Source: Methylobacter sp. S3L5C (lineage in GTDB: Bacteria > Pseudomonadota > Gammaproteobacteria > Methylococcales > Methylomonadaceae). From it: a stretch of 64,000 nucleotides of DNA. This document shows, piece after piece, positions 1 through 64,000 of this stretch. Both the position numbers and the translations under genes were made by a program. The stretch lies in the NCBI RefSeq assembly GCF_022788635.1, contig NZ_CP076024.1, positions 3,759,503 through 3,823,502 of the forward strand. The letters run 5' to 3'. The notes under the pieces are model-generated. The model searched no databases. It was not told where the DNA came from and saw nothing but the letters and a program-made list of their open reading frames with translations. The stretch's first letter is position 1, and each line of letters starts with the position of its first letter.

Positions 1-1
1 A

Positions 2-151
2 CACTCCTGATGCGAGTATAAACACCAGTATGCTGGGTGTCATACCTTTGGCCAAACCACGCTTTTCCAGATAACCCTGTAGATATCTGGCTGCTATAAA
101 GAACACAAGGGTAGAGATAATAAGGTTCCAAAAGGAGGGTAGCGTAAACAT
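2..151 (-). CDS. Hypothetical small membrane protein (3' end outside window)
   Basis: An open frame of 50 codons starts with ATG at 151 and runs leftward off the window edge, so only the N-terminus is seen. It begins MFTLPSFWNL and has two hydrophobic stretches (about residues 8-20 and 38-50) separated by a charged loop with the sequence QGYLEKRGLAKG. This looks like a small inner-membrane protein with a cytosolic loop. I do not recognise the family. No clear Shine-Dalgarno sequence precedes the ATG. It shares orientation with the Hsp70 gene but is separated from it by a repeat-containing gap, so operon membership is doubtful. Confidence 0.5.
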   Translation of the reverse strand, partial: MFTLPSFWNLIISTLVFFIAARYLQGYLEKRGLAKGMTPSILVFILASGV

Positions 152-245
152 AAGCAGATTTTCTCTTGAGTTTAATTGAGAAGTTATTTTTCAATGGCCT
201 TATTAAATACTGTATCAAGCATTAAGGCGATTTCCTGCGAAGAAC

Positions 246-410
246 ATACCCAATTCGCTGGTCTTTTTATTTATTTTCTGCGTTGTCAAAATAGTTACGT
301 AGCCAGCTACGCGACTATTTTTCCGCCTCGGTAACTGCTTCTGCGTTGCTCTAGCTCCTGCATCCTTGCAGTCGTTGAAAATAAACAAAAATCCTGCGCC
401 ACTTGGGTAT
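246..410. repeat. MITE-like intergenic element with short inverted ends
   Basis: The gene-free stretch 152-481 holds a segment bounded by ATACCCAA at 246-253 and its inverse TTGGGTAT at 403-410. Inside it, 331-375 reads (on the minus strand) like the NDC-x-DAG coding pattern that recurs at about 4322-4430 between bioF and bioH. The two loci therefore share a dispersed sequence. No transposase is present. Nothing else was recognised in this gap. Confidence 0.45.
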
Positions 411-481
411 ACTAATTTTTGGATATTGCCTAAAAATTGATCTTGCCAGTACTTAACAAATATGTGTGGTTGTTGATTGAG

Positions 482-1780
482 TCAATTACTCCCCAAATAG
501 TACCGACTTGCATCACAAGCCAAACCAAAACCCACGCTGGATAAACGGTTCCCATCGGAAATTTCGGCCATTGGAAATAATCGACGGGTGATTTGTTGAA
601 TGATCGGAATGGCTGTACCACCGCCGGTAAGTATAACGAGAGCAACCTCATCTGTTTTAACACCCGCCATCACCACACATTCATTAATGATTTCCTGAAG
701 ATTCTCGATGCTCGCACAGAGACTCTCTTCAAATTGTGTCCGATTACTATACACTTGCAAACCTGCTTCAATAAAAGCCAGATCAGCAATTGCTTGCTCG
801 TTTGAGCTAAGCTGAATCTTGGTTTCTTCAATGAGAGACATCAATATGTGCCCCTGTTCTTCCTCAACAATTGATAACAGCCTGTTGGTAAGGGCTTTGT
901 CGGTTGACTGGCTGATTAACGCGCTTAAATCCCTTTTATATTTTCGCGTATACATGTATTGAATTTTACTCAACTCTGACAAATCAAAAAAAGGTGTTAT
1001 TGGAAAAGTCAGACCTTTTGAACCCCATAAAGAACCCATGCCCAATAATGGCATAAAAGATTTCAGGCTCAATGCCCGATCAAAATCATTACCACCAATC
1101 CTTACTCCGGCATTAGCCAAAATATCCTCTTGGCGCTCAGGCTTTTTGATATAACGCCCGGATAAACGCATTATCGTAAAGTCCGAGGTACCCCCACCAA
1201 TATCCATAACAATAGCTAAGCGCTCTTTATCGCCCATCGTTAATTCATGAGCGAATGCAGCGGCAATTGGCTCATATTGAAAGCGAATATTTTTAAAACC
1301 GGCCGATGTAAATATGGCTTCAAGTTGACCTTCTGCCTCCTTATCCGCCTTATCATTGCCATTGACAAAATGAACGGGTCTTCCTGCAACAACGTTACTG
1401 ATTTCTCTGCCTGCAAATAACTCGGCTTTATTTTTTATATCCTCAATAAAATAGCCGATAATGGACTCAAATTTTGTTTTTCTTCCGCCGATGATAGTTC
1501 CTTCATTCATTAAAGAAGTTCCAAGCACCCGCTTAAAACTTCTCATGAAGCGGCCATCTTCTCTTGCGACATAGGCGTTGATTGCTTTGCGGCCAAAAAG
1601 AACACTGTTAGTTTCTGCCGGAAAAAAAATTGTCGACGGTATCGTTAAATGTTCTTCCTCTACTGGAACCAGTGTTATTGGATGATGACTACCAGTAGCA
1701 ATGGCAACTGTTGTGTTAGACGTTCCAAAATCGATTCCACAGGCAATTTCATTGTTGCCATGCATTTTTCGTGTAGTCAT
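482..1780 (-). CDS. yegD: Hsp70-family chaperone-like ATPase, YegD type
   Basis: A short Hsp70 relative that keeps the actin-like ATPase domain but lacks the long DnaK substrate-binding region (about 430-440 residues against 600+ for DnaK). Visible signatures are GIDFGTSNTTVA (phosphate-1) near the N-terminus, MDIGGGTSDF (phosphate-2) near residue 200 and LTGGGTAIP (adenosine motif) about 40 residues from the end. The stretch VAGRPVHF followed by RFQYEPIAAA, and IGGNDFDRAL with FMPLLGMG, match the YegD branch. The frame can also start at GTG 1807 or ATG 1765. None has a strong Shine-Dalgarno; I chose ATG 1780. The role is probably in protein quality control, but the substrates of this branch are poorly defined. 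Confidence 0.85.
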   Translation of the reverse strand: MTTRKMHGNNEIACGIDFGTSNTTVAIATGSHHPITLVPVEEEHLTIPSTIFFPAETNSVLFGRKAINAYVAREDGRFMRSFKRVLGTSLMNEGTIIGGRKTKFESIIGYFIEDIKNKAELFAGREISNVVAGRPVHFVNGNDKADKEAEGQLEAIFTSAGFKNIRFQYEPIAAAFAHELTMGDKERLAIVMDIGGGTSDFTIMRLSGRYIKKPERQEDILANAGVRIGGNDFDRALSLKSFMPLLGMGSLWGSKGLTFPITPFFDLSELSKIQYMYTRKYKRDLSALISQSTDKALTNRLLSIVEEEQGHILMSLIEETKIQLSSNEQAIADLAFIEAGLQVYSNRTQFEESLCASIENLQEIINECVVMAGVKTDEVALVILTGGGTAIPIIQQITRRLFPMAEISDGNRLSSVGFGLACDASRYYLGSN

Positions 1781-1931
1781 ACCAAGTTTTATTGTAAATA
1801 GAGCCACTGATATTTATGATCAGTAATCCGGGGTTGGGCTAAACCGGGAATTACCACGGCAATATATTTTCCCGTCTGATAACGGCCAGGATAATCCAAA
1901 GCTCAAAATGAGCAGAACACTAAGAAATTTT

Positions 1932-2591
1932 TTACAACGCCAATTTACTCGCCAACAAATCAAAATCAGCGCTTTCCAACCAAGGCAACATACCCAGCAA
2001 AGGAACGTCCAAAGCGGTTACAATGGTGTCTATGTTTTCATTAAGCTTTAACATGTGAGGGTCTACACATACGGCAATCCACCCAGCACAGGGCACACCC
2101 GAGTGTTGTATTGCTAAATAAGTTAATTTTGCATGATTGATACAACCCAATTTGATGCCAACCACCAGTATAATCGGCAATGCAAGCGCTTTTGCCAAAT
2201 CGCTAATATCTTCGTGATCATTCAACGGCGCATACCAACCTCCGGCACCTTCGACCACTACGATTTCAACTAATTCTTTCAGAACAGTAAAATACTCGAC
2301 AATACTGGCCAGCTTGACAGGATTAGTTGTGCCTGCAATATGCGGCGAAACAGGTAATTCGTATGCGTAGGGATTGATCAAGTCATAGTCAATCTTGAAT
2401 GATGCATTTTCCTGTATCAACAAGGCATCTTCATTTTTCAATTTTCCATTCTGCATAGAGCAACCTGCTGCGACTGGTTTCATACCAACAACGGTTTTTC
2501 CTTGCTGCTTAAAATAACGCATCAGCGCAATAGTCGCCCAGGTTTTTCCGGCATTGGTATCGGTACCGGTTATAAAATAGCCTTGTTCCAT
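1932..2591 (-). CDS. bioD: Dethiobiotin synthetase BioD
   Basis: Catalyses ATP- and CO2-dependent closure of the ureido ring of 7,8-diaminopelargonic acid to dethiobiotin, the penultimate step of biotin synthesis. The P-loop GTDTNAGKTW lies at residues 8-17, and VEGAGGWYAPL, the second conserved BioD segment, is near residue 115. The product is 219 residues, normal for the family. The frame is open further upstream into bioC, but the ATG at 2591 gives the family's standard start (MEQGYFITGTD) and lies 4 nt after the bioC stop. It is the last gene of the minus-strand bio cluster, so it is probably translationally coupled to bioC. No bioA (diaminopelargonate aminotransferase) is present in the window. 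Confidence 0.93.
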   Translation of the reverse strand: MEQGYFITGTDTNAGKTWATIALMRYFKQQGKTVVGMKPVAAGCSMQNGKLKNEDALLIQENASFKIDYDLINPYAYELPVSPHIAGTTNPVKLASIVEYFTVLKELVEIVVVEGAGGWYAPLNDHEDISDLAKALALPIILVVGIKLGCINHAKLTYLAIQHSGVPCAGWIAVCVDPHMLKLNENIDTIVTALDVPLLGMLPWLESADFDLLASKLAL

Positions 2592-2595
2592 AATG

Positions 2596-3378
2596 TTACA
2601 CCTTGGCGATAACGCTAATAACTTCAAAAGTCGCTGAAATCTGACCACTGACTTTATATTTTTCGTAAGCTAAAATCATCTGCTGCATTGCTGTTTTTGT
2701 GGTTATTTTTTTATTGCGACCGGCAATCACGTGCTGTGCGCCCAAGCATTTTAACTCTTGCATTAACATCCAAACAGAATCATAAGGAGATATATAAAGC
2801 TTACTTTTAAACTGACTATTTTTAAATCCCGCTTGCTGAAGAAACAGCTTTAACTGTGCTTCGCTGTAAAAAGTATTAACGTGATTGTAGTTATCAACAG
2901 TAGCCCACGCACTTTTCAGCTCCTGTAGTGTTTGTGGGCCAAATGTCGAAAAAACAAGCTGACCTTCCGGTTTTAATACCCGTTTAATATCAGTAAAAAC
3001 TACCTCCAAATTTCGACACCATTGCAAGGCAAGGTTTGAATAAACACCATCAATACTTTTCTCGGCAAGAGGCAAGTGCTCTGCATCTGCACAGATATAG
3101 TTAACGCGGTATTTATCAGACAACTTGCCTTGCGTTGTTTGCAACATCGATAAAGCAATATCCAGAGCAATAACAGTTTCATAGTTCGAATGTACTAATA
3201 ACTCACCGGTTAAAAACCCCGTACCGCACCCCAAGTCCAACAAGGTATCAGTCAGCTTGGTTGCATCAATGGCATGGAGTAATTCTCTACCTACGGTACG
3301 CTGCAATCCGGCGACACTGTCATAAGTTAATGAAGCGGCTGAAAATGATTGTTTAATTCTGACTTTATCCAGGATCAT
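2596..3378 (-). CDS. bioC: Malonyl-ACP O-methyltransferase BioC
   Basis: SAM-dependent methyltransferase that caps the malonyl group of malonyl-ACP so that fatty-acid synthase enzymes can build the pimeloyl chain. Motif I, LLDLGCGTGF, is at residues 46-55. Downstream are DGVYSNLALQWC and VFSTFGPQTLQELKSAW, both hallmarks of BioC rather than of generic methyltransferases. Length 260 is typical. The start overlaps the end of bioH by 14 nt and the stop sits 4 nt before bioD, a tight operon arrangement. BioC/BioH pairing is the E. coli-type route to pimelate. Confidence 0.92.
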   Translation of the reverse strand: MILDKVRIKQSFSAASLTYDSVAGLQRTVGRELLHAIDATKLTDTLLDLGCGTGFLTGELLVHSNYETVIALDIALSMLQTTQGKLSDKYRVNYICADAEHLPLAEKSIDGVYSNLALQWCRNLEVVFTDIKRVLKPEGQLVFSTFGPQTLQELKSAWATVDNYNHVNTFYSEAQLKLFLQQAGFKNSQFKSKLYISPYDSVWMLMQELKCLGAQHVIAGRNKKITTKTAMQQMILAYEKYKVSGQISATFEVISVIAKV

Positions 3379-4147
3379 TATGCCTATCCAAAAAACAGGA
3401 AATAATGGTTAATACCTCTTCGGGATGTGACAAAAACGGGACATGCCCTGCTCTATCAATGATATTAATTGCTATTTTAGGCGCTAACGCTTGCATATTT
3501 TGACCTACACTGATGGGTACTAACGTATCCCTGCCACCTAATATCACAGAAACCGGCACCGTTATGTCAGATAAAGCTTGCCGTAAATCGGCATGTTTTA
3601 ATATCTGCAAACCACCTTGCAAAGTTTCTTTATCAGGTGCATTGCACTCCATGACTGCTGATTTAAGCGCTTTCAACAAGATTTTGTAATCCGGTAAGTT
3701 ACTCACTTGCAGGGATAAAAAGCGTAGCAAAGTCGCTTGACAACTTTCATTCAACTGCCCGGCAAAGGCCTCTAACAAACTAACATTCATGCCCGACCAC
3801 TGCCCTGTTTGGGTAAACAAAGGATTTCCTGCCAATAAAACCAGAGAATTAACACGCTCGGGAAAACGGTTGGCTATATCCAGCACTACCGTCGTACCCA
3901 ACGACCAACCCAACCAACAACTACTTTCATCAGATACGGCATTAACCAGCGCTTCACTGATCTGCTCCAGTGCAAATGAATCAATATTTTCACTGTATCC
4001 ATGCCCCGGCAAATCAACGCAGGTCACTTGATAATTTTTTGCTAACTGTTGGGCAAAATGTCGCCAAATGCCACTATGCATAGCCCAGCCATGAACCAGC
4101 ACCACGGGTTTGCCTTTACCAAAAGTTTGTTGATGAATTTTAGTCAT
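3365..4147 (-). CDS. bioH: Pimeloyl-ACP methyl ester carboxylesterase BioH
   Basis: Alpha/beta hydrolase that removes the methyl cap from pimeloyl-ACP methyl ester, ending chain building. The nucleophile elbow is GWSLG, within SCWLGWSLGTTVV. The acid is in GGRDTLVP and the histidine in DRAGHVPFLSHPEE. LVHGWAMHSGIW near the N-terminus is the oxyanion region. The frame opens at 4159, but the ATG at 4147 (MTKIHQQTFGKG) fits the family start better. It overlaps bioC by 14 nt. The 34-294 nt upstream (4181-4440) is a repeat-derived segment that separates it from bioF. Confidence 0.9.
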   Translation of the reverse strand: MTKIHQQTFGKGKPVVLVHGWAMHSGIWRHFAQQLAKNYQVTCVDLPGHGYSENIDSFALEQISEALVNAVSDESSCWLGWSLGTTVVLDIANRFPERVNSLVLLAGNPLFTQTGQWSGMNVSLLEAFAGQLNESCQATLLRFLSLQVSNLPDYKILLKALKSAVMECNAPDKETLQGGLQILKHADLRQALSDITVPVSVILGGRDTLVPISVGQNMQALAPKIAINIIDRAGHVPFLSHPEEVLTIISCFLDRHNDPG

Positions 4148-4180
4148 TCGTTTTTGCACAAAAATAGTGAACCATTTGGC

Positions 4181-4447
4181 TCATAAAACGATGTCGGTCG
4201 AGGATTGCAAACCCCAACCAGTACGTTTAAAAACGTCAATGACTTTCAAAATACGGCTCATGGATTTCCAAGCTTCGTCACGCTTTAGCTTTAAATTATC
4301 AACTTGGCAATGAAAAACCCCTGTTCTTCTTCGTACCCTTCGTGTCTCGGCAACTGCTCCTGCGTCTCTTAAGGAGCCTACTATTGGTGCTCTAGTTCCT
4401 GCATCCATGCAGTCATTCATGGTGAAAAGTTTTTGGCTTATTTTCAC
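4181..4447 (-). repeat. Repeat-derived segment with a doubtful 88-codon ORF between bioF and bioH
   Basis: An 88-codon frame overlaps the bioF stop by 4 nt. Its N-terminal part reads NDCMDAGTRAP followed by LRDAGAVAETRRVRRR. This resembles the minus-strand reading of the intergenic repeat near 331-375 (NDCKDAGARATQ), so the coding look probably comes from a dispersed nucleotide repeat and not from a biotin gene. No domain is recognisable. It sits exactly where bioF and bioH would otherwise abut, so the repeat probably inserted into the operon. It could still be translated by coupling to bioF. Confidence 0.45.
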
Positions 4448-5634
4448 TTTCTCGTTGCCTTAACCAACGTATCCAGCAACTGGTCAACCTGACATTCTTC
4501 ATGCAATGCCGAAAACGTTACCCGTAAGCGCGCACTCCCTTTTGGCACTGTGGGCGGTCTGATTGCACTGACTAAAAAACCGGCATTCAACAAGTCATTA
4601 CTGATATCTACAGCTCGTTGACTCGCGCCAATGATAATCGGTTGGATTGCGGAAGTGATATGGTCTTTACTTTTAGCATCAAGAGGATTTACCAAAGACA
4701 AACCTGCCTGCCCTGCCCCCAGCCTAAAACGATCCGCCAGCTTTTTAAGCTTATCTCTGCGCCAATTATCTGCAATAACGATTTTTAAACTGGCCCGCGT
4801 AGCTTCTGCGACTGCTGCAGGTAATGCCGTGGTATAAATATAGGTACGGGCTTTCTGGATCAAGGTTTCAATTAATGCGTCAGAACCCGCTATGAATGCG
4901 CCAAAAGTGCCAAAGCCTTTACCCAGCGTCCCCATTAACACGGGTACATCTTTCTGGTTAAGCCCGTAATATTCCAAAAGCCCACCACCATGTTCACCGA
5001 TTACGCCCAGTCCATGCGCATCATCAACCATTAACCACGCAGCACTGGCTTTTGCGGTGACAGATAATGCTGTCAAGGGCGCAAAATCACCGTCCATACT
5101 GAATACGCCATCAGTAACGATCAATTTATTACCTGTTGATTTTTTAAGCTGAATCGTAAGATTTTCAACATCCGCATGGGCATAGCGTTTAAACCTTGCA
5201 CCCGAGATCAAACCACCATCCAGCAAAGAAGCATGATTTAAACGATCTTCAAACACCGCATCACTTCGGCCTAACAACGCCGACATTACGCCCATATTGG
5301 CCATGTAACCGGTAGAAAACAATAAGGCCCGATCACGACCGGTGAAGGCCGCCAACTCTTCTTCAAGTGCGTGATGAGCGGCACTATGCCCACAGATTAA
5401 ATGTGCGGAACCACTGCCAACGCCGTAGTGATCAACGGCATTTTTAAAAGCGCTAACTACCTCAGGATGATTTGCCAGACCTAAATAATCATTACTGCAA
5501 AAATTGACGACATTGCGGCCGTCGATTTGAAGATTAACACCTTGAGGCGAAGCGATAATGCGTCGGGAACGATACAAACCTGCGTCAGCAATAGCTTCCA
5601 GATTACCCGGTAACTGTGAAAATGCAATTGTCAT
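4444..5634 (-). CDS. bioF: 8-amino-7-oxononanoate synthase BioF
   Basis: PLP enzyme condensing pimeloyl-ACP with L-alanine to 8-amino-7-oxononanoate. Visible residues are the PLP-binding DDAHGLG at 204-210, the Schiff-base lysine K239 in GTLGKGFGTFG, and SNDYLGLA at 48-55. The GSGSAHLICGHS segment (73-84) is typical of alpha-oxoamine synthases. Length 396 is normal. Its ATG overlaps the bioB stop by one base (ATGA type), giving translational coupling. The order bioB-bioF-bioH-bioC-bioD is shared by many gamma-proteobacteria. Confidence 0.95.
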   Translation of the reverse strand: MTIAFSQLPGNLEAIADAGLYRSRRIIASPQGVNLQIDGRNVVNFCSNDYLGLANHPEVVSAFKNAVDHYGVGSGSAHLICGHSAAHHALEEELAAFTGRDRALLFSTGYMANMGVMSALLGRSDAVFEDRLNHASLLDGGLISGARFKRYAHADVENLTIQLKKSTGNKLIVTDGVFSMDGDFAPLTALSVTAKASAAWLMVDDAHGLGVIGEHGGGLLEYYGLNQKDVPVLMGTLGKGFGTFGAFIAGSDALIETLIQKARTYIYTTALPAAVAEATRASLKIVIADNWRRDKLKKLADRFRLGAGQAGLSLVNPLDAKSKDHITSAIQPIIIGASQRAVDISNDLLNAGFLVSAIRPPTVPKGSARLRVTFSALHEECQVDQLLDTLVKATRK

Positions 5635-6626
5635 CAGGCGTAACTTGAACCGCCTGAATAAATACCCAAGCGGTCAAATAACGCCAAATCGTGGTTAGTC
5701 ATTGGATTGTCGGTTGTCAATAATTTATCACCGTAAAAAATAGAATTTGCACCCGCAAAAAAACATAAAGCCTGCATTTCATCGCTCATTTTGCTGCGAC
5801 CCGCTGACAAACGCACCCGTGATTTGGGCATCATAATTCTGGCAACCGCCAATGTTCTGATAAAAACAAGTGGATCCAAAACTTCCGTACCCATTAACGG
5901 CGTACCTTCAACCTGAACCAACATATTAACCGGCACACTTTCAGGGTGCTTGGGCATGTTGGCCAACTGGATTAACAAATTAGAGCGATCAACATCACTT
6001 TCACCCATACCAACAATACCACCACAACACACGTTAATACCGGCATCTCTAACCCGCGCCAAAGTATCCAGACGATCCTGATAGGTTCTTGTCGTAATGA
6101 CTTCAGAATAATACTCTTCAGAAGTATCCAGATTATGATTGTAATAATCCAAACCACCTTCTTTTAACCGGAGTGTTTGGGCATCGGTCAGCATTCCCAA
6201 GGTAACACAGGTTTCCATGCCCAGTGCTTTGACACCCTGAACCATCTCTATCACCCGTTCAACATCTTTGTCTTTTGGTTTACGCCAGGCCGCGCCCATA
6301 CAAAAACGTGAAGCACCTTGATCCTTGGCTTGCTTGGCGGCTTTTAAAACGGCATCAACCGGCATTAGTGCCTCGGGCGTTAAACCTGAATCATAACGCG
6401 CACTTTGCGGACAATAACCACAATCTTCTGAACACGAACCGGTTTTAATACTCAATAAGCTACTAATTTGAACTTCATTAGGATCAAAATGCTCTCTATG
6501 GACGATTTGAGCCTGAAAAAGCAAATCATTAAAAGGCAAAGCATAAAGTGCTTGCACTTCATCCAGTTGCCAATCATGACGAATGGCCAGTGAAACGTGA
6601 CGGTTAATGGCGGGGTTTTCAGGCAT
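5634..6626 (-). CDS. bioB: Biotin synthase BioB
   Basis: Radical-SAM sulfur-insertion enzyme converting dethiobiotin to biotin. The radical-SAM cluster cysteines are C65, C69 and C72 in [10 protein letters not shown]. Other BioB landmarks are [24 protein letters not shown] and [11 protein letters not shown], the last carrying the arginine that ligates the [2Fe-2S] cluster. Length 330 is typical. It is the first gene of the minus-strand biotin operon and is divergent from comF with only 69 bp between the starts, so both promoters must lie in or overlap that gap. A near match to a BirA operator was examined and not accepted (see rejected list). Confidence 0.96.
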
Positions 6627-6695
6627 TCGGTTATCTCCGGCTACAGTAATAAATTATGAGTAACAAGCAATGACATCACTCGTCAACCTGTTGAA

Positions 6696-7403
6696 ATGAA
6701 AAGTGTACACAACTGGATTAATATTATACAGGATTACCTACTTCCGCCTACCTGCATCTTGTGTGGCAATACCGGATCAAATGGCCTCGATTTATGTAAT
6801 TCGTGTTACCAGCGCTTACTTAGAAATAATCAGTGCTGTTATCGATGTGCAGAAATTTTTGAAACGCCAATAACTTCGCCTGTGCTTTGTGGACGCTGTC
6901 TAAGTTCAAATCCAGCCTTTGATGAAACTTACGCACCCTTTATCTATCAAGGCGAAATGCGTCACCTGATTACCTCATTAAAGTTTGGTGCACACTACAA
7001 AAACGCACGTTTACTGGGCCTGTTACTGGCTGAACACCTGAAACAAACAACGCAAAGACCTGATTTAATACTACCTGTTCCACTGCATAAAATCCGTTAC
7101 CAACAACGGGGCTTTAACCAGGCTATCGAAATTGCGAAAACAGTTGCCAAAGAATTAAAAATTCCTTTAGACCTGAATAGCTGCATCAAACATCGTGACA
7201 CGCCACATCAAACCGCTTTAACTGCAAAACAACGCCGTAAAAACATCAAAAATGCTTTCTCCATTATCAATCCTATTCATGCCCAACATATCGCCATCCT
7301 TGATGACGTAATGACTACCGGATCAACTGCCCATGAGTTGGCTTATCTATTAAAAAAAGCAGGAGTCGATCAGGTGGATGTTTGGGTGTGCGCTCGAGCT
7401 TGA
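6696..7403 (+). CDS. comF: ComF family protein (phosphoribosyltransferase fold)
   Basis: ComFC/GntX-type protein: an N-terminal zinc-ribbon-like region with paired cysteines (CILCGNTG, LCNSCY, CCYRC, LCGRC) followed by a type-I phosphoribosyltransferase domain. The PRPP loop is seen as ILDDVMTTGSTAHEL near the C-terminus. In competent bacteria ComFC supports natural transformation; in others its role is unclear. Length 235 is normal. The gene is divergent from bioB, a common gamma-proteobacterial arrangement. No strong Shine-Dalgarno precedes the ATG. Confidence 0.88.
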   Translation: MKSVHNWINIIQDYLLPPTCILCGNTGSNGLDLCNSCYQRLLRNNQCCYRCAEIFETPITSPVLCGRCLSSNPAFDETYAPFIYQGEMRHLITSLKFGAHYKNARLLGLLLAEHLKQTTQRPDLILPVPLHKIRYQQRGFNQAIEIAKTVAKELKIPLDLNSCIKHRDTPHQTALTAKQRRKNIKNAFSIINPIHAQHIAILDDVMTTGSTAHELAYLLKKAGVDQVDVWVCARA

Positions 7404-7514
7404 TTTAGAGTAGAAATTAATAACTACTTCTTATTTTTTGAGCTAAAAATACTGACAAAATAAGCACTACTATTGTTAGTCAAAATGTTTGATTGTCGGG
7501 CTTTCAAGATATAT

Positions 7515-8774
7515 TTAAATAACCTGATTAAGCATTGCATAAATTCTGGCAATTGCCCCCTGATTCTGACGCACAAATAGTAATCCTTTTTCGGCTAATG
7601 CCGCTCTGTACGCTGGCTGCTCATATAATGCCAACATGGCATTGACAACATCCTCTTTATTTTGGCATTGAATGGCAGCCTTACCACTTAATACTCCGCG
7701 TACTATCTCTTTAAAATTGGTCATATAAGGGCCAAACATTACAGGAATGCCCACAGCAGAGGCCTCCAGAATATTATGACCGCCGGTAGGCACCATGCTA
7801 CCGCCGACAAAAGCAACATCTGCAGCCGCATACAGAATTTTTAATTCACCCATGGTATCAGCCAGATAAACATCAGTTTCTGTATTTATGATGTTACCTG
7901 ACGTGCGCATGACTACCGCTAGTTGTAATTGTTCACACAGCTTTTCAACATCAGCAAAACGTTCGGGATGTCTTGGCGCTATCACCAGTAATAATTCAGG
8001 AATTTTTTGCTTGATTTCTTTATAAATCTCCAAAAACAAAGCTTCCTCGTCTTTATGGGTACTGGCAATCAACCAAACAAATCGTCCACCAAACAAATCG
8101 TTTTTTACCTGTAAACCCTGAATAATAATTGATTGTGGAATTTCAACATCAAATTTTATATTGCCTAACATGCTAACTTTATCACTGTCCGCACCAATAG
8201 CAATAAACCGGCTTGCATCATCTATTGTTTGTGTTGCAATACCTTTAACCTGAGCTAAAGCCGAATGAACCAACGAGGGGATTTTTTGATAACCACGAGA
8301 TGACTTTTCTGATAATCGGGCATTAATAATATATAAGGGGATATTATTTTTGCCGCAAGACATAAATAGATTTGGCCAGATTTCCGTTTCCATAATAACC
8401 GCCAACTTAGGCTTAAAACAGCGTATAAACCGATTGACTGCGCCAGGGATGTCATAAGGAAGGTAAACATGTGCCACTGTTTCCTGCATTACCTCAGTAA
8501 CCCGAGCAGATCCTGTCGGTGTAGTGGTGGTAATTAACAACTTGACATCTGGATGTTGCCTTTGTATATGTCGAACCAGGGGGAATAAAGCCTCAGCTTC
8601 GCCTACGGAGACAGCGTGAAACCAGATAACATCTTGAGGGAATTTTTTATTATATAAAGCAAAGCGTTCACGCCATCGACATCGATAGGCAGGTGCTTTT
8701 ATACCACGCCAGAGCAGACGTAAAAGTATGAAGGGAATTAACAGGTAAAAAAAACAAGAATAAATAATTCGCAT
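7515..8774 (-). CDS. waaA: 3-deoxy-D-manno-octulosonic acid transferase WaaA
   Basis: Inner-membrane-anchored GT30 glycosyltransferase that adds Kdo from CMP-Kdo to lipid IVA during LPS assembly. An N-terminal hydrophobic anchor (MRIIYSCFFYLLIPFILL) is followed by WFHAVSVGEAEA, a strong family signature containing the catalytic glutamate. ETEIWPN and FVGGSMVPTGGHNILE, the donor-binding segment, come later. Length 419 matches the family (about 425). It ends convergently with comF and starts 66 bp from rplI; this gap has no recognised signal. Confidence 0.94.
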   Translation of the reverse strand: MRIIYSCFFYLLIPFILLRLLWRGIKAPAYRCRWRERFALYNKKFPQDVIWFHAVSVGEAEALFPLVRHIQRQHPDVKLLITTTTPTGSARVTEVMQETVAHVYLPYDIPGAVNRFIRCFKPKLAVIMETEIWPNLFMSCGKNNIPLYIINARLSEKSSRGYQKIPSLVHSALAQVKGIATQTIDDASRFIAIGADSDKVSMLGNIKFDVEIPQSIIIQGLQVKNDLFGGRFVWLIASTHKDEEALFLEIYKEIKQKIPELLLVIAPRHPERFADVEKLCEQLQLAVVMRTSGNIINTETDVYLADTMGELKILYAAADVAFVGGSMVPTGGHNILEASAVGIPVMFGPYMTNFKEIVRGVLSGKAAIQCQNKEDVVNAMLALYEQPAYRAALAEKGLLFVRQNQGAIARIYAMLNQVI

Positions 8775-8840
8775 GGTAAAAAGGTGTAGACATCAGATTA
8801 AAAACCAACACCTACACCTTTCGCTTTACATTTTTAAAAA

Positions 8841-9290
8841 CTATGATTCAGCAACAACTTTTATACTCAGTGTTACGATAACATCAGAATGTAAATTAAT
8901 ATCAATATCATAATCACCAATAAGGCGAATCGCTCCATGCGGCAAACGAATTTGATGTTTTCCGACAGCAATACCTGCTGCAGTAATAGCATCAGCAATA
9001 TTATTAGTCCCTATGGAACCAAATAATCTGCCTTCGTCACCCGCTTTATGGGCAATTACAACTTGCAGCTTGCCTAATTCATTACCTAATTTTTGAGCAG
9101 CACTCAGCTTTTCAGCAGCGGCTTTTTCAAGATCGGCACGACGTGCTTCAAATTCGGCAATTTTCTTAACTGTTGCAGGAACAGCTTTACCTTGTGGAAC
9201 AAGATAGTTTCTTCCGTAACCTGATTTAATAGTGACTTTGTCACCCAAGCTACCCAAGTTTGCTATCTTTTCAAGAAGAATGACTTCCAT
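8841..9290 (-). CDS. rplI: 50S ribosomal protein L9
   Basis: Large-subunit protein L9. The N-terminal 23S-binding domain carries [15 protein letters not shown] and [18 protein letters not shown], the family signature. A central connecting helix ([19 protein letters not shown]) and the C-terminal domain with GRLFGSIG follow. Length 149 equals E. coli L9. It is last in the rpsF-rpsR-DUF2232-rplI run. A good Shine-Dalgarno (AAGG, in GGTAAGGATTTAAAG) precedes the ATG. Confidence 0.97.
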
Positions 9291-9353
9291 CTTTAAATCC
9301 TTACCTTTCGGTTTTTAACCAATTATTTATACGCCGTCAGGCGTGTGTGTATT

Positions 9354-10229
9354 CTATTTTCTTTTTCGTAAGTTCAACCACGGGTCACTCAAACCAATCA
9401 AGGCAACAAGCAACATGATATGAGGTATTAGAAACAACGTTATATAGAGCATAGGCACCATATACCGGCCTAGCTTCATCTTTGAAAACACGGTATGTAA
9501 TACAGCGGTTCCACTGACTGTGTATAACACAAAAAGCAGGATACTGACATTCCATGCTATTTCAGATATTGCTCCAGAGCTGGCTAATGCAATGACTATA
9601 ACCGCAACACTGCCTATTGACAGCCTTGGCTTGGTTTCCAAAGACAAAAACTCTTCCTTGAAACCACCTGGATTATAGAGATTTGCCTGCCACCATCGAC
9701 CTAAAAACAAGCCAAACAGCAAGCCAAATACTGAACCGGCAGCAACCACTCCAGTCATGTAATGCACAAGAATATCAATTGTACGTTGAATATCTGTAAC
9801 GGGTGCATCGGCCGGGATCATTTGCGAAAGAACGGCTTTCCACATCAACGCTGGATCTGCGGCAGTAAGGTAAAAACCTATAACACCAACTATGCCAATC
9901 AATATCGCAATTTCAACCGCCAGAGATAAATACTGCCCTTCTCTCAAGACGATTGAAATTAACCAAACCGGCAACCATAGAACCATTACATAAAGCAAAG
10001 CAAACTGATAGTTACCTAGTACCAGAAACCCTAATAATCCGGCTGCCACACTTGAGCATGCCAAAACATAGAAGCCTTCGAATGCACCTCGTCTTAAGGT
10101 AACGAGAGCAACAGTGGCTGAACTTACAACACTTACAGGGGGCATCATTAGTGACAATAAGGCGAGAGAAGAAGCGACTAACATAGCCTGCATTCTGCCA
10201 CGCATAATATATTTCGCTAAAAAATTCAC
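9354..10229 (-). CDS. DUF2232 integral membrane protein
   Basis: A 291-residue polytopic membrane protein with about eight hydrophobic segments. It begins MNFLAKYIMRGRMQAML, where the charged RGRMQA segment before the first helix is typical of DUF2232 proteins (YybS-like). It lies between rpsR and rplI, the standard place for this family in several gamma-proteobacteria, spaced 18 nt after rpsR. The function of DUF2232 is not established. A link to envelope biology is only inferred from its topology. Confidence 0.75.
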   Translation of the reverse strand: MNFLAKYIMRGRMQAMLVASSLALLSLMMPPVSVVSSATVALVTLRRGAFEGFYVLACSSVAAGLLGFLVLGNYQFALLYVMVLWLPVWLISIVLREGQYLSLAVEIAILIGIVGVIGFYLTAADPALMWKAVLSQMIPADAPVTDIQRTIDILVHYMTGVVAAGSVFGLLFGLFLGRWWQANLYNPGGFKEEFLSLETKPRLSIGSVAVIVIALASSGAISEIAWNVSILLFVLYTVSGTAVLHTVFSKMKLGRYMVPMLYITLFLIPHIMLLVALIGLSDPWLNLRKRK

Positions 10230-10247
10230 AGCCCCTCCGATATGATG

Positions 10248-10475
10248 TTATTTGTGTGCGTCGCAGAACGGCAGCAAGGCAATAAAACGAGCACGTTTAA
10301 TTGCAACACATAGCTGTCTTTGATACTTGGCGCTGGTTCCTGTAATTCGGCTAGGAACAATTTTGCCGGTTTCAGTAATATAATCACTTAATAAATCCAG
10401 ATCTTTATAATCAATCTGTGTTCCGCCTTCTGAACTAAATCGGCAGAATTTTTTGCGTCTAATGTTACGTGCCAT
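10248..10475 (-). CDS. rpsR: 30S ribosomal protein S18
   Basis: Small-subunit protein S18, 75 residues, the family's normal length. It contains FCRFSSEG at the N-terminus and [20 protein letters not shown] followed by [20 protein letters not shown], the S18 signature. It lies 32 nt downstream of rpsF. PriB, which sits between these two genes in E. coli, is absent here. S18 binds S6 as a heterodimer in the ribosome. Confidence 0.97.
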
Positions 10476-10507
10476 GATAATTTCCGTAATCCAATAAGTT
10501 AAAAGTG

Positions 10508-10975
10508 TTATTCAGGAGCTGTTTCGTCAGCATCAGCCTCATCAGAATCGTCATCTTCTGAAGCTTCGTCTTCAATATCGCCTGCTACAGGAACTGCAAC
10601 TGCTTCTCTGGCAGCGGCATCTTTAGCTCTTGATTCAGCTGCTTTATTTTCTTCCGCTGTTGATGTGGCAATAGTAGAAGTTTCAGTGACGGCTGCTTTT
10701 TGCAATAAAGTCATACTACGCAAAATAGCATCATTGAAACGAAAGCCACTTTCTAATTCTTCCAGCGTAGCCTGATCACACTCAACATTCATCAGCACAT
10801 AATGGGCTTTATGAATTTTTTTAATTGGATAAGCCAGATGTCTACGACCCCAGTCTTCCAAACGGTGAATAGTACCGGATGTAGCTTCAATGGTTGACTT
10901 ATAACGTTCAATCATTGCTGGAACCTGAGCGCTTTGGTCAGGATGGACTAAAAAGACAATTTCATAATGTCGCAT
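10508..10975 (-). CDS. rpsF: 30S ribosomal protein S6 with a long acidic tail
   Basis: Small-subunit protein S6. The first ~100 residues are canonical ([46 protein letters not shown]). A C-terminal extension of about 50 residues follows, rich in Ala, Glu and Asp and ending [14 protein letters not shown]. coli S6 also has an acidic tail that receives extra glutamates from RimK. A RimK-like ligase is encoded at 30573 in this window, but that one belongs to the longer RLAN-domain subgroup, so a link is only speculative. It is the first gene of the rpsF-rpsR-DUF2232-rplI run. Confidence 0.95.
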
Positions 10976-11033
10976 TATTTTTCCTTTCGGTTAAGCCTCC
11001 CCTCTCTGTCTTAAAAAGAAGGTAAAGCAAGGA

Positions 11034-11066
11034 GGAGCGGAATGCTCCGTACAGCCCAGCATTATA
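11034..11066 (-). promoter_or_regulatory. Candidate rpsF promoter and leader hairpin
   Basis: On the minus strand a perfect TATAAT (complement of 11061-11066) lies 85 nt upstream of rpsF, with a weak -35 (TTTCCA) 17 nt further out. Just downstream in the transcript is a GGAGC/GCTCC hairpin (11034-11048) whose loop and closing stem carry CCG. S6:S18 autoregulatory leaders are known to use a CCG-bearing hairpin, so this may be such a site. The match is by eye only. Confidence 0.4.
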
Positions 11067-11210
11067 AAGCTTTTTTCTGTTATTGGAAAATACTATTACT
11101 CGATAAGCTAACTAATAAGAAAATCCTGCCTGTCTAAAAACCTAAAAACTAATTTTTACTACCTGTTTTGTCATACTAACCACCATAATTAATTGGCTGG
11201 TAGTCACTAA

Positions 11211-12637
11211 CAATACTTCGGATAGTTTACGCAGCGATAGCCCCATAGTTACAGAGGGCTGCAAAGCCTTGGCTAGATTTTATGGCAGTAAAGTCGATCC
11301 CTAAGTGGCAAGAAAACCTTTCCAATAAATGCGCATTGAATTTACGGGTCTTCCAACTGGCGATAGAAATGACGTTGCGGCCCGCACCTTCCAAAGCTTG
11401 CTGCCGGTCTTCCAGACGCAGCAGATTCAGTGCGGCCAGTGAAGCATTGAAATGGAAGTCCAGCTTTGCTTCGGAAGTCCCTTGGCAATCGCATAGTCCA
11501 GTGTATTGCTTGGCATCGCGGAACACGAATTCAATCTGAAATCTTGCCTTGTAATAGCGCAGAATGTCCATGGTGGCACAGTCAATGTCAGTGCAGAATA
11601 ATAATGCGGTATAGGTTTTGCCTTTTTCTTCCCGCACGATATAGACAATCCGCAGATTACGTTTGAACGTCGGCGAATTGACGATAGCGGTATAGACGTG
11701 CTGGCCATCGATTTCTCCGGCCAGTTCAAAGCGTGATAAATCATCAAAACACACTTTGCCTGCAAACTTGCGAGGTCGACCTTTGGCTTTTTGTTCACCG
11801 GTATATAACCAGCGCAGATCGGCATCATGCCGTAACTTACTGGTCACGTGCAAGCCATGTTCTACCACGCCATTAATAAACTTGGTCTTGGCGTAAAAGC
11901 TGTCGGCGACCAGATAACGGATTTTCCCCAACAGTCCCTTGGTATCCCGTTTGACGTGATCAAGGTAGCTATCTACCCGGGTGATCCGGGTTTCTTTGGG
12001 CGTTTTCTCGGCTTTGCTCTTCGGGGTCTTCTCGACATCTTGAGCCACCTTGGTTTCGCTATTTACGGTCGACTCTTTGACGACTTCAGCTACCTTCGGT
12101 GCTTTGGGCAAAGCGGGCGTTTGATAAGCCGACAGCGTATAGGCTGTGTTGTGTGTCACATCCACCAAGGCCAGCAGTGAAATTTCCAGTCCGCGTTCCG
12201 CTTGTCCCTGTGAACCGTTCCAAAACCAGTCCAGGCCGTAACTGCTGCGACCGCTTCTGGGTAAAAAGCTGGCATCAATTGCTGATATCCATTCACCCCT
12301 ATTCGTTAAATCTTTAAATCTTTCAAGCTCAGCAAATTGAAGGTAACAAAATCGAACGAGCGACGAAACCATCTCGAAAAGGTTTTTTCATTCAGAGCAC
12401 TATAACGGCCAAGGTTTCGGAAATTTACCCGTCCCGGCAGATAAGTCAGGGTTGTTAGCAAGATGAACATAAACTTACGCTGCGGTTTTGCTACACTGGA
12501 CATTTGCTGAAAAATGGGTTCTATTAAGTTCATGGAGGCCTTTGGCGTGTTGAGTTGTTATCGTCGTTGATTACAACTTCACATACTGAAGGCTTCCAGA
12601 CTATTTTTTAATCAAATCAAAACTGTCTGAAGTATTG
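11211..12637 (-). mobile_element. IS4-family insertion sequence, 1427 bp, with target duplication
   Basis: Terminal inverted repeats of 18 bp (11211-11228 and 12620-12637) agree at 16 of 18 positions, starting CAATACTTC and ending GAAGTATTG. The flanking hexamer CACTAA occurs at 11205-11210 and 12638-12643, a direct target duplication, so the ends are well defined. The element carries one transposase gene, now frameshifted. It sits just after the last gene of the esterase/glycogen run. Confidence 0.85.
11227..12533 (-). pseudogene. IS4-type DDE transposase, frameshifted by an 8-bp duplication
   Basis: The N-terminal part (75 codons from ATG 12533, beginning MNLIEPIFQQM) and the C-terminal part (about 380 codons, 11227-12372) are in different frames. 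In the overlap the octamer AAATCTTT occurs twice in tandem (12308-12323). Removing one copy joins the frames as SLKDLTNRGEWISAIDASF. Catalytic features of the IS4 group are present: D in IDASF, D in VADSFYAK, and the Y(2)R(3)E(6)K signature in YYKARFQIEFVFRDAKQ. A lysine/valine/glutamate-rich insertion separates the first two. The stop codon lies inside the terminal inverted repeat. The copy is probably inactive. Confidence 0.85.
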
Positions 12638-12648
12638 CACTAAAATAT

Positions 12649-13380
12649 TTAAATATAAAGCACTGCCATACGTCGCCAATAATAACCACTATGTGCCCTA
12701 TCATCCCAAACCACTAACTGATGATTAATACTTTTTTGCCATAATGTTGAACTTAACTGTTCATTATTCTGCAAAAACGGATCTTCTTTACCAATAACCA
12801 GAGTGATATCCATTTCCCTTAATTTGCCCAAGCGCCACGAACATTCCAGATTAGGCAAAAAATGACTGGGCGTATGAAAATAAATATCTTCGTTATAAAA
12901 ACCATCAAAAAGATCGTTAAAAAACTCTACATTCAGCGTAAGATCATAGCGACCAGAAAAGGCAACCAATTTTTGAAAAAACTGAGGATACCGAAAAACG
13001 ATATTAGCGGCATGAAAGGCACCCAGACTTAAGCCATGAGAAATCACACAATCATGCGGATTCTTGCTGTGCATAAAAGGTAACACTTCGTTCAAAATAT
13101 ATTCTTCAAAGTCTATATGCCGCTTAATACGGCCGGAAGGGTGCGCCCATTCACAGTAGAAACTTTCCGCATCAACACTATCAATACAATAAAGCTGTAT
13201 CCAGCCTTGTTCTATCTTGTGCCTTAAAGACGCGACCATCCCCAAGTTTTCATACTCGTAAAATCGTCCAATGCGCGAAGGAAAAACCAATACTTTGGCG
13301 CCGGCATGACCAAATACCAGCAACTCCATATCACGCTGCAAGCCATCACTCCACCACTTGTGATATTCGCGGTTCATCAT
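12649..13380 (-). CDS. Esterase-like alpha/beta hydrolase
   Basis: 243 residues, with the nucleophile elbow GLSLG inside ISHGLSLGAFHAANI. A candidate acid is in IGKEDPFL and the histidine in DDRAHSGYYWRRM. This resembles the single-domain bacterial esterase family (esterase D / feruloyl-esterase-like fold). The N-terminus MMNREYHKWWSDGLQRDMEL has no signal peptide, so the protein is probably cytosolic. GGAG precedes the paired ATG codons; either 13380 or 13377 may be used. It is 23 nt downstream of an acetyl-xylan-esterase-like gene and ends 6 bp from the target duplication of the IS4 element. Substrate unknown; context suggests an acylated sugar or polysaccharide. Confidence 0.7.
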   Translation of the reverse strand: MMNREYHKWWSDGLQRDMELLVFGHAGAKVLVFPSRIGRFYEYENLGMVASLRHKIEQGWIQLYCIDSVDAESFYCEWAHPSGRIKRHIDFEEYILNEVLPFMHSKNPHDCVISHGLSLGAFHAANIVFRYPQFFQKLVAFSGRYDLTLNVEFFNDLFDGFYNEDIYFHTPSHFLPNLECSWRLGKLREMDITLVIGKEDPFLQNNEQLSSTLWQKSINHQLVVWDDRAHSGYYWRRMAVLYI

Positions 13381-13403
13381 ATCTCTCCAATGCTTATGTC
13401 AAT

Positions 13404-14366
13404 TTAGTCTTCGCCAAGCGGTGCAAAAAAAGCATCGAGTTGATTAATGAGTTCGTATTCTTGCTGTACCTGATTAGAGTAGTTATGATGCCCTGCCTCC
13501 AAAATGAACAATTGTTTTTGCTCCGGCAATGCGTTGTATATTGCAAACTGTCCGGGCGGAGCAACACAAGGATCAAATTTTGCGCAGGCACAATGCATGG
13601 GTATAGTGATTCGTTTTGCTGCCAAAGCTGCATCGTAATAGCGTAAAACGTTAAGTGTCTGTTTTTTATGCGTACAATAATATTGCTGAACGCTATGTGC
13701 ACTGCCATTGGAAGCAAGTCTTAATCGTAAAGGATGATGACCAAAAGAGGGTACATTAAGATGACCTCTGCTAATACGAGACTCCCACGCTAACGCCAAA
13801 GCGCCAATACCGCCGCCAAAACTAATACCCAAATAACCCAAGCGTCCTGCCAAATTTGGAAACAAGGACAACATAGCAGTAACTGCCAGCCATACATCTT
13901 CTACACACCCCCCCAGAATATAACGATCCTTTTGGTTAATGTTATGCAGGACATGCCAACAGGGTTCGGAAGAAATCGATGGTTGGGCACTGAGCCCCAA
14001 GCCACGAGAACAGGGAAACAACAAGGCCGCATCCTTAAAGGGCAAATGATAATCAGGCCCATCGCGTCCGCCATAGCCGTGTCCGACGATAAATCCACGC
14101 TTAATAACGCCAGAAGTTGGCACCATTAACCAACCTCGAACAGGAAAATTATCGGTAGAAATGTAACTGATCCCAAATACACGCCAGCCTTGACTGTCTT
14201 CACTAATAATCTTTGTCTGTGGCTGCGGATTAATAGTTAATGCTTTTTGATAGCGTTGCTGCCAAAAACTATCAAAGTCTTTCGGCTCTTTCGGCGGTTT
14301 TACCTCCAGCAACTGGTCAAGCGAATATCCATAAGTCGGGTCAAAATCATATTCAATTGTATTCAT
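13404..14366 (-). CDS. Acetyl-xylan-esterase-like hydrolase (CE7/AXE1 family)
   Basis: About 320 residues from ATG 14366 (MNTIEYDFDPTYGYSLDQLL). The N-terminal segment with PKDFDSFWQQRYQKAL is typical of the AXE1/cephalosporin-C deacetylase family. The nucleophile motif is GISFGGGIGALAL. A gating/oxyanion segment GHGYGGRDGPDYHLP comes earlier, and Asp/His candidates are in AKFDPCVAPPGQF and EAGHHNYSNQ. CE7 enzymes remove acetyl groups from sugars and oligosaccharides. No signal peptide is seen. The frame extends to a TTG at 14405, but the ATG is preferred. Co-directional with the PLD-like gene upstream and the esterase downstream. Confidence 0.72.
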   Translation of the reverse strand: MNTIEYDFDPTYGYSLDQLLEVKPPKEPKDFDSFWQQRYQKALTINPQPQTKIISEDSQGWRVFGISYISTDNFPVRGWLMVPTSGVIKRGFIVGHGYGGRDGPDYHLPFKDAALLFPCSRGLGLSAQPSISSEPCWHVLHNINQKDRYILGGCVEDVWLAVTAMLSLFPNLAGRLGYLGISFGGGIGALALAWESRISRGHLNVPSFGHHPLRLRLASNGSAHSVQQYYCTHKKQTLNVLRYYDAALAAKRITIPMHCACAKFDPCVAPPGQFAIYNALPEQKQLFILEAGHHNYSNQVQQEYELINQLDAFFAPLGED

Positions 14367-14522
14367 AACGCATTTATTGTTGCTTGATATTAATGTAGCC
14401 CTCAAAAATTCTGCTACTTATAACACGGTAATTACTACAGGATTATTTACACAGATGCTACGAGCTAATTAACTATCAGACACTACTGACAAGCCTTATC
14501 TTTCTTCTTTAAAATCACCTGA

Positions 14523-16118
14523 TCAGTAATAAACCCTGAACGAACGCTGTATTTGCTCAAATTCATAGAGGTAAGGTTGTGCTACCTGGTGATTATTAAC
14601 CACTACCAATAAGTCATGAGAAAAAACAGAGGTGTTATACCAGTTAAAACTGCCTTCTATAACAATTGAATCATCAATAACACAATATTTGGAATGAATC
14701 GGCGAATAAGGGACGGGGTGATCGTCTTGGCCATACACCAAACCGACTGAAATACCGGCATTTTTTAAGCGTTGTACTGCCGGTAATAACGGGCGATTAA
14801 GTTCATCTGCCATAGGTCGTGCAACACCAATCTGTCCTTGCCTGGCTAAATGTCCATTAAAAAGAACATGTACATAAACGCCTCTATTTTTGGCATGTAT
14901 CAAAGCATCAACCACACTATCATGATAATCGCCCAGCAAATCGCCCATTAAAAACAAACACAACTTGATCGAATGCCGGGCACGATGAATTTCTGCCAGG
15001 ATGGCGTGATGCGGTCGATAGGGTTTCCCGTTAAGCATCATCTGCCTGCCAAAGGTATAAAGCAGATTAAAATGACTTAAGGGATTAATGCCGTATTTTT
15101 GATTAACCCCACCACGCTGACTCTGAAATATATTATCAAGCAGTCGACAGACACCCTTGGAATGAAAAGTCATGCCGGATTCCCAATTAGCCCACCAGCG
15201 ATCGAAGGTGATATTGAATGAACCCAGTATGCAGTCCTCATCGTTAAAAATAACAAATTTGGTATGCATATCCGGCTCAACTTCAATGAGATGATGCTGA
15301 GGTGTACAGAAGACGCCTATCAACTCAAGTCGTGCACGTTTCAATCTTGCATAGTTGTGACTATTGGTGAGAGTCATCTTGCGCCAGTCCACAATACACT
15401 GCACCAAAACTCCCTGCTGACTGGCGTGAATTAAATGGGAAACAAAATCCGAGTCATCAATGCAGTCAACACTCACTTTAATGGTACAAAGTCGACCAGG
15501 GTTTTCCCACTTGCTCCGAATCACCTTATCGATATGATCATGGATAAAACGTTTGGGATGATAAGGGTGATATTGCTGACCTTTGGTAAATTTTGGCGTC
15601 AGGTTTAAGGATTCAAAATGGTGATTATACCAATCGACGTCGCTTTGTAATTCGGCGGCATTTAATTCGTAGGTTCGATAATTATTAGTCGTTGCCCATT
15701 CGCCGGTAATCTTTCTATACTGCGGAAGTGCATCGTGCGCTTGATGATTATCCATAAAAATATAATCATTTTGAGACGGGATAGAGTGCTCGTCCCGGTG
15801 CACAACAAATGAAAACTTGATGCAATTAATCGGGCCATGATTATTGGAAAACGGTAATATATAGAAATCACGTGTGCAGCGCTTATGCCGATCCCATTGG
15901 ATATCAAAAGCATCCGTATCAACAATGTAAGTTTCGCATAATCCATGGTCACGATACACTTTGAGAATAACTTTTAGATTAGCCTGAACGCCGAAGAACA
16001 TATCAAATTCTATTTTCCCCCAGCGCACAGCAAATTTATCATTATAGTCATTGACTCTCTGAAAATAGCCGCCCAAATACCCATGAACGGGAGTGGCATA
16101 GTGCTCTGCTATTTGCAT
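14523..16118 (-). CDS. Phospholipase-D-like protein with an N-terminal beta-rich domain
   Basis: 531 residues. Two PLD-type HKD motifs are visible: HTK at 285-287 with GSFN at 299-302, and HSK at 475-477 with D482 and GSFN at 489-492. The second fits H-x-K-x4-D-x6-G-S-x-N exactly; the first has Asn in place of the Asp. PLD enzymes cleave or transfer phosphodiester bonds through a phosphohistidine. Residues 1-135 form a Trp/Tyr/His-rich, probably beta-sheet domain ending YIFMDNHQAHD, whose end recalls the WDNN ends of starch-binding modules. No signal peptide is seen. It lies 72 nt downstream of the CBM-EEP gene. Substrate unknown. Confidence 0.75.
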   Translation of the reverse strand: MQIAEHYATPVHGYLGGYFQRVNDYNDKFAVRWGKIEFDMFFGVQANLKVILKVYRDHGLCETYIVDTDAFDIQWDRHKRCTRDFYILPFSNNHGPINCIKFSFVVHRDEHSIPSQNDYIFMDNHQAHDALPQYRKITGEWATTNNYRTYELNAAELQSDVDWYNHHFESLNLTPKFTKGQQYHPYHPKRFIHDHIDKVIRSKWENPGRLCTIKVSVDCIDDSDFVSHLIHASQQGVLVQCIVDWRKMTLTNSHNYARLKRARLELIGVFCTPQHHLIEVEPDMHTKFVIFNDEDCILGSFNITFDRWWANWESGMTFHSKGVCRLLDNIFQSQRGGVNQKYGINPLSHFNLLYTFGRQMMLNGKPYRPHHAILAEIHRARHSIKLCLFLMGDLLGDYHDSVVDALIHAKNRGVYVHVLFNGHLARQGQIGVARPMADELNRPLLPAVQRLKNAGISVGLVYGQDDHPVPYSPIHSKYCVIDDSIVIEGSFNWYNTSVFSHDLLVVVNNHQVAQPYLYEFEQIQRSFRVYY

Positions 16119-16190
16119 GTAATTACCGGGCAGAAAAGTAAATTTTTTATATTATTTTTATTCATCAGATTAATAATAGAGTTGATAACT

Positions 16191-17696
16191 TTACTTCGGC
16201 TCAAAGATCATGAAATAACCACAGTGATCCGAAACGCGACCGTAATCTTCTTCAGTAAATAGCACCTTTCCTGAAATAATATGTAATTGACTGGCCTTAT
16301 TCATAAAAATATAGTCAATACGGTAATCATCGGCAAGGTAATGTTGCCAATGGGCGTCATTTACTTTAAATATCTTTTCAAATGCACCTTGGTCGTTAAC
16401 GGCCAGAAATTGATCATCATACACATTGGCGCCAACCACCAGACTGTAGCCCTCTGATCCTGCCGTGATATTAAAGTCACCACACAGCATGGTTGCACTC
16501 ACCGCTTCTGTTTGGTTATCTCGAACCCACTCACTTAGTTTGTTAAACTGCTCTGAAAAGCCGTCATCCCACCAACTCAGATGCGCCGAAAAAAAATTAA
16601 TCAAGCCCATGTAAGGCACATTAACTTGTGCCATTACGACTTTTCTGGAATGGATACTGTAGGCACTATGACTGCCCGAAACATATTTTGATGCCTGTTT
16701 CAAGAGCGGATATCGGCTTAAGATAGCAACGCCTTCGCGGTATTTATCAAAACCCAAATGCGACCAATCCGTGTAAAGATGATAAGGGGAATTAAGTCGA
16801 TCGTTTATTATTTTAGCTGAATTGCTGTTCCAGTCACCCTGTCCATCGTTCCAAAGCTCGGCGACTTCCTGAAAACAGACAACATCAACATCCAGATCGT
16901 TAATCGCTGTCGCTATTTGTGAAAATTTAAAATCCTGATTATCTTCCTGATAGCAGTGTAAATTAAGAATCATAACTTTTAACGGTTCATGACTAACCGA
17001 ATAGTTTTTATCCTGATTATTGTCCCAAAAAACCTTATCGTCGCATTCACAGGAAATGGTGTATTGCACTCGAAAAGCATTATCTATTTTGAGCAATCCT
17101 TGCCAAATCTGAGAACCATATTGATTTGGATTTCTGGCATTGCTGCCCGATTTTTTATCCCAATAATTTCTTTTGAAATTACAGGGAGTTTTATAACTAT
17201 GCTGCCAATTATCCGTTGTCCAGTGAATAGTCACTGTTTTGGCATTAACCGCATGATTTACTGATACGCTAACAGGAACGTATTTTTGCCCATCATTTAG
17301 TTTATTTACAAAGCCGATATTGAGTACTGGATGAGTGGTAACAACTTTAATTCCGGAATCGGCCTGACTGGAATAATTTAAGCCATATTTGTTATCCCAA
17401 TATTCTCTGCCCTGTACCTGATAACGCAAGGCAATAGTAATATTACCCGGCAGTGACTTATCTGCTGTGCTGATAGCTGTTATTTGCGCTTGCCAGTACT
17501 CTTCATGATGACCTAAATTACTATGCCAGGTTGCCGGTAGCATATGCCAAACGCCATCTTCACCAGCCCATAGAACATCGATTTTCTTGTCATGACCCTG
17601 ATTTTCTACCAGCATAAAAAAAGCCAATTTCTGGTGCAGCTCTCTTTTTTTTCTGCTGATAACATTTTCAACGTATAGCAGTTGAATCATTTTCAT
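16191..17696 (-). CDS. Endonuclease/exonuclease/phosphatase-fold enzyme with two CBM21-like domains
   Basis: 501 residues with three parts. Residues ~5-110 and ~125-235 are two beta domains ending EYWDNKYGLNYS (98-109) and VFWDNNQDKNYS (222-233), with TIHWTTDNWQHSYKT (157-170) in the second. These match the CBM21 starch/glycogen-binding pattern (DGW near the middle, WDNNxGxNY at the end). Residues ~240-501 are an EEP catalytic domain: N245 in MILNLHCYQ, E277 in CFQEVAE, then CGDFNIT, YRIDYIF and SDHCGYF, the metal-binding and catalytic set. EEP enzymes hydrolyse phosphodiesters or phosphomonoesters. GGAG precedes the ATG by 7 nt. No signal peptide. Downstream of glgA on the same strand, it may act on phosphate groups on glycogen (inference). 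Confidence 0.8.
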   Translation of the reverse strand: MKMIQLLYVENVISRKKRELHQKLAFFMLVENQGHDKKIDVLWAGEDGVWHMLPATWHSNLGHHEEYWQAQITAISTADKSLPGNITIALRYQVQGREYWDNKYGLNYSSQADSGIKVVTTHPVLNIGFVNKLNDGQKYVPVSVSVNHAVNAKTVTIHWTTDNWQHSYKTPCNFKRNYWDKKSGSNARNPNQYGSQIWQGLLKIDNAFRVQYTISCECDDKVFWDNNQDKNYSVSHEPLKVMILNLHCYQEDNQDFKFSQIATAINDLDVDVVCFQEVAELWNDGQGDWNSNSAKIINDRLNSPYHLYTDWSHLGFDKYREGVAILSRYPLLKQASKYVSGSHSAYSIHSRKVVMAQVNVPYMGLINFFSAHLSWWDDGFSEQFNKLSEWVRDNQTEAVSATMLCGDFNITAGSEGYSLVVGANVYDDQFLAVNDQGAFEKIFKVNDAHWQHYLADDYRIDYIFMNKASQLHIISGKVLFTEEDYGRVSDHCGYFMIFEPK

Positions 17697-17783
17697 CGGT
17701 TATCTCCGCCACCATAAACGTGCACATCACAGATAATGCTGTCAGAACATGATTTATAGATTCTCAGAAATATTTCGATGCCA

Positions 17784-17824
17784 ACAGATACAACCCCTTC
17801 AAGGGATTAAGGGTTATTATCTGT
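17784..17824. repeat. Hairpin repeat between glgA and the CBM-EEP gene
   Basis: ACAGATA at 17784-17790 pairs with TATCTGT at 17818-17824, and ACCC with GGGT inside, around a CTTCAAGGG centre. The same ACAGATA...TTTCAAGG...TATCTGT design occurs at 55203-55235 and in degraded form at 58655-58687, so this is one member of a dispersed hairpin family. Confidence 0.5.
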
Positions 17825-17892
17825 ATAAACTTACAGCGACGTAAATTGGAAGTTTAATTTCTGAAAATCTACGTAATTATTTACTTACATAT

Positions 17893-19344
17893 TCATTCTT
17901 GAGTATAGCTTAAAAGGTTCTCATACAGCGCCAGATACTGCTCAGCACTACGTTGCCAGGAAAAATCTTTTTTCATGGCATTAATCTGCATTTTCTTCCA
18001 GGTATCAGGAATACTATATAAAACCAATGTGCGCTTGATGGCTTCCAGCAATGCACCTGAACTGGCTTCATTGAAGACAATACCACTGGCTGTGTGATTA
18101 CTTAATGATTCAGGTAAAGTATCAGTCACTGTATCGGCCAAGCCTCCAGTTTTTCTAACGATAGGTATAGTACCGTATCGTTGACTGTACATTTGATTCA
18201 AGCCGCACGGCTCAAATCGGGAAGGCATTAAGAAAATATCAGCACCAGCCTCGATAAGATGCGCCAGTGATTCATCGTAGCCGATAGTTATCGAAATTTT
18301 ATCAGGATACAAATCAGCCATTTTTTGCAGCTGTTTTTCAAACTTTTTATCACCATTGCCCAATAATGCAAATTGCATATCCATAGCAATCATCTCCGGA
18401 AGACATTCCAAAATCAGATCTATGCCTTTTTGCTCTACCAGTCGACTAATTAAACCAATGAGAGGAATACGATCGTTAACCGGAAGCGCAAATCGTGTTT
18501 GTAATTCAGCTTTGTTAAGTCGTTTTTTATTAAGCGTTGCAACCGTATAATTCTGTGCTATTAAGGGATCTGTTTCAGGATTCCATTGATCAAGATCAAT
18601 ACCGTTAATGATGCCGCCTAAAAACTCTTTGCGATGATCCAATAGCCCTTCAAGACCATAACCAAACTCTGGCGTTTGTATTTCCAAAGCATAGGTTGGA
18701 CTAACTGTAGTAATGTGATCGGCATAAACCAGACCACCTTTAATAAAAGACAACATCTCATGAAATTCCAGCCCGGCCGGATTCCATAATTGCCCTGACA
18801 AATTTAACAGGGCTGCCGTACTTGCAGGAAACAAGCCCTGATAAGCCATATTATGTATGGTAAATACGGTCGATGGCCGATCGCTTTCAAGCGATAGCAA
18901 GGCTGGAACCAAACCACTTTGCCAATCGTTACAATGAACAATATCGGGCTTCCAGCCCTGATTGGCCCTATCCATAGCCATTTCAACGGCAATGCGACAA
19001 AACAAGCCAAAGCGCTCAGCGTTGTTGGACCAAGGCTCACCCAACTCATCGACATAGGGATTACCCGGGTAGTTAAAGTATGCAGGATAATCAACCAGCC
19101 AGACAATTACATGACTATCGGGCATTCGGGTTTCAAGTATATTAATGTTTCTGTTATCAATCCGTATGGAACAAAGAAAACGGACATTTTCACTGGTTTT
19201 TAATGCTTGATAATTAGGAATAATCAGCTTTATATCTTGGGATAATTCGGCTAGCGCCTTAGGCAAGCTACCGCAAACATCCGCAAGCCCACCCGTTTTA
19301 ATTAAAGGATGTGCTTCACTGGTAACAAAGAGAATTTTTTTCAT
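17893..19344 (-). CDS. glgA: Glycogen synthase GlgA
   Basis: GT5 enzyme transferring glucose from ADP-glucose to the growing alpha-1,4-glucan. The ADP-glucose-binding KTGGLADV motif is at residues 17-24 in PLIKTGGLADVCGSLPKAL. Other landmarks are HCNDWQSGLVPAL, TIHNMAYQG, LISRLVEQKGIDL and PSRFEPCGLNQMYSQRYGT, the last with the catalytic-site glutamate. Length 483 is typical. It lies 93 bp downstream of glgB on the same strand, with a repeat hairpin in between. It matches the ADP-glucose made by the GlgC encoded divergently. Confidence 0.95.
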   Translation of the reverse strand: MKKILFVTSEAHPLIKTGGLADVCGSLPKALAELSQDIKLIIPNYQALKTSENVRFLCSIRIDNRNINILETRMPDSHVIVWLVDYPAYFNYPGNPYVDELGEPWSNNAERFGLFCRIAVEMAMDRANQGWKPDIVHCNDWQSGLVPALLSLESDRPSTVFTIHNMAYQGLFPASTAALLNLSGQLWNPAGLEFHEMLSFIKGGLVYADHITTVSPTYALEIQTPEFGYGLEGLLDHRKEFLGGIINGIDLDQWNPETDPLIAQNYTVATLNKKRLNKAELQTRFALPVNDRIPLIGLISRLVEQKGIDLILECLPEMIAMDMQFALLGNGDKKFEKQLQKMADLYPDKISITIGYDESLAHLIEAGADIFLMPSRFEPCGLNQMYSQRYGTIPIVRKTGGLADTVTDTLPESLSNHTASGIVFNEASSGALLEAIKRTLVLYSIPDTWKKMQINAMKKDFSWQRSAEQYLALYENLLSYTQE

Positions 19345-19371
19345 CGGACTCCAAGATTACTTAAATTTAAG

Positions 19372-19434
19372 AGCAGGTAAAAGATACAAGGCAAACACAA
19401 TCACTCTTAACCTTGTACCTTGTACCTTGTACCT
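19372..19434. repeat. Heptad-repeat hairpin between glgB and glgA
   Basis: Three tandem copies of CCTTGTA (19411-19431, followed by CCT) form the right arm of an imperfect hairpin whose left arm is AGGTAAAAGATACAAGG (19375-19391). Similar structures occur at 26641-26696 and 35416-35496. It sits in the intercistronic gap, so it could process or partly terminate the glgB-glgA transcript. Confidence 0.6.
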
Positions 19435-19437
19435 AAT

Positions 19438-21831
19438 TTATAACTTTAAGATCAAAGCTCCCAAAGGTGGCAAGTCAAGGCTGATGGAATGTGGGCAATT
19501 CATCCAGGGCGTAGGTTCTGACACCACCGCACCATTACCCACATTACTGCCATCATAATATTCGGAATCAGAATTAAAAATCTCAGTGTAAGTACCTGCT
19601 TCAGGCACACCAAGCCGATAATTTTCTCTGGGAACCGGCGTAAAGTTAAGCACAATAACCAACTCTTCAAATTTGTTTTTGCGACGATAACTAATAATGG
19701 ACTGTTCAACATCATGACAATCAATCCACTCAAACCCATGATGATCAAAATCATGCGCAAATAAAGCCGGATGTGTTTTATAAAGATGATTAAGATCTTT
19801 AACTAAAGTTTGTACTCCCTTGTGATGAGGGTAATCCAAAACGTACCAGTCTAATTCTTTATTGGCATTCCACTCCGTACCTTGACCAAACTCACAGCCC
19901 ATAAACAACAGTTTTTTACCTGGATAGGTATACATAAATGTATATAACAATCGTAAATTAGCGAATTTTTGCCAAGCATCACCCGGCATTTTACTCACTA
20001 ACGAACCTTTCCCATGAACGACCTCATCATGCGAGAAAGGCAGTGCGAAGTTTTCAGTAAAAGCATAGAGCATACCGAAAGTAAGCTGGTCATGATGGTA
20101 TTTGCGATGTATCGGCTCCTCACTCATGTAAGAAAGAACATCATGCATCCACCCCATATTCCACTTCATCGAAAAGCCTAAACCACCTGTCCATGTCGGA
20201 CGGGTGACCTGAGGCCAGGATGTGGATTCTTCAGCCATCATGACAGTGCCAGGATGCAGGTCATGAGTGACGGTATTAAGTTCTTTAAAAAATTCAATAG
20301 CCTCCAAATTCTCGTTGCCGCCATACATATTGGGAATCCAGTCATTTTCTTCGCGTGAGTAATCGAGATAAAGCATAGAAGCCACCGCATCAACTCTTAA
20401 GCCGTCCAGATGAAACTCTTTCAACCAGAAAACTGCACTGGCGAGTAAAAAATTTTTAACCTCATTACGTCCGTAATTGTAAATTAAGGTACCCCAGTCG
20501 CGATGTTCACCTTTACGCGGATCTTCATGTTCATAAAGGGCACTGCCATCAAAACGCGCCAGTGCAAAAGCATCTTTAGGAAAATGAGCAGGAACCCAAT
20601 CCAGAATAATACCTATCTCATTTTTGTGGCAGGTGTCGACAAAATAGCGAAAATCATCAGGGGTGCCATGACGACTGGTCGGCGCAAAATAGCCTGTAGT
20701 TTGATAGCCCCATGAACCATCAAAAGGGTGCTCGGTAACAGGCAACAGTTCAATATGGGTAAAGCCCATTTGTTTGACATAGTTGACAAGCTCAACTGCC
20801 AACTCCCGATAAGAAAGAAAATTGCCCTGATTATCCCGTCGCCATGAACCCAGATGAACCTCATAGATAGCCATAGGTTCGTGCAGCCAATCGTGTTTTG
20901 CACGCCGTGACACCCATTCCTTGTCCTGCCAAGTATAGCTGTTTTCTTCGACAACAATAGACGAGGTATTTGGGCGAAATTCAAATTGCTGTCCATAAGG
21001 ATCAGTTTTTAGCAGGATTTCATTAGTATTTCGATTTAAAATTTCAAATTTATATAAGCAACCTGTCTTTAGGCCGGGAATAAATAGCTCCCATAATCCA
21101 CTACCACCAAGACTTCGCATAGGATGACAACGGCCATCCCAGCGATTAAAGTCGCCAACCGCACTCACCCGACCCGCATTGGGGGCCCACAGCGTAAATA
21201 ACACGCCATCGACACCATCAACACTATGCAGGTGTCCACCCATTTTTTTGTAAATATGCCAATGCTTTCCTTCGCCATACAAATGTATGTCAAATTCAGG
21301 TAATTGGGGACCAAAATCGTATGGATCGTAATTCTCGTGGGTGTAACCGTTTTTATCAATCCAGGTTAACTGATAGTGTTTCGGCAACTTCGGTAACTCA
21401 TCTTCTTTCGCGTAATATTCAAAAAAATCAGTACCTGCTATCCTGTTAAGTGCAGGACCATTATTACTGAAGCAAACTGTTTCTGCGTAAGGCAGATAGA
21501 CTTTAACCTGAACTTGATTATTCTTTGGATGGCGGCCTAAAACTGAAAAAGGATCATGATGCCTTGCTTCGCTTATTTTTAGTGAATCAGGATCAAGAAT
21601 ATTCTCTACTTCTTTTGCTACCAGGGCATTTACAGGTACTGAAATTGAAACAGGGACTTTCACTTTTTCCTTTATTTTTACACTTTTTGTCGAAGTAGAA
21701 TCAGATATGCTCAATGCCGGTTTTTTTTCAATAATAGCTGTCGATTCAGAGTCATGCAGGTTCGCTTTCAGTTTTTCTGAGATTGCTTTTTTAGCATCAG
21801 AGTCTAGAGTGTTATTAGAACGCTTTTTCAC
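19438..21831 (-). CDS. glgB: 1,4-alpha-glucan branching enzyme GlgB
   Basis: GH13 enzyme forming alpha-1,6 branches in glycogen. An N-terminal CBM48-type region ([11 protein letters not shown], and [19 protein letters not shown]) precedes the catalytic barrel. The barrel carries [19 protein letters not shown] (nucleophile Asp), [13 protein letters not shown] (acid Glu) and [12 protein letters not shown] (third Asp). The protein is 797 residues, about 70 longer than E. coli GlgB (728). The excess is a Lys/Ser/Val-rich N-terminal tail before residue ~80 with no recognisable domain. Divergent from glgC with about 110 bp between the starts, so a shared regulatory region is likely. Confidence 0.95.
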
Positions 21832-21944
21832 TTTGAATGGCCTCGGTGTAGTAGTAGAATGAATGCTAGTAATAGAATTAATGTTAGGCGAATCTTACCA
21901 AAATAACAAACAGTTGTAATATCTATATCAATATGGAGATAAAA

Positions 21945-23225
21945 ATGTCAGCGTCCAGCAATAAAAAGCATGATCATAATGTCGGTCATTTAACCCGTAA
22001 TACAATTGCATTAATATTAGCTGGTGGCCGAGGCTCGCGGTTGATGAACATGACAGATTGGCGTGCCAAGCCCGCTGTTCCATTTGGTGGCAAGTTTCGC
22101 ATTATTGATTTTCCGTTATCAAATTGCGTTAACTCAGGTATACGTAAAATTGGTATTTTAACGCAATACAAATCAGATTCTCTTATTCGCCACATTCAAC
22201 AAGGATGGGGATTTTTACGAGGTGAATTTGGTGAATATGTTGATTTAATGCCTGCACAACAAAGACACAATGAAAACTCCTGGTATCAAGGAACTGCCGA
22301 TGCTGTTTTTCAAAACATCGATATTCTCCGTAGTCGTAATCCGGAACATATTCTGGTTTTGGCCGGCGATCACATTTACAAAATGGATTATGGCGCAATG
22401 CTGGCCGACCATATTGAGAAAAATGCTGACCTGACCATAGGTTGCTTTGAAGTCTCACTGGAAGAAGCATCGGCTTTTGGAGTGATGGATGTTGATAGTA
22501 ACCGACGCGTTAAAGCTTTCGTAGAAAAACCTGAAAATCCCCCCGTTATGCCAGGCAGAACCGATACCGCTTTAGCCTCTATGGGTATCTATATTTTTAA
22601 TGCCAGTTTTCTTTTTGAACAATTGCTTAAAGATGCCGATACTAAAGACTCTACACATGATTTCGGCAAAGATATTATTCCTGCAGTTATTGATAGATAT
22701 CTGGTCAATGCCTATCCTTTTTTAGATTTACAAAGTGGTGAGCAAAGCTACTGGCGTGATGTAGGTACTATAGATGCTTACTGGGCTGCTAATATGGAAT
22801 TAATTGGTGTTAATCCTGGCTTGAATTTATATGATACCACTTGGCCAATATGGACTAATCAAGAACAAACGCCGCCAGCAAAATTTGTTTTTGATGATGA
22901 TGAACGACGCGGACAGGCTGTTGATTCTATGGTTTCAGGAGGCTGTGTAATTTCAGGCGCTAAAATAAGACATTCATTATTATTCTCAAATGTCCGTGTT
23001 AATTCATTTACGTCGGTACAAGACTCTATCGTTCTGCCCCAAGTCAACATAGCGCGCCATTGCCGCATCACCAAAGCAATTATAGAAAAAGGTTGTGAAG
23101 TTCCCGAAGGCACTATCATTGGCGAAAACCGGGCGGACGACGAAAAAAGATTTTTTGTCAGTCCTGGTGGCGTTGTGTTGGTGACTCCTGATATGTTGGG
23201 ACAAAAATTGCATTATGTTCGGTAA
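21945..23225 (+). CDS. glgC: Glucose-1-phosphate adenylyltransferase GlgC
   Basis: Makes ADP-glucose from glucose-1-phosphate and ATP, the committed step of glycogen synthesis. [16 protein letters not shown] is the nucleotide-binding loop, followed by [33 protein letters not shown] and [12 protein letters not shown] are ADP-glucose pyrophosphorylase signatures, with FVEKP later. The C-terminal beta-helix region is present. The frame opens at 21933, but the ATG at 21945 ([10 protein letters not shown]) has GGAG six bases upstream and is preferred, giving 426 residues. First gene of the plus-strand glgC-GH57-malQ run. Confidence 0.96.
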
Positions 23226-23290
23226 ATAATATTTACAGAATAGATGCAGGAAGTACGTAACCAAAGATGATGTAAGCAAAAAGCGCATCA

Positions 23291-23322
23291 GCGTCACTTA
23301 AAGTAATTGCTTTAAGTGACGC
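23291..23322. repeat. Perfect 13-bp inverted repeat between glgC and the GH57 gene
   Basis: GCGTCACTTAAAG (23291-23303) is exactly mirrored by CTTTAAGTGACGC (23310-23322) around TAATTG. No T-run follows, so it is not a classic intrinsic terminator. It may be a transcript-processing or regulator-binding site in the 225-bp gap. Confidence 0.55.
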
Positions 23323-23450
23323 ATGAAGCAATTACCAAGAGCGAAACTAATCCAGAAAAAAAAACATAAACCACGAAAATCTATCTGTACTTAAAGCATA
23401 AATTTAATTACCCTCTTCCGTATGACTGTTATTGGCGAGAATAGAAAAAT

Positions 23451-25142
23451 ATGCCCAACAAAAAAAAATTGAAACTGGTCTTGTGCTGGCACATGCACCA
23501 ACCAGAGTATAGGGATTTACACTCAGGAGAATTCAAATTGCCGTGGACGTATCTTCATGTAATTAAAGACTATGTTGATATGGTTGCTCATCTGGAAGCC
23601 GTGCCTGAAGCTAAAGCAGTCGTCAATTTCGCGCCTATTTTACTGGAACAAATTGAAGAATATACCAACCAAGTCAATGGTTATTTACATAATGGCTATT
23701 CTATTACTGATCCTTTACTGGCCGCTTTAATAGCTCCCACTGTTCCTGAAAATTCTAAAGATTGCTGGAAACTGATTAAAAACTGTCTCCGTGCCAACCG
23801 GGACAGACAAATAAACCGTTATCCAGCGTTCAAACAATTAGTAGAAATGACCGAGTGGCTTGAACAACATAATGACTCATTTCGCTATATCAATACCCAA
23901 TTTATTAATGATCTGTTAGTTTGGTATCATCTGGCATGGATAGGAGAAACCGTAAAATTATCAGATGACCGGGTAAAACGCTTAATAGAAAAATGTTCCG
24001 ATTATAGCCTCGATGACCGAGTTGAAATGGTCAGAATTATAGGCGGGCTTCTGGAAAATGTACTTAAAAGATATAAGGTATTAGCAGAACAAGGGCAAAT
24101 CGAGCTGTCAGTAACACCTTATGCACATCCCATTATGCCACTATTACTGGACTTGCAGACAACACATGAAGCAATGCCTGATGCACCTTTACCTGAACGG
24201 GATACTTATCCAGGGGGTGAGGAACGTGTTAAATGGCATCTTGAAAAAGGCGTACAAACTTTCATGCGTTTTTTTGGCACTAAACCTAAAGGCTGCTGGC
24301 CATCAGAAGGTAGTATCAGCAAACAAACACTAGAAGTACTGAGTGACTTTGGCTTTAGTTGGGCAGCAAGTGGTGGTACGGTTCTACAAAATAGTTTACA
24401 TCTATCTGACCATAAAGAAGCAATCGGAATACACCATCCCTTTAAGCTAAAAGATACCAAAATAGCCTGTTTTTTCAGGGACGATGGGTTGTCTGACATG
24501 ATAGGTTTTGAATATTCAACATGGCACGCCGACGATGCTGTTGGTGATTTTATTCAGCATTTGGAAAATATCGCTACCCACGAACCGGGGGATAAAATCG
24601 TTTCAATCATCATGGATGGCGAGAATGCCTGGGAATATTTCCCTGATAACGGTTATCACTTCCTGAGTGCTTTATATAGCCGGTTAGCCAGTCACCCAAC
24701 CATTGAATTAAGCACTTTTTCGGATTGTTTAAAAAATAAAACGACTGTCAAACCCTTAACTAAATTAGTTGCAGGTAGCTGGGTTTACGGAACTTTTTCA
24801 ACCTGGATAGGATCTCCGGACAAAAACCGCGGTTGGGAAATGCTGGCTGACGTAAAAGTTGCCTTTGATAATGCCATGACCACCAACCACTTAAGCGATC
24901 AACAAGTTCAACAGGCCCAAATTCAGCTTGCTGTTTGTGAAGGTTCAGACTGGTTTTGGTGGTTTGGTGACGATAATCCTGGCGAAGCAGTTAGCAGTTT
25001 TGAGAAACAATTCCGGCTTAATTTAACCAATCTGTATCAATTATTAGGCGAAAACCCTCCCGCTTATCTGGCCCTGTCATTTACGCACGGCGCTGGTAAT
25101 CCCGCTATGGGCGGAGCAATGCGGCCAAGCTCTGAACATTAA
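23451..25142 (+). CDS. Glycoside hydrolase family 57 protein (alpha-glucan-active)
   Basis: 563 residues. It begins KLVLCWHMHQPEYRD, the GH57 N-terminal signature. The catalytic-nucleophile region is GCWPSEGSISKQTLEVL, with the glutamate in PSEG, and the acid region is IIMDGENAWEYFPDNG. SWVYGTFSTWIG and DWFWWFGDDN are also typical of the alpha-amylase-like GH57 subgroup. GH57 members hydrolyse or transfer alpha-1,4-glucans. With malQ 16 bp downstream it is probably an amylase or glucanotransferase in glycogen turnover. No signal peptide, so probably cytosolic. Confidence 0.88.
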   Translation: MPNKKKLKLVLCWHMHQPEYRDLHSGEFKLPWTYLHVIKDYVDMVAHLEAVPEAKAVVNFAPILLEQIEEYTNQVNGYLHNGYSITDPLLAALIAPTVPENSKDCWKLIKNCLRANRDRQINRYPAFKQLVEMTEWLEQHNDSFRYINTQFINDLLVWYHLAWIGETVKLSDDRVKRLIEKCSDYSLDDRVEMVRIIGGLLENVLKRYKVLAEQGQIELSVTPYAHPIMPLLLDLQTTHEAMPDAPLPERDTYPGGEERVKWHLEKGVQTFMRFFGTKPKGCWPSEGSISKQTLEVLSDFGFSWAASGGTVLQNSLHLSDHKEAIGIHHPFKLKDTKIACFFRDDGLSDMIGFEYSTWHADDAVGDFIQHLENIATHEPGDKIVSIIMDGENAWEYFPDNGYHFLSALYSRLASHPTIELSTFSDCLKNKTTVKPLTKLVAGSWVYGTFSTWIGSPDKNRGWEMLADVKVAFDNAMTTNHLSDQQVQQAQIQLAVCEGSDWFWWFGDDNPGEAVSSFEKQFRLNLTNLYQLLGENPPAYLALSFTHGAGNPAMGGAMRPSSEH

Positions 25143-25158
25143 CTAGAGATACCTAATC

Positions 25159-26634
25159 GTGAATAACCTTTTAAATAAACGTCGGGCAGGTATTCTGCTC
25201 CATATTACTTCGCTGCCAGGCACTGATAGACAAGGTAATTTAGGTCAAGAAGCCTATAATTTTGTCAATTTCCTGCATGATTCAGGTGTTGGGGTATGGC
25301 AAACATTGCCCTTGGGTATGACCCATGCAGATGGTTCTCCTTATCAATGCCTCTCTGCTCACGCAGGTAATCCAATATTCATTGATATTCTTGGGTTGGT
25401 TAAACTGGGTTGGTTACCATTGTCAGAGCAATGTGACGAGTGTCAGGCAACTTCCGCGTTTAATAAAAGCTGTTTAGTCGCAAAAGCTTTTAAAGGTTTT
25501 TTAGAAAGCGCAAATCAAATAGACAAGGATGATTTTGCCGATTTTTGCCAGAAAAAAGCCTATTGGCTTGATGATTTTGCTTTATTTATAGCACTTAGAA
25601 TTGTATTTAATCAACAATGCTGGAACCAATGGCCTGAACCTTTCAAGGAAAGAGAGCTGGTTGCCCTTAATGAAGCACGTCAACGGCTAGCTGACAGTAT
25701 TGAAAATATTAAATTTGAACAATATGTTTTTTTCCGGCAATGGATGGAATTAAAAGCCTATGCCAACAACAAAGAGGTACTTTTGTTTGGCGACATTCCT
25801 ATTTTTGTATCTTATGACAGTTCTGATGTCTGGGCTCATCGTGAGGTTTTCAAACTTGATGAATCAGGTGAAATGTTGGTTGTTGCAGGTGTCCCACCGG
25901 ATTATTTTTCCGAAACCGGCCAGCGCTGGGGTAATCCGCATTACGATTGGGATTATCTGAACAAAACCGGCTTTGCATGGTGGGTTGAACGAATGCAAAC
26001 TCAGCTTGAACAATTTGACATTCTTCGCATTGATCATTTTCGGGGCCTGGAAGCGGCCTGGGAAATACCTGCCGATGAACCAACCGCCCAAAATGGTCAG
26101 TGGGTTAAAGCGCCTGGAAAAGATTTATTAAATGCACTGCAAAGCCATCTTGGCACCATTCCCTTGGTAGCTGAAGACTTGGGGATTATTACCGATGAAG
26201 TCGATGAATTGAGAGACAGCTTTGGACTACCCGGCATGAAAATCTTACAATTTGCTTTTGGTAGCGGTCCTGACAACCCCTATTTACCGGGTAATCATGA
26301 AAGAAACTGTGTGGTTTATACAGGGACTCATGACAACGATACATCGGTAGGTTGGTCGAAAAGTATCAGTGATCATGAAAAAAACTACGTTTACGAATAC
26401 CTGGGTAACCCTTCAATGCCGGTGCATTGCGCAATTATACAAGCGGCTTTGGGATCAGTTGCCAACCTTGCTGTTATACCCATGCAGGATATTCTTGAAC
26501 TGGGCTCCGAGGCTCGAATGAACACCCCCGGCACCACCGTAGGAAACTGGAAGTGGCGTTTCCAATGGGATCAATTATCACATGACCAAGCTACCCGATT
26601 TGCCCATCTGGTAGCACTATTTAATCGAAATTGA
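25159..26634 (+). CDS. malQ: 4-alpha-glucanotransferase MalQ (amylomaltase)
   Basis: GH77 enzyme that disproportionates maltodextrins. RAGILLHITSLPG is the family N-terminal signature. Catalytic residues are visible in ILRIDHFRGLEAAWEIP (nucleophile Asp), VAEDLGIITDEVD (acid/base Glu) and YTGTHDNDTSVGW (third Asp). Length 491 fits the ~500-residue bacterial class, not the longer E. coli MalQ. It follows the GH57 gene by 16 nt, so the two are likely co-transcribed. A large hairpin follows the stop. Confidence 0.94.
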   Translation: MNNLLNKRRAGILLHITSLPGTDRQGNLGQEAYNFVNFLHDSGVGVWQTLPLGMTHADGSPYQCLSAHAGNPIFIDILGLVKLGWLPLSEQCDECQATSAFNKSCLVAKAFKGFLESANQIDKDDFADFCQKKAYWLDDFALFIALRIVFNQQCWNQWPEPFKERELVALNEARQRLADSIENIKFEQYVFFRQWMELKAYANNKEVLLFGDIPIFVSYDSSDVWAHREVFKLDESGEMLVVAGVPPDYFSETGQRWGNPHYDWDYLNKTGFAWWVERMQTQLEQFDILRIDHFRGLEAAWEIPADEPTAQNGQWVKAPGKDLLNALQSHLGTIPLVAEDLGIITDEVDELRDSFGLPGMKILQFAFGSGPDNPYLPGNHERNCVVYTGTHDNDTSVGWSKSISDHEKNYVYEYLGNPSMPVHCAIIQAALGSVANLAVIPMQDILELGSEARMNTPGTTVGNWKWRFQWDQLSHDQATRFAHLVALFNRN

Positions 26635-26640
26635 TTTTTA

Positions 26641-26696
26641 AAAGCAGGTTCGAGGTAAAAAATAACCCCTTTTACCTCGAACCTTTTACCTGCTTT
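26641..26696. terminator. Large hairpin between convergent malQ and moxJ-like genes
   Basis: AAAGCAGGTTCGAGGTAAAA (26641-26660) pairs with TTTTACCTCGAACC and then CCTGCTTT (26670-26696), filling nearly all of the 64-bp convergent gap. It probably acts as a bidirectional terminator. Its right arm resembles the heptad-repeat hairpins at 19372-19434 and 35416-35496, suggesting a shared origin. Confidence 0.65.
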
Positions 26697-26698
26697 GG

Positions 26699-27553
26699 TT
26701 AATCATCATCACGAACGACTTCTTTTGTTATCGGTAACAAAGGAATATTGTAACTCGCTATAATTTCTTTAATCTTATCTGCTTTAGCAACAATCAGTTT
26801 GTCAAGTACGACTTTTCTTGTCTTATCACCATTACGAACGCCCATCGCCATAGCAAAATCAAACTTTATTGCCGGTGTTGATTTCATTGGAATCATTACA
26901 TAACTATTTTTGGGGCTTTGTGCCGTAACGTAAGCTGCCATTGGTCCCCACAAAATAACCATATCAATTTTTTTGGCTTTTAGATCCTTCTCTATCTGCA
27001 TAGCCGTGTTGTTTTCGCTATCCCCGGACATTGACTGATAAGAGATACCTTGATCAAGCAGGCCATTTTTTTGTAACCAGGCCGTACCAGGACCGCGATC
27101 AAACATCGCAATTTTTAAGGATTCCTGTCTTTGCAAAGGCAATTGTGTTAACTGAGAGGCGTCCTTAATATCATCCCAACCACGTCCTTTCGCAACCAAC
27201 AACACATAAGTTGATTTGTAGTAAGGCACAGTAGTCAAGGTTAAATCATAACCGGCTGGCACGCCCATGACAATGTCGCATTTAAACTCATCACTGTCTA
27301 CCGCCAGATCGCTTACTGATGCTGTTAACGTATTACGAATAAAACCAAGACGTTGGGCAAACCAGGTGTACTCAATTTTTTGCCCCAGTTCCTTGGCAAA
27401 TAATTCGGCAATTTTGTTTTCAAAACCGTCTTTATTTTTTGTTGAGTAGGGAGGATTTAGTGGATCAGCACAGACTTTAAATGCTTCTTCTGCTGAAGCC
27501 GGCAATATAATTGCCGCTAAAAACAGGCCGGCGAATATTTTTGTAAAGCTCAT
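26699..27553 (-). CDS. Quinoprotein-dehydrogenase-associated substrate-binding protein (MoxJ/XoxJ-like)
   Basis: 284-residue periplasmic protein: a signal peptide (MSFTKIFAGLFLAAIILPASA) precedes FKVCADPLNPPYSTKNKDGF, followed by YTWFAQRLGFIRNTL. These match the family of putative amino-acid-ABC-type binding proteins that accompany PQQ-dependent alcohol dehydrogenases. MoxJ and XoxJ interact with methanol dehydrogenase, apparently to help it mature. A good Shine-Dalgarno (AAGGAA) precedes the ATG. No dehydrogenase or cytochrome gene is adjacent, so this is an orphan copy. It supports a methylotrophic host. Confidence 0.82.
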   Translation of the reverse strand: MSFTKIFAGLFLAAIILPASAEEAFKVCADPLNPPYSTKNKDGFENKIAELFAKELGQKIEYTWFAQRLGFIRNTLTASVSDLAVDSDEFKCDIVMGVPAGYDLTLTTVPYYKSTYVLLVAKGRGWDDIKDASQLTQLPLQRQESLKIAMFDRGPGTAWLQKNGLLDQGISYQSMSGDSENNTAMQIEKDLKAKKIDMVILWGPMAAYVTAQSPKNSYVMIPMKSTPAIKFDFAMAMGVRNGDKTRKVVLDKLIVAKADKIKEIIASYNIPLLPITKEVVRDDD

Positions 27554-27693
27554 TTTGTTTCCTTTTGGAAGGGTAAAGACTTGATATATCGTATCTACAT
27601 TAATTACGTCAGTTTATTCAAAAAATACACTTTCCATACATTTTCTGTACCTAATATTTCCAGCTAATCAGAATATTCAGGGATGACTCGTCA

Positions 27694-27723
27694 GTAAACT
27701 GCTTTTAAATAAAAGCAGTTTAC
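27694..27723 (-). terminator. Perfect 14-bp hairpin upstream of the moxJ-like gene
   Basis: GTAAACTGCTTTTA (27694-27707) is mirrored exactly by TAAAAGCAGTTTAC (27710-27723) around AA. It lies in the 308-bp gap (27554-27861) downstream of the small lipoprotein ORF and upstream of the moxJ-like gene. It could terminate the former. Nothing else was recognised in that gap. Confidence 0.5.
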
Positions 27724-27861
27724 TCTCGTACAATCATAAACTCATTAATGACTGCTTTCCAGTCACGTAATTGCATGGATTATTTTTGGCAGCCTCTCTA
27801 TACTTAATAAATTGCTTTTAGATCATGCCGGATAAATCAAAAGCCTTACGATTTTTAAATA

Positions 27862-28110
27862 TCAAAGCCAATAAAGCCTTGTCTGCTGACCTTGCAATCG
27901 AGGTACGTAACAAGATGCTTCGCCGACCTCCTTATGATTAGGTTTGCTGATAACGCTACCTGATTCTTGTGGTATTTTTTTATCTTGTCCAGGCAAATTC
28001 TCGTTTGAGTCTTTTGATGTACAGCCAGAAATAACCAGCATTCCAAGCGCAGTTATTCGGGTGATTGATAAGAGCCATTTTTTAAAAGTCAACCAGAAAA
28101 GAATCATCAT
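27862..28110 (-). CDS. Small putative lipoprotein
   Basis: 82 codons from ATG 28110 (next ATG at 28107). The N-terminus is a hydrophobic, positively charged leader (FWLTFKKWLLSITRI) ending in a lipobox, LVISGC, so lipid attachment to the cysteine is predicted. The mature part is short and polar (TSKDSNENLPGQDKK) with no recognised domain. AGAAAGG immediately precedes the start codons. The lipobox and ribosome-binding site argue for a real gene, but the short length leaves doubt. The frame also extends upstream to 28149. Confidence 0.45.
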   Translation of the reverse strand: MMILFWLTFKKWLLSITRITALGMLVISGCTSKDSNENLPGQDKKIPQESGSVISKPNHKEVGEASCYVPRLQGQQTRLYWL

Positions 28111-28682
28111 CCTTTCTGATTCCAACCAGTAATAAACGGTTACTACCAATAACCTTGTTTAAAACTTGGTGTCATCTGTTTCATAAAATATCCTGCGGCT
28201 TCCGATTAATGGGATCGTAAGATACAAGTCACATAAATAACTTTATGTGACTTTATGCTTTCCTGCTATAGCCCTATAATGCGCGTGATTCAAATAACTG
28301 TCTGCTCGCCGTCGAACACAAAACCATGCACCAACAAATTTAATACCCCTCGGCAATTAGCGAGTATTTACAAAGATAACAACATCCAAACTCGTACTAT
28401 TCTATTAATCGTTGTTTTCATAAAAACACCGACTTATTTTCTGCACCTGTGGAATATTTTTTATCTGCCATATAACAAAATCAACTTAGTCAATAATTGT
28501 CATTTCTAATTGAATGCCATGCCACTATCGTAATGTGTATCTTGAACTAATTTCAAATCTGTACGTTACCGCACTGACCAGACTCGGTCTTGTGTGTAAA
28601 ATCTTTAGCCAGTGGTCGGAAATAGTATTTCGCACCTCACTCATGACTCAATAGGTCATGACTAACTTATCAGGAGATTCTC
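28111..28682. other. Gene-free stretch upstream of the CsbD cluster
   Basis: About 570 bp without a convincing gene. An 84-codon plus-strand frame (28255-28509) has biased, low-complexity composition and no ribosome-binding site, so I did not accept it. A 7-bp inverted repeat, TCATGAC and GTCATGA (about 28642-28662), lies just upstream of the CsbD gene and may be a regulator site. Confidence 0.4.
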
Positions 28683-28880
28683 ATGAACAAAGATCAAATA
28701 AAAGGCCGTATCGAAGAAGCCAAAGGTAAAGTCAAAGAAGCTACCGGCGTTATTCTGGATGACGAGGATATGGAAGCAGAAGGAAATATCCAAAAAAATA
28801 TCGGCAAGGTTCAGTCAGGACTTAGTGATCTGAAAGAAGACACTAAAGAGTCGATTAAAAAAGCCATCGATAAAATTTAA
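28683..28880 (+). CDS. CsbD family stress protein (cytosolic)
   Basis: 65 residues: MNKDQIKGRIEEAKGKVKEA, then TGVILDDEDMEAEGN and a lysine-rich end. This is the CsbD/YjbJ family, small highly charged proteins induced by general or osmotic stress in many bacteria; the molecular role is not known. AGGAG lies 8 nt upstream of the ATG. It is first in a run of five small stress or membrane genes. A paralogue with a signal peptide follows directly. Confidence 0.9.
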   Translation: MNKDQIKGRIEEAKGKVKEATGVILDDEDMEAEGNIQKNIGKVQSGLSDLKEDTKESIKKAIDKI

Positions 28881-28969
28881 AATCAGCGGCTAAGTCCAGA
28901 TGAGCGCAAGTTAATTTGCGGCATCGCAACAAGAAAATAATTGCAATCCATTTTTTACAGGAAGAAAAT

Positions 28970-29260
28970 ATGAAAATCAATAATATAAAACTTACCCATT
29001 TGGCAGCAACTATCATTCTAACATTTTCCTCATTTGGCGCTTATGCCACAGAAAGTCAAAACCAGACACTTGTCAATAAAGATCAAGTCAATGGCAGGGT
29101 TGAGGAAGCAAAAGGTACTGTCAAGGAAATCACCGGCCAAGTGATAAACGATAAAAGTATGGAACTGGAAGGCAATATTCAAAAAAATGTTGGTAAGGTT
29201 CAGTCAGAATATGGTGATATCAAGCAAGATATCAAGAACGAAACCAAGAAAGACAAATAA
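28970..29260 (+). CDS. Exported CsbD-like protein
   Basis: 96 residues from ATG 28970, with AGGAAG upstream. Residues 1-24 form a signal peptide (hydrophobic core HLAATIILTFSSFGAYA, cleavage after AYA). The mature part repeats the CsbD pattern: VNKDQVNGRVEEAKGTVKEI and DKSMELEGNIQKNVGKVQ, close to the cytosolic CsbD encoded 90 bp upstream (NIQKN-GKVQS is shared). It is probably a duplicate that gained an export signal. The frame could also start at 28916, but that adds an unlikely N-terminus. Function inferred only as periplasmic stress protection. Confidence 0.85.
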   Translation: MKINNIKLTHLAATIILTFSSFGAYATESQNQTLVNKDQVNGRVEEAKGTVKEITGQVINDKSMELEGNIQKNVGKVQSEYGDIKQDIKNETKKDK

Positions 29261-29350
29261 AAAAGTGACGTTGATTGTGCAGTAAACAACTCTACAATCT
29301 AGCGCAGAATCAAAATGAAAAATTCTTGAATAACTATTAAGAGACATACA

Positions 29351-29653
29351 ATGAAACTTACTAATTTATGTGCAGGTAGTATCCTGGCTTTGGCTTCATT
29401 TGGTGCTTATGCCGAAGAGAGCCACATCACCGAAGCACTCAAACATGCGGAAGCAGCAGTTAGTGCTGCTGATGGTAAGACCATCGCTGAACATGCAGAA
29501 GTTGCAAAAACTCATGCCAAGGTTGCTGATGAACACCTTGATGCCGGTATCAAGAGTCTGAATGACGCTATTGATCACGGTAAAATGAAGCACACTGACT
29601 TAGCCAAAAAATCGGCTGAAGAAGCAGTAACGCATCTTAAAGCAGCCCAATAA
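29351..29653 (+). CDS. smbP: Small metal-binding protein, SmbP family
   Basis: 100 residues with a signal peptide (MKLTNLCAGSILALASFGAYA). The mature region is helical and rich in spaced histidines (SHITEALKHAEAA, AEHAEVAKTHAKVADEHLDA, DHGKMKHTDLAKK). This histidine spacing in a helical bundle matches SmbP of Nitrosomonas, a periplasmic copper/metal-binding protein. The signal peptide ends in the same SFGAYA as the exported CsbD protein just upstream, suggesting a shared history. GAGA lies upstream of the ATG. A role in copper buffering is plausible in a methanotroph but inferred. Confidence 0.82.
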   Translation: MKLTNLCAGSILALASFGAYAEESHITEALKHAEAAVSAADGKTIAEHAEVAKTHAKVADEHLDAGIKSLNDAIDHGKMKHTDLAKKSAEEAVTHLKAAQ

Positions 29654-29667
29654 ATATTGACGACTTT

Positions 29668-29716
29668 GGTAACGAAAAAAATGTTGCGTGGATGATCCAC
29701 CGACTTTTTCGTTACC
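29668..29716 (+). terminator. Hairpin after smbP
   Basis: GGTAACGAAAAA (29668-29679) pairs perfectly with TTTTTCGTTACC (29705-29716). A smaller inner pairing (GTGGATGATCCAC) lies in the loop. It follows the smbP stop by 15 nt and precedes the next small gene, so it may terminate or attenuate transcription. Confidence 0.5.
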
Positions 29717-29780
29717 GAATACTATTTATTACCGTTACTTTATATCGTCGTCAATTGACAACCTCTTTCGGAGAAAAAAA

Positions 29781-29930
29781 ATGCTTGAATCTCTAGCTAT
29801 CGTCCTAATCATCCTTTGGGTACTGGGATTAGTGTCAGCCTACACACTAGGTGGGTTTATTCATATTTTATTGGTTATCGCAGTCATCGTAATATTATTA
29901 CGTATTATTAATGGGCGAAGAGTTTTATAA
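29781..29930 (+). CDS. lmo0937-family small membrane protein
   Basis: 49 residues: MLESLAIVLIILWVLGLVSA, followed by YTLGGFIHILLVIAVIVILL and the basic tail RIINGRRVL. Two transmembrane helices joined by a short loop containing GGFIH are the hallmark of the lmo0937 family. CGGAG lies about 8 nt upstream of the ATG. The role is unknown; such genes often sit among stress-induced small proteins, as here. The frame opens upstream at 29688, but the ribosome-binding site supports 29781. Confidence 0.82.
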   Translation: MLESLAIVLIILWVLGLVSAYTLGGFIHILLVIAVIVILLRIINGRRVL

Positions 29931-30076
29931 CAGTACTGAAATATATTTATACAAACCGTAATAGAATATTCATTAAAGTGCAAAAACGTTTTTAGGAGTC
30001 TTAATTAAATCACCTAGAACCTTTGTGAAAACAGATCAATCCAACCGAAAATATCATTAATGATAGGGGAAACGAT

Positions 30077-30298
30077 ATGAACGTAGTCAAGATTTTGGCA
30101 GTTTTGCTAATCATAGCCGGCCTGTCTGGGTTGGTATATGGTCGTTTTAGCTATACCAAAGAAACCCAGGAAGCCAAGATAGGCCCATTGGAACTATCGG
30201 TTAATGAAACACAGACCGTTTATATTCCTGTCTGGGCTGGTGTAGGAGCAATAGTTGCAGGTGCAGGGATATTGCTTTTTGCAAGTAAGAAGCGTTAG
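30077..30298 (+). CDS. Small two-helix membrane protein, DUF3185-like
   Basis: 73 residues with an N-terminal helix (VKILAVLLIIAGLSGLVYG), a ~35-residue extracytoplasmic segment (FSYTKETQEAKIGPLELSVN) and a C-terminal helix (GVGAIVAGAGILLFA) with basic end KKR. This resembles DUF3185-type proteins, function unknown. GGGGAAA precedes the ATG. It closes the small-protein run. The 274 bp after it (30299-30572) hold no recognised feature. Confidence 0.7.
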   Translation: MNVVKILAVLLIIAGLSGLVYGRFSYTKETQEAKIGPLELSVNETQTVYIPVWAGVGAIVAGAGILLFASKKR

Positions 30299-30572
30299 AA
30301 CTCTATCAGTGCTTCTCCCATCCAGATTAAAATAGCCAAGGATTTTTTTATTGGAAAAATTACCTCCTCATCAACAAACATAATAAAGTGAGCGCCATTG
30401 TTCAGACAATAGCTTATCAATATTAAAAATGGATTGATTCCGTTACAGCAAACAGGTGTTTTCCCGTTTGGCTTGTAAGTGCTTTTTATTACTACTCAAG
30501 CTGCGAAATTTCTGGTATAAAACCTGACGGGTTTCAAGATCAAGCTTCATTTATTACCGGATTATTTTTGCC

Positions 30573-32048
30573 ATGGCATGCACCCTGCTGGTTGTTGACA
30601 ATCTTTCAGATTGGAACCCTTATTATCCTAGTGACCAGGTTATGACCTTTGAAACCTATCTCGCTACCGAGCAAGGTGAATCGGAACAACGGGTTCGCGT
30701 GATTAATCTTTGCAGTAGCTATAGTTATCTCTCCGATGGTTATTACTGCTCATTGCTCGCAGAAGCGCGCGGTCATCACGTAATTCCTTCTGTTAAAGTA
30801 ATTAACGACCTAGGTAAACAAGCACTCTATCAACTTCAGCTTGAAGATCTGTCATCAACTTTAGCGCGTGCTTTCAAAAGTCGTGAAACCCTCAATAATG
30901 AAATAACCCTGTTAAGTTATTTTGGCACTACCGCTGATCCGGCTTTTCAAGAACTGACCAGACTACTGTTTGAACGTTTTTCCTGTCCGGTTTTGGAGAT
31001 AACACTATGCTTTAGTCAGCAGTGGAAAATAATTGGCTTAAAACCAATTTCGCATCGTGCCTTGGATGATCCTCAGCAAACTGTTTTTGCTGAAGCACTG
31101 GATAAATTCAGTAAAAAAGTCTGGCGCAAAAGCCGGGCGCGTAAGACTACACGTTATGACCTTGCAATGCTCATTGACTCGGAAGAACAGTTACCACCGA
31201 GTAATCGGGGGGCACTTAAAAAGTTTATCAAGATTGGTCGGGAACTAGGTATTGAAGTTGAATTAATATCCCAGCAAGATTATGCCCGCTTACCTGAATT
31301 TGACGGCTTGTTTATCCGCGAAACTACCGGTATTGATCATCACACTTATCGCTTCTCAAAAAAAGCCGAGGCCGAAGGTTTGATCGTTATTGACGACCCC
31401 ACATCCATGCTGCGGTGCGCCAATAAAGTGTATCTTGCTGATTTATTCAGGACTCATCATGTCCCCAGCCCAAAAACCTGGCTACTACACAAGGGCAATG
31501 CTGTTCATCTGGACAGAGTGGAAAGTGAAGCAGGCTTTCCAATGGTGATCAAGATTCCGGATGGATCATTTTCCAGGGGCATTGTTAAGGTCAATAACCG
31601 ACAGGAACTTAATAGTAAAGTTGACGAGTTATTTCAAAAGTCTGCCCTGCTGTTAGCTCAAGAATTTCTTTATACTGAATTTGACTGGCGCATCGGTATT
31701 TTTAATAACCGTGCTTTGTACGCCTGCCGTTATTACATGGTTAAAAACCACTGGCAGATCTACCGCCACCACGAAAGCCGGACCGATAGCGGCAGCTTTG
31801 AAACCTTGCCGACCTTTGAGGTACCCAAAGCCGTGCTTGAAGCGGCTTTAAAAGCGACTCTACCGATAGGGAATGGTTTATACGGCGTTGATGTTAAAGA
31901 AAAAAACGGCAAAGGCTATGTCATAGAAGTCAATGATAACCCCAATATAGACAGCGGCATTGAAGACAAGTATCTGGGTGACGAACTCTATCGGCTGATC
32001 ATGGCCGAATTTTTACGGCGTATGGAAAACCGTAGCAAAGGCGTATGA
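30573..32048 (+). CDS. RimK-family ATP-grasp ligase with N-terminal RLAN domain
   Basis: 491 residues. The N-terminal ~200 residues (TLLVVDNLSDWNPYYPSDQV, CSSYSYLSDGYYCSLLAEAR) match the RimK-like ATP-grasp N-terminal (RLAN) domain. The C-terminal half is an ATP-grasp ligase: GFPMVIKIPDGSFSRGIVKV, DWRIGIFNNRALYACRYY and YVIEVNDNPNID, the last with metal-binding Glu/Asn. RimK enzymes add glutamate or similar residues to a protein or small-molecule carboxylate. This longer subgroup often lies beside a GCS2-type ligase or N-acetyltransferase, which is not seen here. Substrate unknown. Confidence 0.85.
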   Translation: MACTLLVVDNLSDWNPYYPSDQVMTFETYLATEQGESEQRVRVINLCSSYSYLSDGYYCSLLAEARGHHVIPSVKVINDLGKQALYQLQLEDLSSTLARAFKSRETLNNEITLLSYFGTTADPAFQELTRLLFERFSCPVLEITLCFSQQWKIIGLKPISHRALDDPQQTVFAEALDKFSKKVWRKSRARKTTRYDLAMLIDSEEQLPPSNRGALKKFIKIGRELGIEVELISQQDYARLPEFDGLFIRETTGIDHHTYRFSKKAEAEGLIVIDDPTSMLRCANKVYLADLFRTHHVPSPKTWLLHKGNAVHLDRVESEAGFPMVIKIPDGSFSRGIVKVNNRQELNSKVDELFQKSALLLAQEFLYTEFDWRIGIFNNRALYACRYYMVKNHWQIYRHHESRTDSGSFETLPTFEVPKAVLEAALKATLPIGNGLYGVDVKEKNGKGYVIEVNDNPNIDSGIEDKYLGDELYRLIMAEFLRRMENRSKGV

Positions 32049-32144
32049 AATAAAATCATAATCCACGAAAGGCACGAACAATATAAACCTTAACAGTAGA
32101 TGCTTTCAGATAATAGACCGATAACGCTAACCTGGCCGACAAAA

Positions 32145-32702
32145 CTACCTTAAAATTTCCGGTAAAAAAAACTCGCTGACCAGCATTTGCTGATGGGCAA
32201 TGGCATAAACCGTTCGCCTGCCCCATATCGGTTGCTTGATATCGACTTCAGCAAGTGCTGGCTGCGTCCATGTAGACGGGTTAATCAAGGTAATATCCAT
32301 CGCAATGCGTTCCAGTTTGGGATAAGAAAAAATAATCTCCCCTAACGGGCGACTGCCCAGTTTGGATAAATTGCTTTTAGCCGTTTTGACGGTGCTTGCC
32401 GGAATGATGGTTCTTGCCAAAATCAGCGGCTTGCCGTTGACATGAAGTAACACCTCGCGGATCAGGCTGTACTGATGTTCAGGCAATTTAAGTAAACGGC
32501 GCTCACTCAAAAAAGGCGTTTGCCAACGTTGAAGCAATACTTTAACGGCAACCCCGGCACCATAATAATTACGTAACCGTTGGGTTAAGGAGCCTGACTC
32601 ATAGGTCCATGATTGAATATTTTCAGGGATTTTATGGCGTAAACCCTGGCAATTTTCCTGCCATGACGGTTCGCGGTTAAATAACAAGCTTTTAGTAGTC
32701 AA
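32145..32702 (-). CDS. ubiC: Chorismate lyase UbiC
   Basis: Converts chorismate to 4-hydroxybenzoate and pyruvate, the first step of ubiquinone synthesis. 185 residues. Family landmarks are WTYESGSLTQRLR, REVLLHVNGKPLILARTIIP (containing the active-site arginine), LGSRPLGEIIF and WGRRTVYAI near the C-terminus. Length is slightly above E. coli UbiC (165). It starts 6 nt after recG on the same strand, so the two are probably co-transcribed. Confidence 0.85.
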   Translation of the reverse strand: MTTKSLLFNREPSWQENCQGLRHKIPENIQSWTYESGSLTQRLRNYYGAGVAVKVLLQRWQTPFLSERRLLKLPEHQYSLIREVLLHVNGKPLILARTIIPASTVKTAKSNLSKLGSRPLGEIIFSYPKLERIAMDITLINPSTWTQPALAEVDIKQPIWGRRTVYAIAHQQMLVSEFFLPEILR

Positions 32703-32708
32703 ACTGAA

Positions 32709-34796
32709 CTAAACCTCGGCATAATCTGTGGATGTACCCAGCCAACGATCACACAAAGGTTGTATGGCTTGGGGCGCTTCGGTAAAAATTTGCTCACCGG
32801 TCTGTTGGATAGCATCCAGCAAATCGGCGTCTCTGGCCAAATCGGCAATTTTAAAATTTATGGCACCGGTTTGCCGTGTACCCATCACCTCGCCAGGCCC
32901 TCGTAATTGCAGGTCTTTTTCGGCAATAACAAACCCGTCATTACTGTCTCTTAAAATACTCAAGCGCTGACGGGCAGTATCTGACAATGGGGCTTGATAC
33001 ATCAATAAACAGTAGCTATCGTCCTCCCCTCGCCCGACCCGTCCGCGTAATTGATGCAGTTGTGAAAGCCCCAGGCGTTCAGGATTTTCAATAATCATCA
33101 AACCCGCATTGGGTACATCGACACCCACTTCAATAACTGTGGTGGCAACCAACAAGTCAATTTCATGTTTCTTAAAGGCCTGCATAATGGCATCTTTATC
33201 GGCGCTTTTCATACGTCCGTGAATCAAAGCAACACGCACATCGGGTAAAGCCATGGTTAACAGTTCGGCGGTTTTTTCAGCGGCTTCGCACTCCAACACT
33301 TCTGATTCTTCTATTAATGTACACACCCAATATACCTGCCGTTTTTTACTGACCCAACTGTTAATCCGTTCAATTACTTCGGCGCGGCGTTCGGCGGGAA
33401 TGACACTGGTGACAATGGGTTTTCTACCGGGGGGCAGCTCATCAATAATGGATATATCCAAATCAGAATATTGCAACATGGCCAGAGTACGAGGAATCGG
33501 GGTAGCAGTCATTACTAATTGATGTGGCCTGGTATTGCCCTGCTGGCCTTTTTCTCTCAGCGCCAACCGTTGATGAACCCCGAAACGGTGTTGTTCATCA
33601 ATAATAACCAAACCCAGCCGATGAAAATTAACAGTTTCCTGAAATAACGCATGCGTACCAATAATAATGCCGGCAGAACCATCCTCCAAGGCTTGTAAAA
33701 GCTCTTTACGGGCATTGCCTTTAACTTGACCGGTCAAAAATACGACTTTGGTCTGAAAATTTTCAAACCAGATACTAAAATTGCGTTTATGCTGTTCTGC
33801 CAATAATTCTGTCGGTGCCATGATCGCGACTTGATAACCCGCCATTAAGGCCAGCAACGCCGCATAAGCAGAAACAATAGTTTTACCTGAGCCGACATCG
33901 CCCTGAACCAGTCGCATCATCGGATGTTGCAGTCGGAAATCGGCTTCAATTTCTGCGATAACACGTTGCTGTGCACCGGTTAATTTAAAAGGCAGCGAGT
34001 TTAAGAACTGTTCGGTGATAGTTTTATCAGTAGATTCTTCGAATATTGGTGCTTGCCAGGCTTTGGTTTTATTTCGGGTGACTCGTAAACTCAGATGATG
34101 CGCCAGCAATTCTTCAAAGGCCAAACGTTTAAGCGCAGGAACACTGCCATTTTGTAATGCCTCAATAGAAACTGATTCATCAGGGGCGTGTAAAATTTGT
34201 ATTGCTTCTGCCAAAGACGGATAGTGGTAATTTTTTAAAATCGCTGCAGGAATCCAGTCAATTAACAATTGCGGTTCATTAACGCAAAGACTTAAGGCAT
34301 TTTTTACCGCTTTTCTTAAGGTATTTTGGCCAAGTCCCTCTGTTAATGGATACACAGGGGTTAAACAGGCTTCCCTAACCTCAGTATCCGGATTTAAAAT
34401 AATATGATAATCAGGATGCACCATTTCCAGTCCGCCAAAGCCGTGGCGTACTTCAGCAAAACAACTGATTAATGTCCCCGGTTTTAAGCTATTGTGCTGG
34501 TTGGCACTGAAATGAAAAAATTTTAAAGAGATAAAACCGGTGTCATCACTAATTCGACAAATCAGACTTTTGCGACCTCTGGGTAAAATATCAATAAATT
34601 CAACCCGACCACAAATAAGTGCGGTCATGCCCGCCCGCAAAGAGCCGATAGGATAAATCCGGGTTCGATCTTCATAGCGCAGCGGTAGATGAAAAATAAG
34701 ATCCTGAATAACACGGATACCGAGTTTTTCCAGACGACTTACCGTTTGAGAGCCTATCCCTGTTAACTTACCGACCGACTGGTAAAAAACATTCAC
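32709..34796 (-). CDS. recG: ATP-dependent DNA helicase RecG
   Basis: Branch-migration helicase acting on stalled forks and Holliday junctions. The N-terminal wedge (OB) domain is seen in YEDRTRIYPIGSLRAG. Helicase motifs are Walker A QGDVGSGKTIVS, DEQHRFGVHQR (motif II), TATPIPRTLAM (III), VATTVIEVGVDVPNAG (V) and QLRGRVGRGEDDSYCLL (VI), followed by the RecG C-terminal LQLRGPGEVMGTRQTG. Length 695 equals the E. coli protein (693). It lies between ridA upstream and ubiC downstream on the minus strand. Confidence 0.96.
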   Translation of the reverse strand: MNVFYQSVGKLTGIGSQTVSRLEKLGIRVIQDLIFHLPLRYEDRTRIYPIGSLRAGMTALICGRVEFIDILPRGRKSLICRISDDTGFISLKFFHFSANQHNSLKPGTLISCFAEVRHGFGGLEMVHPDYHIILNPDTEVREACLTPVYPLTEGLGQNTLRKAVKNALSLCVNEPQLLIDWIPAAILKNYHYPSLAEAIQILHAPDESVSIEALQNGSVPALKRLAFEELLAHHLSLRVTRNKTKAWQAPIFEESTDKTITEQFLNSLPFKLTGAQQRVIAEIEADFRLQHPMMRLVQGDVGSGKTIVSAYAALLALMAGYQVAIMAPTELLAEQHKRNFSIWFENFQTKVVFLTGQVKGNARKELLQALEDGSAGIIIGTHALFQETVNFHRLGLVIIDEQHRFGVHQRLALREKGQQGNTRPHQLVMTATPIPRTLAMLQYSDLDISIIDELPPGRKPIVTSVIPAERRAEVIERINSWVSKKRQVYWVCTLIEESEVLECEAAEKTAELLTMALPDVRVALIHGRMKSADKDAIMQAFKKHEIDLLVATTVIEVGVDVPNAGLMIIENPERLGLSQLHQLRGRVGRGEDDSYCLLMYQAPLSDTARQRLSILRDSNDGFVIAEKDLQLRGPGEVMGTRQTGAINFKIADLARDADLLDAIQQTGEQIFTEAPQAIQPLCDRWLGTSTDYAEV

Positions 34797-34906
34797 GTGG
34801 TAATCACAGGAAAAGTTGAATCAGCATTCTTGTAACGCAAAATGGAACGGATTGTCACGCATAAATCTGAGTAAACTTGCCTCATTGGAAAGTTAATTTG
34901 CAAAAG

Positions 34907-35311
34907 CTAAGATGCAGGATATTCCTGGGGCTTTAAAAACATAATGGCATCCATTTCCACGGCGGCATTTTTAGGTAAAGCGGCAACGCCAATAACTGCT
35001 CGTGCAGGGTAAGGCTCTTCGAAATAATGCCCCATAATTTCATTAACTAACGGGAAGTGCGATAAATCCGTTAAAAAAACATTTAATTTAACAATATCAG
35101 AAAAATCCCCACCAGCAGCTTCTGCAACCGCCTTTAAATTATCGAATACCTGGGTAATTTGGGCGGTAATATCACCGTCAATAATCGTCATGGTTTCAGG
35201 TACTAAAGGAATCTGTCCGGAAAGATAAACAATGTGATCGACTTTAACTGCCTGTGAATAAGTACCGATTGCTTTAGGCGCTTTATTGGTGTGAATGATT
35301 TCTTTGGTCAT
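34907..35311 (-). CDS. ridA: RidA family enamine/imine deaminase
   Basis: 134-residue YjgF/YER057c/UK114 protein that hydrolyses reactive enamine/imine products of PLP enzymes, protecting other PLP enzymes. Conserved segments: [48 protein letters not shown] and [23 protein letters not shown], the latter with the substrate-binding arginine and terminal glutamate. AGGA precedes the ATG. It lies 110 bp upstream of recG on the same strand. Confidence 0.93.
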
Positions 35312-35415
35312 TTTTTATCCTGATAAGTTATTTTGCCAGAAGGCGAAGTCTTAACTACGGTTATCTATAAGACATTATATCGATTATTGCTACCGGATAG
35401 AAATACAACAAGAAA

Positions 35416-35496
35416 GATTCAAGATGAAAGGCACAGGGCACAGGATTAAAAAAACCTGGCTCACCACAGTTTCCCTTGAACCTTGAACCTTGAATC
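35416..35496. repeat. Heptad-repeat hairpin in the ridA/PepSY divergent gap
   Basis: Three CCTTGAA units in CCCTTGAACCTTGAACCTTG (35473-35492) are the right arm of an imperfect hairpin with left arm GATTCAAGATGAAAGGCACA (35416-35435). The design matches 19372-19434 (CCTTGTA units). The rest of the 400-bp gap 35312-35711 shows nothing else I recognise beyond presumed divergent promoters. Confidence 0.55.
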
Positions 35497-35711
35497 ATAG
35501 CGTTACAAGGCGTCCTGTTCAAGTAATAAGTCATAAAAATGAATCAAAAGACAAGATCGCCATAGCCCACTACCAAGCTTCTATTTTTTTAACTTTATAA
35601 TACAGATCTACCTCATATCAGCTATTGAGTTAAAATCACTAATTATCGAAATAATTTATGATCTATAAAGCTCAGGGATACGACTTACAGCAATGGTAAA
35701 AAGATGAACTT

Positions 35712-36035
35712 ATGCTCATGATAATATTGATTAAAGCAAAAGCAGGTTTAATCAAACCGATACAATCCCGATTAATGGTATCTTTGCTGGTGTTTTTATT
35801 TTCCGGCTTAAATTGTTTTGCAGAAGAAGCAATGATGCCAATACCCATAGATACCAGTATTAGCCTGGATCAAGCAACAGCAAAAATCATTAAGAATGAT
35901 GACAACATCAGAATACTCGGTGCTGAAACAGAAATAATTGATGATAGAGAGATACATGTTATTAAATTTTTAACGCTGGATGGCCGTATCCAACATTACA
36001 AAATAGACGCTAAAACCGGCGAAATAATTAATTAA
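35712..36035 (+). CDS. PepSY-domain protein with signal peptide
   Basis: 107 codons. A hydrophobic segment (MVSLLVFLFSGLNCFAEE) serves as signal peptide. The mature part SISLDQATAKIIKNDDNIRI, then EIHVIKFLTLDGRIQHYKID and AKTGEII, is a single PepSY domain. Start codon uncertain: ATG at 35712 gives a longer n-region, ATG at 35775 a more typical signal; neither has a strong ribosome-binding site. It stands 24 nt before a response regulator/kinase pair, a recurrent arrangement in which the small PepSY protein is often a target or periplasmic partner of the kinase (inferred). Confidence 0.8.
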   Translation: MLMIILIKAKAGLIKPIQSRLMVSLLVFLFSGLNCFAEEAMMPIPIDTSISLDQATAKIIKNDDNIRILGAETEIIDDREIHVIKFLTLDGRIQHYKIDAKTGEIIN

Positions 36036-36059
36036 AGCGTAAACACTATTGGAGCAACC

Positions 36060-36737
36060 ATGCGTATTCTTATCGTTGAAGATGAAATTACACTCTGTAA
36101 CCAGATTCATCAGTATCTGGCTGATAAAGGTTTTGCTGTTGACACAGCGCATACCGGTAGCGATGGTTACTACATGGGCAAAGAGTACCCCATAGATGCG
36201 GCTATTATTGACATTGGTCTCCCCGACTTTTCAGGTATCGAACTTATTAAACGCTTACGTAAAGATAAAGTCAGTGTGCCTATTTTAATTTTGACGGCCA
36301 GGAGTCGTTGGCAGGAAAAAGTAGAGGGATTGGAAGCCGGAGCGGATGATTATTTGGTTAAACCCTTTCAATATGAAGAGTTGCTTGCACGAATTAACGC
36401 CTTAATCAGACGTTCGGCCGGACAGGCACATCCGGTATTAACCCATGACAATATTGAACTGGATACCGTAGCCCAGGAAGTTACAGTGTCCGGGATAAAA
36501 CTGGATTTAACCGCCTACGAATACAAAGTACTGGAATATTTAATGCTTCGTCAGGGCGAATTAATTTCAAAATCCGTATTAACAGCGCATATCTACGATG
36601 AAGACTTTGATCGTGACAGCAATGTTATCGAGGTTTTTATCGGTCGTTTAAGAAAGAAACTTGATCCTGACGGGACTCGTAAACCTATTGAAACCTTGCG
36701 GGGACGTGGCTACCGGATTTCTTCCGAGCTCTCGTAA
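36060..36737 (+). CDS. OmpR/PhoP-type response regulator
   Basis: 225 residues. Receiver domain with acidic pocket E7/D8, phosphoacceptor D51 in IIDIGLPD, the threonine in ILTAR and the lysine in LVKPF. The winged-helix DNA-binding domain is seen in LDLTAYEYKVLEYLMLRQGE and VEVFIGRLRKKLDP-like sequence ending LRGRGYRI. Most like the PhoP/QseB branch. It is followed 56 bp later by its cognate sensor kinase and preceded by a PepSY gene, making a three-gene unit. Confidence 0.93.
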   Translation: MRILIVEDEITLCNQIHQYLADKGFAVDTAHTGSDGYYMGKEYPIDAAIIDIGLPDFSGIELIKRLRKDKVSVPILILTARSRWQEKVEGLEAGADDYLVKPFQYEELLARINALIRRSAGQAHPVLTHDNIELDTVAQEVTVSGIKLDLTAYEYKVLEYLMLRQGELISKSVLTAHIYDEDFDRDSNVIEVFIGRLRKKLDPDGTRKPIETLRGRGYRISSELS

Positions 36738-36793
36738 TGAGAGTATTAATCAACCAGCCATTCTTCCCTGTAACTTATATTAAAAGGCTTTAA

Positions 36794-38134
36794 ATGTGGG
36801 CTAATTCGTTAAGTTTTCGCTTACTCATCGCTGAAGGTTTGGTACTTGCCGCTTTCTTTGCTTTGGTTGCCGTTGTTCTAGAACAAGGCTTTCGTGAAAG
36901 TGCCGAACAGGCACTACAAGAACGCTTACAGGTGCAAGTATATTCACTTTTATCAGCTGCCAAACTAAATAATGCGGGTGAATTAATCATGCCTGCCAGC
37001 TTGCATGAACCACGCTTCACAAATCCGGGTTCAGGCCTTTACGGATTTATTCAGCAAGCTAAAAAACTGGTTTGGCGATCACCTTCAGCAATCGGACTGG
37101 AAGTGATTGATCCACCTGAGCTAAGTGCAGGCAACTCGGCATTTATGCTTGATAAACGAGGCCGTTATGTTCTCCATTATGATGTACTTTGGCAAAATGT
37201 AACAGGAATAGAACGGGAATATATCTTTACTGTGGCAGAGGATGCCCGCTTTGTAAGTGGTCAGGTGAAACAGCTTCAACAAACATTAAGATTTTGGTTA
37301 CTGATTATCGGGCTGGTTTTGGTTTTTATTCAATTTGCGGTATTACGCTGGAGTTTAAAACCATTACGTAGCATCGTAAGAGATCTTGAAGCTATAGAAC
37401 AGGGAAAAAAAACCCTTTTAGACGGTTACTACCCAACCGAACTGCAAGGTCTGGCAGGTAACCTTAATGCTTTCATAACGCATGAGCGTGCACATTTGGA
37501 ACGTTACCGTAATAACCTGGCTGATTTGGCACACAGCTTAAAAACACCGCTTGCCATTTTACGCGGCTGTGTCGAATCTTTTAATGACAATAAGGAAACG
37601 GTACAGGAACAAATATCCAGAATGAACCAAATTGTTGAATATCAATTACAGAAGGCGGCCGCCAAAGGTGGGCATAAAGCGATCAAGGCTATTGATGCCA
37701 TCGTTATTATTAATAAAATCAAAGCCTCACTCAACAAGGTTTACATCGATAAAGCCATTAATTTTGAGTTACTTATTCCTGATCGATGCCAGATTTATTG
37801 TGAAGAAGGTGATATGTATGAAATAGTCGGAAATTTGCTGGATAACGCCTGTAAATGGTGTAACCACTCTGTCAAGGTCAGTATCTCCCTAAATCAACGT
37901 AAAAGTAGACGTAATTTTTCATTACTGCTTCAAATTGAGGATGATGGGCCGGGCATTCCCGTAGGAAAGTTTAATGAAATTTTAAAAAGAGGGATTCGCG
38001 CCGATGAAAATATTCATGGACATGGCATTGGTATGACCGTCGTTTATGAATTAATAGGCTTGCTGGGCGGCAAATTAGAAGGAGGTAAAAGCGAGTCACT
38101 GGGCGGCATGAGATGGAGTGTTTATTTGCCGTGA
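36794..38134 (+). CDS. PhoQ-like sensor histidine kinase
   Basis: 446 residues. The first transmembrane helix is LLIAEGLVLAAFFALVAVVL and the second LLIIGLVLVFIQFAVL near residue 175, enclosing a ~130-residue periplasmic sensor. A HAMP-like segment (WSLKPLRSIVRDLEAIE) leads to the H-box LADLAHSLKTPLAILRG with the phosphoacceptor His. ATPase N-box VGNLLDNACKW and G-boxes DDGPGIP and GHGIGMTVV follow. Partner of the adjacent regulator. The ligand cannot be told from sequence; PhoQ-like kinases sense divalent cations or envelope conditions. Confidence 0.92.
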   Translation: MWANSLSFRLLIAEGLVLAAFFALVAVVLEQGFRESAEQALQERLQVQVYSLLSAAKLNNAGELIMPASLHEPRFTNPGSGLYGFIQQAKKLVWRSPSAIGLEVIDPPELSAGNSAFMLDKRGRYVLHYDVLWQNVTGIEREYIFTVAEDARFVSGQVKQLQQTLRFWLLIIGLVLVFIQFAVLRWSLKPLRSIVRDLEAIEQGKKTLLDGYYPTELQGLAGNLNAFITHERAHLERYRNNLADLAHSLKTPLAILRGCVESFNDNKETVQEQISRMNQIVEYQLQKAAAKGGHKAIKAIDAIVIINKIKASLNKVYIDKAINFELLIPDRCQIYCEEGDMYEIVGNLLDNACKWCNHSVKVSISLNQRKSRRNFSLLLQIEDDGPGIPVGKFNEILKRGIRADENIHGHGIGMTVVYELIGLLGGKLEGGKSESLGGMRWSVYLP

Positions 38135-38210
38135 TACTATACGTTTCAATGACTTATAGTTAAATTAATTTCCCTTACCTTCCCTGTCGCTTACTCCTCG
38201 TTATCACATA

Positions 38211-39098
38211 ATGCGTATTAAACTTAGTTATATCACTATCATTTTACTTTGGGCGACAACACCACTGGCTATTAAATGGAGTGGCGAAGGCCCCGGATTT
38301 CTGTTTGGCGTCACCGCACGCATGGCCATTGGTACAGTGTGTGTATTAATCGTCTTGGCACTCATGCGCCAACGCATGGCTTGGCATCGTAAAGCATGGC
38401 TAACGTATATTGCGATAGCTTTGCAAATCTACGGGTCAATGCTGCCGGTTTACTGGGCTGCACAATTTATTCCTTCCGGCTGGATTTCGGTGATATTTGG
38501 CCTTACACCACTCATGACAGCTTCATTGGCGGCGATATTTTTAGGCGAACGTAGCCTTACCTTGGGCAAATTATTAGCTTATGGTTTGGGTATCAGCGGC
38601 TTGGTTATTATGTTTGGTTCGGCACTGCAATTGGGGGATGAAGCCGTACTGGGTATAGGTGCCGTATTGCTCTCGGTATTTTTACAATCGGCCAGTTCAG
38701 TTTGGATAAAACGTATTGCAGCAAAATTGCCTGCTTTATCGCAAGTAACCGGTGGCTTGTTATTGGCGTTGCCAGCTTACTTGCTGACATGGGCTATAGT
38801 TGATGGCCATTGGCCTCTATTATTAACGCCCACCAGTTTGGCGGCCATTATTTATCTGGGAGTCATCGCTACTACCTTGGGCTTTGTCCTTTATTTCTAT
38901 TTACTGACCCATCTACCTGCTACACGAGTTGCCTTAATCACGCTGGTTTCACCCCTACTTGCGCTAATGTTGGGACATAGTATTAATGATGAACCACTGA
39001 CCATGAAAGTGATAATCGGTACATTATTAATACTCTCTGCCTTGATTATGCATATATTTTTTGATCGTTTAACGGCTGTAAAGCCAAGACCTAAATAA
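38211..39098 (+). CDS. EamA/DMT-superfamily transporter
   Basis: 295 residues with ten predicted membrane helices in two repeated EamA halves. It begins MRIKLSYITIILLWATTPLA, followed by IKWSGEGPGFLFG. The proline-bearing PSGWISVIFGLTPLMTASLA and GERSLTLGKLLAYGLGISGL are typical of this superfamily. Probably a metabolite exporter; substrate unknown. Single gene with 76 bp to the kinase upstream and about 190 bp to csp downstream. Confidence 0.88.
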   Translation: MRIKLSYITIILLWATTPLAIKWSGEGPGFLFGVTARMAIGTVCVLIVLALMRQRMAWHRKAWLTYIAIALQIYGSMLPVYWAAQFIPSGWISVIFGLTPLMTASLAAIFLGERSLTLGKLLAYGLGISGLVIMFGSALQLGDEAVLGIGAVLLSVFLQSASSVWIKRIAAKLPALSQVTGGLLLALPAYLLTWAIVDGHWPLLLTPTSLAAIIYLGVIATTLGFVLYFYLLTHLPATRVALITLVSPLLALMLGHSINDEPLTMKVIIGTLLILSALIMHIFFDRLTAVKPRPK

Positions 39099-39287
39099 TC
39101 AGTCGACTCTTAAAAAGGCATAGAAAAATCGTTAGATACAAAATAATCGAAATTTAATTAAAATGTTTTTGCCCTACTTACATTTTTAGTGCTACTATTT
39201 GGCCGTAGTTAAAGTTTGAGTCGGCTTCTTCCTGAAGCTGGAATTTGTAAAGCCAATATTATGGCGTTTTTTAGTTAAGAGTGTGAT

Positions 39288-39497
39288 ATGTCAGAGCAAG
39301 TTGTAGGTACCGTTAAGTGGTTCAATGATGAAAAAGGTTTTGGATTTATTGAACAAGAAGGTGGCAAAGATGTTTTTGTTCATCACAGTGCAATTAACGG
39401 CGCCGGCCGCAAAACCTTGCGCGAAGGCCAGAAAGTTACTATGGAAGTGACTCAAGGTCAAAAAGGACCGCAAGCTGAGAATGTAACGCCCGCGTAA
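39288..39497 (+). CDS. cspA: Cold-shock protein, CspA family
   Basis: 69-residue single-stranded nucleic-acid chaperone. RNP1 is KGFGFIEQ and RNP2 DVFVHHSAI; it begins [16 protein letters not shown]. Length is normal. The ~190-nt region upstream of the ATG could include a long structured leader as in other csp genes, and a hairpin terminator follows. Which paralogue it is, and whether it is cold-induced, cannot be told from sequence. Confidence 0.93.
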
Positions 39498-39508
39498 CAA
39501 ACTCAAAA

Positions 39509-39542
39509 CCGAACCCAAAAGTCGATTGATCTTTGGGTTCGG
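39509..39542 (+). terminator. Hairpin terminator after csp
   Basis: CCGAACCCAAA (39509-39519) pairs with TTTGGGTTCGG (39532-39542), 12 nt after the csp stop. The T-run is short (ATTCTTAT), so termination strength is uncertain. Confidence 0.65.
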
Positions 39543-39714
39543 ATTCTTATAGAAAATAATTAAGGTTGGTTCGTTATTCAATGCAGCAACTGCTTGCTAA
39601 AAAAGTACCTACTGTTATTTATACGAAAAAATATGGCGTCATTTTTTAACGAAAAACTTCGTTCGCAGCTTCAATAAATTCTATTAATCTTGGCAATAAT
39701 AAAAAACACTTACG

Positions 39715-40875
39715 TTAGTATTTTTGCGTTGCCTTGTGAATAATAAATTTGGCATTGGCAGCGACTACTGAGTGCCCGCCAAATAATCGATTAAGATTAA
39801 TATGATAATTCAGATGGCGATTGCCGATTATCCATAGTTCCCCGCCATTCCTTAATACTTTTTTTGACTGATTAAACATGCTGTTGGCAAGCTGATCACC
39901 TATTGTGTTGTGCTGATGAAAAGGTGGATTACAAAGAATAATATCTGCTGAAGCCAACTTAAAATCTTTTAGTCCATCACTGACACGAAATGTCGCATGA
40001 CGCTTTTGCCCAAAAGCACGATAAAAATTTTCCTGCGCAGATGCTACAGCCATAAAAGACTCATCAACAAAGTGCACTGTCGCCGCCGGATTTAGCTCTG
40101 CCGCCATTAAACCCAGCAAGCCGTTGCCACAACCTAAATCAACAATATCAACACTATCAACACTATCCTGTCTTGAGGGCAAATGCTGGAGAAAAAATCG
40201 CGTACCAATATCAAGACTGTCACGCGAAAAGACATTGGCATGATTACTAATTAAATAATCAGATTCTTCAAGTTGATAACAAACCGGATAAGGACTGACA
40301 GGAATAACCAAATCCGGATCCGGCGTTGCAAAAATAAGCCGCGCCTTCTTTCTTGCCAGTGCCGTTGTGGTCGGACCAACTAACCGCTCCAGTAACTTCC
40401 AAACAGATGGTGGCAGTGTTTTTATCATGCCTGCCACAATAACCTGCGTTGAAGGCAATAAATGAGGATGTAACCGTATCAACTGATCTTCCAACAAAGC
40501 CAGTGTCTTGGGCACTTTAATCAGAACCAAGTCAAACTGTCCTTCTAACGGCTCAAGACTATTGATAAATTTAACACTGTGTTCAGATAAATTATTGGCA
40601 AGCAGATTAAGCCTTGTCGCTTCTTGTGACAGATAGGAATCGGATACTGCCTGAGGCTGAAAAGTGCTTAGCGCAACAGCCAATGCTCCAAAGCTATCAT
40701 TAACTATCAAAATACGGGCATCGGTTGAAGGCTGTAAATCTTCTGCCAAGATTTTGAGTAAATACTCATCTGCAGCATCCCAGGCACGTAATAGCTCTAA
40801 GGGACGTTTTGGAAGTCGATTTAACTCAAACTCGCCCTGAGCAACCGTTAACCGGTTCTCGGTATTAATAGACAT
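39715..40875 (-). CDS. rlmG: 23S rRNA guanine-N2 methyltransferase, RlmG-like
   Basis: 386 residues from ATG 40875. A degenerate N-terminal methyltransferase-like domain (ILIVNDSFGALAVALS, then FDLVLIKVPKTLALLEDQL) is followed by a functional C-terminal one: VDLGCGNGLLGLMAAEL (SAM loop) and ILCNPPFHQ (N6/N2-methylase NPPF catalytic motif). This duplicated layout is diagnostic of the RlmG/RsmC family; KVPKTLALLEDQL is closest to RlmG (m2G1835). The next gene upstream is efpL, 24 nt away on the same strand, so both may be a translation-linked unit. Confidence 0.85.
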   Translation of the reverse strand: MSINTENRLTVAQGEFELNRLPKRPLELLRAWDAADEYLLKILAEDLQPSTDARILIVNDSFGALAVALSTFQPQAVSDSYLSQEATRLNLLANNLSEHSVKFINSLEPLEGQFDLVLIKVPKTLALLEDQLIRLHPHLLPSTQVIVAGMIKTLPPSVWKLLERLVGPTTTALARKKARLIFATPDPDLVIPVSPYPVCYQLEESDYLISNHANVFSRDSLDIGTRFFLQHLPSRQDSVDSVDIVDLGCGNGLLGLMAAELNPAATVHFVDESFMAVASAQENFYRAFGQKRHATFRVSDGLKDFKLASADIILCNPPFHQHNTIGDQLANSMFNQSKKVLRNGGELWIIGNRHLNYHINLNRLFGGHSVVAANAKFIIHKATQKY

Positions 40876-40899
40876 TAACAATATAAACTCAGAATTGAT

Positions 40900-41466
40900 T
40901 TAAGCGCGTGACATATATTTTCCGCTATCGGTATTGATTTTAATCAACTCGTCAGTTTCCAGATATTCAGGCACCTGAACTTCAAAGCCGGTAACCAGTC
41001 GAGCTGTTTTGGTACGTCCCGAGGCTGTTGCACCCTTAATGGCGGGAGCTGTCTCGACAATACCCAAGACTACCGAACTGGGTAATTCAATCCCCAGCAC
41101 GGCATCATCAATTAATAATGCCACAATCCCTTCCAGTCCCTCGGTCAAATAGTTAATTTGCTCATCCAGTTCCTCGCGGCTCAAACTATATTGGGTATAA
41201 TCTTCCATATTCATAAAAATATAATTCTCCCCATCTATATAAGAAAACTGCACTTTAGCTCTTATCAGGTCACTATCTTTAAAGAAATCATCGCCTTTTA
41301 AGGACTCATCCAATTTTTGCCCAGTTTTGAGATTGGTAAAGCGAATCTTATACAACGTTGACGCCCCTCGCGATGAAGGACTTTTTGCATCAACTTGCTT
41401 AACCACATGCGGTATGCCATTAATTTCTATGATCATTCCCCGCTTTAAATCACTCGCTTTAGCCAC
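40900..41466 (-). CDS. efpL: Elongation factor P-like protein EfpL (YeiP)
   Basis: EF-P paralogue that relieves ribosome stalling. From GTG 41466 it reads MAKASDLKRGMIIEINGIPH, then DAKSPSSRGASTLYKIRF. The SPSSRG loop with arginine is the YeiP/EfpL type and differs from the lysine of EF-P that is post-translationally modified. PEYLETDELIKINTDSGKYM closes the protein, and VVLGIVETAPAIKGATASGR is the EF-P signature. The frame extends to a TTG at 41478, but GGAG lies 6 nt before the GTG, which supports it. Length 188 is typical. Confidence 0.9.
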   Translation of the reverse strand: MAKASDLKRGMIIEINGIPHVVKQVDAKSPSSRGASTLYKIRFTNLKTGQKLDESLKGDDFFKDSDLIRAKVQFSYIDGENYIFMNMEDYTQYSLSREELDEQINYLTEGLEGIVALLIDDAVLGIELPSSVVLGIVETAPAIKGATASGRTKTARLVTGFEVQVPEYLETDELIKINTDSGKYMSRA

Positions 41467-41751
41467 ACAACTCTCCAAAAAATTACCTGGTCAACTGTCT
41501 ATACTGACAGCAATGGTTACCGTAAAAACTACAATACTGGTGGATGGTTATGAACAAACCAGACAGCTTATAGAGGCATTATAACGTAGAATGGTCATCG
41601 CAATCGGATGAAGAAAAGAAACTTGTTTGTTCAAACAACCTTTATAGCTATTGCAAAATAAAATTAGGACAGTTAAATTTTTTATTAATCTAATACCTGT
41701 TAGGGCTTATAATTAACCCATAAATATTTAATTATCTGAAACGAGAAAGTA

Positions 41752-42387
41752 ATGAACGCCAGCTTAAAATTTTTGACCACTATCGCTTTTGTTACCTTGG
41801 CGGCATGCTCAACTCAAGAGGTTAAACAAGATGCAATAACCGCCGATAAAACAGCCCCCATCAAGTCACCAGCGGTATCCAATAAAACCGACTCCATACC
41901 TGGTCAAAATCCACCGATGACTATTATGAAAGGCGACAAGAAATTAAGCCTAGTCAGAATAATGGATGGTGGAATCTGTAAAAATGAGCTGCAAGGTGCA
42001 AAAGGTGCCTTTCTGCTTTATGCTGATCAAAATGACATAACTCGGATCAAACGTGAAAAAGGACCGGCAATCTTTACGACTTTCGAAACCAAAATTCAGG
42101 ATATTGCCGCCGATGTATTACAGGAAACCATTGAAAAAATGAATCTTTCGGAAGATCCATTTGCCTTGGGTGCTGATGAAGCACAAGAAAAGCTGACAGC
42201 CAAATTAACTGCTGATTTTCGTAAAGCTGCGGCTAGTGCCACTTACAAATTTAAAAAAGAAACAACCCTGACCATTGATATCACCGCATTTCCGTCATCT
42301 TTTGTTTTTTTTCAAAAAGGTTGCGAAATAACGTCTTCTGATTCAGAAAAAACTGAGCCGGACAGCCCACCCAACACCAAGCATTAA
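41752..42387 (+). CDS. Putative lipoprotein, function unknown
   Basis: 211 residues. MNASLKFLTTIAFVTLAAC is a lipoprotein signal with lipobox LAAC. The mature region starts with a polar, low-complexity linker (TQEVKQDAITADKTAPIKSP) and continues into a domain with GGICKNELQGAKGAFLLYAD and ITAFPSSFVFFQKGCE. No known family was recognised. Two cysteines (in GGICKN and KGCEIT) could form a disulfide. GAAAG lies upstream. Flanked by efpL and usp, both on the other strand. Confidence 0.75.
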   Translation: MNASLKFLTTIAFVTLAACSTQEVKQDAITADKTAPIKSPAVSNKTDSIPGQNPPMTIMKGDKKLSLVRIMDGGICKNELQGAKGAFLLYADQNDITRIKREKGPAIFTTFETKIQDIAADVLQETIEKMNLSEDPFALGADEAQEKLTAKLTADFRKAAASATYKFKKETTLTIDITAFPSSFVFFQKGCEITSSDSEKTEPDSPPNTKH

Positions 42388-42451
42388 GATGATATCGAAG
42401 AATTAATAGTCCAAGTTGGGTATATTATTTTCAGAAAATCACCTAAGCTAT

Positions 42452-42892
42452 TTAATTTTTTAACCGAATAGCCATCACATCACATTTGGCATAATGCAGG
42501 ACACTATTTGCCGTTGATCCCAATAATAAAGCCAAGCCATGCCGACCATGTGAACCAACAACAATCAAATCAGCCTGCTCCTGCTCGGCAATATGAATTA
42601 TTTCTTGCTTGGGAACCCCCCAAAGTAGCCAACGATTGACCAAATCAACAGCCAAATAATCACCCAGTCGGGTAAATTTGGCTTTTTCCGTTTCAAGCAA
42701 CTCATCTGATGATGTTTGCGTTAACGAAATCACAGTACCATAGTTGGTATCCGGCATAGGAATATTGTCCAACACATGAATAATACTCAATTTGGCGTGA
42801 TACAGCGAGGCCAGAGACTTGGCTTTGTCTGCAACATACCTACCTTGTTTAGAATAATCGACTGCCAGTAAAATATGTTGATAATTTCTCAT
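42452..42892 (-). CDS. Universal stress protein (UspA family)
   Basis: 146 residues with a single Usp domain. It begins YQHILLAVDYSKQGRYVADK. The C-terminal GSHGRHGLALLLGSTANSVL carries the nucleotide-binding G-2x-G-9x-G-S pattern. ATP-binding Usp proteins respond to starvation and other stress; this sequence has the E. coli UspA-like N-terminus. Divergent from dnaE, 206 bp away. Confidence 0.9.
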   Translation of the reverse strand: MRNYQHILLAVDYSKQGRYVADKAKSLASLYHAKLSIIHVLDNIPMPDTNYGTVISLTQTSSDELLETEKAKFTRLGDYLAVDLVNRWLLWGVPKQEIIHIAEQEQADLIVVGSHGRHGLALLLGSTANSVLHYAKCDVMAIRLKN

Positions 42893-43098
42893 TTACGCGT
42901 ACCTTATTTTGATAATTGATTTTTGGGTAGTCGGTGCTTAAAATCGACTCTATTAGAACAATAGGGTCTCATAATCAGAATAATATATTACCCGGATGAT
43001 AAAATGTAAAATTTAGTTAAATTCGCCTTTTTTATTTTGGCGCGCTTTTATATCAACCTTCCCTGCCTTCTTCTTACGTCAACTCAATACCCCCCCTC

Positions 43099-46000
43099 AT
43101 GCAACCAGCATTTATTCATTTAAGACTTCATACCGAATTTTCACTGGTAGATGGCATCGTAAAAATAAAACCACTCATTAAGCGCTTGGCTGAATTAAAT
43201 ATGCCTGCGGTTGGAATTACTGATCACGCCAATTTGTTTTCGCTGGTCAAATTTTATAAAACGGCTTTGGGCAATGGCGTTAAGCCAATAGCGGGCGCTG
43301 ATGTACTGATTTTTAATCCTGAAGAACCTGTCACCCCTTATCGCTTAACCTTGCTCGTCAATAATCACACAGGTTATATCACCCTGACTGAATTAATTTC
43401 AAAAGCTTATCAGGAAGGTCAGCATCAGGGTGTACCTATGCTTAGGCAAGAATGGCTGAAAGCAAACCATCAGGGCTTAATTGCTTTGTCTGGCGCAATG
43501 AGCGGCGATATTGGCAAGGCCTTACTGGCAGAAAATCATGAAGAAGCCAAACGCCTGGCAATGCAATGGGGTGCGTTATTTGAACAAAGTTTTTATCTGG
43601 AATTAATTCGCGTTGGCAAACCCGACGAAGAGCGTTATATTGCCGCTGCCGTTGATCTTGCATTAGCAACCGATTTACCGGTGGTTGCCACTAATGATGT
43701 GCGCTTTATTCATCAAAAAGATTTTTCTGCCCATGAAGTACGGGTTTGTATTAATCAGGGACGTGTATTGGATGATTCGCGGCGCCCCAAAGATTATACC
43801 GACCAACAGTATTTACGTAGCACCGAAGAAATGCTGGCATTATTTGCCGACATCCCTGAAGCCTTGGCAAATACGGTAGAAATTGCCAAACGCTGCAACT
43901 TAAAGCTGACCTTGGGCGAAAATTTCCTGCCTGATTTTCCGGTGCCAGAAGGCATGAATCTGGGTGAGTTTATGGCCGAAGAGTCCATGAAAGGCCTGGA
44001 AGAGCGTTTGCAGCATTATCCCGCAGTTGGAAAAGGCTCAGATGAAGAAAACCGACGGGTTTACTATGACCGTCTGGATTTTGAGTTAAAAATGATAACC
44101 CAGATGGGTTTTCCCGGTTATTTTATGATTGTTGCCGACTTTATTCAGTGGGCAAAAAAAAATCTTATTCCGGTCGGCCCCGGACGGGGCTCAGGTGCCG
44201 GTTCGTTGGTTGCTTATGCGTTGAAGATTACCGATCTTGATCCGATTGAATTCGATCTACTGTTTGAACGATTTTTAAATCCCGAGCGGGTTTCCATGCC
44301 TGACTTTGACGTAGATTTTTGCATGGATCGCCGCGATGAAGTGATTGATTATGTTGCCCGTCATTATGGCAGGGATCATGTCGCACAGATCATTACCTAC
44401 GGTTCGATGGCAGCCAAAGCGGTTATTCGTGATGTAGGACGAGTCTTGGGTTTTGCTTACGGCTTTGTCGATCGTCTGGCCAAACTGATTCCGTTTGAAA
44501 TCGGCATGACCCTAACCAAAGCGTTAAAAGACAGTCCTGAGCTTAAACAGCTTTATGACACTACAGAAGAAGTCAGAACCCTGATTGACATGGCGCTGTC
44601 TTTGGAAGGGACGGTAAGAAATGCCGGCAAACATGCCGGTGGTGTGGTGATATCACCCACCAAGCTGACCAATTTTACGCCATTGTATTGCGACCAGGAT
44701 GGTAATAATCTCGTTACCCAGTTTGACAAGGATGATGTGGAAGCCGTCGGTCTGGTCAAATTTGACTTTTTAGGTCTACGCACACTAACCATTATTGATT
44801 GGGCATTACAAGATATCAATGCCAAACATAAATTACTCGGTAAACCATTGGTTGATATAACCACTATTCCCAGAGATGATCCAGCTTCCTATAAATTATT
44901 AACTAACGCCCAAACCACCGCCGTATTTCAGTTGGAATCACGTGGCATGAAAGAACTGATTAAAAAGCTAAAGCCCGACTGCTTTGACGATATTATCGCA
45001 CTGGTGGCGCTGTTTCGTCCGGGGCCTTTGGAGTCGGGCATGGTTGATGATTACATTAATGTCAAACATGGGGCAAAAGCCGAGTATGCACATCCCTTGT
45101 TGGTACCTATTTTAAAGCCTACCAACGGCGTTATTTTGTATCAGGAACAAGTGATGCAAATTGCCCGTGAATTGGCCCTTTATACGCTGGGCGGCGCAGA
45201 TATGCTGCGTCGGGCCATGGGTAAAAAGAAAGCCGAAGAAATGGCAAAAGAGCGTGAAAAATTTACTACCGGTGCGGTCGAAAATCAGGTCGATGAACCG
45301 ATAGCCACATATGTTTTCGATTTAATGGAAAAGTTTGCCGGCTATGGTTTTAACAAATCCCATTCGGCGGCTTACGCTCTGGTTGCTTATCAAACCGCCT
45401 GGTTAAAAGTGCATTTTCCTGCCGAGTTTATGGCTGCAGTATTGTCTGCCGATATGGATAATACTGACAAGGTCGTGGTATTGATAGAAGAATGTCGACA
45501 AATGAAACTGGCTATTCTTCCGCCCACCCTCAACGTATCGACCTATCGATTTGCCGTCAATGATGACAATCATATTGTTTATGGTTTGGGTGCAATCAAG
45601 GGTGTGGGGCAAGCAGCCATTGAAGACATGCTTATCGAACGTAATAATAACGGGCCGTTTTCAGGCTTGTATGATTTATGTAAACGGGTTGATTTACGAA
45701 AATTTAATCGGAGGGTACTGGATGCCTTAATCCGCGCCGGTGCTTTTGATGAATTTGATGACAATAGAGCCCGGCACTTGGCAGAATTGCCTACCGCCTT
45801 AAGAGCCGCCGAGCAACACGGAAAAATGGCACAAACCGGACAAAATGACCTGTTCTCGCTACCCGGTTCTGATTCTGAAACGGAAAATAATGATAATACT
45901 GTCGATAATACCGATGCTTATGCTGCCATCATTCAACCCTGGTCGGACAAGGAACGTTTGGCGGCAGAAAAACAAACCTTGGGCCTGTTTTTAACAGGGC

Positions 46001-46599
46001 ATCCGATAGACCAATATGAATCGGAATTAAAAAACTTTACCCATGGAAAAATAGGCACGCTGCAAGTCTCACGCGGCAATGTGGAAGCAAGGATTGCCGG
46101 TCTAGTGGTAGAAGTACGTACCCGTCAAACCAAACAAGGAAAAACCATGGGCTTTGCTACCCTGGATGATAAAACGGGTCGACTTGAATGTGCTGTATTT
46201 GGTGAGGTTTACGAGAAATATCGGGGGATTTTTACGCGCGATAACTTGCTAATTGCCGAGGGATCTTTAGGTATTGATAATTTTTCCGGTGGCCTGCGCT
46301 TAATGGTAGAAAAACTATACGATATGGATCAGGCAAGAGAGAGTTTTTCCCGAGGCATTAAACTAACCTGGAATGCTCCCAAAAACAAACCGGAAGAAGA
46401 GCATTATATTGACAGACTGTCTGAAGCACTCGCCCCGTTTAAGGGCGGTAGCTGTCCTGTCAGCATCAACTACACGTCACAGCATGCTCAAGCCACTGTT
46501 CAACTGGGTGATGAATGGCGAATCCATCCAACCGATGAACTGATTTCGCGCTTAAAATCCTTGTTTGGATCAACAGCCATAGAAGTAAGATATCGATAA
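43099..46599 (+). CDS. dnaE: DNA polymerase III alpha subunit
   Basis: Replicative polymerase, 1166 residues (E. coli 1160). The N-terminal PHP domain starts FIHLRLHTEFSLVDGIVKI. The palm carries GPGRGSGAGSLVAYAL and SMPDFDVDFCMDRRDEVI (catalytic Asp pair). The fingers follow with AGKHAGGVVISP, GRDHVAQIITYGSMAAKA, and later MRRAMGKKKAEEM-like sequence. A helix-hairpin-helix region (LGAIKGVGQAAIEDM) and the C-terminal OB fold (RIAGLVVEVRTRQTKQGKTM) are also present. Appears intact. Divergent from usp. Confidence 0.97.
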   Translation: MQPAFIHLRLHTEFSLVDGIVKIKPLIKRLAELNMPAVGITDHANLFSLVKFYKTALGNGVKPIAGADVLIFNPEEPVTPYRLTLLVNNHTGYITLTELISKAYQEGQHQGVPMLRQEWLKANHQGLIALSGAMSGDIGKALLAENHEEAKRLAMQWGALFEQSFYLELIRVGKPDEERYIAAAVDLALATDLPVVATNDVRFIHQKDFSAHEVRVCINQGRVLDDSRRPKDYTDQQYLRSTEEMLALFADIPEALANTVEIAKRCNLKLTLGENFLPDFPVPEGMNLGEFMAEESMKGLEERLQHYPAVGKGSDEENRRVYYDRLDFELKMITQMGFPGYFMIVADFIQWAKKNLIPVGPGRGSGAGSLVAYALKITDLDPIEFDLLFERFLNPERVSMPDFDVDFCMDRRDEVIDYVARHYGRDHVAQIITYGSMAAKAVIRDVGRVLGFAYGFVDRLAKLIPFEIGMTLTKALKDSPELKQLYDTTEEVRTLIDMALSLEGTVRNAGKHAGGVVISPTKLTNFTPLYCDQDGNNLVTQFDKDDVEAVGLVKFDFLGLRTLTIIDWALQDINAKHKLLGKPLVDITTIPRDDPASYKLLTNAQTTAVFQLESRGMKELIKKLKPDCFDDIIALVALFRPGPLESGMVDDYINVKHGAKAEYAHPLLVPILKPTNGVILYQEQVMQIARELALYTLGGADMLRRAMGKKKAEEMAKEREKFTTGAVENQVDEPIATYVFDLMEKFAGYGFNKSHSAAYALVAYQTAWLKVHFPAEFMAAVLSADMDNTDKVVVLIEECRQMKLAILPPTLNVSTYRFAVNDDNHIVYGLGAIKGVGQAAIEDMLIERNNNGPFSGLYDLCKRVDLRKFNRRVLDALIRAGAFDEFDDNRARHLAELPTALRAAEQHGKMAQTGQNDLFSLPGSDSETENNDNTVDNTDAYAAIIQPWSDKERLAAEKQTLGLFLTGHPIDQYESELKNFTHGKIGTLQVSRGNVEARIAGLVVEVRTRQTKQGKTMGFATLDDKTGRLECAVFGEVYEKYRGIFTRDNLLIAEGSLGIDNFSGGLRLMVEKLYDMDQARESFSRGIKLTWNAPKNKPEEEHYIDRLSEALAPFKGGSCPVSINYTSQHAQATVQLGDEWRIHPTDELISRLKSLFGSTAIEVRYR

Positions 46600-46880
46600 A
46601 ATCAGATGCCGTTTAAAAAGCTTTCCCGGTTACCTGTTATCAATCTCCCGCTTGCAAATACAGCCAGGCAAGCCGAAATAAAACCTCCTGAAGGTAGCAT
46701 ATGGATACTTTTCCGGCTTACATGGGTTTACTACAGCCTTTATGAATGTATTACACAGGTTAAAACCTTAATAAAGATGTCGCTAATTTTTCTTGTTACG
46801 CAGGTATCGTATTTTTAGCAAATAAAATGATGTTATTTGCTCATCATCCAACCCATTTCAGTACCAAGGAATTAATACCT

Positions 46881-48329
46881 ATGAAAGCTCTAAAATTAAC
46901 CCTGATCGCTACAGCAGTGGCATCTTTACTATCGCCACTAGCAGCACAAGCGACTAGTGAATTTGACAACTTTACGCCTATGACAGGCAACACTACTCCT
47001 GTCAATCCGGGATCGGCGACGCCTTATAAATTATCTTCACCCAACTTCAGCCAAGAAACAATTTCTGATCGCGGCACACAGAACACTTTGGTACCCGGCT
47101 CTTATTCCGGCAACCCGGATATGATGACTGCCAATGAAACAGGTGTAGATGCCGGTCGTTACTTATTCATGCCTTTCGAGACTGGCTCAGCCGGCGTGGT
47201 AAGAATTGACCTTCAAGATACCAACTACAACACTCGCACCACAACTATAGTGGCTCCAGGCACACAAGACTTTGTATCTGGTGACGCATCACGTTGGACT
47301 CCTTGGGGCAGCTATTTGACTGCCGAAGAATCGTGGGGAACAGGTAGCACTAAAGGCCGTCTTTTCGAAATCGACAATGCCACCACAGCAACTGCCAACG
47401 GCGGCAACTTTATACAACAAAGCATCATTCCACGTGTATCCCATGAAGGTCTGGCTTTCGATAATAACAACAATCTCTATTTCGTCGACGAGTTAAACGG
47501 CGGCAGCATTTACAAATATACTTCGGCCAATCCTTTAGCACTTAACGGTAGCGATTTCTTTAGCGCCGGCCAGACTTTCGCATTGAAAGTACAAGCAGGC
47601 GGTCAGTTCGAAGGCACTAGTGGCGCAGCAATTACAGGTCTTGCAACTTGGGAAGCTATCACCAACACAACTGGCGGCGCTTTGGCCGGTATTTCTACAG
47701 TGCTGGCTGATGGTACCATCGACGGTCGCGTATCTGCTGACAATGCCGCTGTTATGGCTACCGGCTTTAACCGTCCGGAAGATCTGGAGATCCAGGATCT
47801 GGGTGACGGCAACCAGTTCCTGTACTTCGCTACTACTGACTCAGACAACGATGCCAAAGGCTCTAATGGTAGTGGACGTGTTTATTCATTCAATCTGGCC
47901 AGCAGTGAAGTCAAGTTATTTGCGGACAGCAACACTATTGATGCGGCAACAGGCCTGAGCGTTGGCGGTGAATTCAAAAGTCCGGACAACCTGGCGATTG
48001 ATGCCGAAGGCAATATGTATATTGTCGAAGATCAGAATGGCGGTGTTGAGGATGTCTGGTTTGCAATGGATGCCAATCGTGATGGCGTAGCTGATTCAGT
48101 CTCTAAGTGGATCAGCTTGACAACGCAAGGCGCTGAAAGCACAGGTCTATACTTTGACAAGTTTGACACAACCAAAGCTTATATCAACGTACAGCATCCA
48201 GCTGACGGCATTGATCGTACCATCATGCTGACTGCACCGGCAGCTGTTCCAGTACCTGGCGCTGTTTGGTTGTTCGGTTCTGCGCTGATGGGCTTTCTGG
48301 GCTTTTCACGTCGCAATAAAAAAGCCTAA
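46881..48329 (+). CDS. Secreted PhoX/DUF839-like protein with PEP-CTERM-type sorting tail
   Basis: 482 residues from ATG 46881 (MKALKLTLIATAVASLLSPL, signal ending AQA), with AAGGA upstream. The body resembles the DUF839/PhoX alkaline-phosphatase-like beta propeller: SRWTPWGSYLTAEESWGTG, SHEGLAFDNNNNLYFVDELN, NRPEDLEIQ and SPDNLAIDAEGNMYIVED. The C-terminus VPVPGAVWLFGSALMGFLGF followed by SRRNKKA is a VPxP motif, hydrophobic helix and basic cluster, i.e. an exosortase-type sorting signal. It is probably surface-exposed or bound to exopolysaccharide. PhoX enzymes need Ca/Fe; activity here is unproven. A strong terminator follows. No exosortase is in the window. Confidence 0.8.
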   Translation: MKALKLTLIATAVASLLSPLAAQATSEFDNFTPMTGNTTPVNPGSATPYKLSSPNFSQETISDRGTQNTLVPGSYSGNPDMMTANETGVDAGRYLFMPFETGSAGVVRIDLQDTNYNTRTTTIVAPGTQDFVSGDASRWTPWGSYLTAEESWGTGSTKGRLFEIDNATTATANGGNFIQQSIIPRVSHEGLAFDNNNNLYFVDELNGGSIYKYTSANPLALNGSDFFSAGQTFALKVQAGGQFEGTSGAAITGLATWEAITNTTGGALAGISTVLADGTIDGRVSADNAAVMATGFNRPEDLEIQDLGDGNQFLYFATTDSDNDAKGSNGSGRVYSFNLASSEVKLFADSNTIDAATGLSVGGEFKSPDNLAIDAEGNMYIVEDQNGGVEDVWFAMDANRDGVADSVSKWISLTTQGAESTGLYFDKFDTTKAYINVQHPADGIDRTIMLTAPAAVPVPGAVWLFGSALMGFLGFSRRNKKA

Positions 48330-48370
48330 GTTCATAATGGCTTAAAATCCTGCAATTGGGATAATATTAA

Positions 48371-48409
48371 AAAGCGGCGGCAAGGCAATCTTGCCGCCGC
48401 TTTTTTTTC
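48371..48409 (+). terminator. Strong intrinsic terminator after the PhoX-like gene
   Basis: AAGCGGCGGCAAG (from 48372) pairs with CTTGCCGCCGCTT around GCAAT and runs into eight T residues. It is a classic rho-independent terminator about 45 nt after the stop. Confidence 0.9.
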
Positions 48410-48651
48410 ATTTTTTTTTAGCTTATGCTCTAAGTACGAATACCGGTAAACAGGCGATTAACAAGCTTTTACTTACCATGAAAAAAACTTCGTATTGAGG
48501 TAAACATAGGGCCAAACCTGTTAATCCTCAGAGGATGTAAAGTTGGTGTAACGGAGTGGAATCAGGGGCAATCAAAGCCTAAATGGATTGATTATATCGA
48601 GGGGATTTTTTGCTATTTAATTGATGGTTTTGCCGCGAGGTAAATAAAACA

Positions 48652-48688
48652 CCAGCCCTGGGACGCATACTGCGTGTCCCAAGGCTGG
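48652..48688 (-). terminator. Intrinsic terminator of rne
   Basis: On the minus strand CCAGCCTTGGGACACGCA pairs with TGCGTCCCAGGGCTGG and is followed by TGTTTTATTT, starting 7 nt after the rne stop. A clear terminator. The gap 48409-48651 between the two terminators shows nothing else. Confidence 0.85.
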
Positions 48689-48694
48689 CGTTTA

Positions 48695-51085
48695 TTATTC
48701 TGTTGGAGCGTCTTGCTTTGGTTCTACTACTTTTGGTGCGGATTCAGGTGCAGCTTGTTTCGGTTCCAAAGTATCCACAGCAGGTGCCTTAGGTTCAGAG
48801 CGCTCTACCTTTTCTTGTCTTTCAGCAAAATCACTGTTGTAAGATCGGGGTTTTGTCGGGCGCACGTCGTCTTGTGCTACCGTTGAAACTTCGCCGGCAT
48901 TGCCACCGTTTGACTCGCCGTCTTCATCCGTTTTTTTATAATTCGGATTGCGTGGTCTTCTACGATTTGGACCTCTTCTACTGGTGCTTTTTCTGGCAGT
49001 TTGCCGGGGTTGCTCATCAGTCGATGCAGACGCATCCGCTGATGGTAATGTTGCCTCATTAATTGACGCTTCATTAACCGCTACAGATTCGCTTTTAACC
49101 AACGCAATAGACTCATCTCCGGCATTGGTAACCGGTGCAAGGTTACGCCTTACATTACGACCAGGACCCCTGATATTACGATTAGGCTTGGGCTCCCTGT
49201 TTTCTTTGCCTTCCCGACTGTCTTTACTTGGTTCAGGCTTCGCCTCTTGCTCTTGTTGCGAGCGATTAGGCCGTGGTTCCGTAGATTTTTGCCCCTGACT
49301 TCTACCGCGTCTGTTATTTCGACCTCTGCTTGGCTGACTTTCATCAGCTGATCTGGCTTTTTCAACAACCGGCGCAGGAGTTGGAGCGGCTATTATTTCA
49401 GGTTCGGCACCCAGACTAACCAACTTATCCCAGAAGCGTTTGATCAAGCTGGCCGCTTCATTTTTTACTTGCACAGGTGCCGGTGAATCATGCATAAATT
49501 CCTTGATTGCCGCTTTTTCAGCTCTTGGCTTAATTTGCTGGGCAAAATCAGGAATGGTGATGTCTTCGGCTTTTATTTGTAAATAACTGGGCTTGTCATC
49601 AACTGATTCTTTTTCCTTGATACGCTCAATGTCATAAGCGGGCGTTTCAAGATGTTTACTCGGCAAAATAATAATACCAACTTTCAGTCGAGTTTCAATT
49701 TGCTCAATGGCATGACGCTTTTCGTTTAACAAAAATGTTGCACATTCAATAGGCAAATGGGCAATCACTTTTTCTGTGCCTTTCTTCATGGCTTCTTCTT
49801 CAAGAATCCTCAATACAGAAAGTGCAACCGATTCAACATTACGAATAGTACCTTGGCCCTTACAACGTGGACAGGGTAATTGCGTAGAATCGCCCAGTGA
49901 TGGACGCATTCTTTGTCTGGACATTTCCAACAAACCGAAACGTGAAATACGACTGGTTTGAATACGCGCCCTATCAATTTTAAGCGCATCACGAAGATGG
50001 TTTTCGACAGAACGTTGGTTTTTGTTGGAAAGCATATCGATAAAGTCGATAACAAACAAACCACCCAAATCGCGTAGCCTCAGTTGACGGGCAATTTCAT
50101 CGCACGCTTCCAGGTTGGTATTCAGTGCAGTTTCTTCAATGTCACTGCCTTTGGTAGCGCGGGCAGAGTTGATGTCAACAGACGTTAATGCTTCGGTATG
50201 ATCGATAACCAGTGAACCACCGGAAGGCAATGATACTTCGCGGCAATAAGCCACTTCAATTTGCGATTCAATCTGATAACGGCTAAATAAAGGTACCGCG
50301 TCTTGATACAATTTCGCTTTCGGTAAAAAATGCGGCATAACTTCTTTAAGGAAGTCTTGTACCAATTTAAACGACTCTTCATTATCAATCAGAATTTCAT
50401 CAATATTGCCACGTAAATGGTCACGCAGCGCTCTGATGATAACGTTGCTTTCCTGAAATACCAGAAAAGGCGCTTTCTGTTCACCGGAGGAACGCTCAAT
50501 GGCTTCCCACAGTTGCAGCAGATAATTTAAATCCCATTGCAACTCTTCGGCATTTTTTCCACAACCGGCTGTTCTGACGATCAAACCCATACTGTCAGGA
50601 ATCTCCAGCATCGCCATCACTTCACGCAAATCACTGCGTGTTTCGCCTTCTATGCGCCTTGATATCCCACCAGCCTTGGGATTATTCGGCATTAAAACCA
50701 AATAAGTACCGGCCAGACTGATATAAGTAGTTAAAGCAGCGCCTTTATTACCCCGTTCTTCTTTTTCAATTTGAACGATAATTTCCTGACCTTCTTTGAT
50801 CAGATCTTTTATCGCCGGACGGCGGCCTTCTTCGGCACCTTCCTGAGCATGTCGGTAGAGTGGTGAAATTTCCTTAAAAGGCAAAAAACCATGTTTTTCA
50901 GCGCCATAATTAATAAAGGCGGCTTCCAGACTCGGTTCTACGCGGGTAATAATGCCTTTGTATATATTGGACTTTTTTTGTTCTTTTGAAGGGATTTCTA
51001 TGTCAAAATCGTAAAGTTTTTGACCGTCTACCAAAGCGACTCGCAGTTCTTCAGCTTGCGTAGCGTTGATAAGCATTCTTTTCAT
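48695..51085 (-). CDS. rne: Ribonuclease E
   Basis: Essential endoribonuclease and degradosome scaffold, 796 residues. [20 protein letters not shown] is nearly identical to the E. coli N-terminus. The S1 domain ([20 protein letters not shown]), DNase I-like site with DFIDM ([20 protein letters not shown]) and the Zn-link [12 protein letters not shown] are all present. The C-terminal ~270 residues are disordered and basic, rich in Arg/Pro/Asn ([22 protein letters not shown]), as expected for an RNA-binding scaffold, and shorter than in E. coli (1061 total). A long upstream gap suggests an extended leader. Confidence 0.96.
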
Positions 51086-51591
51086 TCATTTATCCTTGTA
51101 GTGTCCTGCTCCATTGTCAGAGTTTACTCAATTAAACTGGTTTTGGTCATCGCATCATTGTGTGTCGATACAAACATAAAGCTCTATGTCAAAAAACCAT
51201 CAGCTTCGTTTTTACGATCATATGTTCCGTCATCTGCGCAATTTTGTCATTATTTTAGACTTAACAACCAGGTGAAGTCTTATAGGGCGCGGACAGATGC
51301 CAAGTTAATATTTATTTCAGTCTTTGGTGGTAAATTCTGTTTTAAACAGGTATTAAAAAAAATCGTGCGTCTAGGGTCGAACGATGAACCCGAAAATCGT
51401 ATAATAAAAAAGCTAATCACGTAAGTGTGTTCTATTAACCTTTATTAAGTAGCTTCAGAGCGGTTTCTTTATTGAAATTCGCAGAGCTTTAAGTCTGTTT
51501 TTTTATGAAAACTCGCCTAATATAGCAACCTTATTGTCACACATCAATTTTAAAGAATCAATTTACCCAAGATACTGGTATTATTTGCCTA
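51086..51591. promoter_or_regulatory. rne: 506-bp divergent gap between rne and rluC
   Basis: No convincing gene is present; a plus-strand frame starting inside rne (51020-51424) is cysteine- and serine-rich and lacks a ribosome-binding site. In E. coli rne has a ~360-nt leader through which RNase E autoregulates its own mRNA, and rluC is also divergent from it. The same arrangement and a similarly long gap here suggest a conserved regulatory leader. Individual stem-loops were not resolved by eye. Confidence 0.5.
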
Positions 51592-52548
51592 ATGAGTATA
51601 GAAGAAAACCCCTTACCCCATGTTGTATATGTCGAAATTACTGAAGATAACTGCGATCAACGCCTGGACAATTTTTTAATAGCCCGCTTGAAAGGCGTCC
51701 CTAAAAGCCGCATTTATCGCATTGTCAGAAAAGGTGAAGTCAGAGTCAACAAAGGCCGTGTCGATGTTAAATATCGGCTGGTTGCCGGAGATATCATCAG
51801 AATTCCGCCCATCAGAGTCGCTGAGCGTAGCGAAGAACTTTATGTTCCTCAAGGCTTGCAAGCGGCATTACAGGAAGGTATTTTATTTGAAGATGACGGC
51901 TTCATTGTCATCAACAAACCCGCAGGTTTTGCCGTACATGGCGGCACCGGCGTCAGTTCCGGCATTATCGAAGGACTCCGTTTGATAAGACCTGAAGCAC
52001 GCTTTTTGGAACTGGTACATCGTCTTGATAAAGATACCTCGGGTTGCCTGTTAATCGCCAAAAAGCGCAGTGCCTTACGTAAACTCCAAGAGTTTTTTCG
52101 CAACAGCGAAGTTAAAAAGACTTATCAGGCCTTGCTAGCCGGTCAATGGGGCAGAAAAAAACTGATAGTTACTGCACCACTGTTAAAAAATGTCAGTAAA
52201 GGCGGTGAGCGCATAGTCGTCATCAGTTCCTCGGGAAAATCCGCTGAAACATTATTTACCCGCTTAAAAACTTTTCGTCATGCAACGCTGGTAGAAGCCT
52301 CGCCAAAAACCGGACGCACTCATCAGATACGAGTCCATGCTGCTAGTTTGGGTCATCCGATTGTTGGTGATGATCGTTATGGTGTCGATGAAGTTAACAA
52401 AATTTTTAAAAACAAAGGCTATAAACGTATGTTTCTTCATGCAGAAACTTTAAAGTTTCCGCACCCGGTTACCGGAATCTCCATGAGTATTTCAGCCCCC
52501 TTACCCGCTCATCTGGCAAATTTATTACAACATGAAGAACAAGTTTGA
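51592..52548 (+). CDS. rluC: 23S rRNA pseudouridine synthase RluC
   Basis: 318 residues. An N-terminal S4 domain (CDQRLDNFLIARLKGVPKSR) precedes the RluA-type catalytic domain with HRLDKDTSGCLLIAKK, where the Asp is the nucleophile. PKTGRTHQIRVHAASLGHPI and GDDRYGVDEVN follow. RluC modifies U955, U2504 and U2580 in E. coli. Divergence from rne, as in E. coli, supports the RluC assignment over RluD. The last 17 nt overlap the HAD gene. Confidence 0.92.
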   Translation: MSIEENPLPHVVYVEITEDNCDQRLDNFLIARLKGVPKSRIYRIVRKGEVRVNKGRVDVKYRLVAGDIIRIPPIRVAERSEELYVPQGLQAALQEGILFEDDGFIVINKPAGFAVHGGTGVSSGIIEGLRLIRPEARFLELVHRLDKDTSGCLLIAKKRSALRKLQEFFRNSEVKKTYQALLAGQWGRKKLIVTAPLLKNVSKGGERIVVISSSGKSAETLFTRLKTFRHATLVEASPKTGRTHQIRVHAASLGHPIVGDDRYGVDEVNKIFKNKGYKRMFLHAETLKFPHPVTGISMSISAPLPAHLANLLQHEEQV

Positions 52549-53179
52549 TTTAATTATCTTTGATTGGGATGGCACGCTGGTTAATTCGATAGACTGGATT
52601 ACGATCTGCCTGCAACAGGCCGCTGGACAATGCGGCATTACCGTACCTGAAGATCAGGCGGCAAAAAATGTCATTGGCTTAAGCCTTAACCAAGCCATGC
52701 AAAACCTGTTTCCCGGTATTGATCCCGCTACCCAGGCACAACTGGTTGCCTATTATAGCCAGCACTATAATTCCAAAAAAATCAGCCCGAACGATTTGTT
52801 TCCCGGTGTTTATGATATGTTGGTGCAACTCAAGCAATCCGGCTATCAACTCGCGGTTGCTACCGGTAAAAGCCGCGCAGGCCTACAGAAAGCATTAGAA
52901 GGGACAGGCACAGAAGCGCTGTTTTGTGTTACCCGTTGCGCGGATGAAACCGCCTCCAAACCAGACCCAAGAATGCTTCACGAAATTCTTCAGCATACCA
53001 ATACCGCCAAGGAACGCTCATTAATGGTGGGCGACTCTGTACATGACTTGCAAATGGCGCTTAATGCCCCTATGTCTGCTATTGGTGTGTCCTGTGGCGC
53101 AAACTCAGCAGAACTTTTGCAACAATATAATCCGTTACTGTGTTTGCAACAGTCAACTGAATTACTGAACATTATTTAA
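52532..53179 (+). CDS. HAD-family phosphatase (phosphoglycolate-phosphatase-like)
   Basis: 215 residues. Motif I is DLIIFDWDGTLVNSIDWI with nucleophile Asp and acid/base Asp. Motif II is VATGKSR and motif III is in SKPDPRMLHEILQ, followed by VGDSVHDLQMALNA (motif IV). The cap lies between motifs I and II (class C1). Its start overlaps the end of rluC by 17 nt, so it is translationally coupled; an rluC-HAD pair followed by sppA is common in gamma-proteobacteria. Physiological substrate uncertain. Confidence 0.9.
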   Translation: MKNKFDLIIFDWDGTLVNSIDWITICLQQAAGQCGITVPEDQAAKNVIGLSLNQAMQNLFPGIDPATQAQLVAYYSQHYNSKKISPNDLFPGVYDMLVQLKQSGYQLAVATGKSRAGLQKALEGTGTEALFCVTRCADETASKPDPRMLHEILQHTNTAKERSLMVGDSVHDLQMALNAPMSAIGVSCGANSAELLQQYNPLLCLQQSTELLNII

Positions 53180-53191
53180 GGTTACCAGTAC

Positions 53192-54169
53192 ATGGAAAAT
53201 CAACAAGACAATTCAACTAAAACAGACGCTAACGAAGTAGCCGGTTGGGAGCGTGACATCATTAGCAAACTGGCTTTGGCTGCTGTCACAGAACAGACCA
53301 GAGCCAGACGTTGGAGTGTGTTTTTTAAATCATTAATATTTATTTATCTGTTTGCCGTCTTTGGTATGGCTATTTATCCAAAGCTAAAAATGGATATCGG
53401 CGTTGACAGTAAATATCATACCGCGGTGATTGACGTGGTGGGCGTTATTGCTGATGGTAAAGACGCCAATGCCACCGATATTATTGAAAGCTTAAGAGAT
53501 GCCGTAAAAGATAAAGGCACCAAGGGTATTATCCTGCATTCTAATTCACCGGGTGGTAGTCCTGTGCAATCGGCTTATGTTTATGAAGAAATCCGAAACA
53601 TAAAAAAAGCCCATCCCGAATTACCTATTTATGCGGTCGTTAGCGATATGTGTGCCTCCGGTTGTTATTATATTGCCTCTGCCAGCGACAAGATTTTTGT
53701 CAATCAATCCAGTCTTATTGGTTCAATAGGCGTATTGATGGATGGCTTTGGTTTTGTCGATATTATGCAAAAAATGGGCGTAGAACGCAGACTGTTAACC
53801 GCCGGTGCCCATAAAGCGATGCTGGATCCTTTTTCGGCGGCCAAAGCAGATGAAACAAAATATATGCAGGGCTTGTTAGATGAAGTACACCAGCAATTTA
53901 TCAGTGCGGTTAAAGCCGGACGTGGTAACCGCTTGCAAGAAACACCCGAGATGTTTTCAGGTCTGGTTTGGACCGGTGAAGCCGGCGTTAAACTGGGCGT
54001 TGCTGACGGCTTTGGTAATGATGATTACGTCGCCAAAGATATTATTGGCGCCGAGAAACTGGTTGATTTTACCAAGCAAGGCAGCTTACTCGATAAAATG
54101 ACCGGCAAACTGGGAACCTCTTTCGGTCAGGCAATTGGTAGCCTGCTCCAAGGCCCGTCAATACGCTAA
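53192..54169 (+). CDS. sppA: S49-family signal peptide peptidase, SppA-like
   Basis: 325 residues, the short (single-domain) SppA form. One N-terminal transmembrane helix (FFKSLIFIYLFAVFGMAIYP). SNSPGGSPVQSAYVYEEI is the conserved glycine-rich segment. The nucleophile serine is in DMCASGCYYIASASDKI and the general-base lysine in GAHKAMLDPFS. It degrades cleaved signal peptides in the inner membrane. It starts 12 nt after the HAD gene, so rluC-HAD-sppA form an operon. The 221 bp after its stop contain a CACGAAA-type repeat fragment (54198-54220) but no gene. Confidence 0.9.
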   Translation: MENQQDNSTKTDANEVAGWERDIISKLALAAVTEQTRARRWSVFFKSLIFIYLFAVFGMAIYPKLKMDIGVDSKYHTAVIDVVGVIADGKDANATDIIESLRDAVKDKGTKGIILHSNSPGGSPVQSAYVYEEIRNIKKAHPELPIYAVVSDMCASGCYYIASASDKIFVNQSSLIGSIGVLMDGFGFVDIMQKMGVERRLLTAGAHKAMLDPFSAAKADETKYMQGLLDEVHQQFISAVKAGRGNRLQETPEMFSGLVWTGEAGVKLGVADGFGNDDYVAKDIIGAEKLVDFTKQGSLLDKMTGKLGTSFGQAIGSLLQGPSIR

Positions 54170-54390
54170 ACAAAAGCTTACCAGCGAGCTAATTAGTGTC
54201 CACCAAAGACACGAAATAAATATCAAGGGTGGGATGGGCTGAACAAGAAAGCTCATCCTGTGCGAGTGTTTCGTCTCATTTTTGGCACCTCCTACTGACC
54301 ACCAAAATCTGTATCGTCTCTTATTACTCGCTTGACCGGTAAAAAAAGCGTAAGGTAAATGTTTCTGTAACTATAAGTGAAACTTTATTT

Positions 54391-55143
54391 ATGAGTAATA
54401 TATCACCATACGATGCCATGTTTTCCAGCATCATCGGACAAGATTATGACATGCTCCAGTTGCTATCCCCCGCAGCAGCTGAAATGAGCCGTTTAGTAGG
54501 CAGTACCGTCAATGCTTGCCCCGCTGGCACTAAACCGTTACAGATAGTTGAATTGGGCGGAGGCACCGGCGTTACCACGTTGGCCTTATTGACTGCCAAT
54601 GAAACCCTGCAGGTATTCAGCATTGATAATGAACCCGTCATGCAACAGCAGGCAAAACAGCGCTTACAGCAATGGGTAGATCAGGGACGTTTAACTTTTT
54701 GCGATGATGATGCCTTGACCGCATTACAAAAATTAGCCAGCGACAGCGTCGATGTCATCGCTTCGGCTTATACCCTGCACAACTTTCTTAACAATTATCG
54801 CGAGCAAGTCCTTAAAGAAGTTTTTCGCGTACTAAAACCAAACGGGAAATTTATCAACGCTGACCGTTATGGTTTGAACGACATCAGTCAACATACCCTT
54901 ATTGTTCAGGAAGAGGTGAAGCACTATTTCAAAGTGCTTGCCCCACTCAATCGCCCGGATTTACTGGAGCAGTGGATCGTCCATTTATTTAGTGATGAAT
55001 CAGAAAATCATATCATGCGTGAAGCCGTTGCTCTTCAGCAATTGCAGGACTGTGGTTTTACCTCAATCACCGTCAGTGATCGCAATGCCATAAATGCCTT
55101 GGTGACCGCTAAAAAGCCGCCCAACGAAAACAGTCCGGCATAA
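54391..55143 (+). CDS. Class I SAM-dependent methyltransferase
   Basis: 250 residues. SAM-binding motif I is IVELGGGTGVTTLALL near residue 50, followed by QVFSIDNEP (motif II). VIASAYTLHNFLNNYREQVL and FRVLKPNGKFINADRYG are typical of the methyltransferase-25/UbiE-like group. Substrate cannot be told. It begins the accessory region and is not obviously linked to sppA. No strong Shine-Dalgarno precedes the ATG. Confidence 0.82.
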   Translation: MSNISPYDAMFSSIIGQDYDMLQLLSPAAAEMSRLVGSTVNACPAGTKPLQIVELGGGTGVTTLALLTANETLQVFSIDNEPVMQQQAKQRLQQWVDQGRLTFCDDDALTALQKLASDSVDVIASAYTLHNFLNNYREQVLKEVFRVLKPNGKFINADRYGLNDISQHTLIVQEEVKHYFKVLAPLNRPDLLEQWIVHLFSDESENHIMREAVALQQLQDCGFTSITVSDRNAINALVTAKKPPNENSPA

Positions 55144-55175
55144 CAGTTTAAACAACAGCGACTGCCCCCCTCTCC

Positions 55176-55287
55176 ACTTCCCCTTTAAGAGCGGACGATT
55201 TTACAGATAACATCCTTTCAAGGGATGTTATCTGTAACTGTTTAAGCTGATAAGTATTTATATTTTCCACGAAAAACACGAAAGAAA
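55176..55287. repeat. Dispersed hairpin repeat, copy 1
   Basis: About 112 bp from ACTTCCCCTTTAA to CCACGAAAAACACGAAAG. It contains a perfect 13-bp stem (ACAGATAACATCC at 55203-55215, GGATGTTATCTGT at 55223-55235). A homologous copy lies at 58628-58740. The surrounding gap 55144-55563 has two opposed ORFs with no ribosome-binding site or recognisable domain, which I did not accept. Confidence 0.75.
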
Positions 55288-55563
55288 AGTAATACGAAGG
55301 ATGCCCATCATTTCTCGGCATAGCCAGCCTATTAAACTTGACTTTATTTTTGATAAAAATATAGTGAAAACAAAACATGGGCGTAGTGTGGGTTTCGCGA
55401 TAGCAAGCCGTAAATTTACGCCCAACACCGATGATAGCCAATTACTACTAGTGAATTGCCTGTCGGCGAATCTACCCTACAATATATACACAGTAAGGCC
55501 GTATAAAATTACGCTCACAAGAATTAATCTGATAAGTTTAATCGAATAACTCGCATAATTTAA

Positions 55564-55656
55564 TCAGTTAAATTTACTAAATTCCTTGTAAGTCAAGAAT
55601 AACCCTATAAGTAATAGCACGAAAGCGATAATGCCTACAAAAAAGATAAGGCCCAT
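55564..55656 (-). CDS. Very small membrane protein (30 residues)
   Basis: ATG at 55656 gives MGLIFFVGIIAFVLLLIGLF, then LTYKEFSKFN and a TGA stop at 55564. It has one transmembrane helix and a basic/aromatic tail. A strong ribosome-binding site (GGGGAGGAGATAGTC) lies directly upstream, which is the main argument that it is real. I do not recognise a family. It is isolated between the methyltransferase gene and the ISNCY element. Confidence 0.6.
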   Translation of the reverse strand: MGLIFFVGIIAFVLLLIGLFLTYKEFSKFN

Positions 55657-55906
55657 GACTATCTCCTCCCCATTAACGCACAAAGCTTAAAATAGTGTTT
55701 GAACGGTAATAAATTATTTAATACAAAACAATAAGTTGCGATAAAATAGGCTATTGAAAATCAAATAACAGCCTATTGGCGTATAAAATGCTGAATTTAA
55801 GTAACTTGCTGATAATTATGATTATTATTTTCATCGAAAAGGGCTTGGCAAAAGCTACCTCCCGGATAAGCGCCTCAGCTTTCAAATTCTCGTTGGAAAA
55901 CTCCCG

Positions 55907-57403
55907 ATGAGAAAGGTATTTTCTCCACAAATGAGCATCGGTCAACGCGATATTGCTGATATCAAAATAGATGTTTCCTCCCGTGATGACATTCCGATCA
56001 TCTTGCTGGGCTTGCAACACATTTATACGACTCAGCCATTAAGGGATGCTGTTTTTAAAATACTGGAGGATGTGGTGCCTACTAAAATTGACGCCGAAGT
56101 GACAAAAATCGTTGCCATCGACAAAGGCCGCCCCGGTATGAATCAATGGTCGATTTTGGTGTTAGGATCGCTACGCGTAGGACTGAATACAGACTATGAT
56201 CGCATTCTGGAGTTGGCCAATCAGCATAACACCCTACGTGAAATGCTCGGTCTTGGTTGCTTTGATGCCGACAAACGCTATCGCCTGCAAACCTTGAAAG
56301 ACAATCTCAAGCTGTTTACGCCAGCGATCATGGCGCGTATTAGTACTGAAGTTATTCGAGCCGGCTATCAATTACTGGATCTGGATATTCATGCGCTGAT
56401 CAGAGGCCGTTGCGATTCTTTTGTGTTAAAAACCAACGTGCATTTTCCAACCGATATCAGTTTACTGCATGATGCGATCCGGATTCTGATTCGGACGTGC
56501 GTCAAATGGAGCTTGCAACATGCCTTGCCTGAATGGCGATTGCATAAGCACAACCTGTCTAAATTTAAAAGGCGGTATCGCACGCTGCAAAAACTCAAAC
56601 ATTCCACGTCAAAAAATGACGCTATCAAGGCCGCCAAAGCACTTGAGATCAAACAGGCCTACCAGGACTATATTGATTTGGCAGGGTTTTATCTTGAGCG
56701 CACTAAAGCCAGTATGTTGACGTTAAAAAATCACTTTCACATACCAGAAGTGTTGCTTACCGATCTGAGCACTTTTAGCCTGCATGCCGAACGTCAAATC
56801 GAGCAGATTAGACGTCGCGCTATTCAAGGAGAAACCATTCCCCATGATGAAAAAGTCTTTTCCCTGTTCCAGACCCACACCGAATGGATCAGCAAAGGCA
56901 AAGCCGGAGTCCCGGTTGAACTGGGCTTGCGGGTCTGTATCATGGAAGACCATCAGGGCTTTATATTGCACAGTCAAGTCATGCAAAAGACTACCGACGA
57001 CAAAGTCGCCGTGCCGATGGTTAAAGCGACTCAAGTAAAATTCCCAAGTTTTAACGCCTGTAGCTTTGACAAAGGTTTCCACAGTCCGGCCAATCAAACC
57101 GACCTGAAAGCCCTCCTTGAGCAAGTCGTTTTACCCAAAAAAGGCAAGCTATCCAAAGCCGACCAGAATCGTGAATACACCGCGGAATTTAAACAGGCAA
57201 AAAAGCAACATTCCGCCGTAGAATCGGCTATTAATGCGTTAGAAGTACATGGGCTGGATAAGTGCCTTGATCATGGCATTGAAGCCTTCGAGCGTTATGT
57301 TGGCTTAGCCGTGTTATCGCGTAACATTCAAAAGCTCGGCACAATTAAACGCGACATGGAACGGCTAAGGCTTGTTAACGAGCAACAAAAACTAGCTGCC
57401 TGA
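55907..57403 (+). CDS. ISNCY-family transposase
   Basis: 498 residues. It starts MRKVFSPQMSIGQRDIADIK with VSSRDDIPIILLGLQHIYTT. GRPGMNQWSILVLGSLRVGL and the mid-region LRDAVFKILEDVVP are typical of the ISNCY/IS1202-like transposases. Candidate catalytic acids lie in VPVELGLRVCIMEDHQGFIL and CSFDKGFHSPANQ, with a late glutamate in KQHSAVESAINALEVHG, a DDE-like layout. The frame is full length and uninterrupted, so this copy could be active. Confidence 0.82.
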   Translation: MRKVFSPQMSIGQRDIADIKIDVSSRDDIPIILLGLQHIYTTQPLRDAVFKILEDVVPTKIDAEVTKIVAIDKGRPGMNQWSILVLGSLRVGLNTDYDRILELANQHNTLREMLGLGCFDADKRYRLQTLKDNLKLFTPAIMARISTEVIRAGYQLLDLDIHALIRGRCDSFVLKTNVHFPTDISLLHDAIRILIRTCVKWSLQHALPEWRLHKHNLSKFKRRYRTLQKLKHSTSKNDAIKAAKALEIKQAYQDYIDLAGFYLERTKASMLTLKNHFHIPEVLLTDLSTFSLHAERQIEQIRRRAIQGETIPHDEKVFSLFQTHTEWISKGKAGVPVELGLRVCIMEDHQGFILHSQVMQKTTDDKVAVPMVKATQVKFPSFNACSFDKGFHSPANQTDLKALLEQVVLPKKGKLSKADQNREYTAEFKQAKKQHSAVESAINALEVHGLDKCLDHGIEAFERYVGLAVLSRNIQKLGTIKRDMERLRLVNEQQKLAA

Positions 57404-57428
57404 CGCTTTTTTGAGAACAGCCAACAGG

Positions 57429-57437
57429 TTATCCACA
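57429..57437 (+). promoter_or_regulatory. DnaA-box match in the right end of the ISNCY element
   Basis: TTATCCACA is a perfect match to the high-affinity DnaA box. It lies 26 nt after the transposase stop and 8 nt before the candidate right inverted repeat. Some transposons (for example IS50) carry a DnaA box at an end. A single 9-mer may also be chance. Confidence 0.35.
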
Positions 57438-57590
57438 GGAAAGGTGCGCTTATAATTTGTGATTATTAGAAATAATTCTGAAAAACTGATGGTAAATCAG
57501 AAAATAAGTCGTTTGTTCCACTCCGGAAAGATTTTTCCAAAAAATATTTCCGGATGTTGAGCTGGTTTTTTTGAAAAGTGGCTTTTTCGT

Positions 57591-57749
57591 TCAGGCACTA
57601 AAATAGATGCCAAAGCAGAAAATGGATGGAATCCAAATTGCTGTAAATATCGCCTGGTGAGCATCTTTGACGATAAACCACAAATACGCGGAAACAAAAA
57701 ACGATATCATCACAGCTAAAATTATAAAGTAATCTGATTTATTAAACAT
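57591..57749 (-). CDS. Small two-helix membrane protein (52 residues)
   Basis: ATG at 57749 with AGGAG about 7 nt upstream. The product begins MFNKSDYFIILAVMISFFVS, continues AYLWFIVKDAHQ and ends with a second helix, IFTAIWIPSIFCFGIYFSA. Helix-loop-helix topology. No family recognised. It lies 18 nt downstream of another small membrane gene on the same strand, so the two form a pair. Confidence 0.6.
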   Translation of the reverse strand: MFNKSDYFIILAVMISFFVSAYLWFIVKDAHQAIFTAIWIPSIFCFGIYFSA

Positions 57750-57767
57750 GCTAATTCTCCTAATTTT

Positions 57768-57992
57768 CTAATAATCAAAATAGTCCAAAATGCCATAACC
57801 AATGGCGCTCACTAAACAACCGCTAATTGCTACCATCGCAATGATCCGTATGCCCGATGAAAGCCCCAATGCAAATGTCTCTAAGGGAAATAATCCAATG
57901 GCCCCAAAAATTAAGGCTATGCACCCTATTATTGCCATTGAATTGCCGACGTTTATCAGTAACCGGCAGTAAAATTGTTTTGAAGTATTCAC
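57768..57992 (-). CDS. Small membrane protein (74 residues), GTG start
   Basis: GTG at 57992 with AGGA about 6 nt upstream. It begins MNTSKQFYCRLLINVGNSMA, followed by two hydrophobic stretches (AIIGCIALIFGAIGLF and IRIIAMVAISGCLVSAIGYG) and the acidic end ILDYFDY. Function unknown. It pairs with the 52-residue gene downstream. The ribosome-binding site and pairing support it as real; an origin as accessory cargo near the ISNCY element is inferred. Confidence 0.6.
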   Translation of the reverse strand: MNTSKQFYCRLLINVGNSMAIIGCIALIFGAIGLFPLETFALGLSSGIRIIAMVAISGCLVSAIGYGILDYFDY

Positions 57993-58181
57993 TCGAAATC
58001 CTGTGATTCAGTTATCGACTATACCAATCGAAGCTTTTAAAAAAATACCAATAAAATCGTTTATCTAATCCATCTTCGAAACAGGCAGCACTTACATCAC
58101 AGTCGTTTGTTCCTGCGAAGGTTGCGGTAAAGTTTTTTTATTTCCAATTGTCAATGCCAGGCAATTTGACTAATTCTGTCA

Positions 58182-58304
58182 TTACTTTATGGAAACATTC
58201 GCCAGTTTATCTTGGAGTTTTTGTATCTGGGATAAGTTGTCTAAGTCACCATCTTCACGTTGGGAATCACGCTTGTTTTCCACATCATGTCTAATTAAAA
58301 CCAT
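58182..58304 (-). pseudogene. Possible gene remnant (C-terminal tail)
   Basis: A 40-codon frame (MVLIRHDVENKRDSQREDGD, then LDNLSQIQKLQDKLANVSIK) has protein-like composition with a coiled-coil-like end but no ribosome-binding site. It may be the 3' remnant of a lost gene. Not recognised. Confidence 0.25.
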
Positions 58305-58468
58305 TTGTCCAAACACAACATAACTCTGAATGGGGCTTTGTCAACGAAATTAATGATTTTCAAAACGATTGGGCTTCGACCTTATTATTAAATTATTGCA
58401 TGTCATGGAAACGTTCAGGACTGCGTTCATACTCCGTCATACTATGAATTGCCTAAAGCGAATTGGCT

Positions 58469-58567
58469 TTAAGGTTTACGATTCTGAATTTCAGCTAATA
58501 TATTAGCGACTTCTTTTATCGGTAGATAATTCAAATCCCAGCCATATAAGCCATGTCGGCTTAGGGG
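58469..58567 (-). pseudogene. Possible gene remnant
   Basis: A startless frame reads RHGLYGWDLNYLPIKEVANI then LAEIQNRKP and a stop. Protein-like, but without a start codon. Together with 58182-58304 it suggests decayed genes in the 825-bp gap 57993-58818. Confidence 0.25.
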
Positions 58568-58627
58568 TTAATCGTAACCCAGACATTCGCGCAAAATATC
58601 GGGTTACACTATCGCTAACCCGACGGG

Positions 58628-58740
58628 ACTTCCCCTTTACAGCCGAACGATTTTACAGATAGCATCCTTTCAAAGAATGTTATTTGTGCCTACTTAAGCT
58701 AATAAGTCGTTATTTTTGTTGACGAAAGACACGAAATAAA
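58628..58740. repeat. Dispersed hairpin repeat, copy 2
   Basis: Homologous along its length to 55176-55287: ACTTCCCCTTTAC, CGAACGATTTTACAGATA, CATCCTTTCAA, TTAAGCT-ATAAGT and GACGAAAGACACGAAA. Here the hairpin stem is decayed by several substitutions. The two copies bracket the ISNCY element and the small membrane genes as direct repeats. Confidence 0.75.
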
Positions 58741-58876
58741 GGCAATAAATTGATTATCAAAAATTTAAACAGGTTACAAATGACGAAAGACCTACTATCC
58801 AGAATTTTTGAATTGAAATGGTTTAATTAAACAGGACACTTCTAAAGACAGCTTTATAATGTCAACAGAGGTGAAT

Positions 58877-59164
58877 ATGAGTAATAAAACTAAGCAAAAA
58901 CGACCCAATTACACGATTGAATTTAAACAAGATGCGGCCAAGTTAGTTAATGAAAAAGGCTATACACAAAAGCAAGCAGCCGATAATCTAGGTATTTTCC
59001 TTAGCGCCATTGGGCGATGGGTGAGAGCCGAACAAGGATCGCCGTCACCATCGGCGATCAAGAAAAGCGTTTTGAACTTAATCGATCAAGATGAGTTAAC
59101 GCGCTTACGCAAAGAAGTTGAACAATTGCGAATGGAGCGCGAGATATTACAAGGTGCCCTTTAG
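58877..59164 (+). pseudogene. IS3 orfA, truncated before the frameshift site
   Basis: From ATG 58877 (AGAGG upstream; the frame also allows 58859) it reads MSNKTKQKRPNYTIEFKQDA with helix-turn-helix KGYTQKQAADNLGI and leucine zipper DELTRLRKEVEQLRMEREIL. Canonical orfA proteins of this type continue KKAAVFFAKEL. Here a ~19-nt stretch (CAAGGTGCCCTTTAGGGTG, about 59149-59167) adds QGAL and a TAG stop. The usual KKAAVFFAKELQ text then lies in another frame. The change removes the normal approach to the A-rich slippery run. Probably inactivating. Confidence 0.65.
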
Positions 59165-59251
59165 GGTGAAAAAGGCCGCAGTCTTCTTTGCGAAAGAACT
59201 CCAATAAAATACGGTTTTATTCGAGAGCAACAGAAGACTTTTCCAGTTACC

Positions 59252-60073
59252 GTGCTATGTAAAGTAATGCAGGTTAGTACCAGCGCCTTTTATGCGTGGG
59301 CGAAAATGCCTAAAGATACTGACAAAAAAATACGGCAAAAACAGCTTGAAGCTAAGGCGATTGAGCTATTTGGAGAAAACAAGAACGTTTACGGTTCTCG
59401 CCGTTTATCGGAAGCTTTTATAAAAGAAGATATTCAGGTCGGGCGCTATAAAGCAAGGCAATTGATGAAAAAATTGGGCTTAAAACCACGCTACCCAAAA
59501 CGTTTCCAAGTGACTACAGATAGCGATCATAATGAGACGATTGCTCCCAATCTGTTAAACAGGCAATTTGATGTTGCTGCGCCCAATAAGGTTTGGACGA
59601 CCGATATTACTTACGTCTGGACTCTTGAAGGCTGGCTGTACGTCGCGATTGTCGTTGATTTATTTTCCAGGCAAGTAGTGGGCTGGTCCATTGCCGATAA
59701 CATGCGTACCTCACTGTGTGTTAATGCCTTACAAATGGCGTTTTGGCGGCGAAAACCTGAACCAGGCTTGGTGCATCATTCGGATCGGGGTAGCCAGTAT
59801 GCTAGCCATGAATACCGAAGTCATTTAGGAATAATGAAGATGCAGCAGAGCATGAGCCGTAAAGGTGATTATTGGGATAATGCGCCGACCGAGCGATTTT
59901 TTCGAAGCTTAAAACATGAGCAACTAAACTACGAAAAATTCAAAGCTAAAGAGGCGGCAAAGCTGAGTATTATTGATTATTTGGCGTTTTATAATGGCAA
60001 ACGATTGCATTCAACATTAGGATACCAATCCCCACTGGAATTTGAACGAGAATTTTACAAGAAGACTACTTAA
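59252..60073 (+). CDS. IS3 orfB, DDE integrase-type transposase
   Basis: 273 residues from GTG 59252. The frame is open upstream to the orfA TAG (reading RTPIKYGFIREQQKTFPVTV), as expected if normally made by -1 frameshift from orfA. rve-domain catalytic residues: WTTDITYVW (D), HHSDRGSQYAS (D) and DNAPTERFFRSLKHE (E). An HTH_21 segment (NVYGSRRLSEAFI) precedes it. The gene itself is intact, but production of the fused transposase is doubtful because of the altered orfA end. Confidence 0.85.
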   Translation: MLCKVMQVSTSAFYAWAKMPKDTDKKIRQKQLEAKAIELFGENKNVYGSRRLSEAFIKEDIQVGRYKARQLMKKLGLKPRYPKRFQVTTDSDHNETIAPNLLNRQFDVAAPNKVWTTDITYVWTLEGWLYVAIVVDLFSRQVVGWSIADNMRTSLCVNALQMAFWRRKPEPGLVHHSDRGSQYASHEYRSHLGIMKMQQSMSRKGDYWDNAPTERFFRSLKHEQLNYEKFKAKEAAKLSIIDYLAFYNGKRLHSTLGYQSPLEFEREFYKKTT

Positions 60074-60231
60074 GAAAGTGTCCGGTTTTACTTGACCATT
60101 ACAATAGGAATCGGTCTGCCATTTTAGGTCATTAACGTCATAATGATAATTGCTGGTCCGAAGTATTGAATGATTAATTCAAAGAAAATGTGATTTTTTC
60201 GATATGAAATTTATATGCGGTTGCCCTGACC

Positions 60232-60726
60232 CTATGGGGTGTCGCCTCCCCGAAGCTCCAGCAACATCTCCTCAATTTCTTGGCAGCGGGCATTAGCAAA
60301 CCCCTTCGCCTCGCCGATGACGAGGAATCCACATTTTTGCAGAACCCGGAGCGAGCGAAGATTATCCTTGGCGGCCCGGGCATAGATAGGGCGCGCCTGG
60401 TTAACATGCGCCAAGAACTCCCGGAGCGCCGGGGTGGCAATTCCCTGGCCCCAAAATTCCTTTCCAAGCCAATAGCTCACTTCGGTTTTGCCGTTGTCTT
60501 CATAGCTCAAGACGCTGCCGGCCACCCGATCGTCCAAGACGATGGTCTTGATGATCACCGTTGTATCCGCCAAAATTCGGCTCCAATGTACGGTAAAAGC
60601 TTCCAGGTTAGTTGGATCCTTGGCCGTAAAGGCGGCCATGAAATTGGCTTCTGGATCGAGTTCCTGCTCAAAGAAGATCAGGATATCCGTTTCGATGACC
60701 TCGCGTAGCCTGAGATGTCGGTTCAT
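60232..60726 (-). CDS. GNAT-family N-acetyltransferase
   Basis: 164 residues from ATG 60726, preceded by AGGAG 8 nt upstream; the frame opens earlier but without a ribosome-binding site. RLREVIETDILIFFEQELDP at the N-terminus, YWLGKEFWGQGIATPALREF (acetyl-CoA-binding, with the GQGIA loop) and NLRSLRVLQKCGFLVIGEAK are classic GNAT (RimJ/RimL-like Acetyltransf_3) motifs. Base composition is visibly richer in GC than the flanks. It lies between an IS3 copy and an IS3 remnant, consistent with horizontal acquisition. Substrate unknown. Confidence 0.85.
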   Translation of the reverse strand: MNRHLRLREVIETDILIFFEQELDPEANFMAAFTAKDPTNLEAFTVHWSRILADTTVIIKTIVLDDRVAGSVLSYEDNGKTEVSYWLGKEFWGQGIATPALREFLAHVNQARPIYARAAKDNLRSLRVLQKCGFLVIGEAKGFANARCQEIEEMLLELRGGDTP

Positions 60727-60868
60727 AAAGTTTTCTCCTTGAAGGTAGTGGTTAAGCTTGGCATCTTGGCCACCACCGGACACCATGTCTCCTAAGCTCA
60801 AGGGTCTCGCGTCCGGTTCTGTGAGAAACTAAGGGAGCAGTTACCTTCAGTTTACCCGCCCCTTTTCA

Positions 60869-61048
60869 GAAAGCTTCTTTCATACCCTGAAAACAGAGTT
60901 GGTTTATCATCAGCACTATCAAACCAGAACTGAAGCTAAGCAGGATATATTTAAATACATTACGATGTTTTATAATCGTGAACGGTGTCATTCGAGGAGT
61001 AACTATTTGTCGCCAGCGGACTACGAAATGCAGCTAAAGTCTGCTTAA
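60869..61048 (+). pseudogene. IS3 orfB remnant (3' end)
   Basis: 60 codons beginning [20 protein letters not shown] and continuing [20 protein letters not shown] to [12 protein letters not shown] and a stop. This is the C-terminal end of an IS3 transposase of a different subgroup from the one at 59252. The catalytic glutamate is at the fragment's edge and the rest is missing. TGTGTCCGG just after the stop may be part of the old terminal repeat. Confidence 0.75.
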
Positions 61049-61122
61049 CTTTGTGTCCGGAACAGTGTTGACGAATCAAAATACGAACCGACCAATATTC
61101 AAGACATAAAAAAACGGACCGC

Positions 61123-64000
61123 CTACAGAGGCTTATCATTCGCTTCTTTAATCACCTGACTGAGTATTTTTAACCAGGTTAAACGGTAAGGTAACTCTAA
61201 TAATTCCATGTGCCAGCAATCAATACGGTAGATCCTTACTATACCGTTAAAAACAGCAATCCAATCGTCCATTTCACGATGGCTTGTATGAACGATGATA
61301 GCGTTTTCCATGCCATCCTGAACAAACCTATGCTGATAGCCTTGATTCGCGGATCGATAAATACTTAACATATAAAACCAGTGAAAACGCGCGGGTAACG
61401 CTATGTTCAGACTGAAATAGGTTTTTATGATGATAGGCAACAATTGTTTTCTAACATGGTTCTTAAAATAAGCCATAGAGCCTGCTCTTTTTAAGTTCTT
61501 GTATTCGTTGCTTAGCGTTATTTTTTGCTTAAGATAATCCTCATCGGTATCATCATAGCCTATCCCAGAAGGATCCAATATAAAAAGCAATGCAACGTGC
61601 TTGCCCTGTGCGCATAACTGGCGGGCTATTTCATATATAATCGTACCACCAATGGAGAAGCCGCCTAAGTAATAAGGTCCGTCGGGATCTATTTTTTGAA
61701 TATTCTGCAAATAATAGTTCGCTATCTCTAAAATAGTGACATGCTTGGCTTCAACCCCATCTAGAGCTTGATGATTTAATAAATAAAGCGGTTGGTTAGC
61801 CCCCAAGTGTTCAAGTATCATTGGTACTACCGGGCCGCCATGCAAACCCCAAAAAAGAGGCGGTTGAGTTCCGTCAATTTGAAAGCCGGTAATGATAGAA
61901 TCGATTTTTTTGCTATCACTGCCAATAGGCTGCGTCAATATATCGGCCAACTGACTGATGGTGGGATATTGATATATCCATTCCACCGGCACCAATTTAC
62001 CGATTTTTGCCTCTATTTTTGTGCTTAGCACGATTGCCAGCAATGAATGACCGCCTAATGCAAAAAAATCATCCTCAATACCGATCGAGTTAATTTTCAG
62101 AATACCGCACCACATAGCGACTAGCATCGCTTCCATCGGCGTATGGGAAGCAACATAAGATGGATCAAATGCAGTGTGTATAAGCTCCGGTGCGGGCAAG
62201 GCTGCTCGATTGACTTTACCATTAGGGGTAAGTGGCAATTTATCCAGTAACACAAAAGCCGTAGGCACCATGTATTTAGGTAACTTTCTTGTTAAAAAAA
62301 GGCGTAACGCGTTTATATTCGGTAGCTTATCTTGTGAATAGGTTAGATAGGCGACCAAATGTTTATAGCCGGATGAGTCATCCCTCACGATAACAATAGC
62401 ACCATTTATGTCAGGATGCTGTCCCAGGACATATTCAATTTCACCTGGCTCAATGCGAAATCCGCGTAGCTTAATCTGGTAATCGGTACGTCCCAAAAAT
62501 TCAATCGCCCCATCGGGTAGATACCGTGCCAGATCCCCGGTTTTATACAATCGCGCCTGACCGTATTCACAGAAAGGGTCGGCAATAAATTTTTCAGCAG
62601 TTAATTCAGGACGATTAAGGTAATCTCTTGCCAATCCGTCACCACCAATATGAATTTCGCCCGATACGCCGATAGGCACCGGTTGCAAATGCCTATCCAG
62701 GATGTAAATGCGAGTGTTGGCAATGGGGTATCCAATGGGAATAGATGTCGCCAGTGGCGGGATAGTTTTAGGGATCGGATAACAACAGGCAAATGTCGTA
62801 CTCTCTGTAGGACCGTAACCATTAATCAGCTGACTGTCAGGCAACAGCTTAACAGCACGTTGTATATGAGCGACGGATAAAGCTTCACCGCCAGTCAGTA
62901 TTTGTGCAACTGAACGTAGTATCTGTGGCTTTTCGTCGATCACGGCATTAAACAATGCCGCTGTTAACCATAGAATACTGATTTTCTGCTGCTGAATAAT
63001 GGTTTCCAGACCATGCAGTGATGGAATACGTTCAGCATAAATAACGCAACGAGCCCCATGAAGTAGACTGCCCCATATTTCAAAAGTGGAGGCGTCAAAG
63101 GTAATAGGCGCTAATAATAAGAATGTCTGCTGATCATCAAAGTGGACATAATCGGTATTTAACAGTAGCCTGGCAATATTGTAATGGCAAATTGCAACAC
63201 CTTTAGGCCGCCCGGTAGATCCGGATGTGTAAATAACATAAGCCAGATTTTCGGCAGTCGTATTGCAGCCTAGATTTTCGGCACTTTCCCGATTAATCTC
63301 ATCCCGGCAATTATCTAAACAGAAGCACTGCCCTGAATAGGCAGGCAATTGCGCAAGTAGTGACGAATGTGTCAACAATACCGGCGCATTAATATCTTCC
63401 AGCATAAAAGTCAGAGCATCGCGCGGGTAATTAGGATCCATCGGCACGTAAGCGCCACCCGCTTTAAGTATAGCCAGCAATCCGACCACCAAACCAACGG
63501 AGCGCTCCATGCAAATCAACACCAGAGTGTCCACTTTAACACCGGCGGTTTGCAGATAATGCGCCAATTGATTGGCTTGGGCGTTGAGCATCTGATAACT
63601 CAGTTGTTGCTCAGCATAGACCAGTGCAATAGCATCCGGAGTTCTGGCCACCTGTTCCTCAAAGAGTTGATGTACGCATTTATTTTTAGGGTAGTCGGTT
63701 TGAGTGGCGTTCCAATCGATTAATAATTGCTGCAGTTCAGATGCAGTGAGTAACGGTAAGTGGGCAATAGCAGCTTCCGGGTGCTCGACTACTGCTGCCA
63801 ACAGGATTTTAAAATGGCCTACCAGTCGGACAATCGTTTCGGCATTAAATAAATCGGTGCTATATTCAAGATTGGCAGTTAAGCCGTTGGCATCTTCCGC
63901 TAACAAAATTGCTATATCAAAGCCGGTCATCTCATTACCGGAAGTGAAATTGTTAACCACCAGATCAGGTAATTGCAGTCCGGGTAATGCCGAATCTTGC
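61123..64000 (-). CDS. Nonribosomal peptide synthetase, terminal module C(partial)-A-T-TE
   Basis: The frame enters from beyond 64000 and ends at 61123 (958 residues seen). The end of a condensation domain (LPGLQLPDL, LEYSTDLFNAETIVRLVGHF) precedes a full adenylation domain: A2 ILKAGGAYVPMDPNYP, A3 YVIYTSGSTGRPKGVA, A4 FDASTFEIWGS, A5 INGYGPTEST, A7 YKTGDLARYLPDG, A8 LRGFRIEPGEIE and A10 LPLTPNGKVNRAAL. The carrier domain has DDFFALGGHSLLA (phosphopantetheine Ser). A thioesterase with GFSIGG and the late histidine in IDCWHMELL ends the protein, so this module releases the peptide. The eight-residue specificity code read by eye is D-A-F-W-L-G-G-T-F-K, suggesting valine or a similar residue. 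Right beside an IS-rich segment. Confidence 0.9.
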   Translation of the reverse strand, partial: QDSALPGLQLPDLVVNNFTSGNEMTGFDIAILLAEDANGLTANLEYSTDLFNAETIVRLVGHFKILLAAVVEHPEAAIAHLPLLTASELQQLLIDWNATQTDYPKNKCVHQLFEEQVARTPDAIALVYAEQQLSYQMLNAQANQLAHYLQTAGVKVDTLVLICMERSVGLVVGLLAILKAGGAYVPMDPNYPRDALTFMLEDINAPVLLTHSSLLAQLPAYSGQCFCLDNCRDEINRESAENLGCNTTAENLAYVIYTSGSTGRPKGVAICHYNIARLLLNTDYVHFDDQQTFLLLAPITFDASTFEIWGSLLHGARCVIYAERIPSLHGLETIIQQQKISILWLTAALFNAVIDEKPQILRSVAQILTGGEALSVAHIQRAVKLLPDSQLINGYGPTESTTFACCYPIPKTIPPLATSIPIGYPIANTRIYILDRHLQPVPIGVSGEIHIGGDGLARDYLNRPELTAEKFIADPFCEYGQARLYKTGDLARYLPDGAIEFLGRTDYQIKLRGFRIEPGEIEYVLGQHPDINGAIVIVRDDSSGYKHLVAYLTYSQDKLPNINALRLFLTRKLPKYMVPTAFVLLDKLPLTPNGKVNRAALPAPELIHTAFDPSYVASHTPMEAMLVAMWCGILKINSIGIEDDFFALGGHSLLAIVLSTKIEAKIGKLVPVEWIYQYPTISQLADILTQPIGSDSKKIDSIITGFQIDGTQPPLFWGLHGGPVVPMILEHLGANQPLYLLNHQALDGVEAKHVTILEIANYYLQNIQKIDPDGPYYLGGFSIGGTIIYEIARQLCAQGKHVALLFILDPSGIGYDDTDEDYLKQKITLSNEYKNLKRAGSMAYFKNHVRKQLLPIIIKTYFSLNIALPARFHWFYMLSIYRSANQGYQHRFVQDGMENAIIVHTSHREMDDWIAVFNGIVRIYRIDCWHMELLELPYRLTWLKILSQVIKEANDKPL

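What the first reader, a model, noticed from the sequence alone, without database searches (positions are those of the whole stretch)
16191..17696. Tandem CBM21-like domains fused to an EEP phosphoesterase inside a glycogen locus
Seen: two beta domains ending in WDNN/WDNK-x-G-x-NY patterns, then an EEP catalytic domain with a complete set of metal and catalytic residues, and no signal peptide. Known: CBM21 binds starch or glycogen and targets PP1 to glycogen in eukaryotes; laforin (CBM20 plus phosphatase) removes glycogen phosphate. Inferred: this could be a bacterial carbohydrate-targeted phosphoesterase acting on glycogen phosphate or on phosphodiesters attached to glycogen. I know of no characterised bacterial enzyme with this layout, although I cannot search.
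Basis: partly seen in the sequence, partly recalled or inferred. Interest (0 to 1): 0.78.

Follow-up and report, generated by a model that had tools for sequence, protein, structure and literature searches.

The report
Glycogen-docking phosphoesterase of methane-eating bacteria
Many methane-oxidising bacteria keep, often among their glycogen genes, an enzyme that carries two glycogen-binding-type modules in front of a phosphate-bond-cutting domain, together with a second phosphodiester-cutting-type protein; this suggests that bacteria may edit phosphate on stored glycogen, but what the enzymes cut is not yet known.

Summary
The ORF at 16191-17696 (minus strand, 501 aa) is two CBM21 domains followed by an EEP (Exo_endo_phos) catalytic domain. 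Profile searches put the first CBM21 nearest the Rhizopus glucoamylase starch-binding domain and the second nearest glycogen-targeting subunits of PP1 (PPP1R3B/3C). Nine EEP metal/catalytic positions are invariant in 52 of 52 sequences. The fusion is in 159 of 237 genomes of the window's methanotroph family (22 of 29 genera) and was not found outside it in the genomes sampled. In 41 of 50 loci it lies within 5 kb of glycogen genes, in two settings (glgB-glgA, or GH57 branching enzyme with DUF4912). The two co-occur in 155 genomes; the 4 fusion-only cases are contig ends. Best reading: a glycogen-tethered phosphoesterase that, with its PLD-type partner, removes phosphoesters on glycogen. Glucan targeting is well supported by sequence; the substrate is inferred only. 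A 2009 survey stated that no bacterial protein joins a phosphatase to a carbohydrate-binding domain and that a bacterial glucan phosphatase is unlikely; this is a candidate exception on a different catalytic fold. Soluble-substrate, lipid, nuclease and non-catalytic roles remain open.

The parts
16191..17696 (-). CBM21-CBM21-EEP fusion protein, 501 aa (whole gene)
   Evidence: counted in 159 of 237 family genomes
17337..17696 (-). First CBM21 domain (residues 1-120, approximate)
   Evidence: A4 profile to Rhizopus glucoamylase SBD 2djm 2.7e-7 and PPP1R3A 9.1e-4; hhalign of domain 1 against domain 2, probability 95%; 27.1 Pfam bits alone, under the cut-off
16983..17336 (-). Second CBM21 domain (residues 121-238, approximate)
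   Evidence: Pfam CBM_21 best stretch 136-234; A4 profile to PPP1R3B 1.5e-7 and PPP1R3C 2.9e-7
16191..16991 (-). EEP (Exo_endo_phos) catalytic domain, residues 236-501
   Evidence: Pfam 8.2e-15; PDB 3teb 1.8e-22 by phmmer and 3.5e-35 by profile; catalytic residues 52 of 52
14523..16118 (-). Partner: two-HKD PLD-superfamily protein (531 aa) with an N-terminal ~150-residue domain that matched nothing
   Evidence: Pfam PLDc_2 3.1e-35; both HxK motifs 47 of 47; co-occurs with the fusion in 155 genomes; N-terminal domain without match
17893..19344 (-). GlgA glycogen synthase, directly upstream
   Evidence: Pfam Glyco_transf_5 4.2e-80
19438..21831 (-). GlgB branching enzyme with CBM48
   Evidence: Pfam
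21933..23225 (+). GlgC-like ADP-glucose pyrophosphorylase, divergent (name recalled from sequence; not scanned)
   Evidence: ORF; present in the same place in many relatives
23451..25142 (+). GH57 family protein
   Evidence: Pfam Glyco_hydro_57 5.6e-54
25159..26634 (+). MalQ 4-alpha-glucanotransferase (GH77)
   Evidence: Pfam 2.1e-168
13404..14405 (-). AXE1-type (acetyl xylan esterase) hydrolase, possible further member of the cluster
   Evidence: Pfam 1e-23; follows the PLD gene in a subset of relatives only
12649..13380 (-). Putative esterase, possible further member of the cluster
   Evidence: Pfam Esterase 1.4e-6; travels with the AXE1 gene

Best explanation
The protein is a cytoplasmic, glycogen-tethered, metal-dependent phosphoesterase. 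Its two CBM21 domains dock on the outer alpha-glucan chains of the glycogen particle and hold the EEP domain at the surface, where it hydrolyses phosphoester groups carried by the glycogen. The PLD-superfamily partner encoded next to it is a second phosphodiesterase of the same process. The likeliest division of labour is that the PLD-type enzyme opens phosphodiester links on glycogen and the EEP enzyme removes what is left, so that GlgA and branching enzymes see clean chains. Shown by sequence: the domains, intact active-site residues, conserved glucan-contact residues, linkage to glycogen genes in two unlike settings, and co-retention of the two proteins. Inferred: binding to glycogen, catalytic activity, the substrate, and the two-step order.
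For: CBM21 identity and relation to glycogen-targeting PP1 subunits. PTG site-I residues W193, W246, N248 and N253 (PMC9582199, passages) fall on W164 (52 of 52), W224 (49 of 52), N226 (52 of 52) and N231 (50 of 52) of domain 2; Rhizopus SBD W47, Y94, F58, K34, N96 and N101 (PMC3398936, passages) fall on W50 (52 of 52), W100 (49 of 52), an aromatic at 57 (52 of 52), K37 (52 of 52), N102 (52 of 52) and N107 (49 of 52) of domain 1 (placed by me on the alignments, counts). EEP catalytic set 52 of 52. Of 50 loci examined, 29 lie within 5 kb of glgA/glgB, 10 within 5 kb of a GH57 branching enzyme, 2 of both, 9 of neither; the GH57 setting also holds DUF4912 and often a GlgX-like GH13. Fusion and PLD both present in 155, fusion only 4, PLD only 6, neither 72, of 237 genomes, also where the two genes are far apart on one contig (G325, G326, G336, G377). 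Covalent phosphate on alpha-glucans lowers branching-enzyme affinity, including a bacterial enzyme (PMC13011383, passages), which gives a reason to remove it.
Against: No activity or binding data exist here. I know of no report that methanotroph glycogen carries phosphate or phosphodiesters; PMC13011383 (passage) calls it interesting to speculate whether glycogen of organisms without laforin, bacteria among them, is phosphorylated. The closest solved EEP (3teb) carries only a family name, and weaker profile and fold matches span beta-hemolysin/sphingomyelinase-type, TDP2, ANGEL2 and PDE12 enzymes, so the fold does not choose a substrate. The pair is not needed for glycogen as such: of the 72 family genomes with neither gene, 62 have a strong GlgA match. 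Two loci with more than 5 kb on both sides (L079, L085) show no glucan gene that I searched for within 5 kb. PTG site II and the Rhizopus Y83 and Y67 positions are not conserved (my reading of the alignments). The PLD partner scores against nuclease models too.
Confidence: 0.4

Rival explanations
1. Glycogen only serves as the parking place: the EEP and PLD enzymes act on soluble phosphorylated metabolites of glycogen synthesis, such as ADP-glucose, sugar cyclic phosphates or nucleotides made at the particle surface, and so control carbon flux into storage.
For: Linkage to glgA/glgB/glgC and to branching enzymes; EEP fold matches include ANGEL2 (titled a 2',3'-cyclic phosphatase) and PDE12.
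Against: Two tandem glucan-binding domains are more than a soluble-substrate enzyme needs (inference).
Confidence: 0.22
2. Phospholipid enzymes: the EEP (sphingomyelinase-like) and PLD proteins remodel membrane lipid where glycogen particles touch the intracytoplasmic membranes of these methanotrophs (those membranes are recalled knowledge).
For: Fold match to human neutral sphingomyelinase, weak profile match to bacterial beta-hemolysin (2.4e-4), PLD-superfamily partner with weak match to mitochondrial cardiolipin hydrolase (9.4e-4).
Against: These are superfamily-level matches; no membrane segment was noticed by eye; the fusion is tied to glucan genes and carries glucan-binding domains.
Confidence: 0.13
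3. Glycogen-bound nucleases: the pair degrades nucleic acids, for example in starvation or stress, with glycogen as scaffold.
For: EEP fold matches to TDP2; the PLD partner matches PADLOC models DrmC (9.8e-12) and MkoC (1.9e-11) and NCBIfam DrmC and NucT models below cut-off.
Against: NCBIfam DrmC scores 42 bits against a cut-off of 133; the neighbours scanned with Pfam in the window, L081 and L082 show no DISARM-type names; PADLOC gives nothing for the fusion; association with glucan enzymes.
Confidence: 0.12
4. The EEP domain works as a scaffold or sensor, not as an enzyme, and the protein is a bacterial analogue of glycogen-targeting subunits that bring GlgA and branching enzymes to the particle.
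For: CBM21 is used this way in PP1 targeting subunits (PMC9582199, passages).
Against: Complete and invariant catalytic residues in 52 of 52 sequences; in the 19 fusions aligned the catalytic domain is more conserved (64-77% identity to the window's) than the CBM part (42-65%).
Confidence: 0.08

Closest known systems
Laforin (CBM20 + dual-specificity phosphatase) and SEX4 (DSP + CBM21-type CBM as described in PMC2714694), eukaryotic glucan phosphatases
   Same: Phosphate-bond-cutting-type catalytic domain joined to an alpha-glucan-binding module, linked to glycogen or starch metabolism
   Different: Catalytic domain is a metal-dependent EEP fold, not a cysteine phosphatase; two CBM21 in tandem at the N-terminus; bacterial; a PLD-type partner; activity unproven
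PPP1R3B/PPP1R3C (PTG)/PPP1R3A CBM21 domains
   Same: CBM21 by sequence with conserved W and N glucan contacts
   Different: There the CBM21 sits on a regulatory subunit that recruits PP1; here it is fused to its own catalytic domain
Rhizopus oryzae glucoamylase starch-binding domain (CBM21, 2djm)
   Same: Closest solved relative of domain 1 (2.7e-7)
   Different: Part of a starch-degrading hydrolase, whereas here it precedes a phosphoesterase-type domain in a protein without apparent signal peptide
EEP protein 3teb (Leptotrichia buccalis) and stand-alone bacterial EEP proteins
   Same: Closest catalytic domain (1.8e-22 phmmer); shares N-x-H at the first motif (my reading of the alignment)
   Different: No carbohydrate-binding domain in the 266-residue chain; only a family name as function
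PLD superfamily (NucT, DrmC, mitochondrial cardiolipin hydrolase)
   Same: Two HKD-type motifs in the partner protein
   Different: Partner has its own ~150-residue N-terminal domain without matches; first motif has N where the usual motif has D (HxKx4N); far below NCBIfam family cut-offs

Membership tests
CBM21 | Profile match above curated cut-off | tested here: met
   61.4 bits against cut-off 28.9 for the whole protein; 19 of 19 members match at E<=0.1. Scored singly in a genome scan, domain 2 has 44.6 bits and domain 1 27.1, just under the cut-off
CBM21 | Aromatic and Asn residues of the glucan sites | tested here: met
   Core of site I conserved in both domains; site II partly in domain 1 and not in domain 2
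CBM21 | Binds alpha-glucan | not testable with these tools
   Needs protein
EEP (Exo_endo_phos, PF03372) | Profile above cut-off and complete metal/catalytic residues | tested here: met
   55.6 bits against 24.5; nine positions 52 of 52. The role of each position is recalled from EEP enzymes
Glucan phosphatase (laforin/SEX4 class) | Dual-specificity (Cys) phosphatase catalytic domain | tested here: not met
   Catalytic domain is EEP; so it is not a member of that family
Glucan phosphatase (laforin/SEX4 class) | Glucan-binding module in the same chain | tested here: met
   Two CBM21
Glucan phosphatase (laforin/SEX4 class) | Releases phosphate from glycogen or amylopectin | not testable with these tools
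   Needs assay
PLD superfamily (partner) | Two HxKx4D motifs | tested here: inconclusive
   Second motif H475/K477/D482 in 47 of 47; first H285/K287 in 47 of 47 but N292 in place of D in 47 of 47; Pfam PLDc_2 121.3 bits against 27, so superfamily membership itself is met by profile
DISARM DrmC (partner) | NCBIfam cut-off 133 bits | tested here: not met
   42 bits

The most novel reading that the evidence does not exclude
Methanotroph glycogen carries phosphoester or phosphodiester-linked groups, and this family evolved its own two-enzyme editing system for them, unrelated to laforin: a PLD-superfamily protein that cuts phosphodiesters and a glycogen-docked CBM21-CBM21-EEP enzyme that finishes the removal. 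It would be a glucan phosphatase system in bacteria, where a 2009 survey judged one unlikely.
Probability: 0.2. Interest if true: 0.85.

Novelty: new variant of a known kind. Interest (0 to 1): 0.66.

Why it matters
Phosphate on glycogen is studied in animals, where loss of laforin leads to Lafora disease (abstracts listed); whether bacterial glycogen is phosphorylated is open (PMC13011383, passage). Gentry and Pace (PMC2714694, passage) wrote that no bacterial or archaeal protein joins a phosphatase and a carbohydrate-binding domain. A CBM21-EEP protein with a PLD-type partner, retained in 22 of 29 genera of a methanotroph family, makes the question directly testable and points to a layer of carbon storage, unstudied as far as my paper searches showed, in organisms that matter for methane cycling.

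Tried and rejected
Rejected: chance or mis-called ORF (conserved across 22 of 29 genera). Rejected: that CBM21 is common in the class (2 of 185 class genomes, the window's own included; the other, G075, has a CBM21 match under the cut-off and no EEP domain in that frame). Rejected: that the pair is present wherever glycogen synthase is (GlgA match at E<=0.001 in 224 of 237, four of them weak; fusion in 159). Rejected: a DISARM reading of the PLD protein (42 of 133 bits), although PADLOC models without a cut-off do match it.

Led nowhere: the PLD protein's N-terminal 150 residues match no Pfam family at E<=0.5, no PDB chain at E<=10 and neither CBM21 domain; its structure model had mean pLDDT 39.2 and was not used. 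The fusion model had mean pLDDT 57.7; the 50 Foldseek rows listed (of 77 at E<=0.001) are EEP-type proteins, and no CBM appears among them. Plasmid searches found matches to the fusion in 70 records (EEP region in the 20 rows listed) and to the PLD protein in 6, none covering 80% of either query. Paper searches; no listed title or abstract start describes a bacterial CBM21-EEP protein (one search listed 15 of 20 papers, 15 of 32, 14 of 15). Passages only were read: PMC9582199, PMC13011383, PMC10030640, PMC3178555, PMC3398936, PMC11046441, PMC2714694; PMC10030640 concerns glycogen in Methylobacter but had no hit for phosphatase or phospholipase in its main text. The promoter scan found fewer promoter-like sites (20) than shuffles (mean 28.2), and terminator-like sites at chance level (8 against 7.8), so operon structure is not resolved.

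Limits: outside Pseudomonadota the fusion was looked for only in plasmids and by one scan of named genomes that reaches close relatives only, so absence elsewhere is not established. In the Pseudomonadota samples (299 genomes each) the rows shown other than the window's own were of the same class. The nearest named species is placed in Methylococcaceae by NCBI; the family used by the genome tool is not named.

Full report
Observation. The stretch 16191-17696 is one ORF on the minus strand, 501 aa. Pfam finds CBM_21 in two stretches (E 1.2e-16) and Exo_endo_phos (8.2e-15), both above the curated cut-offs. phmmer against the PDB gives the EEP protein 3teb (1.8e-22) for residues 238-494 and the CBM21 of PPP1R3B (3.1e-6) and PPP1R3C (1.3e-3) for residues about 138-240. 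A profile from 19 loci sharpens this: domain 2 matches PPP1R3B (1.5e-7) and PPP1R3C (2.9e-7), and domain 1 matches the Rhizopus glucoamylase starch-binding domain (2.7e-7) and PPP1R3A (9.1e-4). The two domains align to each other with 95% probability in hhalign. In a per-domain genome scan, domain 2 passes the Pfam cut-off (44.6 bits) while domain 1 alone scores 27.1, a little under 28.9; its identity rests on the profile searches.

Glucan sites. In the PTG CBM21 structure the site-I contacts are R187, W193, Y196, C235, W246, N248 and N253 (PMC9582199, passage). Following the alignment, I place these on H158, W164, a Ser/Thr, a small residue, W224, N226 and N231. W164 and N226 are kept in 52 of 52 sequences, W224 in 49 and N231 in 50. 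PTG site II is not kept. For Rhizopus (site I W47, Y83, Y94, N96, N101; site II Y32, F58, Y67, K34; PMC3398936, passage), domain 1 has W50 (52 of 52), W100 (49 of 52), N102 (52), N107 (49), an aromatic at 57 (52 of 52, W/Y/F) and K37 (52), while the Y83 and Y67 positions are not aromatic and the Y32 position is mixed (Y 18, H 15, P 14, F 4, C 1). So each domain keeps a plausible alpha-glucan site, but binding is not shown.

Catalytic domain. Positions N245, H247, E277, H372, D407, N409, D461, D490 and H491 are invariant in 52 of 52 distinct sequences (some may be one gene read from two records); their catalytic and metal roles are recalled from EEP enzymes. A profile of 19 fusion EEP domains plus the stand-alone paralogue again finds 3teb first (3.5e-35), then far weaker EEP proteins including staphylococcal beta-hemolysin (2.4e-4) and ANGEL2 (5.8e-3). 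Foldseek on a modest model (mean pLDDT 57.7) ranks 3teb first, then neutral sphingomyelinase and TDP2. These superfamily matches do not fix the substrate.

Distribution. The nearest named relative is Methylobacter psychrophilus (93% identity); the other four named hits are Methylobacter sp. KS41, a Methylococcales MAG, Crenothrix polyspora and a Methylococcaceae MAG. In the window's family, 163 of 237 genomes have a match at E<=0.001. I counted 159 as carrying the fusion (best E below 1e-100, plus G027 where the contig begins inside the gene) and set aside G033, G286, G376 and G432, whose best matches are weaker; the fusion is then in 22 of 29 genera. None of the 24 genomes of other families in the order sampled has a match. 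In a Pseudomonadota sample of 299, the whole protein finds, besides the window's own genome, 7 with EEP-region matches only, and the tandem-CBM21 profile finds only the window's own genome; the rows shown there were all of the same class. CBM21 itself is in 2 of 185 class genomes, the window's included. Plasmid records give EEP-region matches only in the rows listed (20 of 70), and no place covers 80% of the query. Other phyla were not surveyed.

Partner. Directly downstream (72 bases between stop and start) lies a 531-aa PLD-superfamily protein. In the listed matches it is more conserved than the fusion (about 68-99% against 50-93% identity, fragments and paralogues aside, both lists capped). 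Both HxK motifs are invariant in 47 of 47 sequences, the first with N in place of the usual D. Of 237 genomes, 155 have both, 4 only the fusion, 6 only the PLD protein and 72 neither. For the PLD count, weak matches in G356, G412, G428 and G434 were set aside, and fragments in G001 and G005 were counted as present. The 4 fusion-only genomes have the fusion at a contig end on the side where an adjacent PLD gene would lie (G010 and G280 seen on fetched contigs; G263 and G407 from coordinates starting at bases 111 and 207). Two of the 6 PLD-only genomes were inspected and show no fusion next to the PLD gene (L098, L099). The Fisher value printed ignores shared ancestry and is not used as a probability. 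The pair is kept even where the two genes are far apart on one contig (G325, G326, G336 and G377), which argues for a shared role and not mere hitch-hiking.

Context. In 50 loci examined, one per genome, the fusion is within 5 kb of glgA/glgB in 29, of a GH57 branching enzyme in 10, of both in 2, and of neither in 9; the PLD gene is within 1 kb in 45. Of the 9, six have less than 5 kb of contig upstream of the fusion (L039, L060, L061, L062, L064, L096), one has glgA 5.8 kb away (L056), and two (L079, L085) are unlinked within 5 kb on both sides. ORFs near the fusion in four of these loci (10 scanned) include DUF3422, CvfB, TerD and acetate kinase families. The GH57 setting holds DUF4912 and a GH57 branching enzyme with BE_C (L081, L082), plus a GlgX-like GH13 in L081 and in several others. 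Two unlike glucan settings support a function in glycogen metabolism better than one conserved block would. Of the 159 fusion genomes 152 have a strong GlgA match (2 weak, 5 none); of the 72 with neither gene, 62 do (2 weak, 8 none). So glycogen synthesis does not require the pair.

Mechanism. Shown: domains, intact active-site residues, glucan-site residues, linkage and co-retention. Inferred: docking on glycogen, catalysis, substrate, and the two-step order (PLD-type opening of phosphodiesters, EEP removal of the remainder). The choice of phosphoesters on glycogen over soluble, lipid or nucleic-acid substrates rests on the presence of two polymer-binding domains and on the reported effect of glucan phosphate on branching enzymes (PMC13011383, passages). 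It is the best single reading, but I give it 0.4. Against it: no evidence known to me that methanotroph glycogen is phosphorylated, and superfamily matches of both proteins to nucleases and lipid enzymes.

Comparison. Laforin and SEX4 couple a dual-specificity phosphatase to a CBM. [quoted passage not shown] The present protein is not a member of that family, since its catalytic fold differs, but may work like one. A 2024 review of prokaryotic alpha-glucan enzymes does not contain the term CBM21 in the part held (first 300,000 of 445,374 characters). In nine paper searches no listed title or abstract start described a bacterial CBM21-EEP protein; subscription journals are mostly not in that library.

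A possible parallel. In G075, the only other class genome with a CBM21 match (24.3 bits for the protein, under the cut-off), the CBM21 gene is followed at once on the same strand by a PHP-domain (phosphoesterase-type) reading frame (Pfam 8.9e-11). One case proves nothing, but it is a second bacterial CBM21 beside a metal-dependent phosphoesterase-type domain, of a third fold.

Verdict. The main additions are the PLD-type partner and the family-wide conservation in two glycogen settings. It is a new variant of a known kind (carbohydrate-targeted phosphoesterase) with a clear experimental test.

Noticed in passing
window 14523-16118, residues 1-150: The PLD-type partner has a beta-rich (very low-confidence prediction) N-terminal domain, 61-77% identical to the window's in 17 other loci but without any Pfam, PDB or CBM21 match; it could be a new glucan-binding domain.
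   Followed up: partly
L049 81-2494 (G075:C14): In another family of the class, a CBM21-matching protein (24.3 bits, under the cut-off) is followed directly by a PHP-domain reading frame (Pfam 8.9e-11): a possible independent pairing of CBM21 with a phosphoesterase-type domain.
   Followed up: partly
window 12649-14405: An AXE1-type hydrolase and a putative esterase follow the PLD gene; both also follow it in 12 of the unnamed relatives' loci (only partial matches in L063), hinting at ester groups on the glucan.
   Followed up: partly
L050 5809-6651 (G000:C1 about 3990817-3991647): A stand-alone EEP paralogue (280 aa, about 40% identity) in the same genome, not beside glycogen genes, sharing the NLHxYQE and HLSW motifs; similar frames in several relatives.
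   Followed up: partly
L051 601-1275 (G013:C81): A 224-aa protein with two CBM21 stretches (Pfam 2.9e-19) and no EEP, in a relative of the same genus.
   Followed up: no
L101 3570-5820 (G000:C1 about 1552569-1554819): The window's genome also has a DUF4912 plus GH57 branching-enzyme pair elsewhere, without the fusion; in other genera the fusion sits beside that pair.
   Followed up: partly
window 11227-12372: A DDE transposase lies between an rpsF-like gene (name recalled) and the esterase gene, probably an insertion sequence.
   Followed up: no
window 46827-48329: A PhoX-family alkaline phosphatase (Pfam 1e-18) in the same window.
   Followed up: no
window 59252-60073: An rve-type integrase/transposase with HTH.
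   Followed up: no
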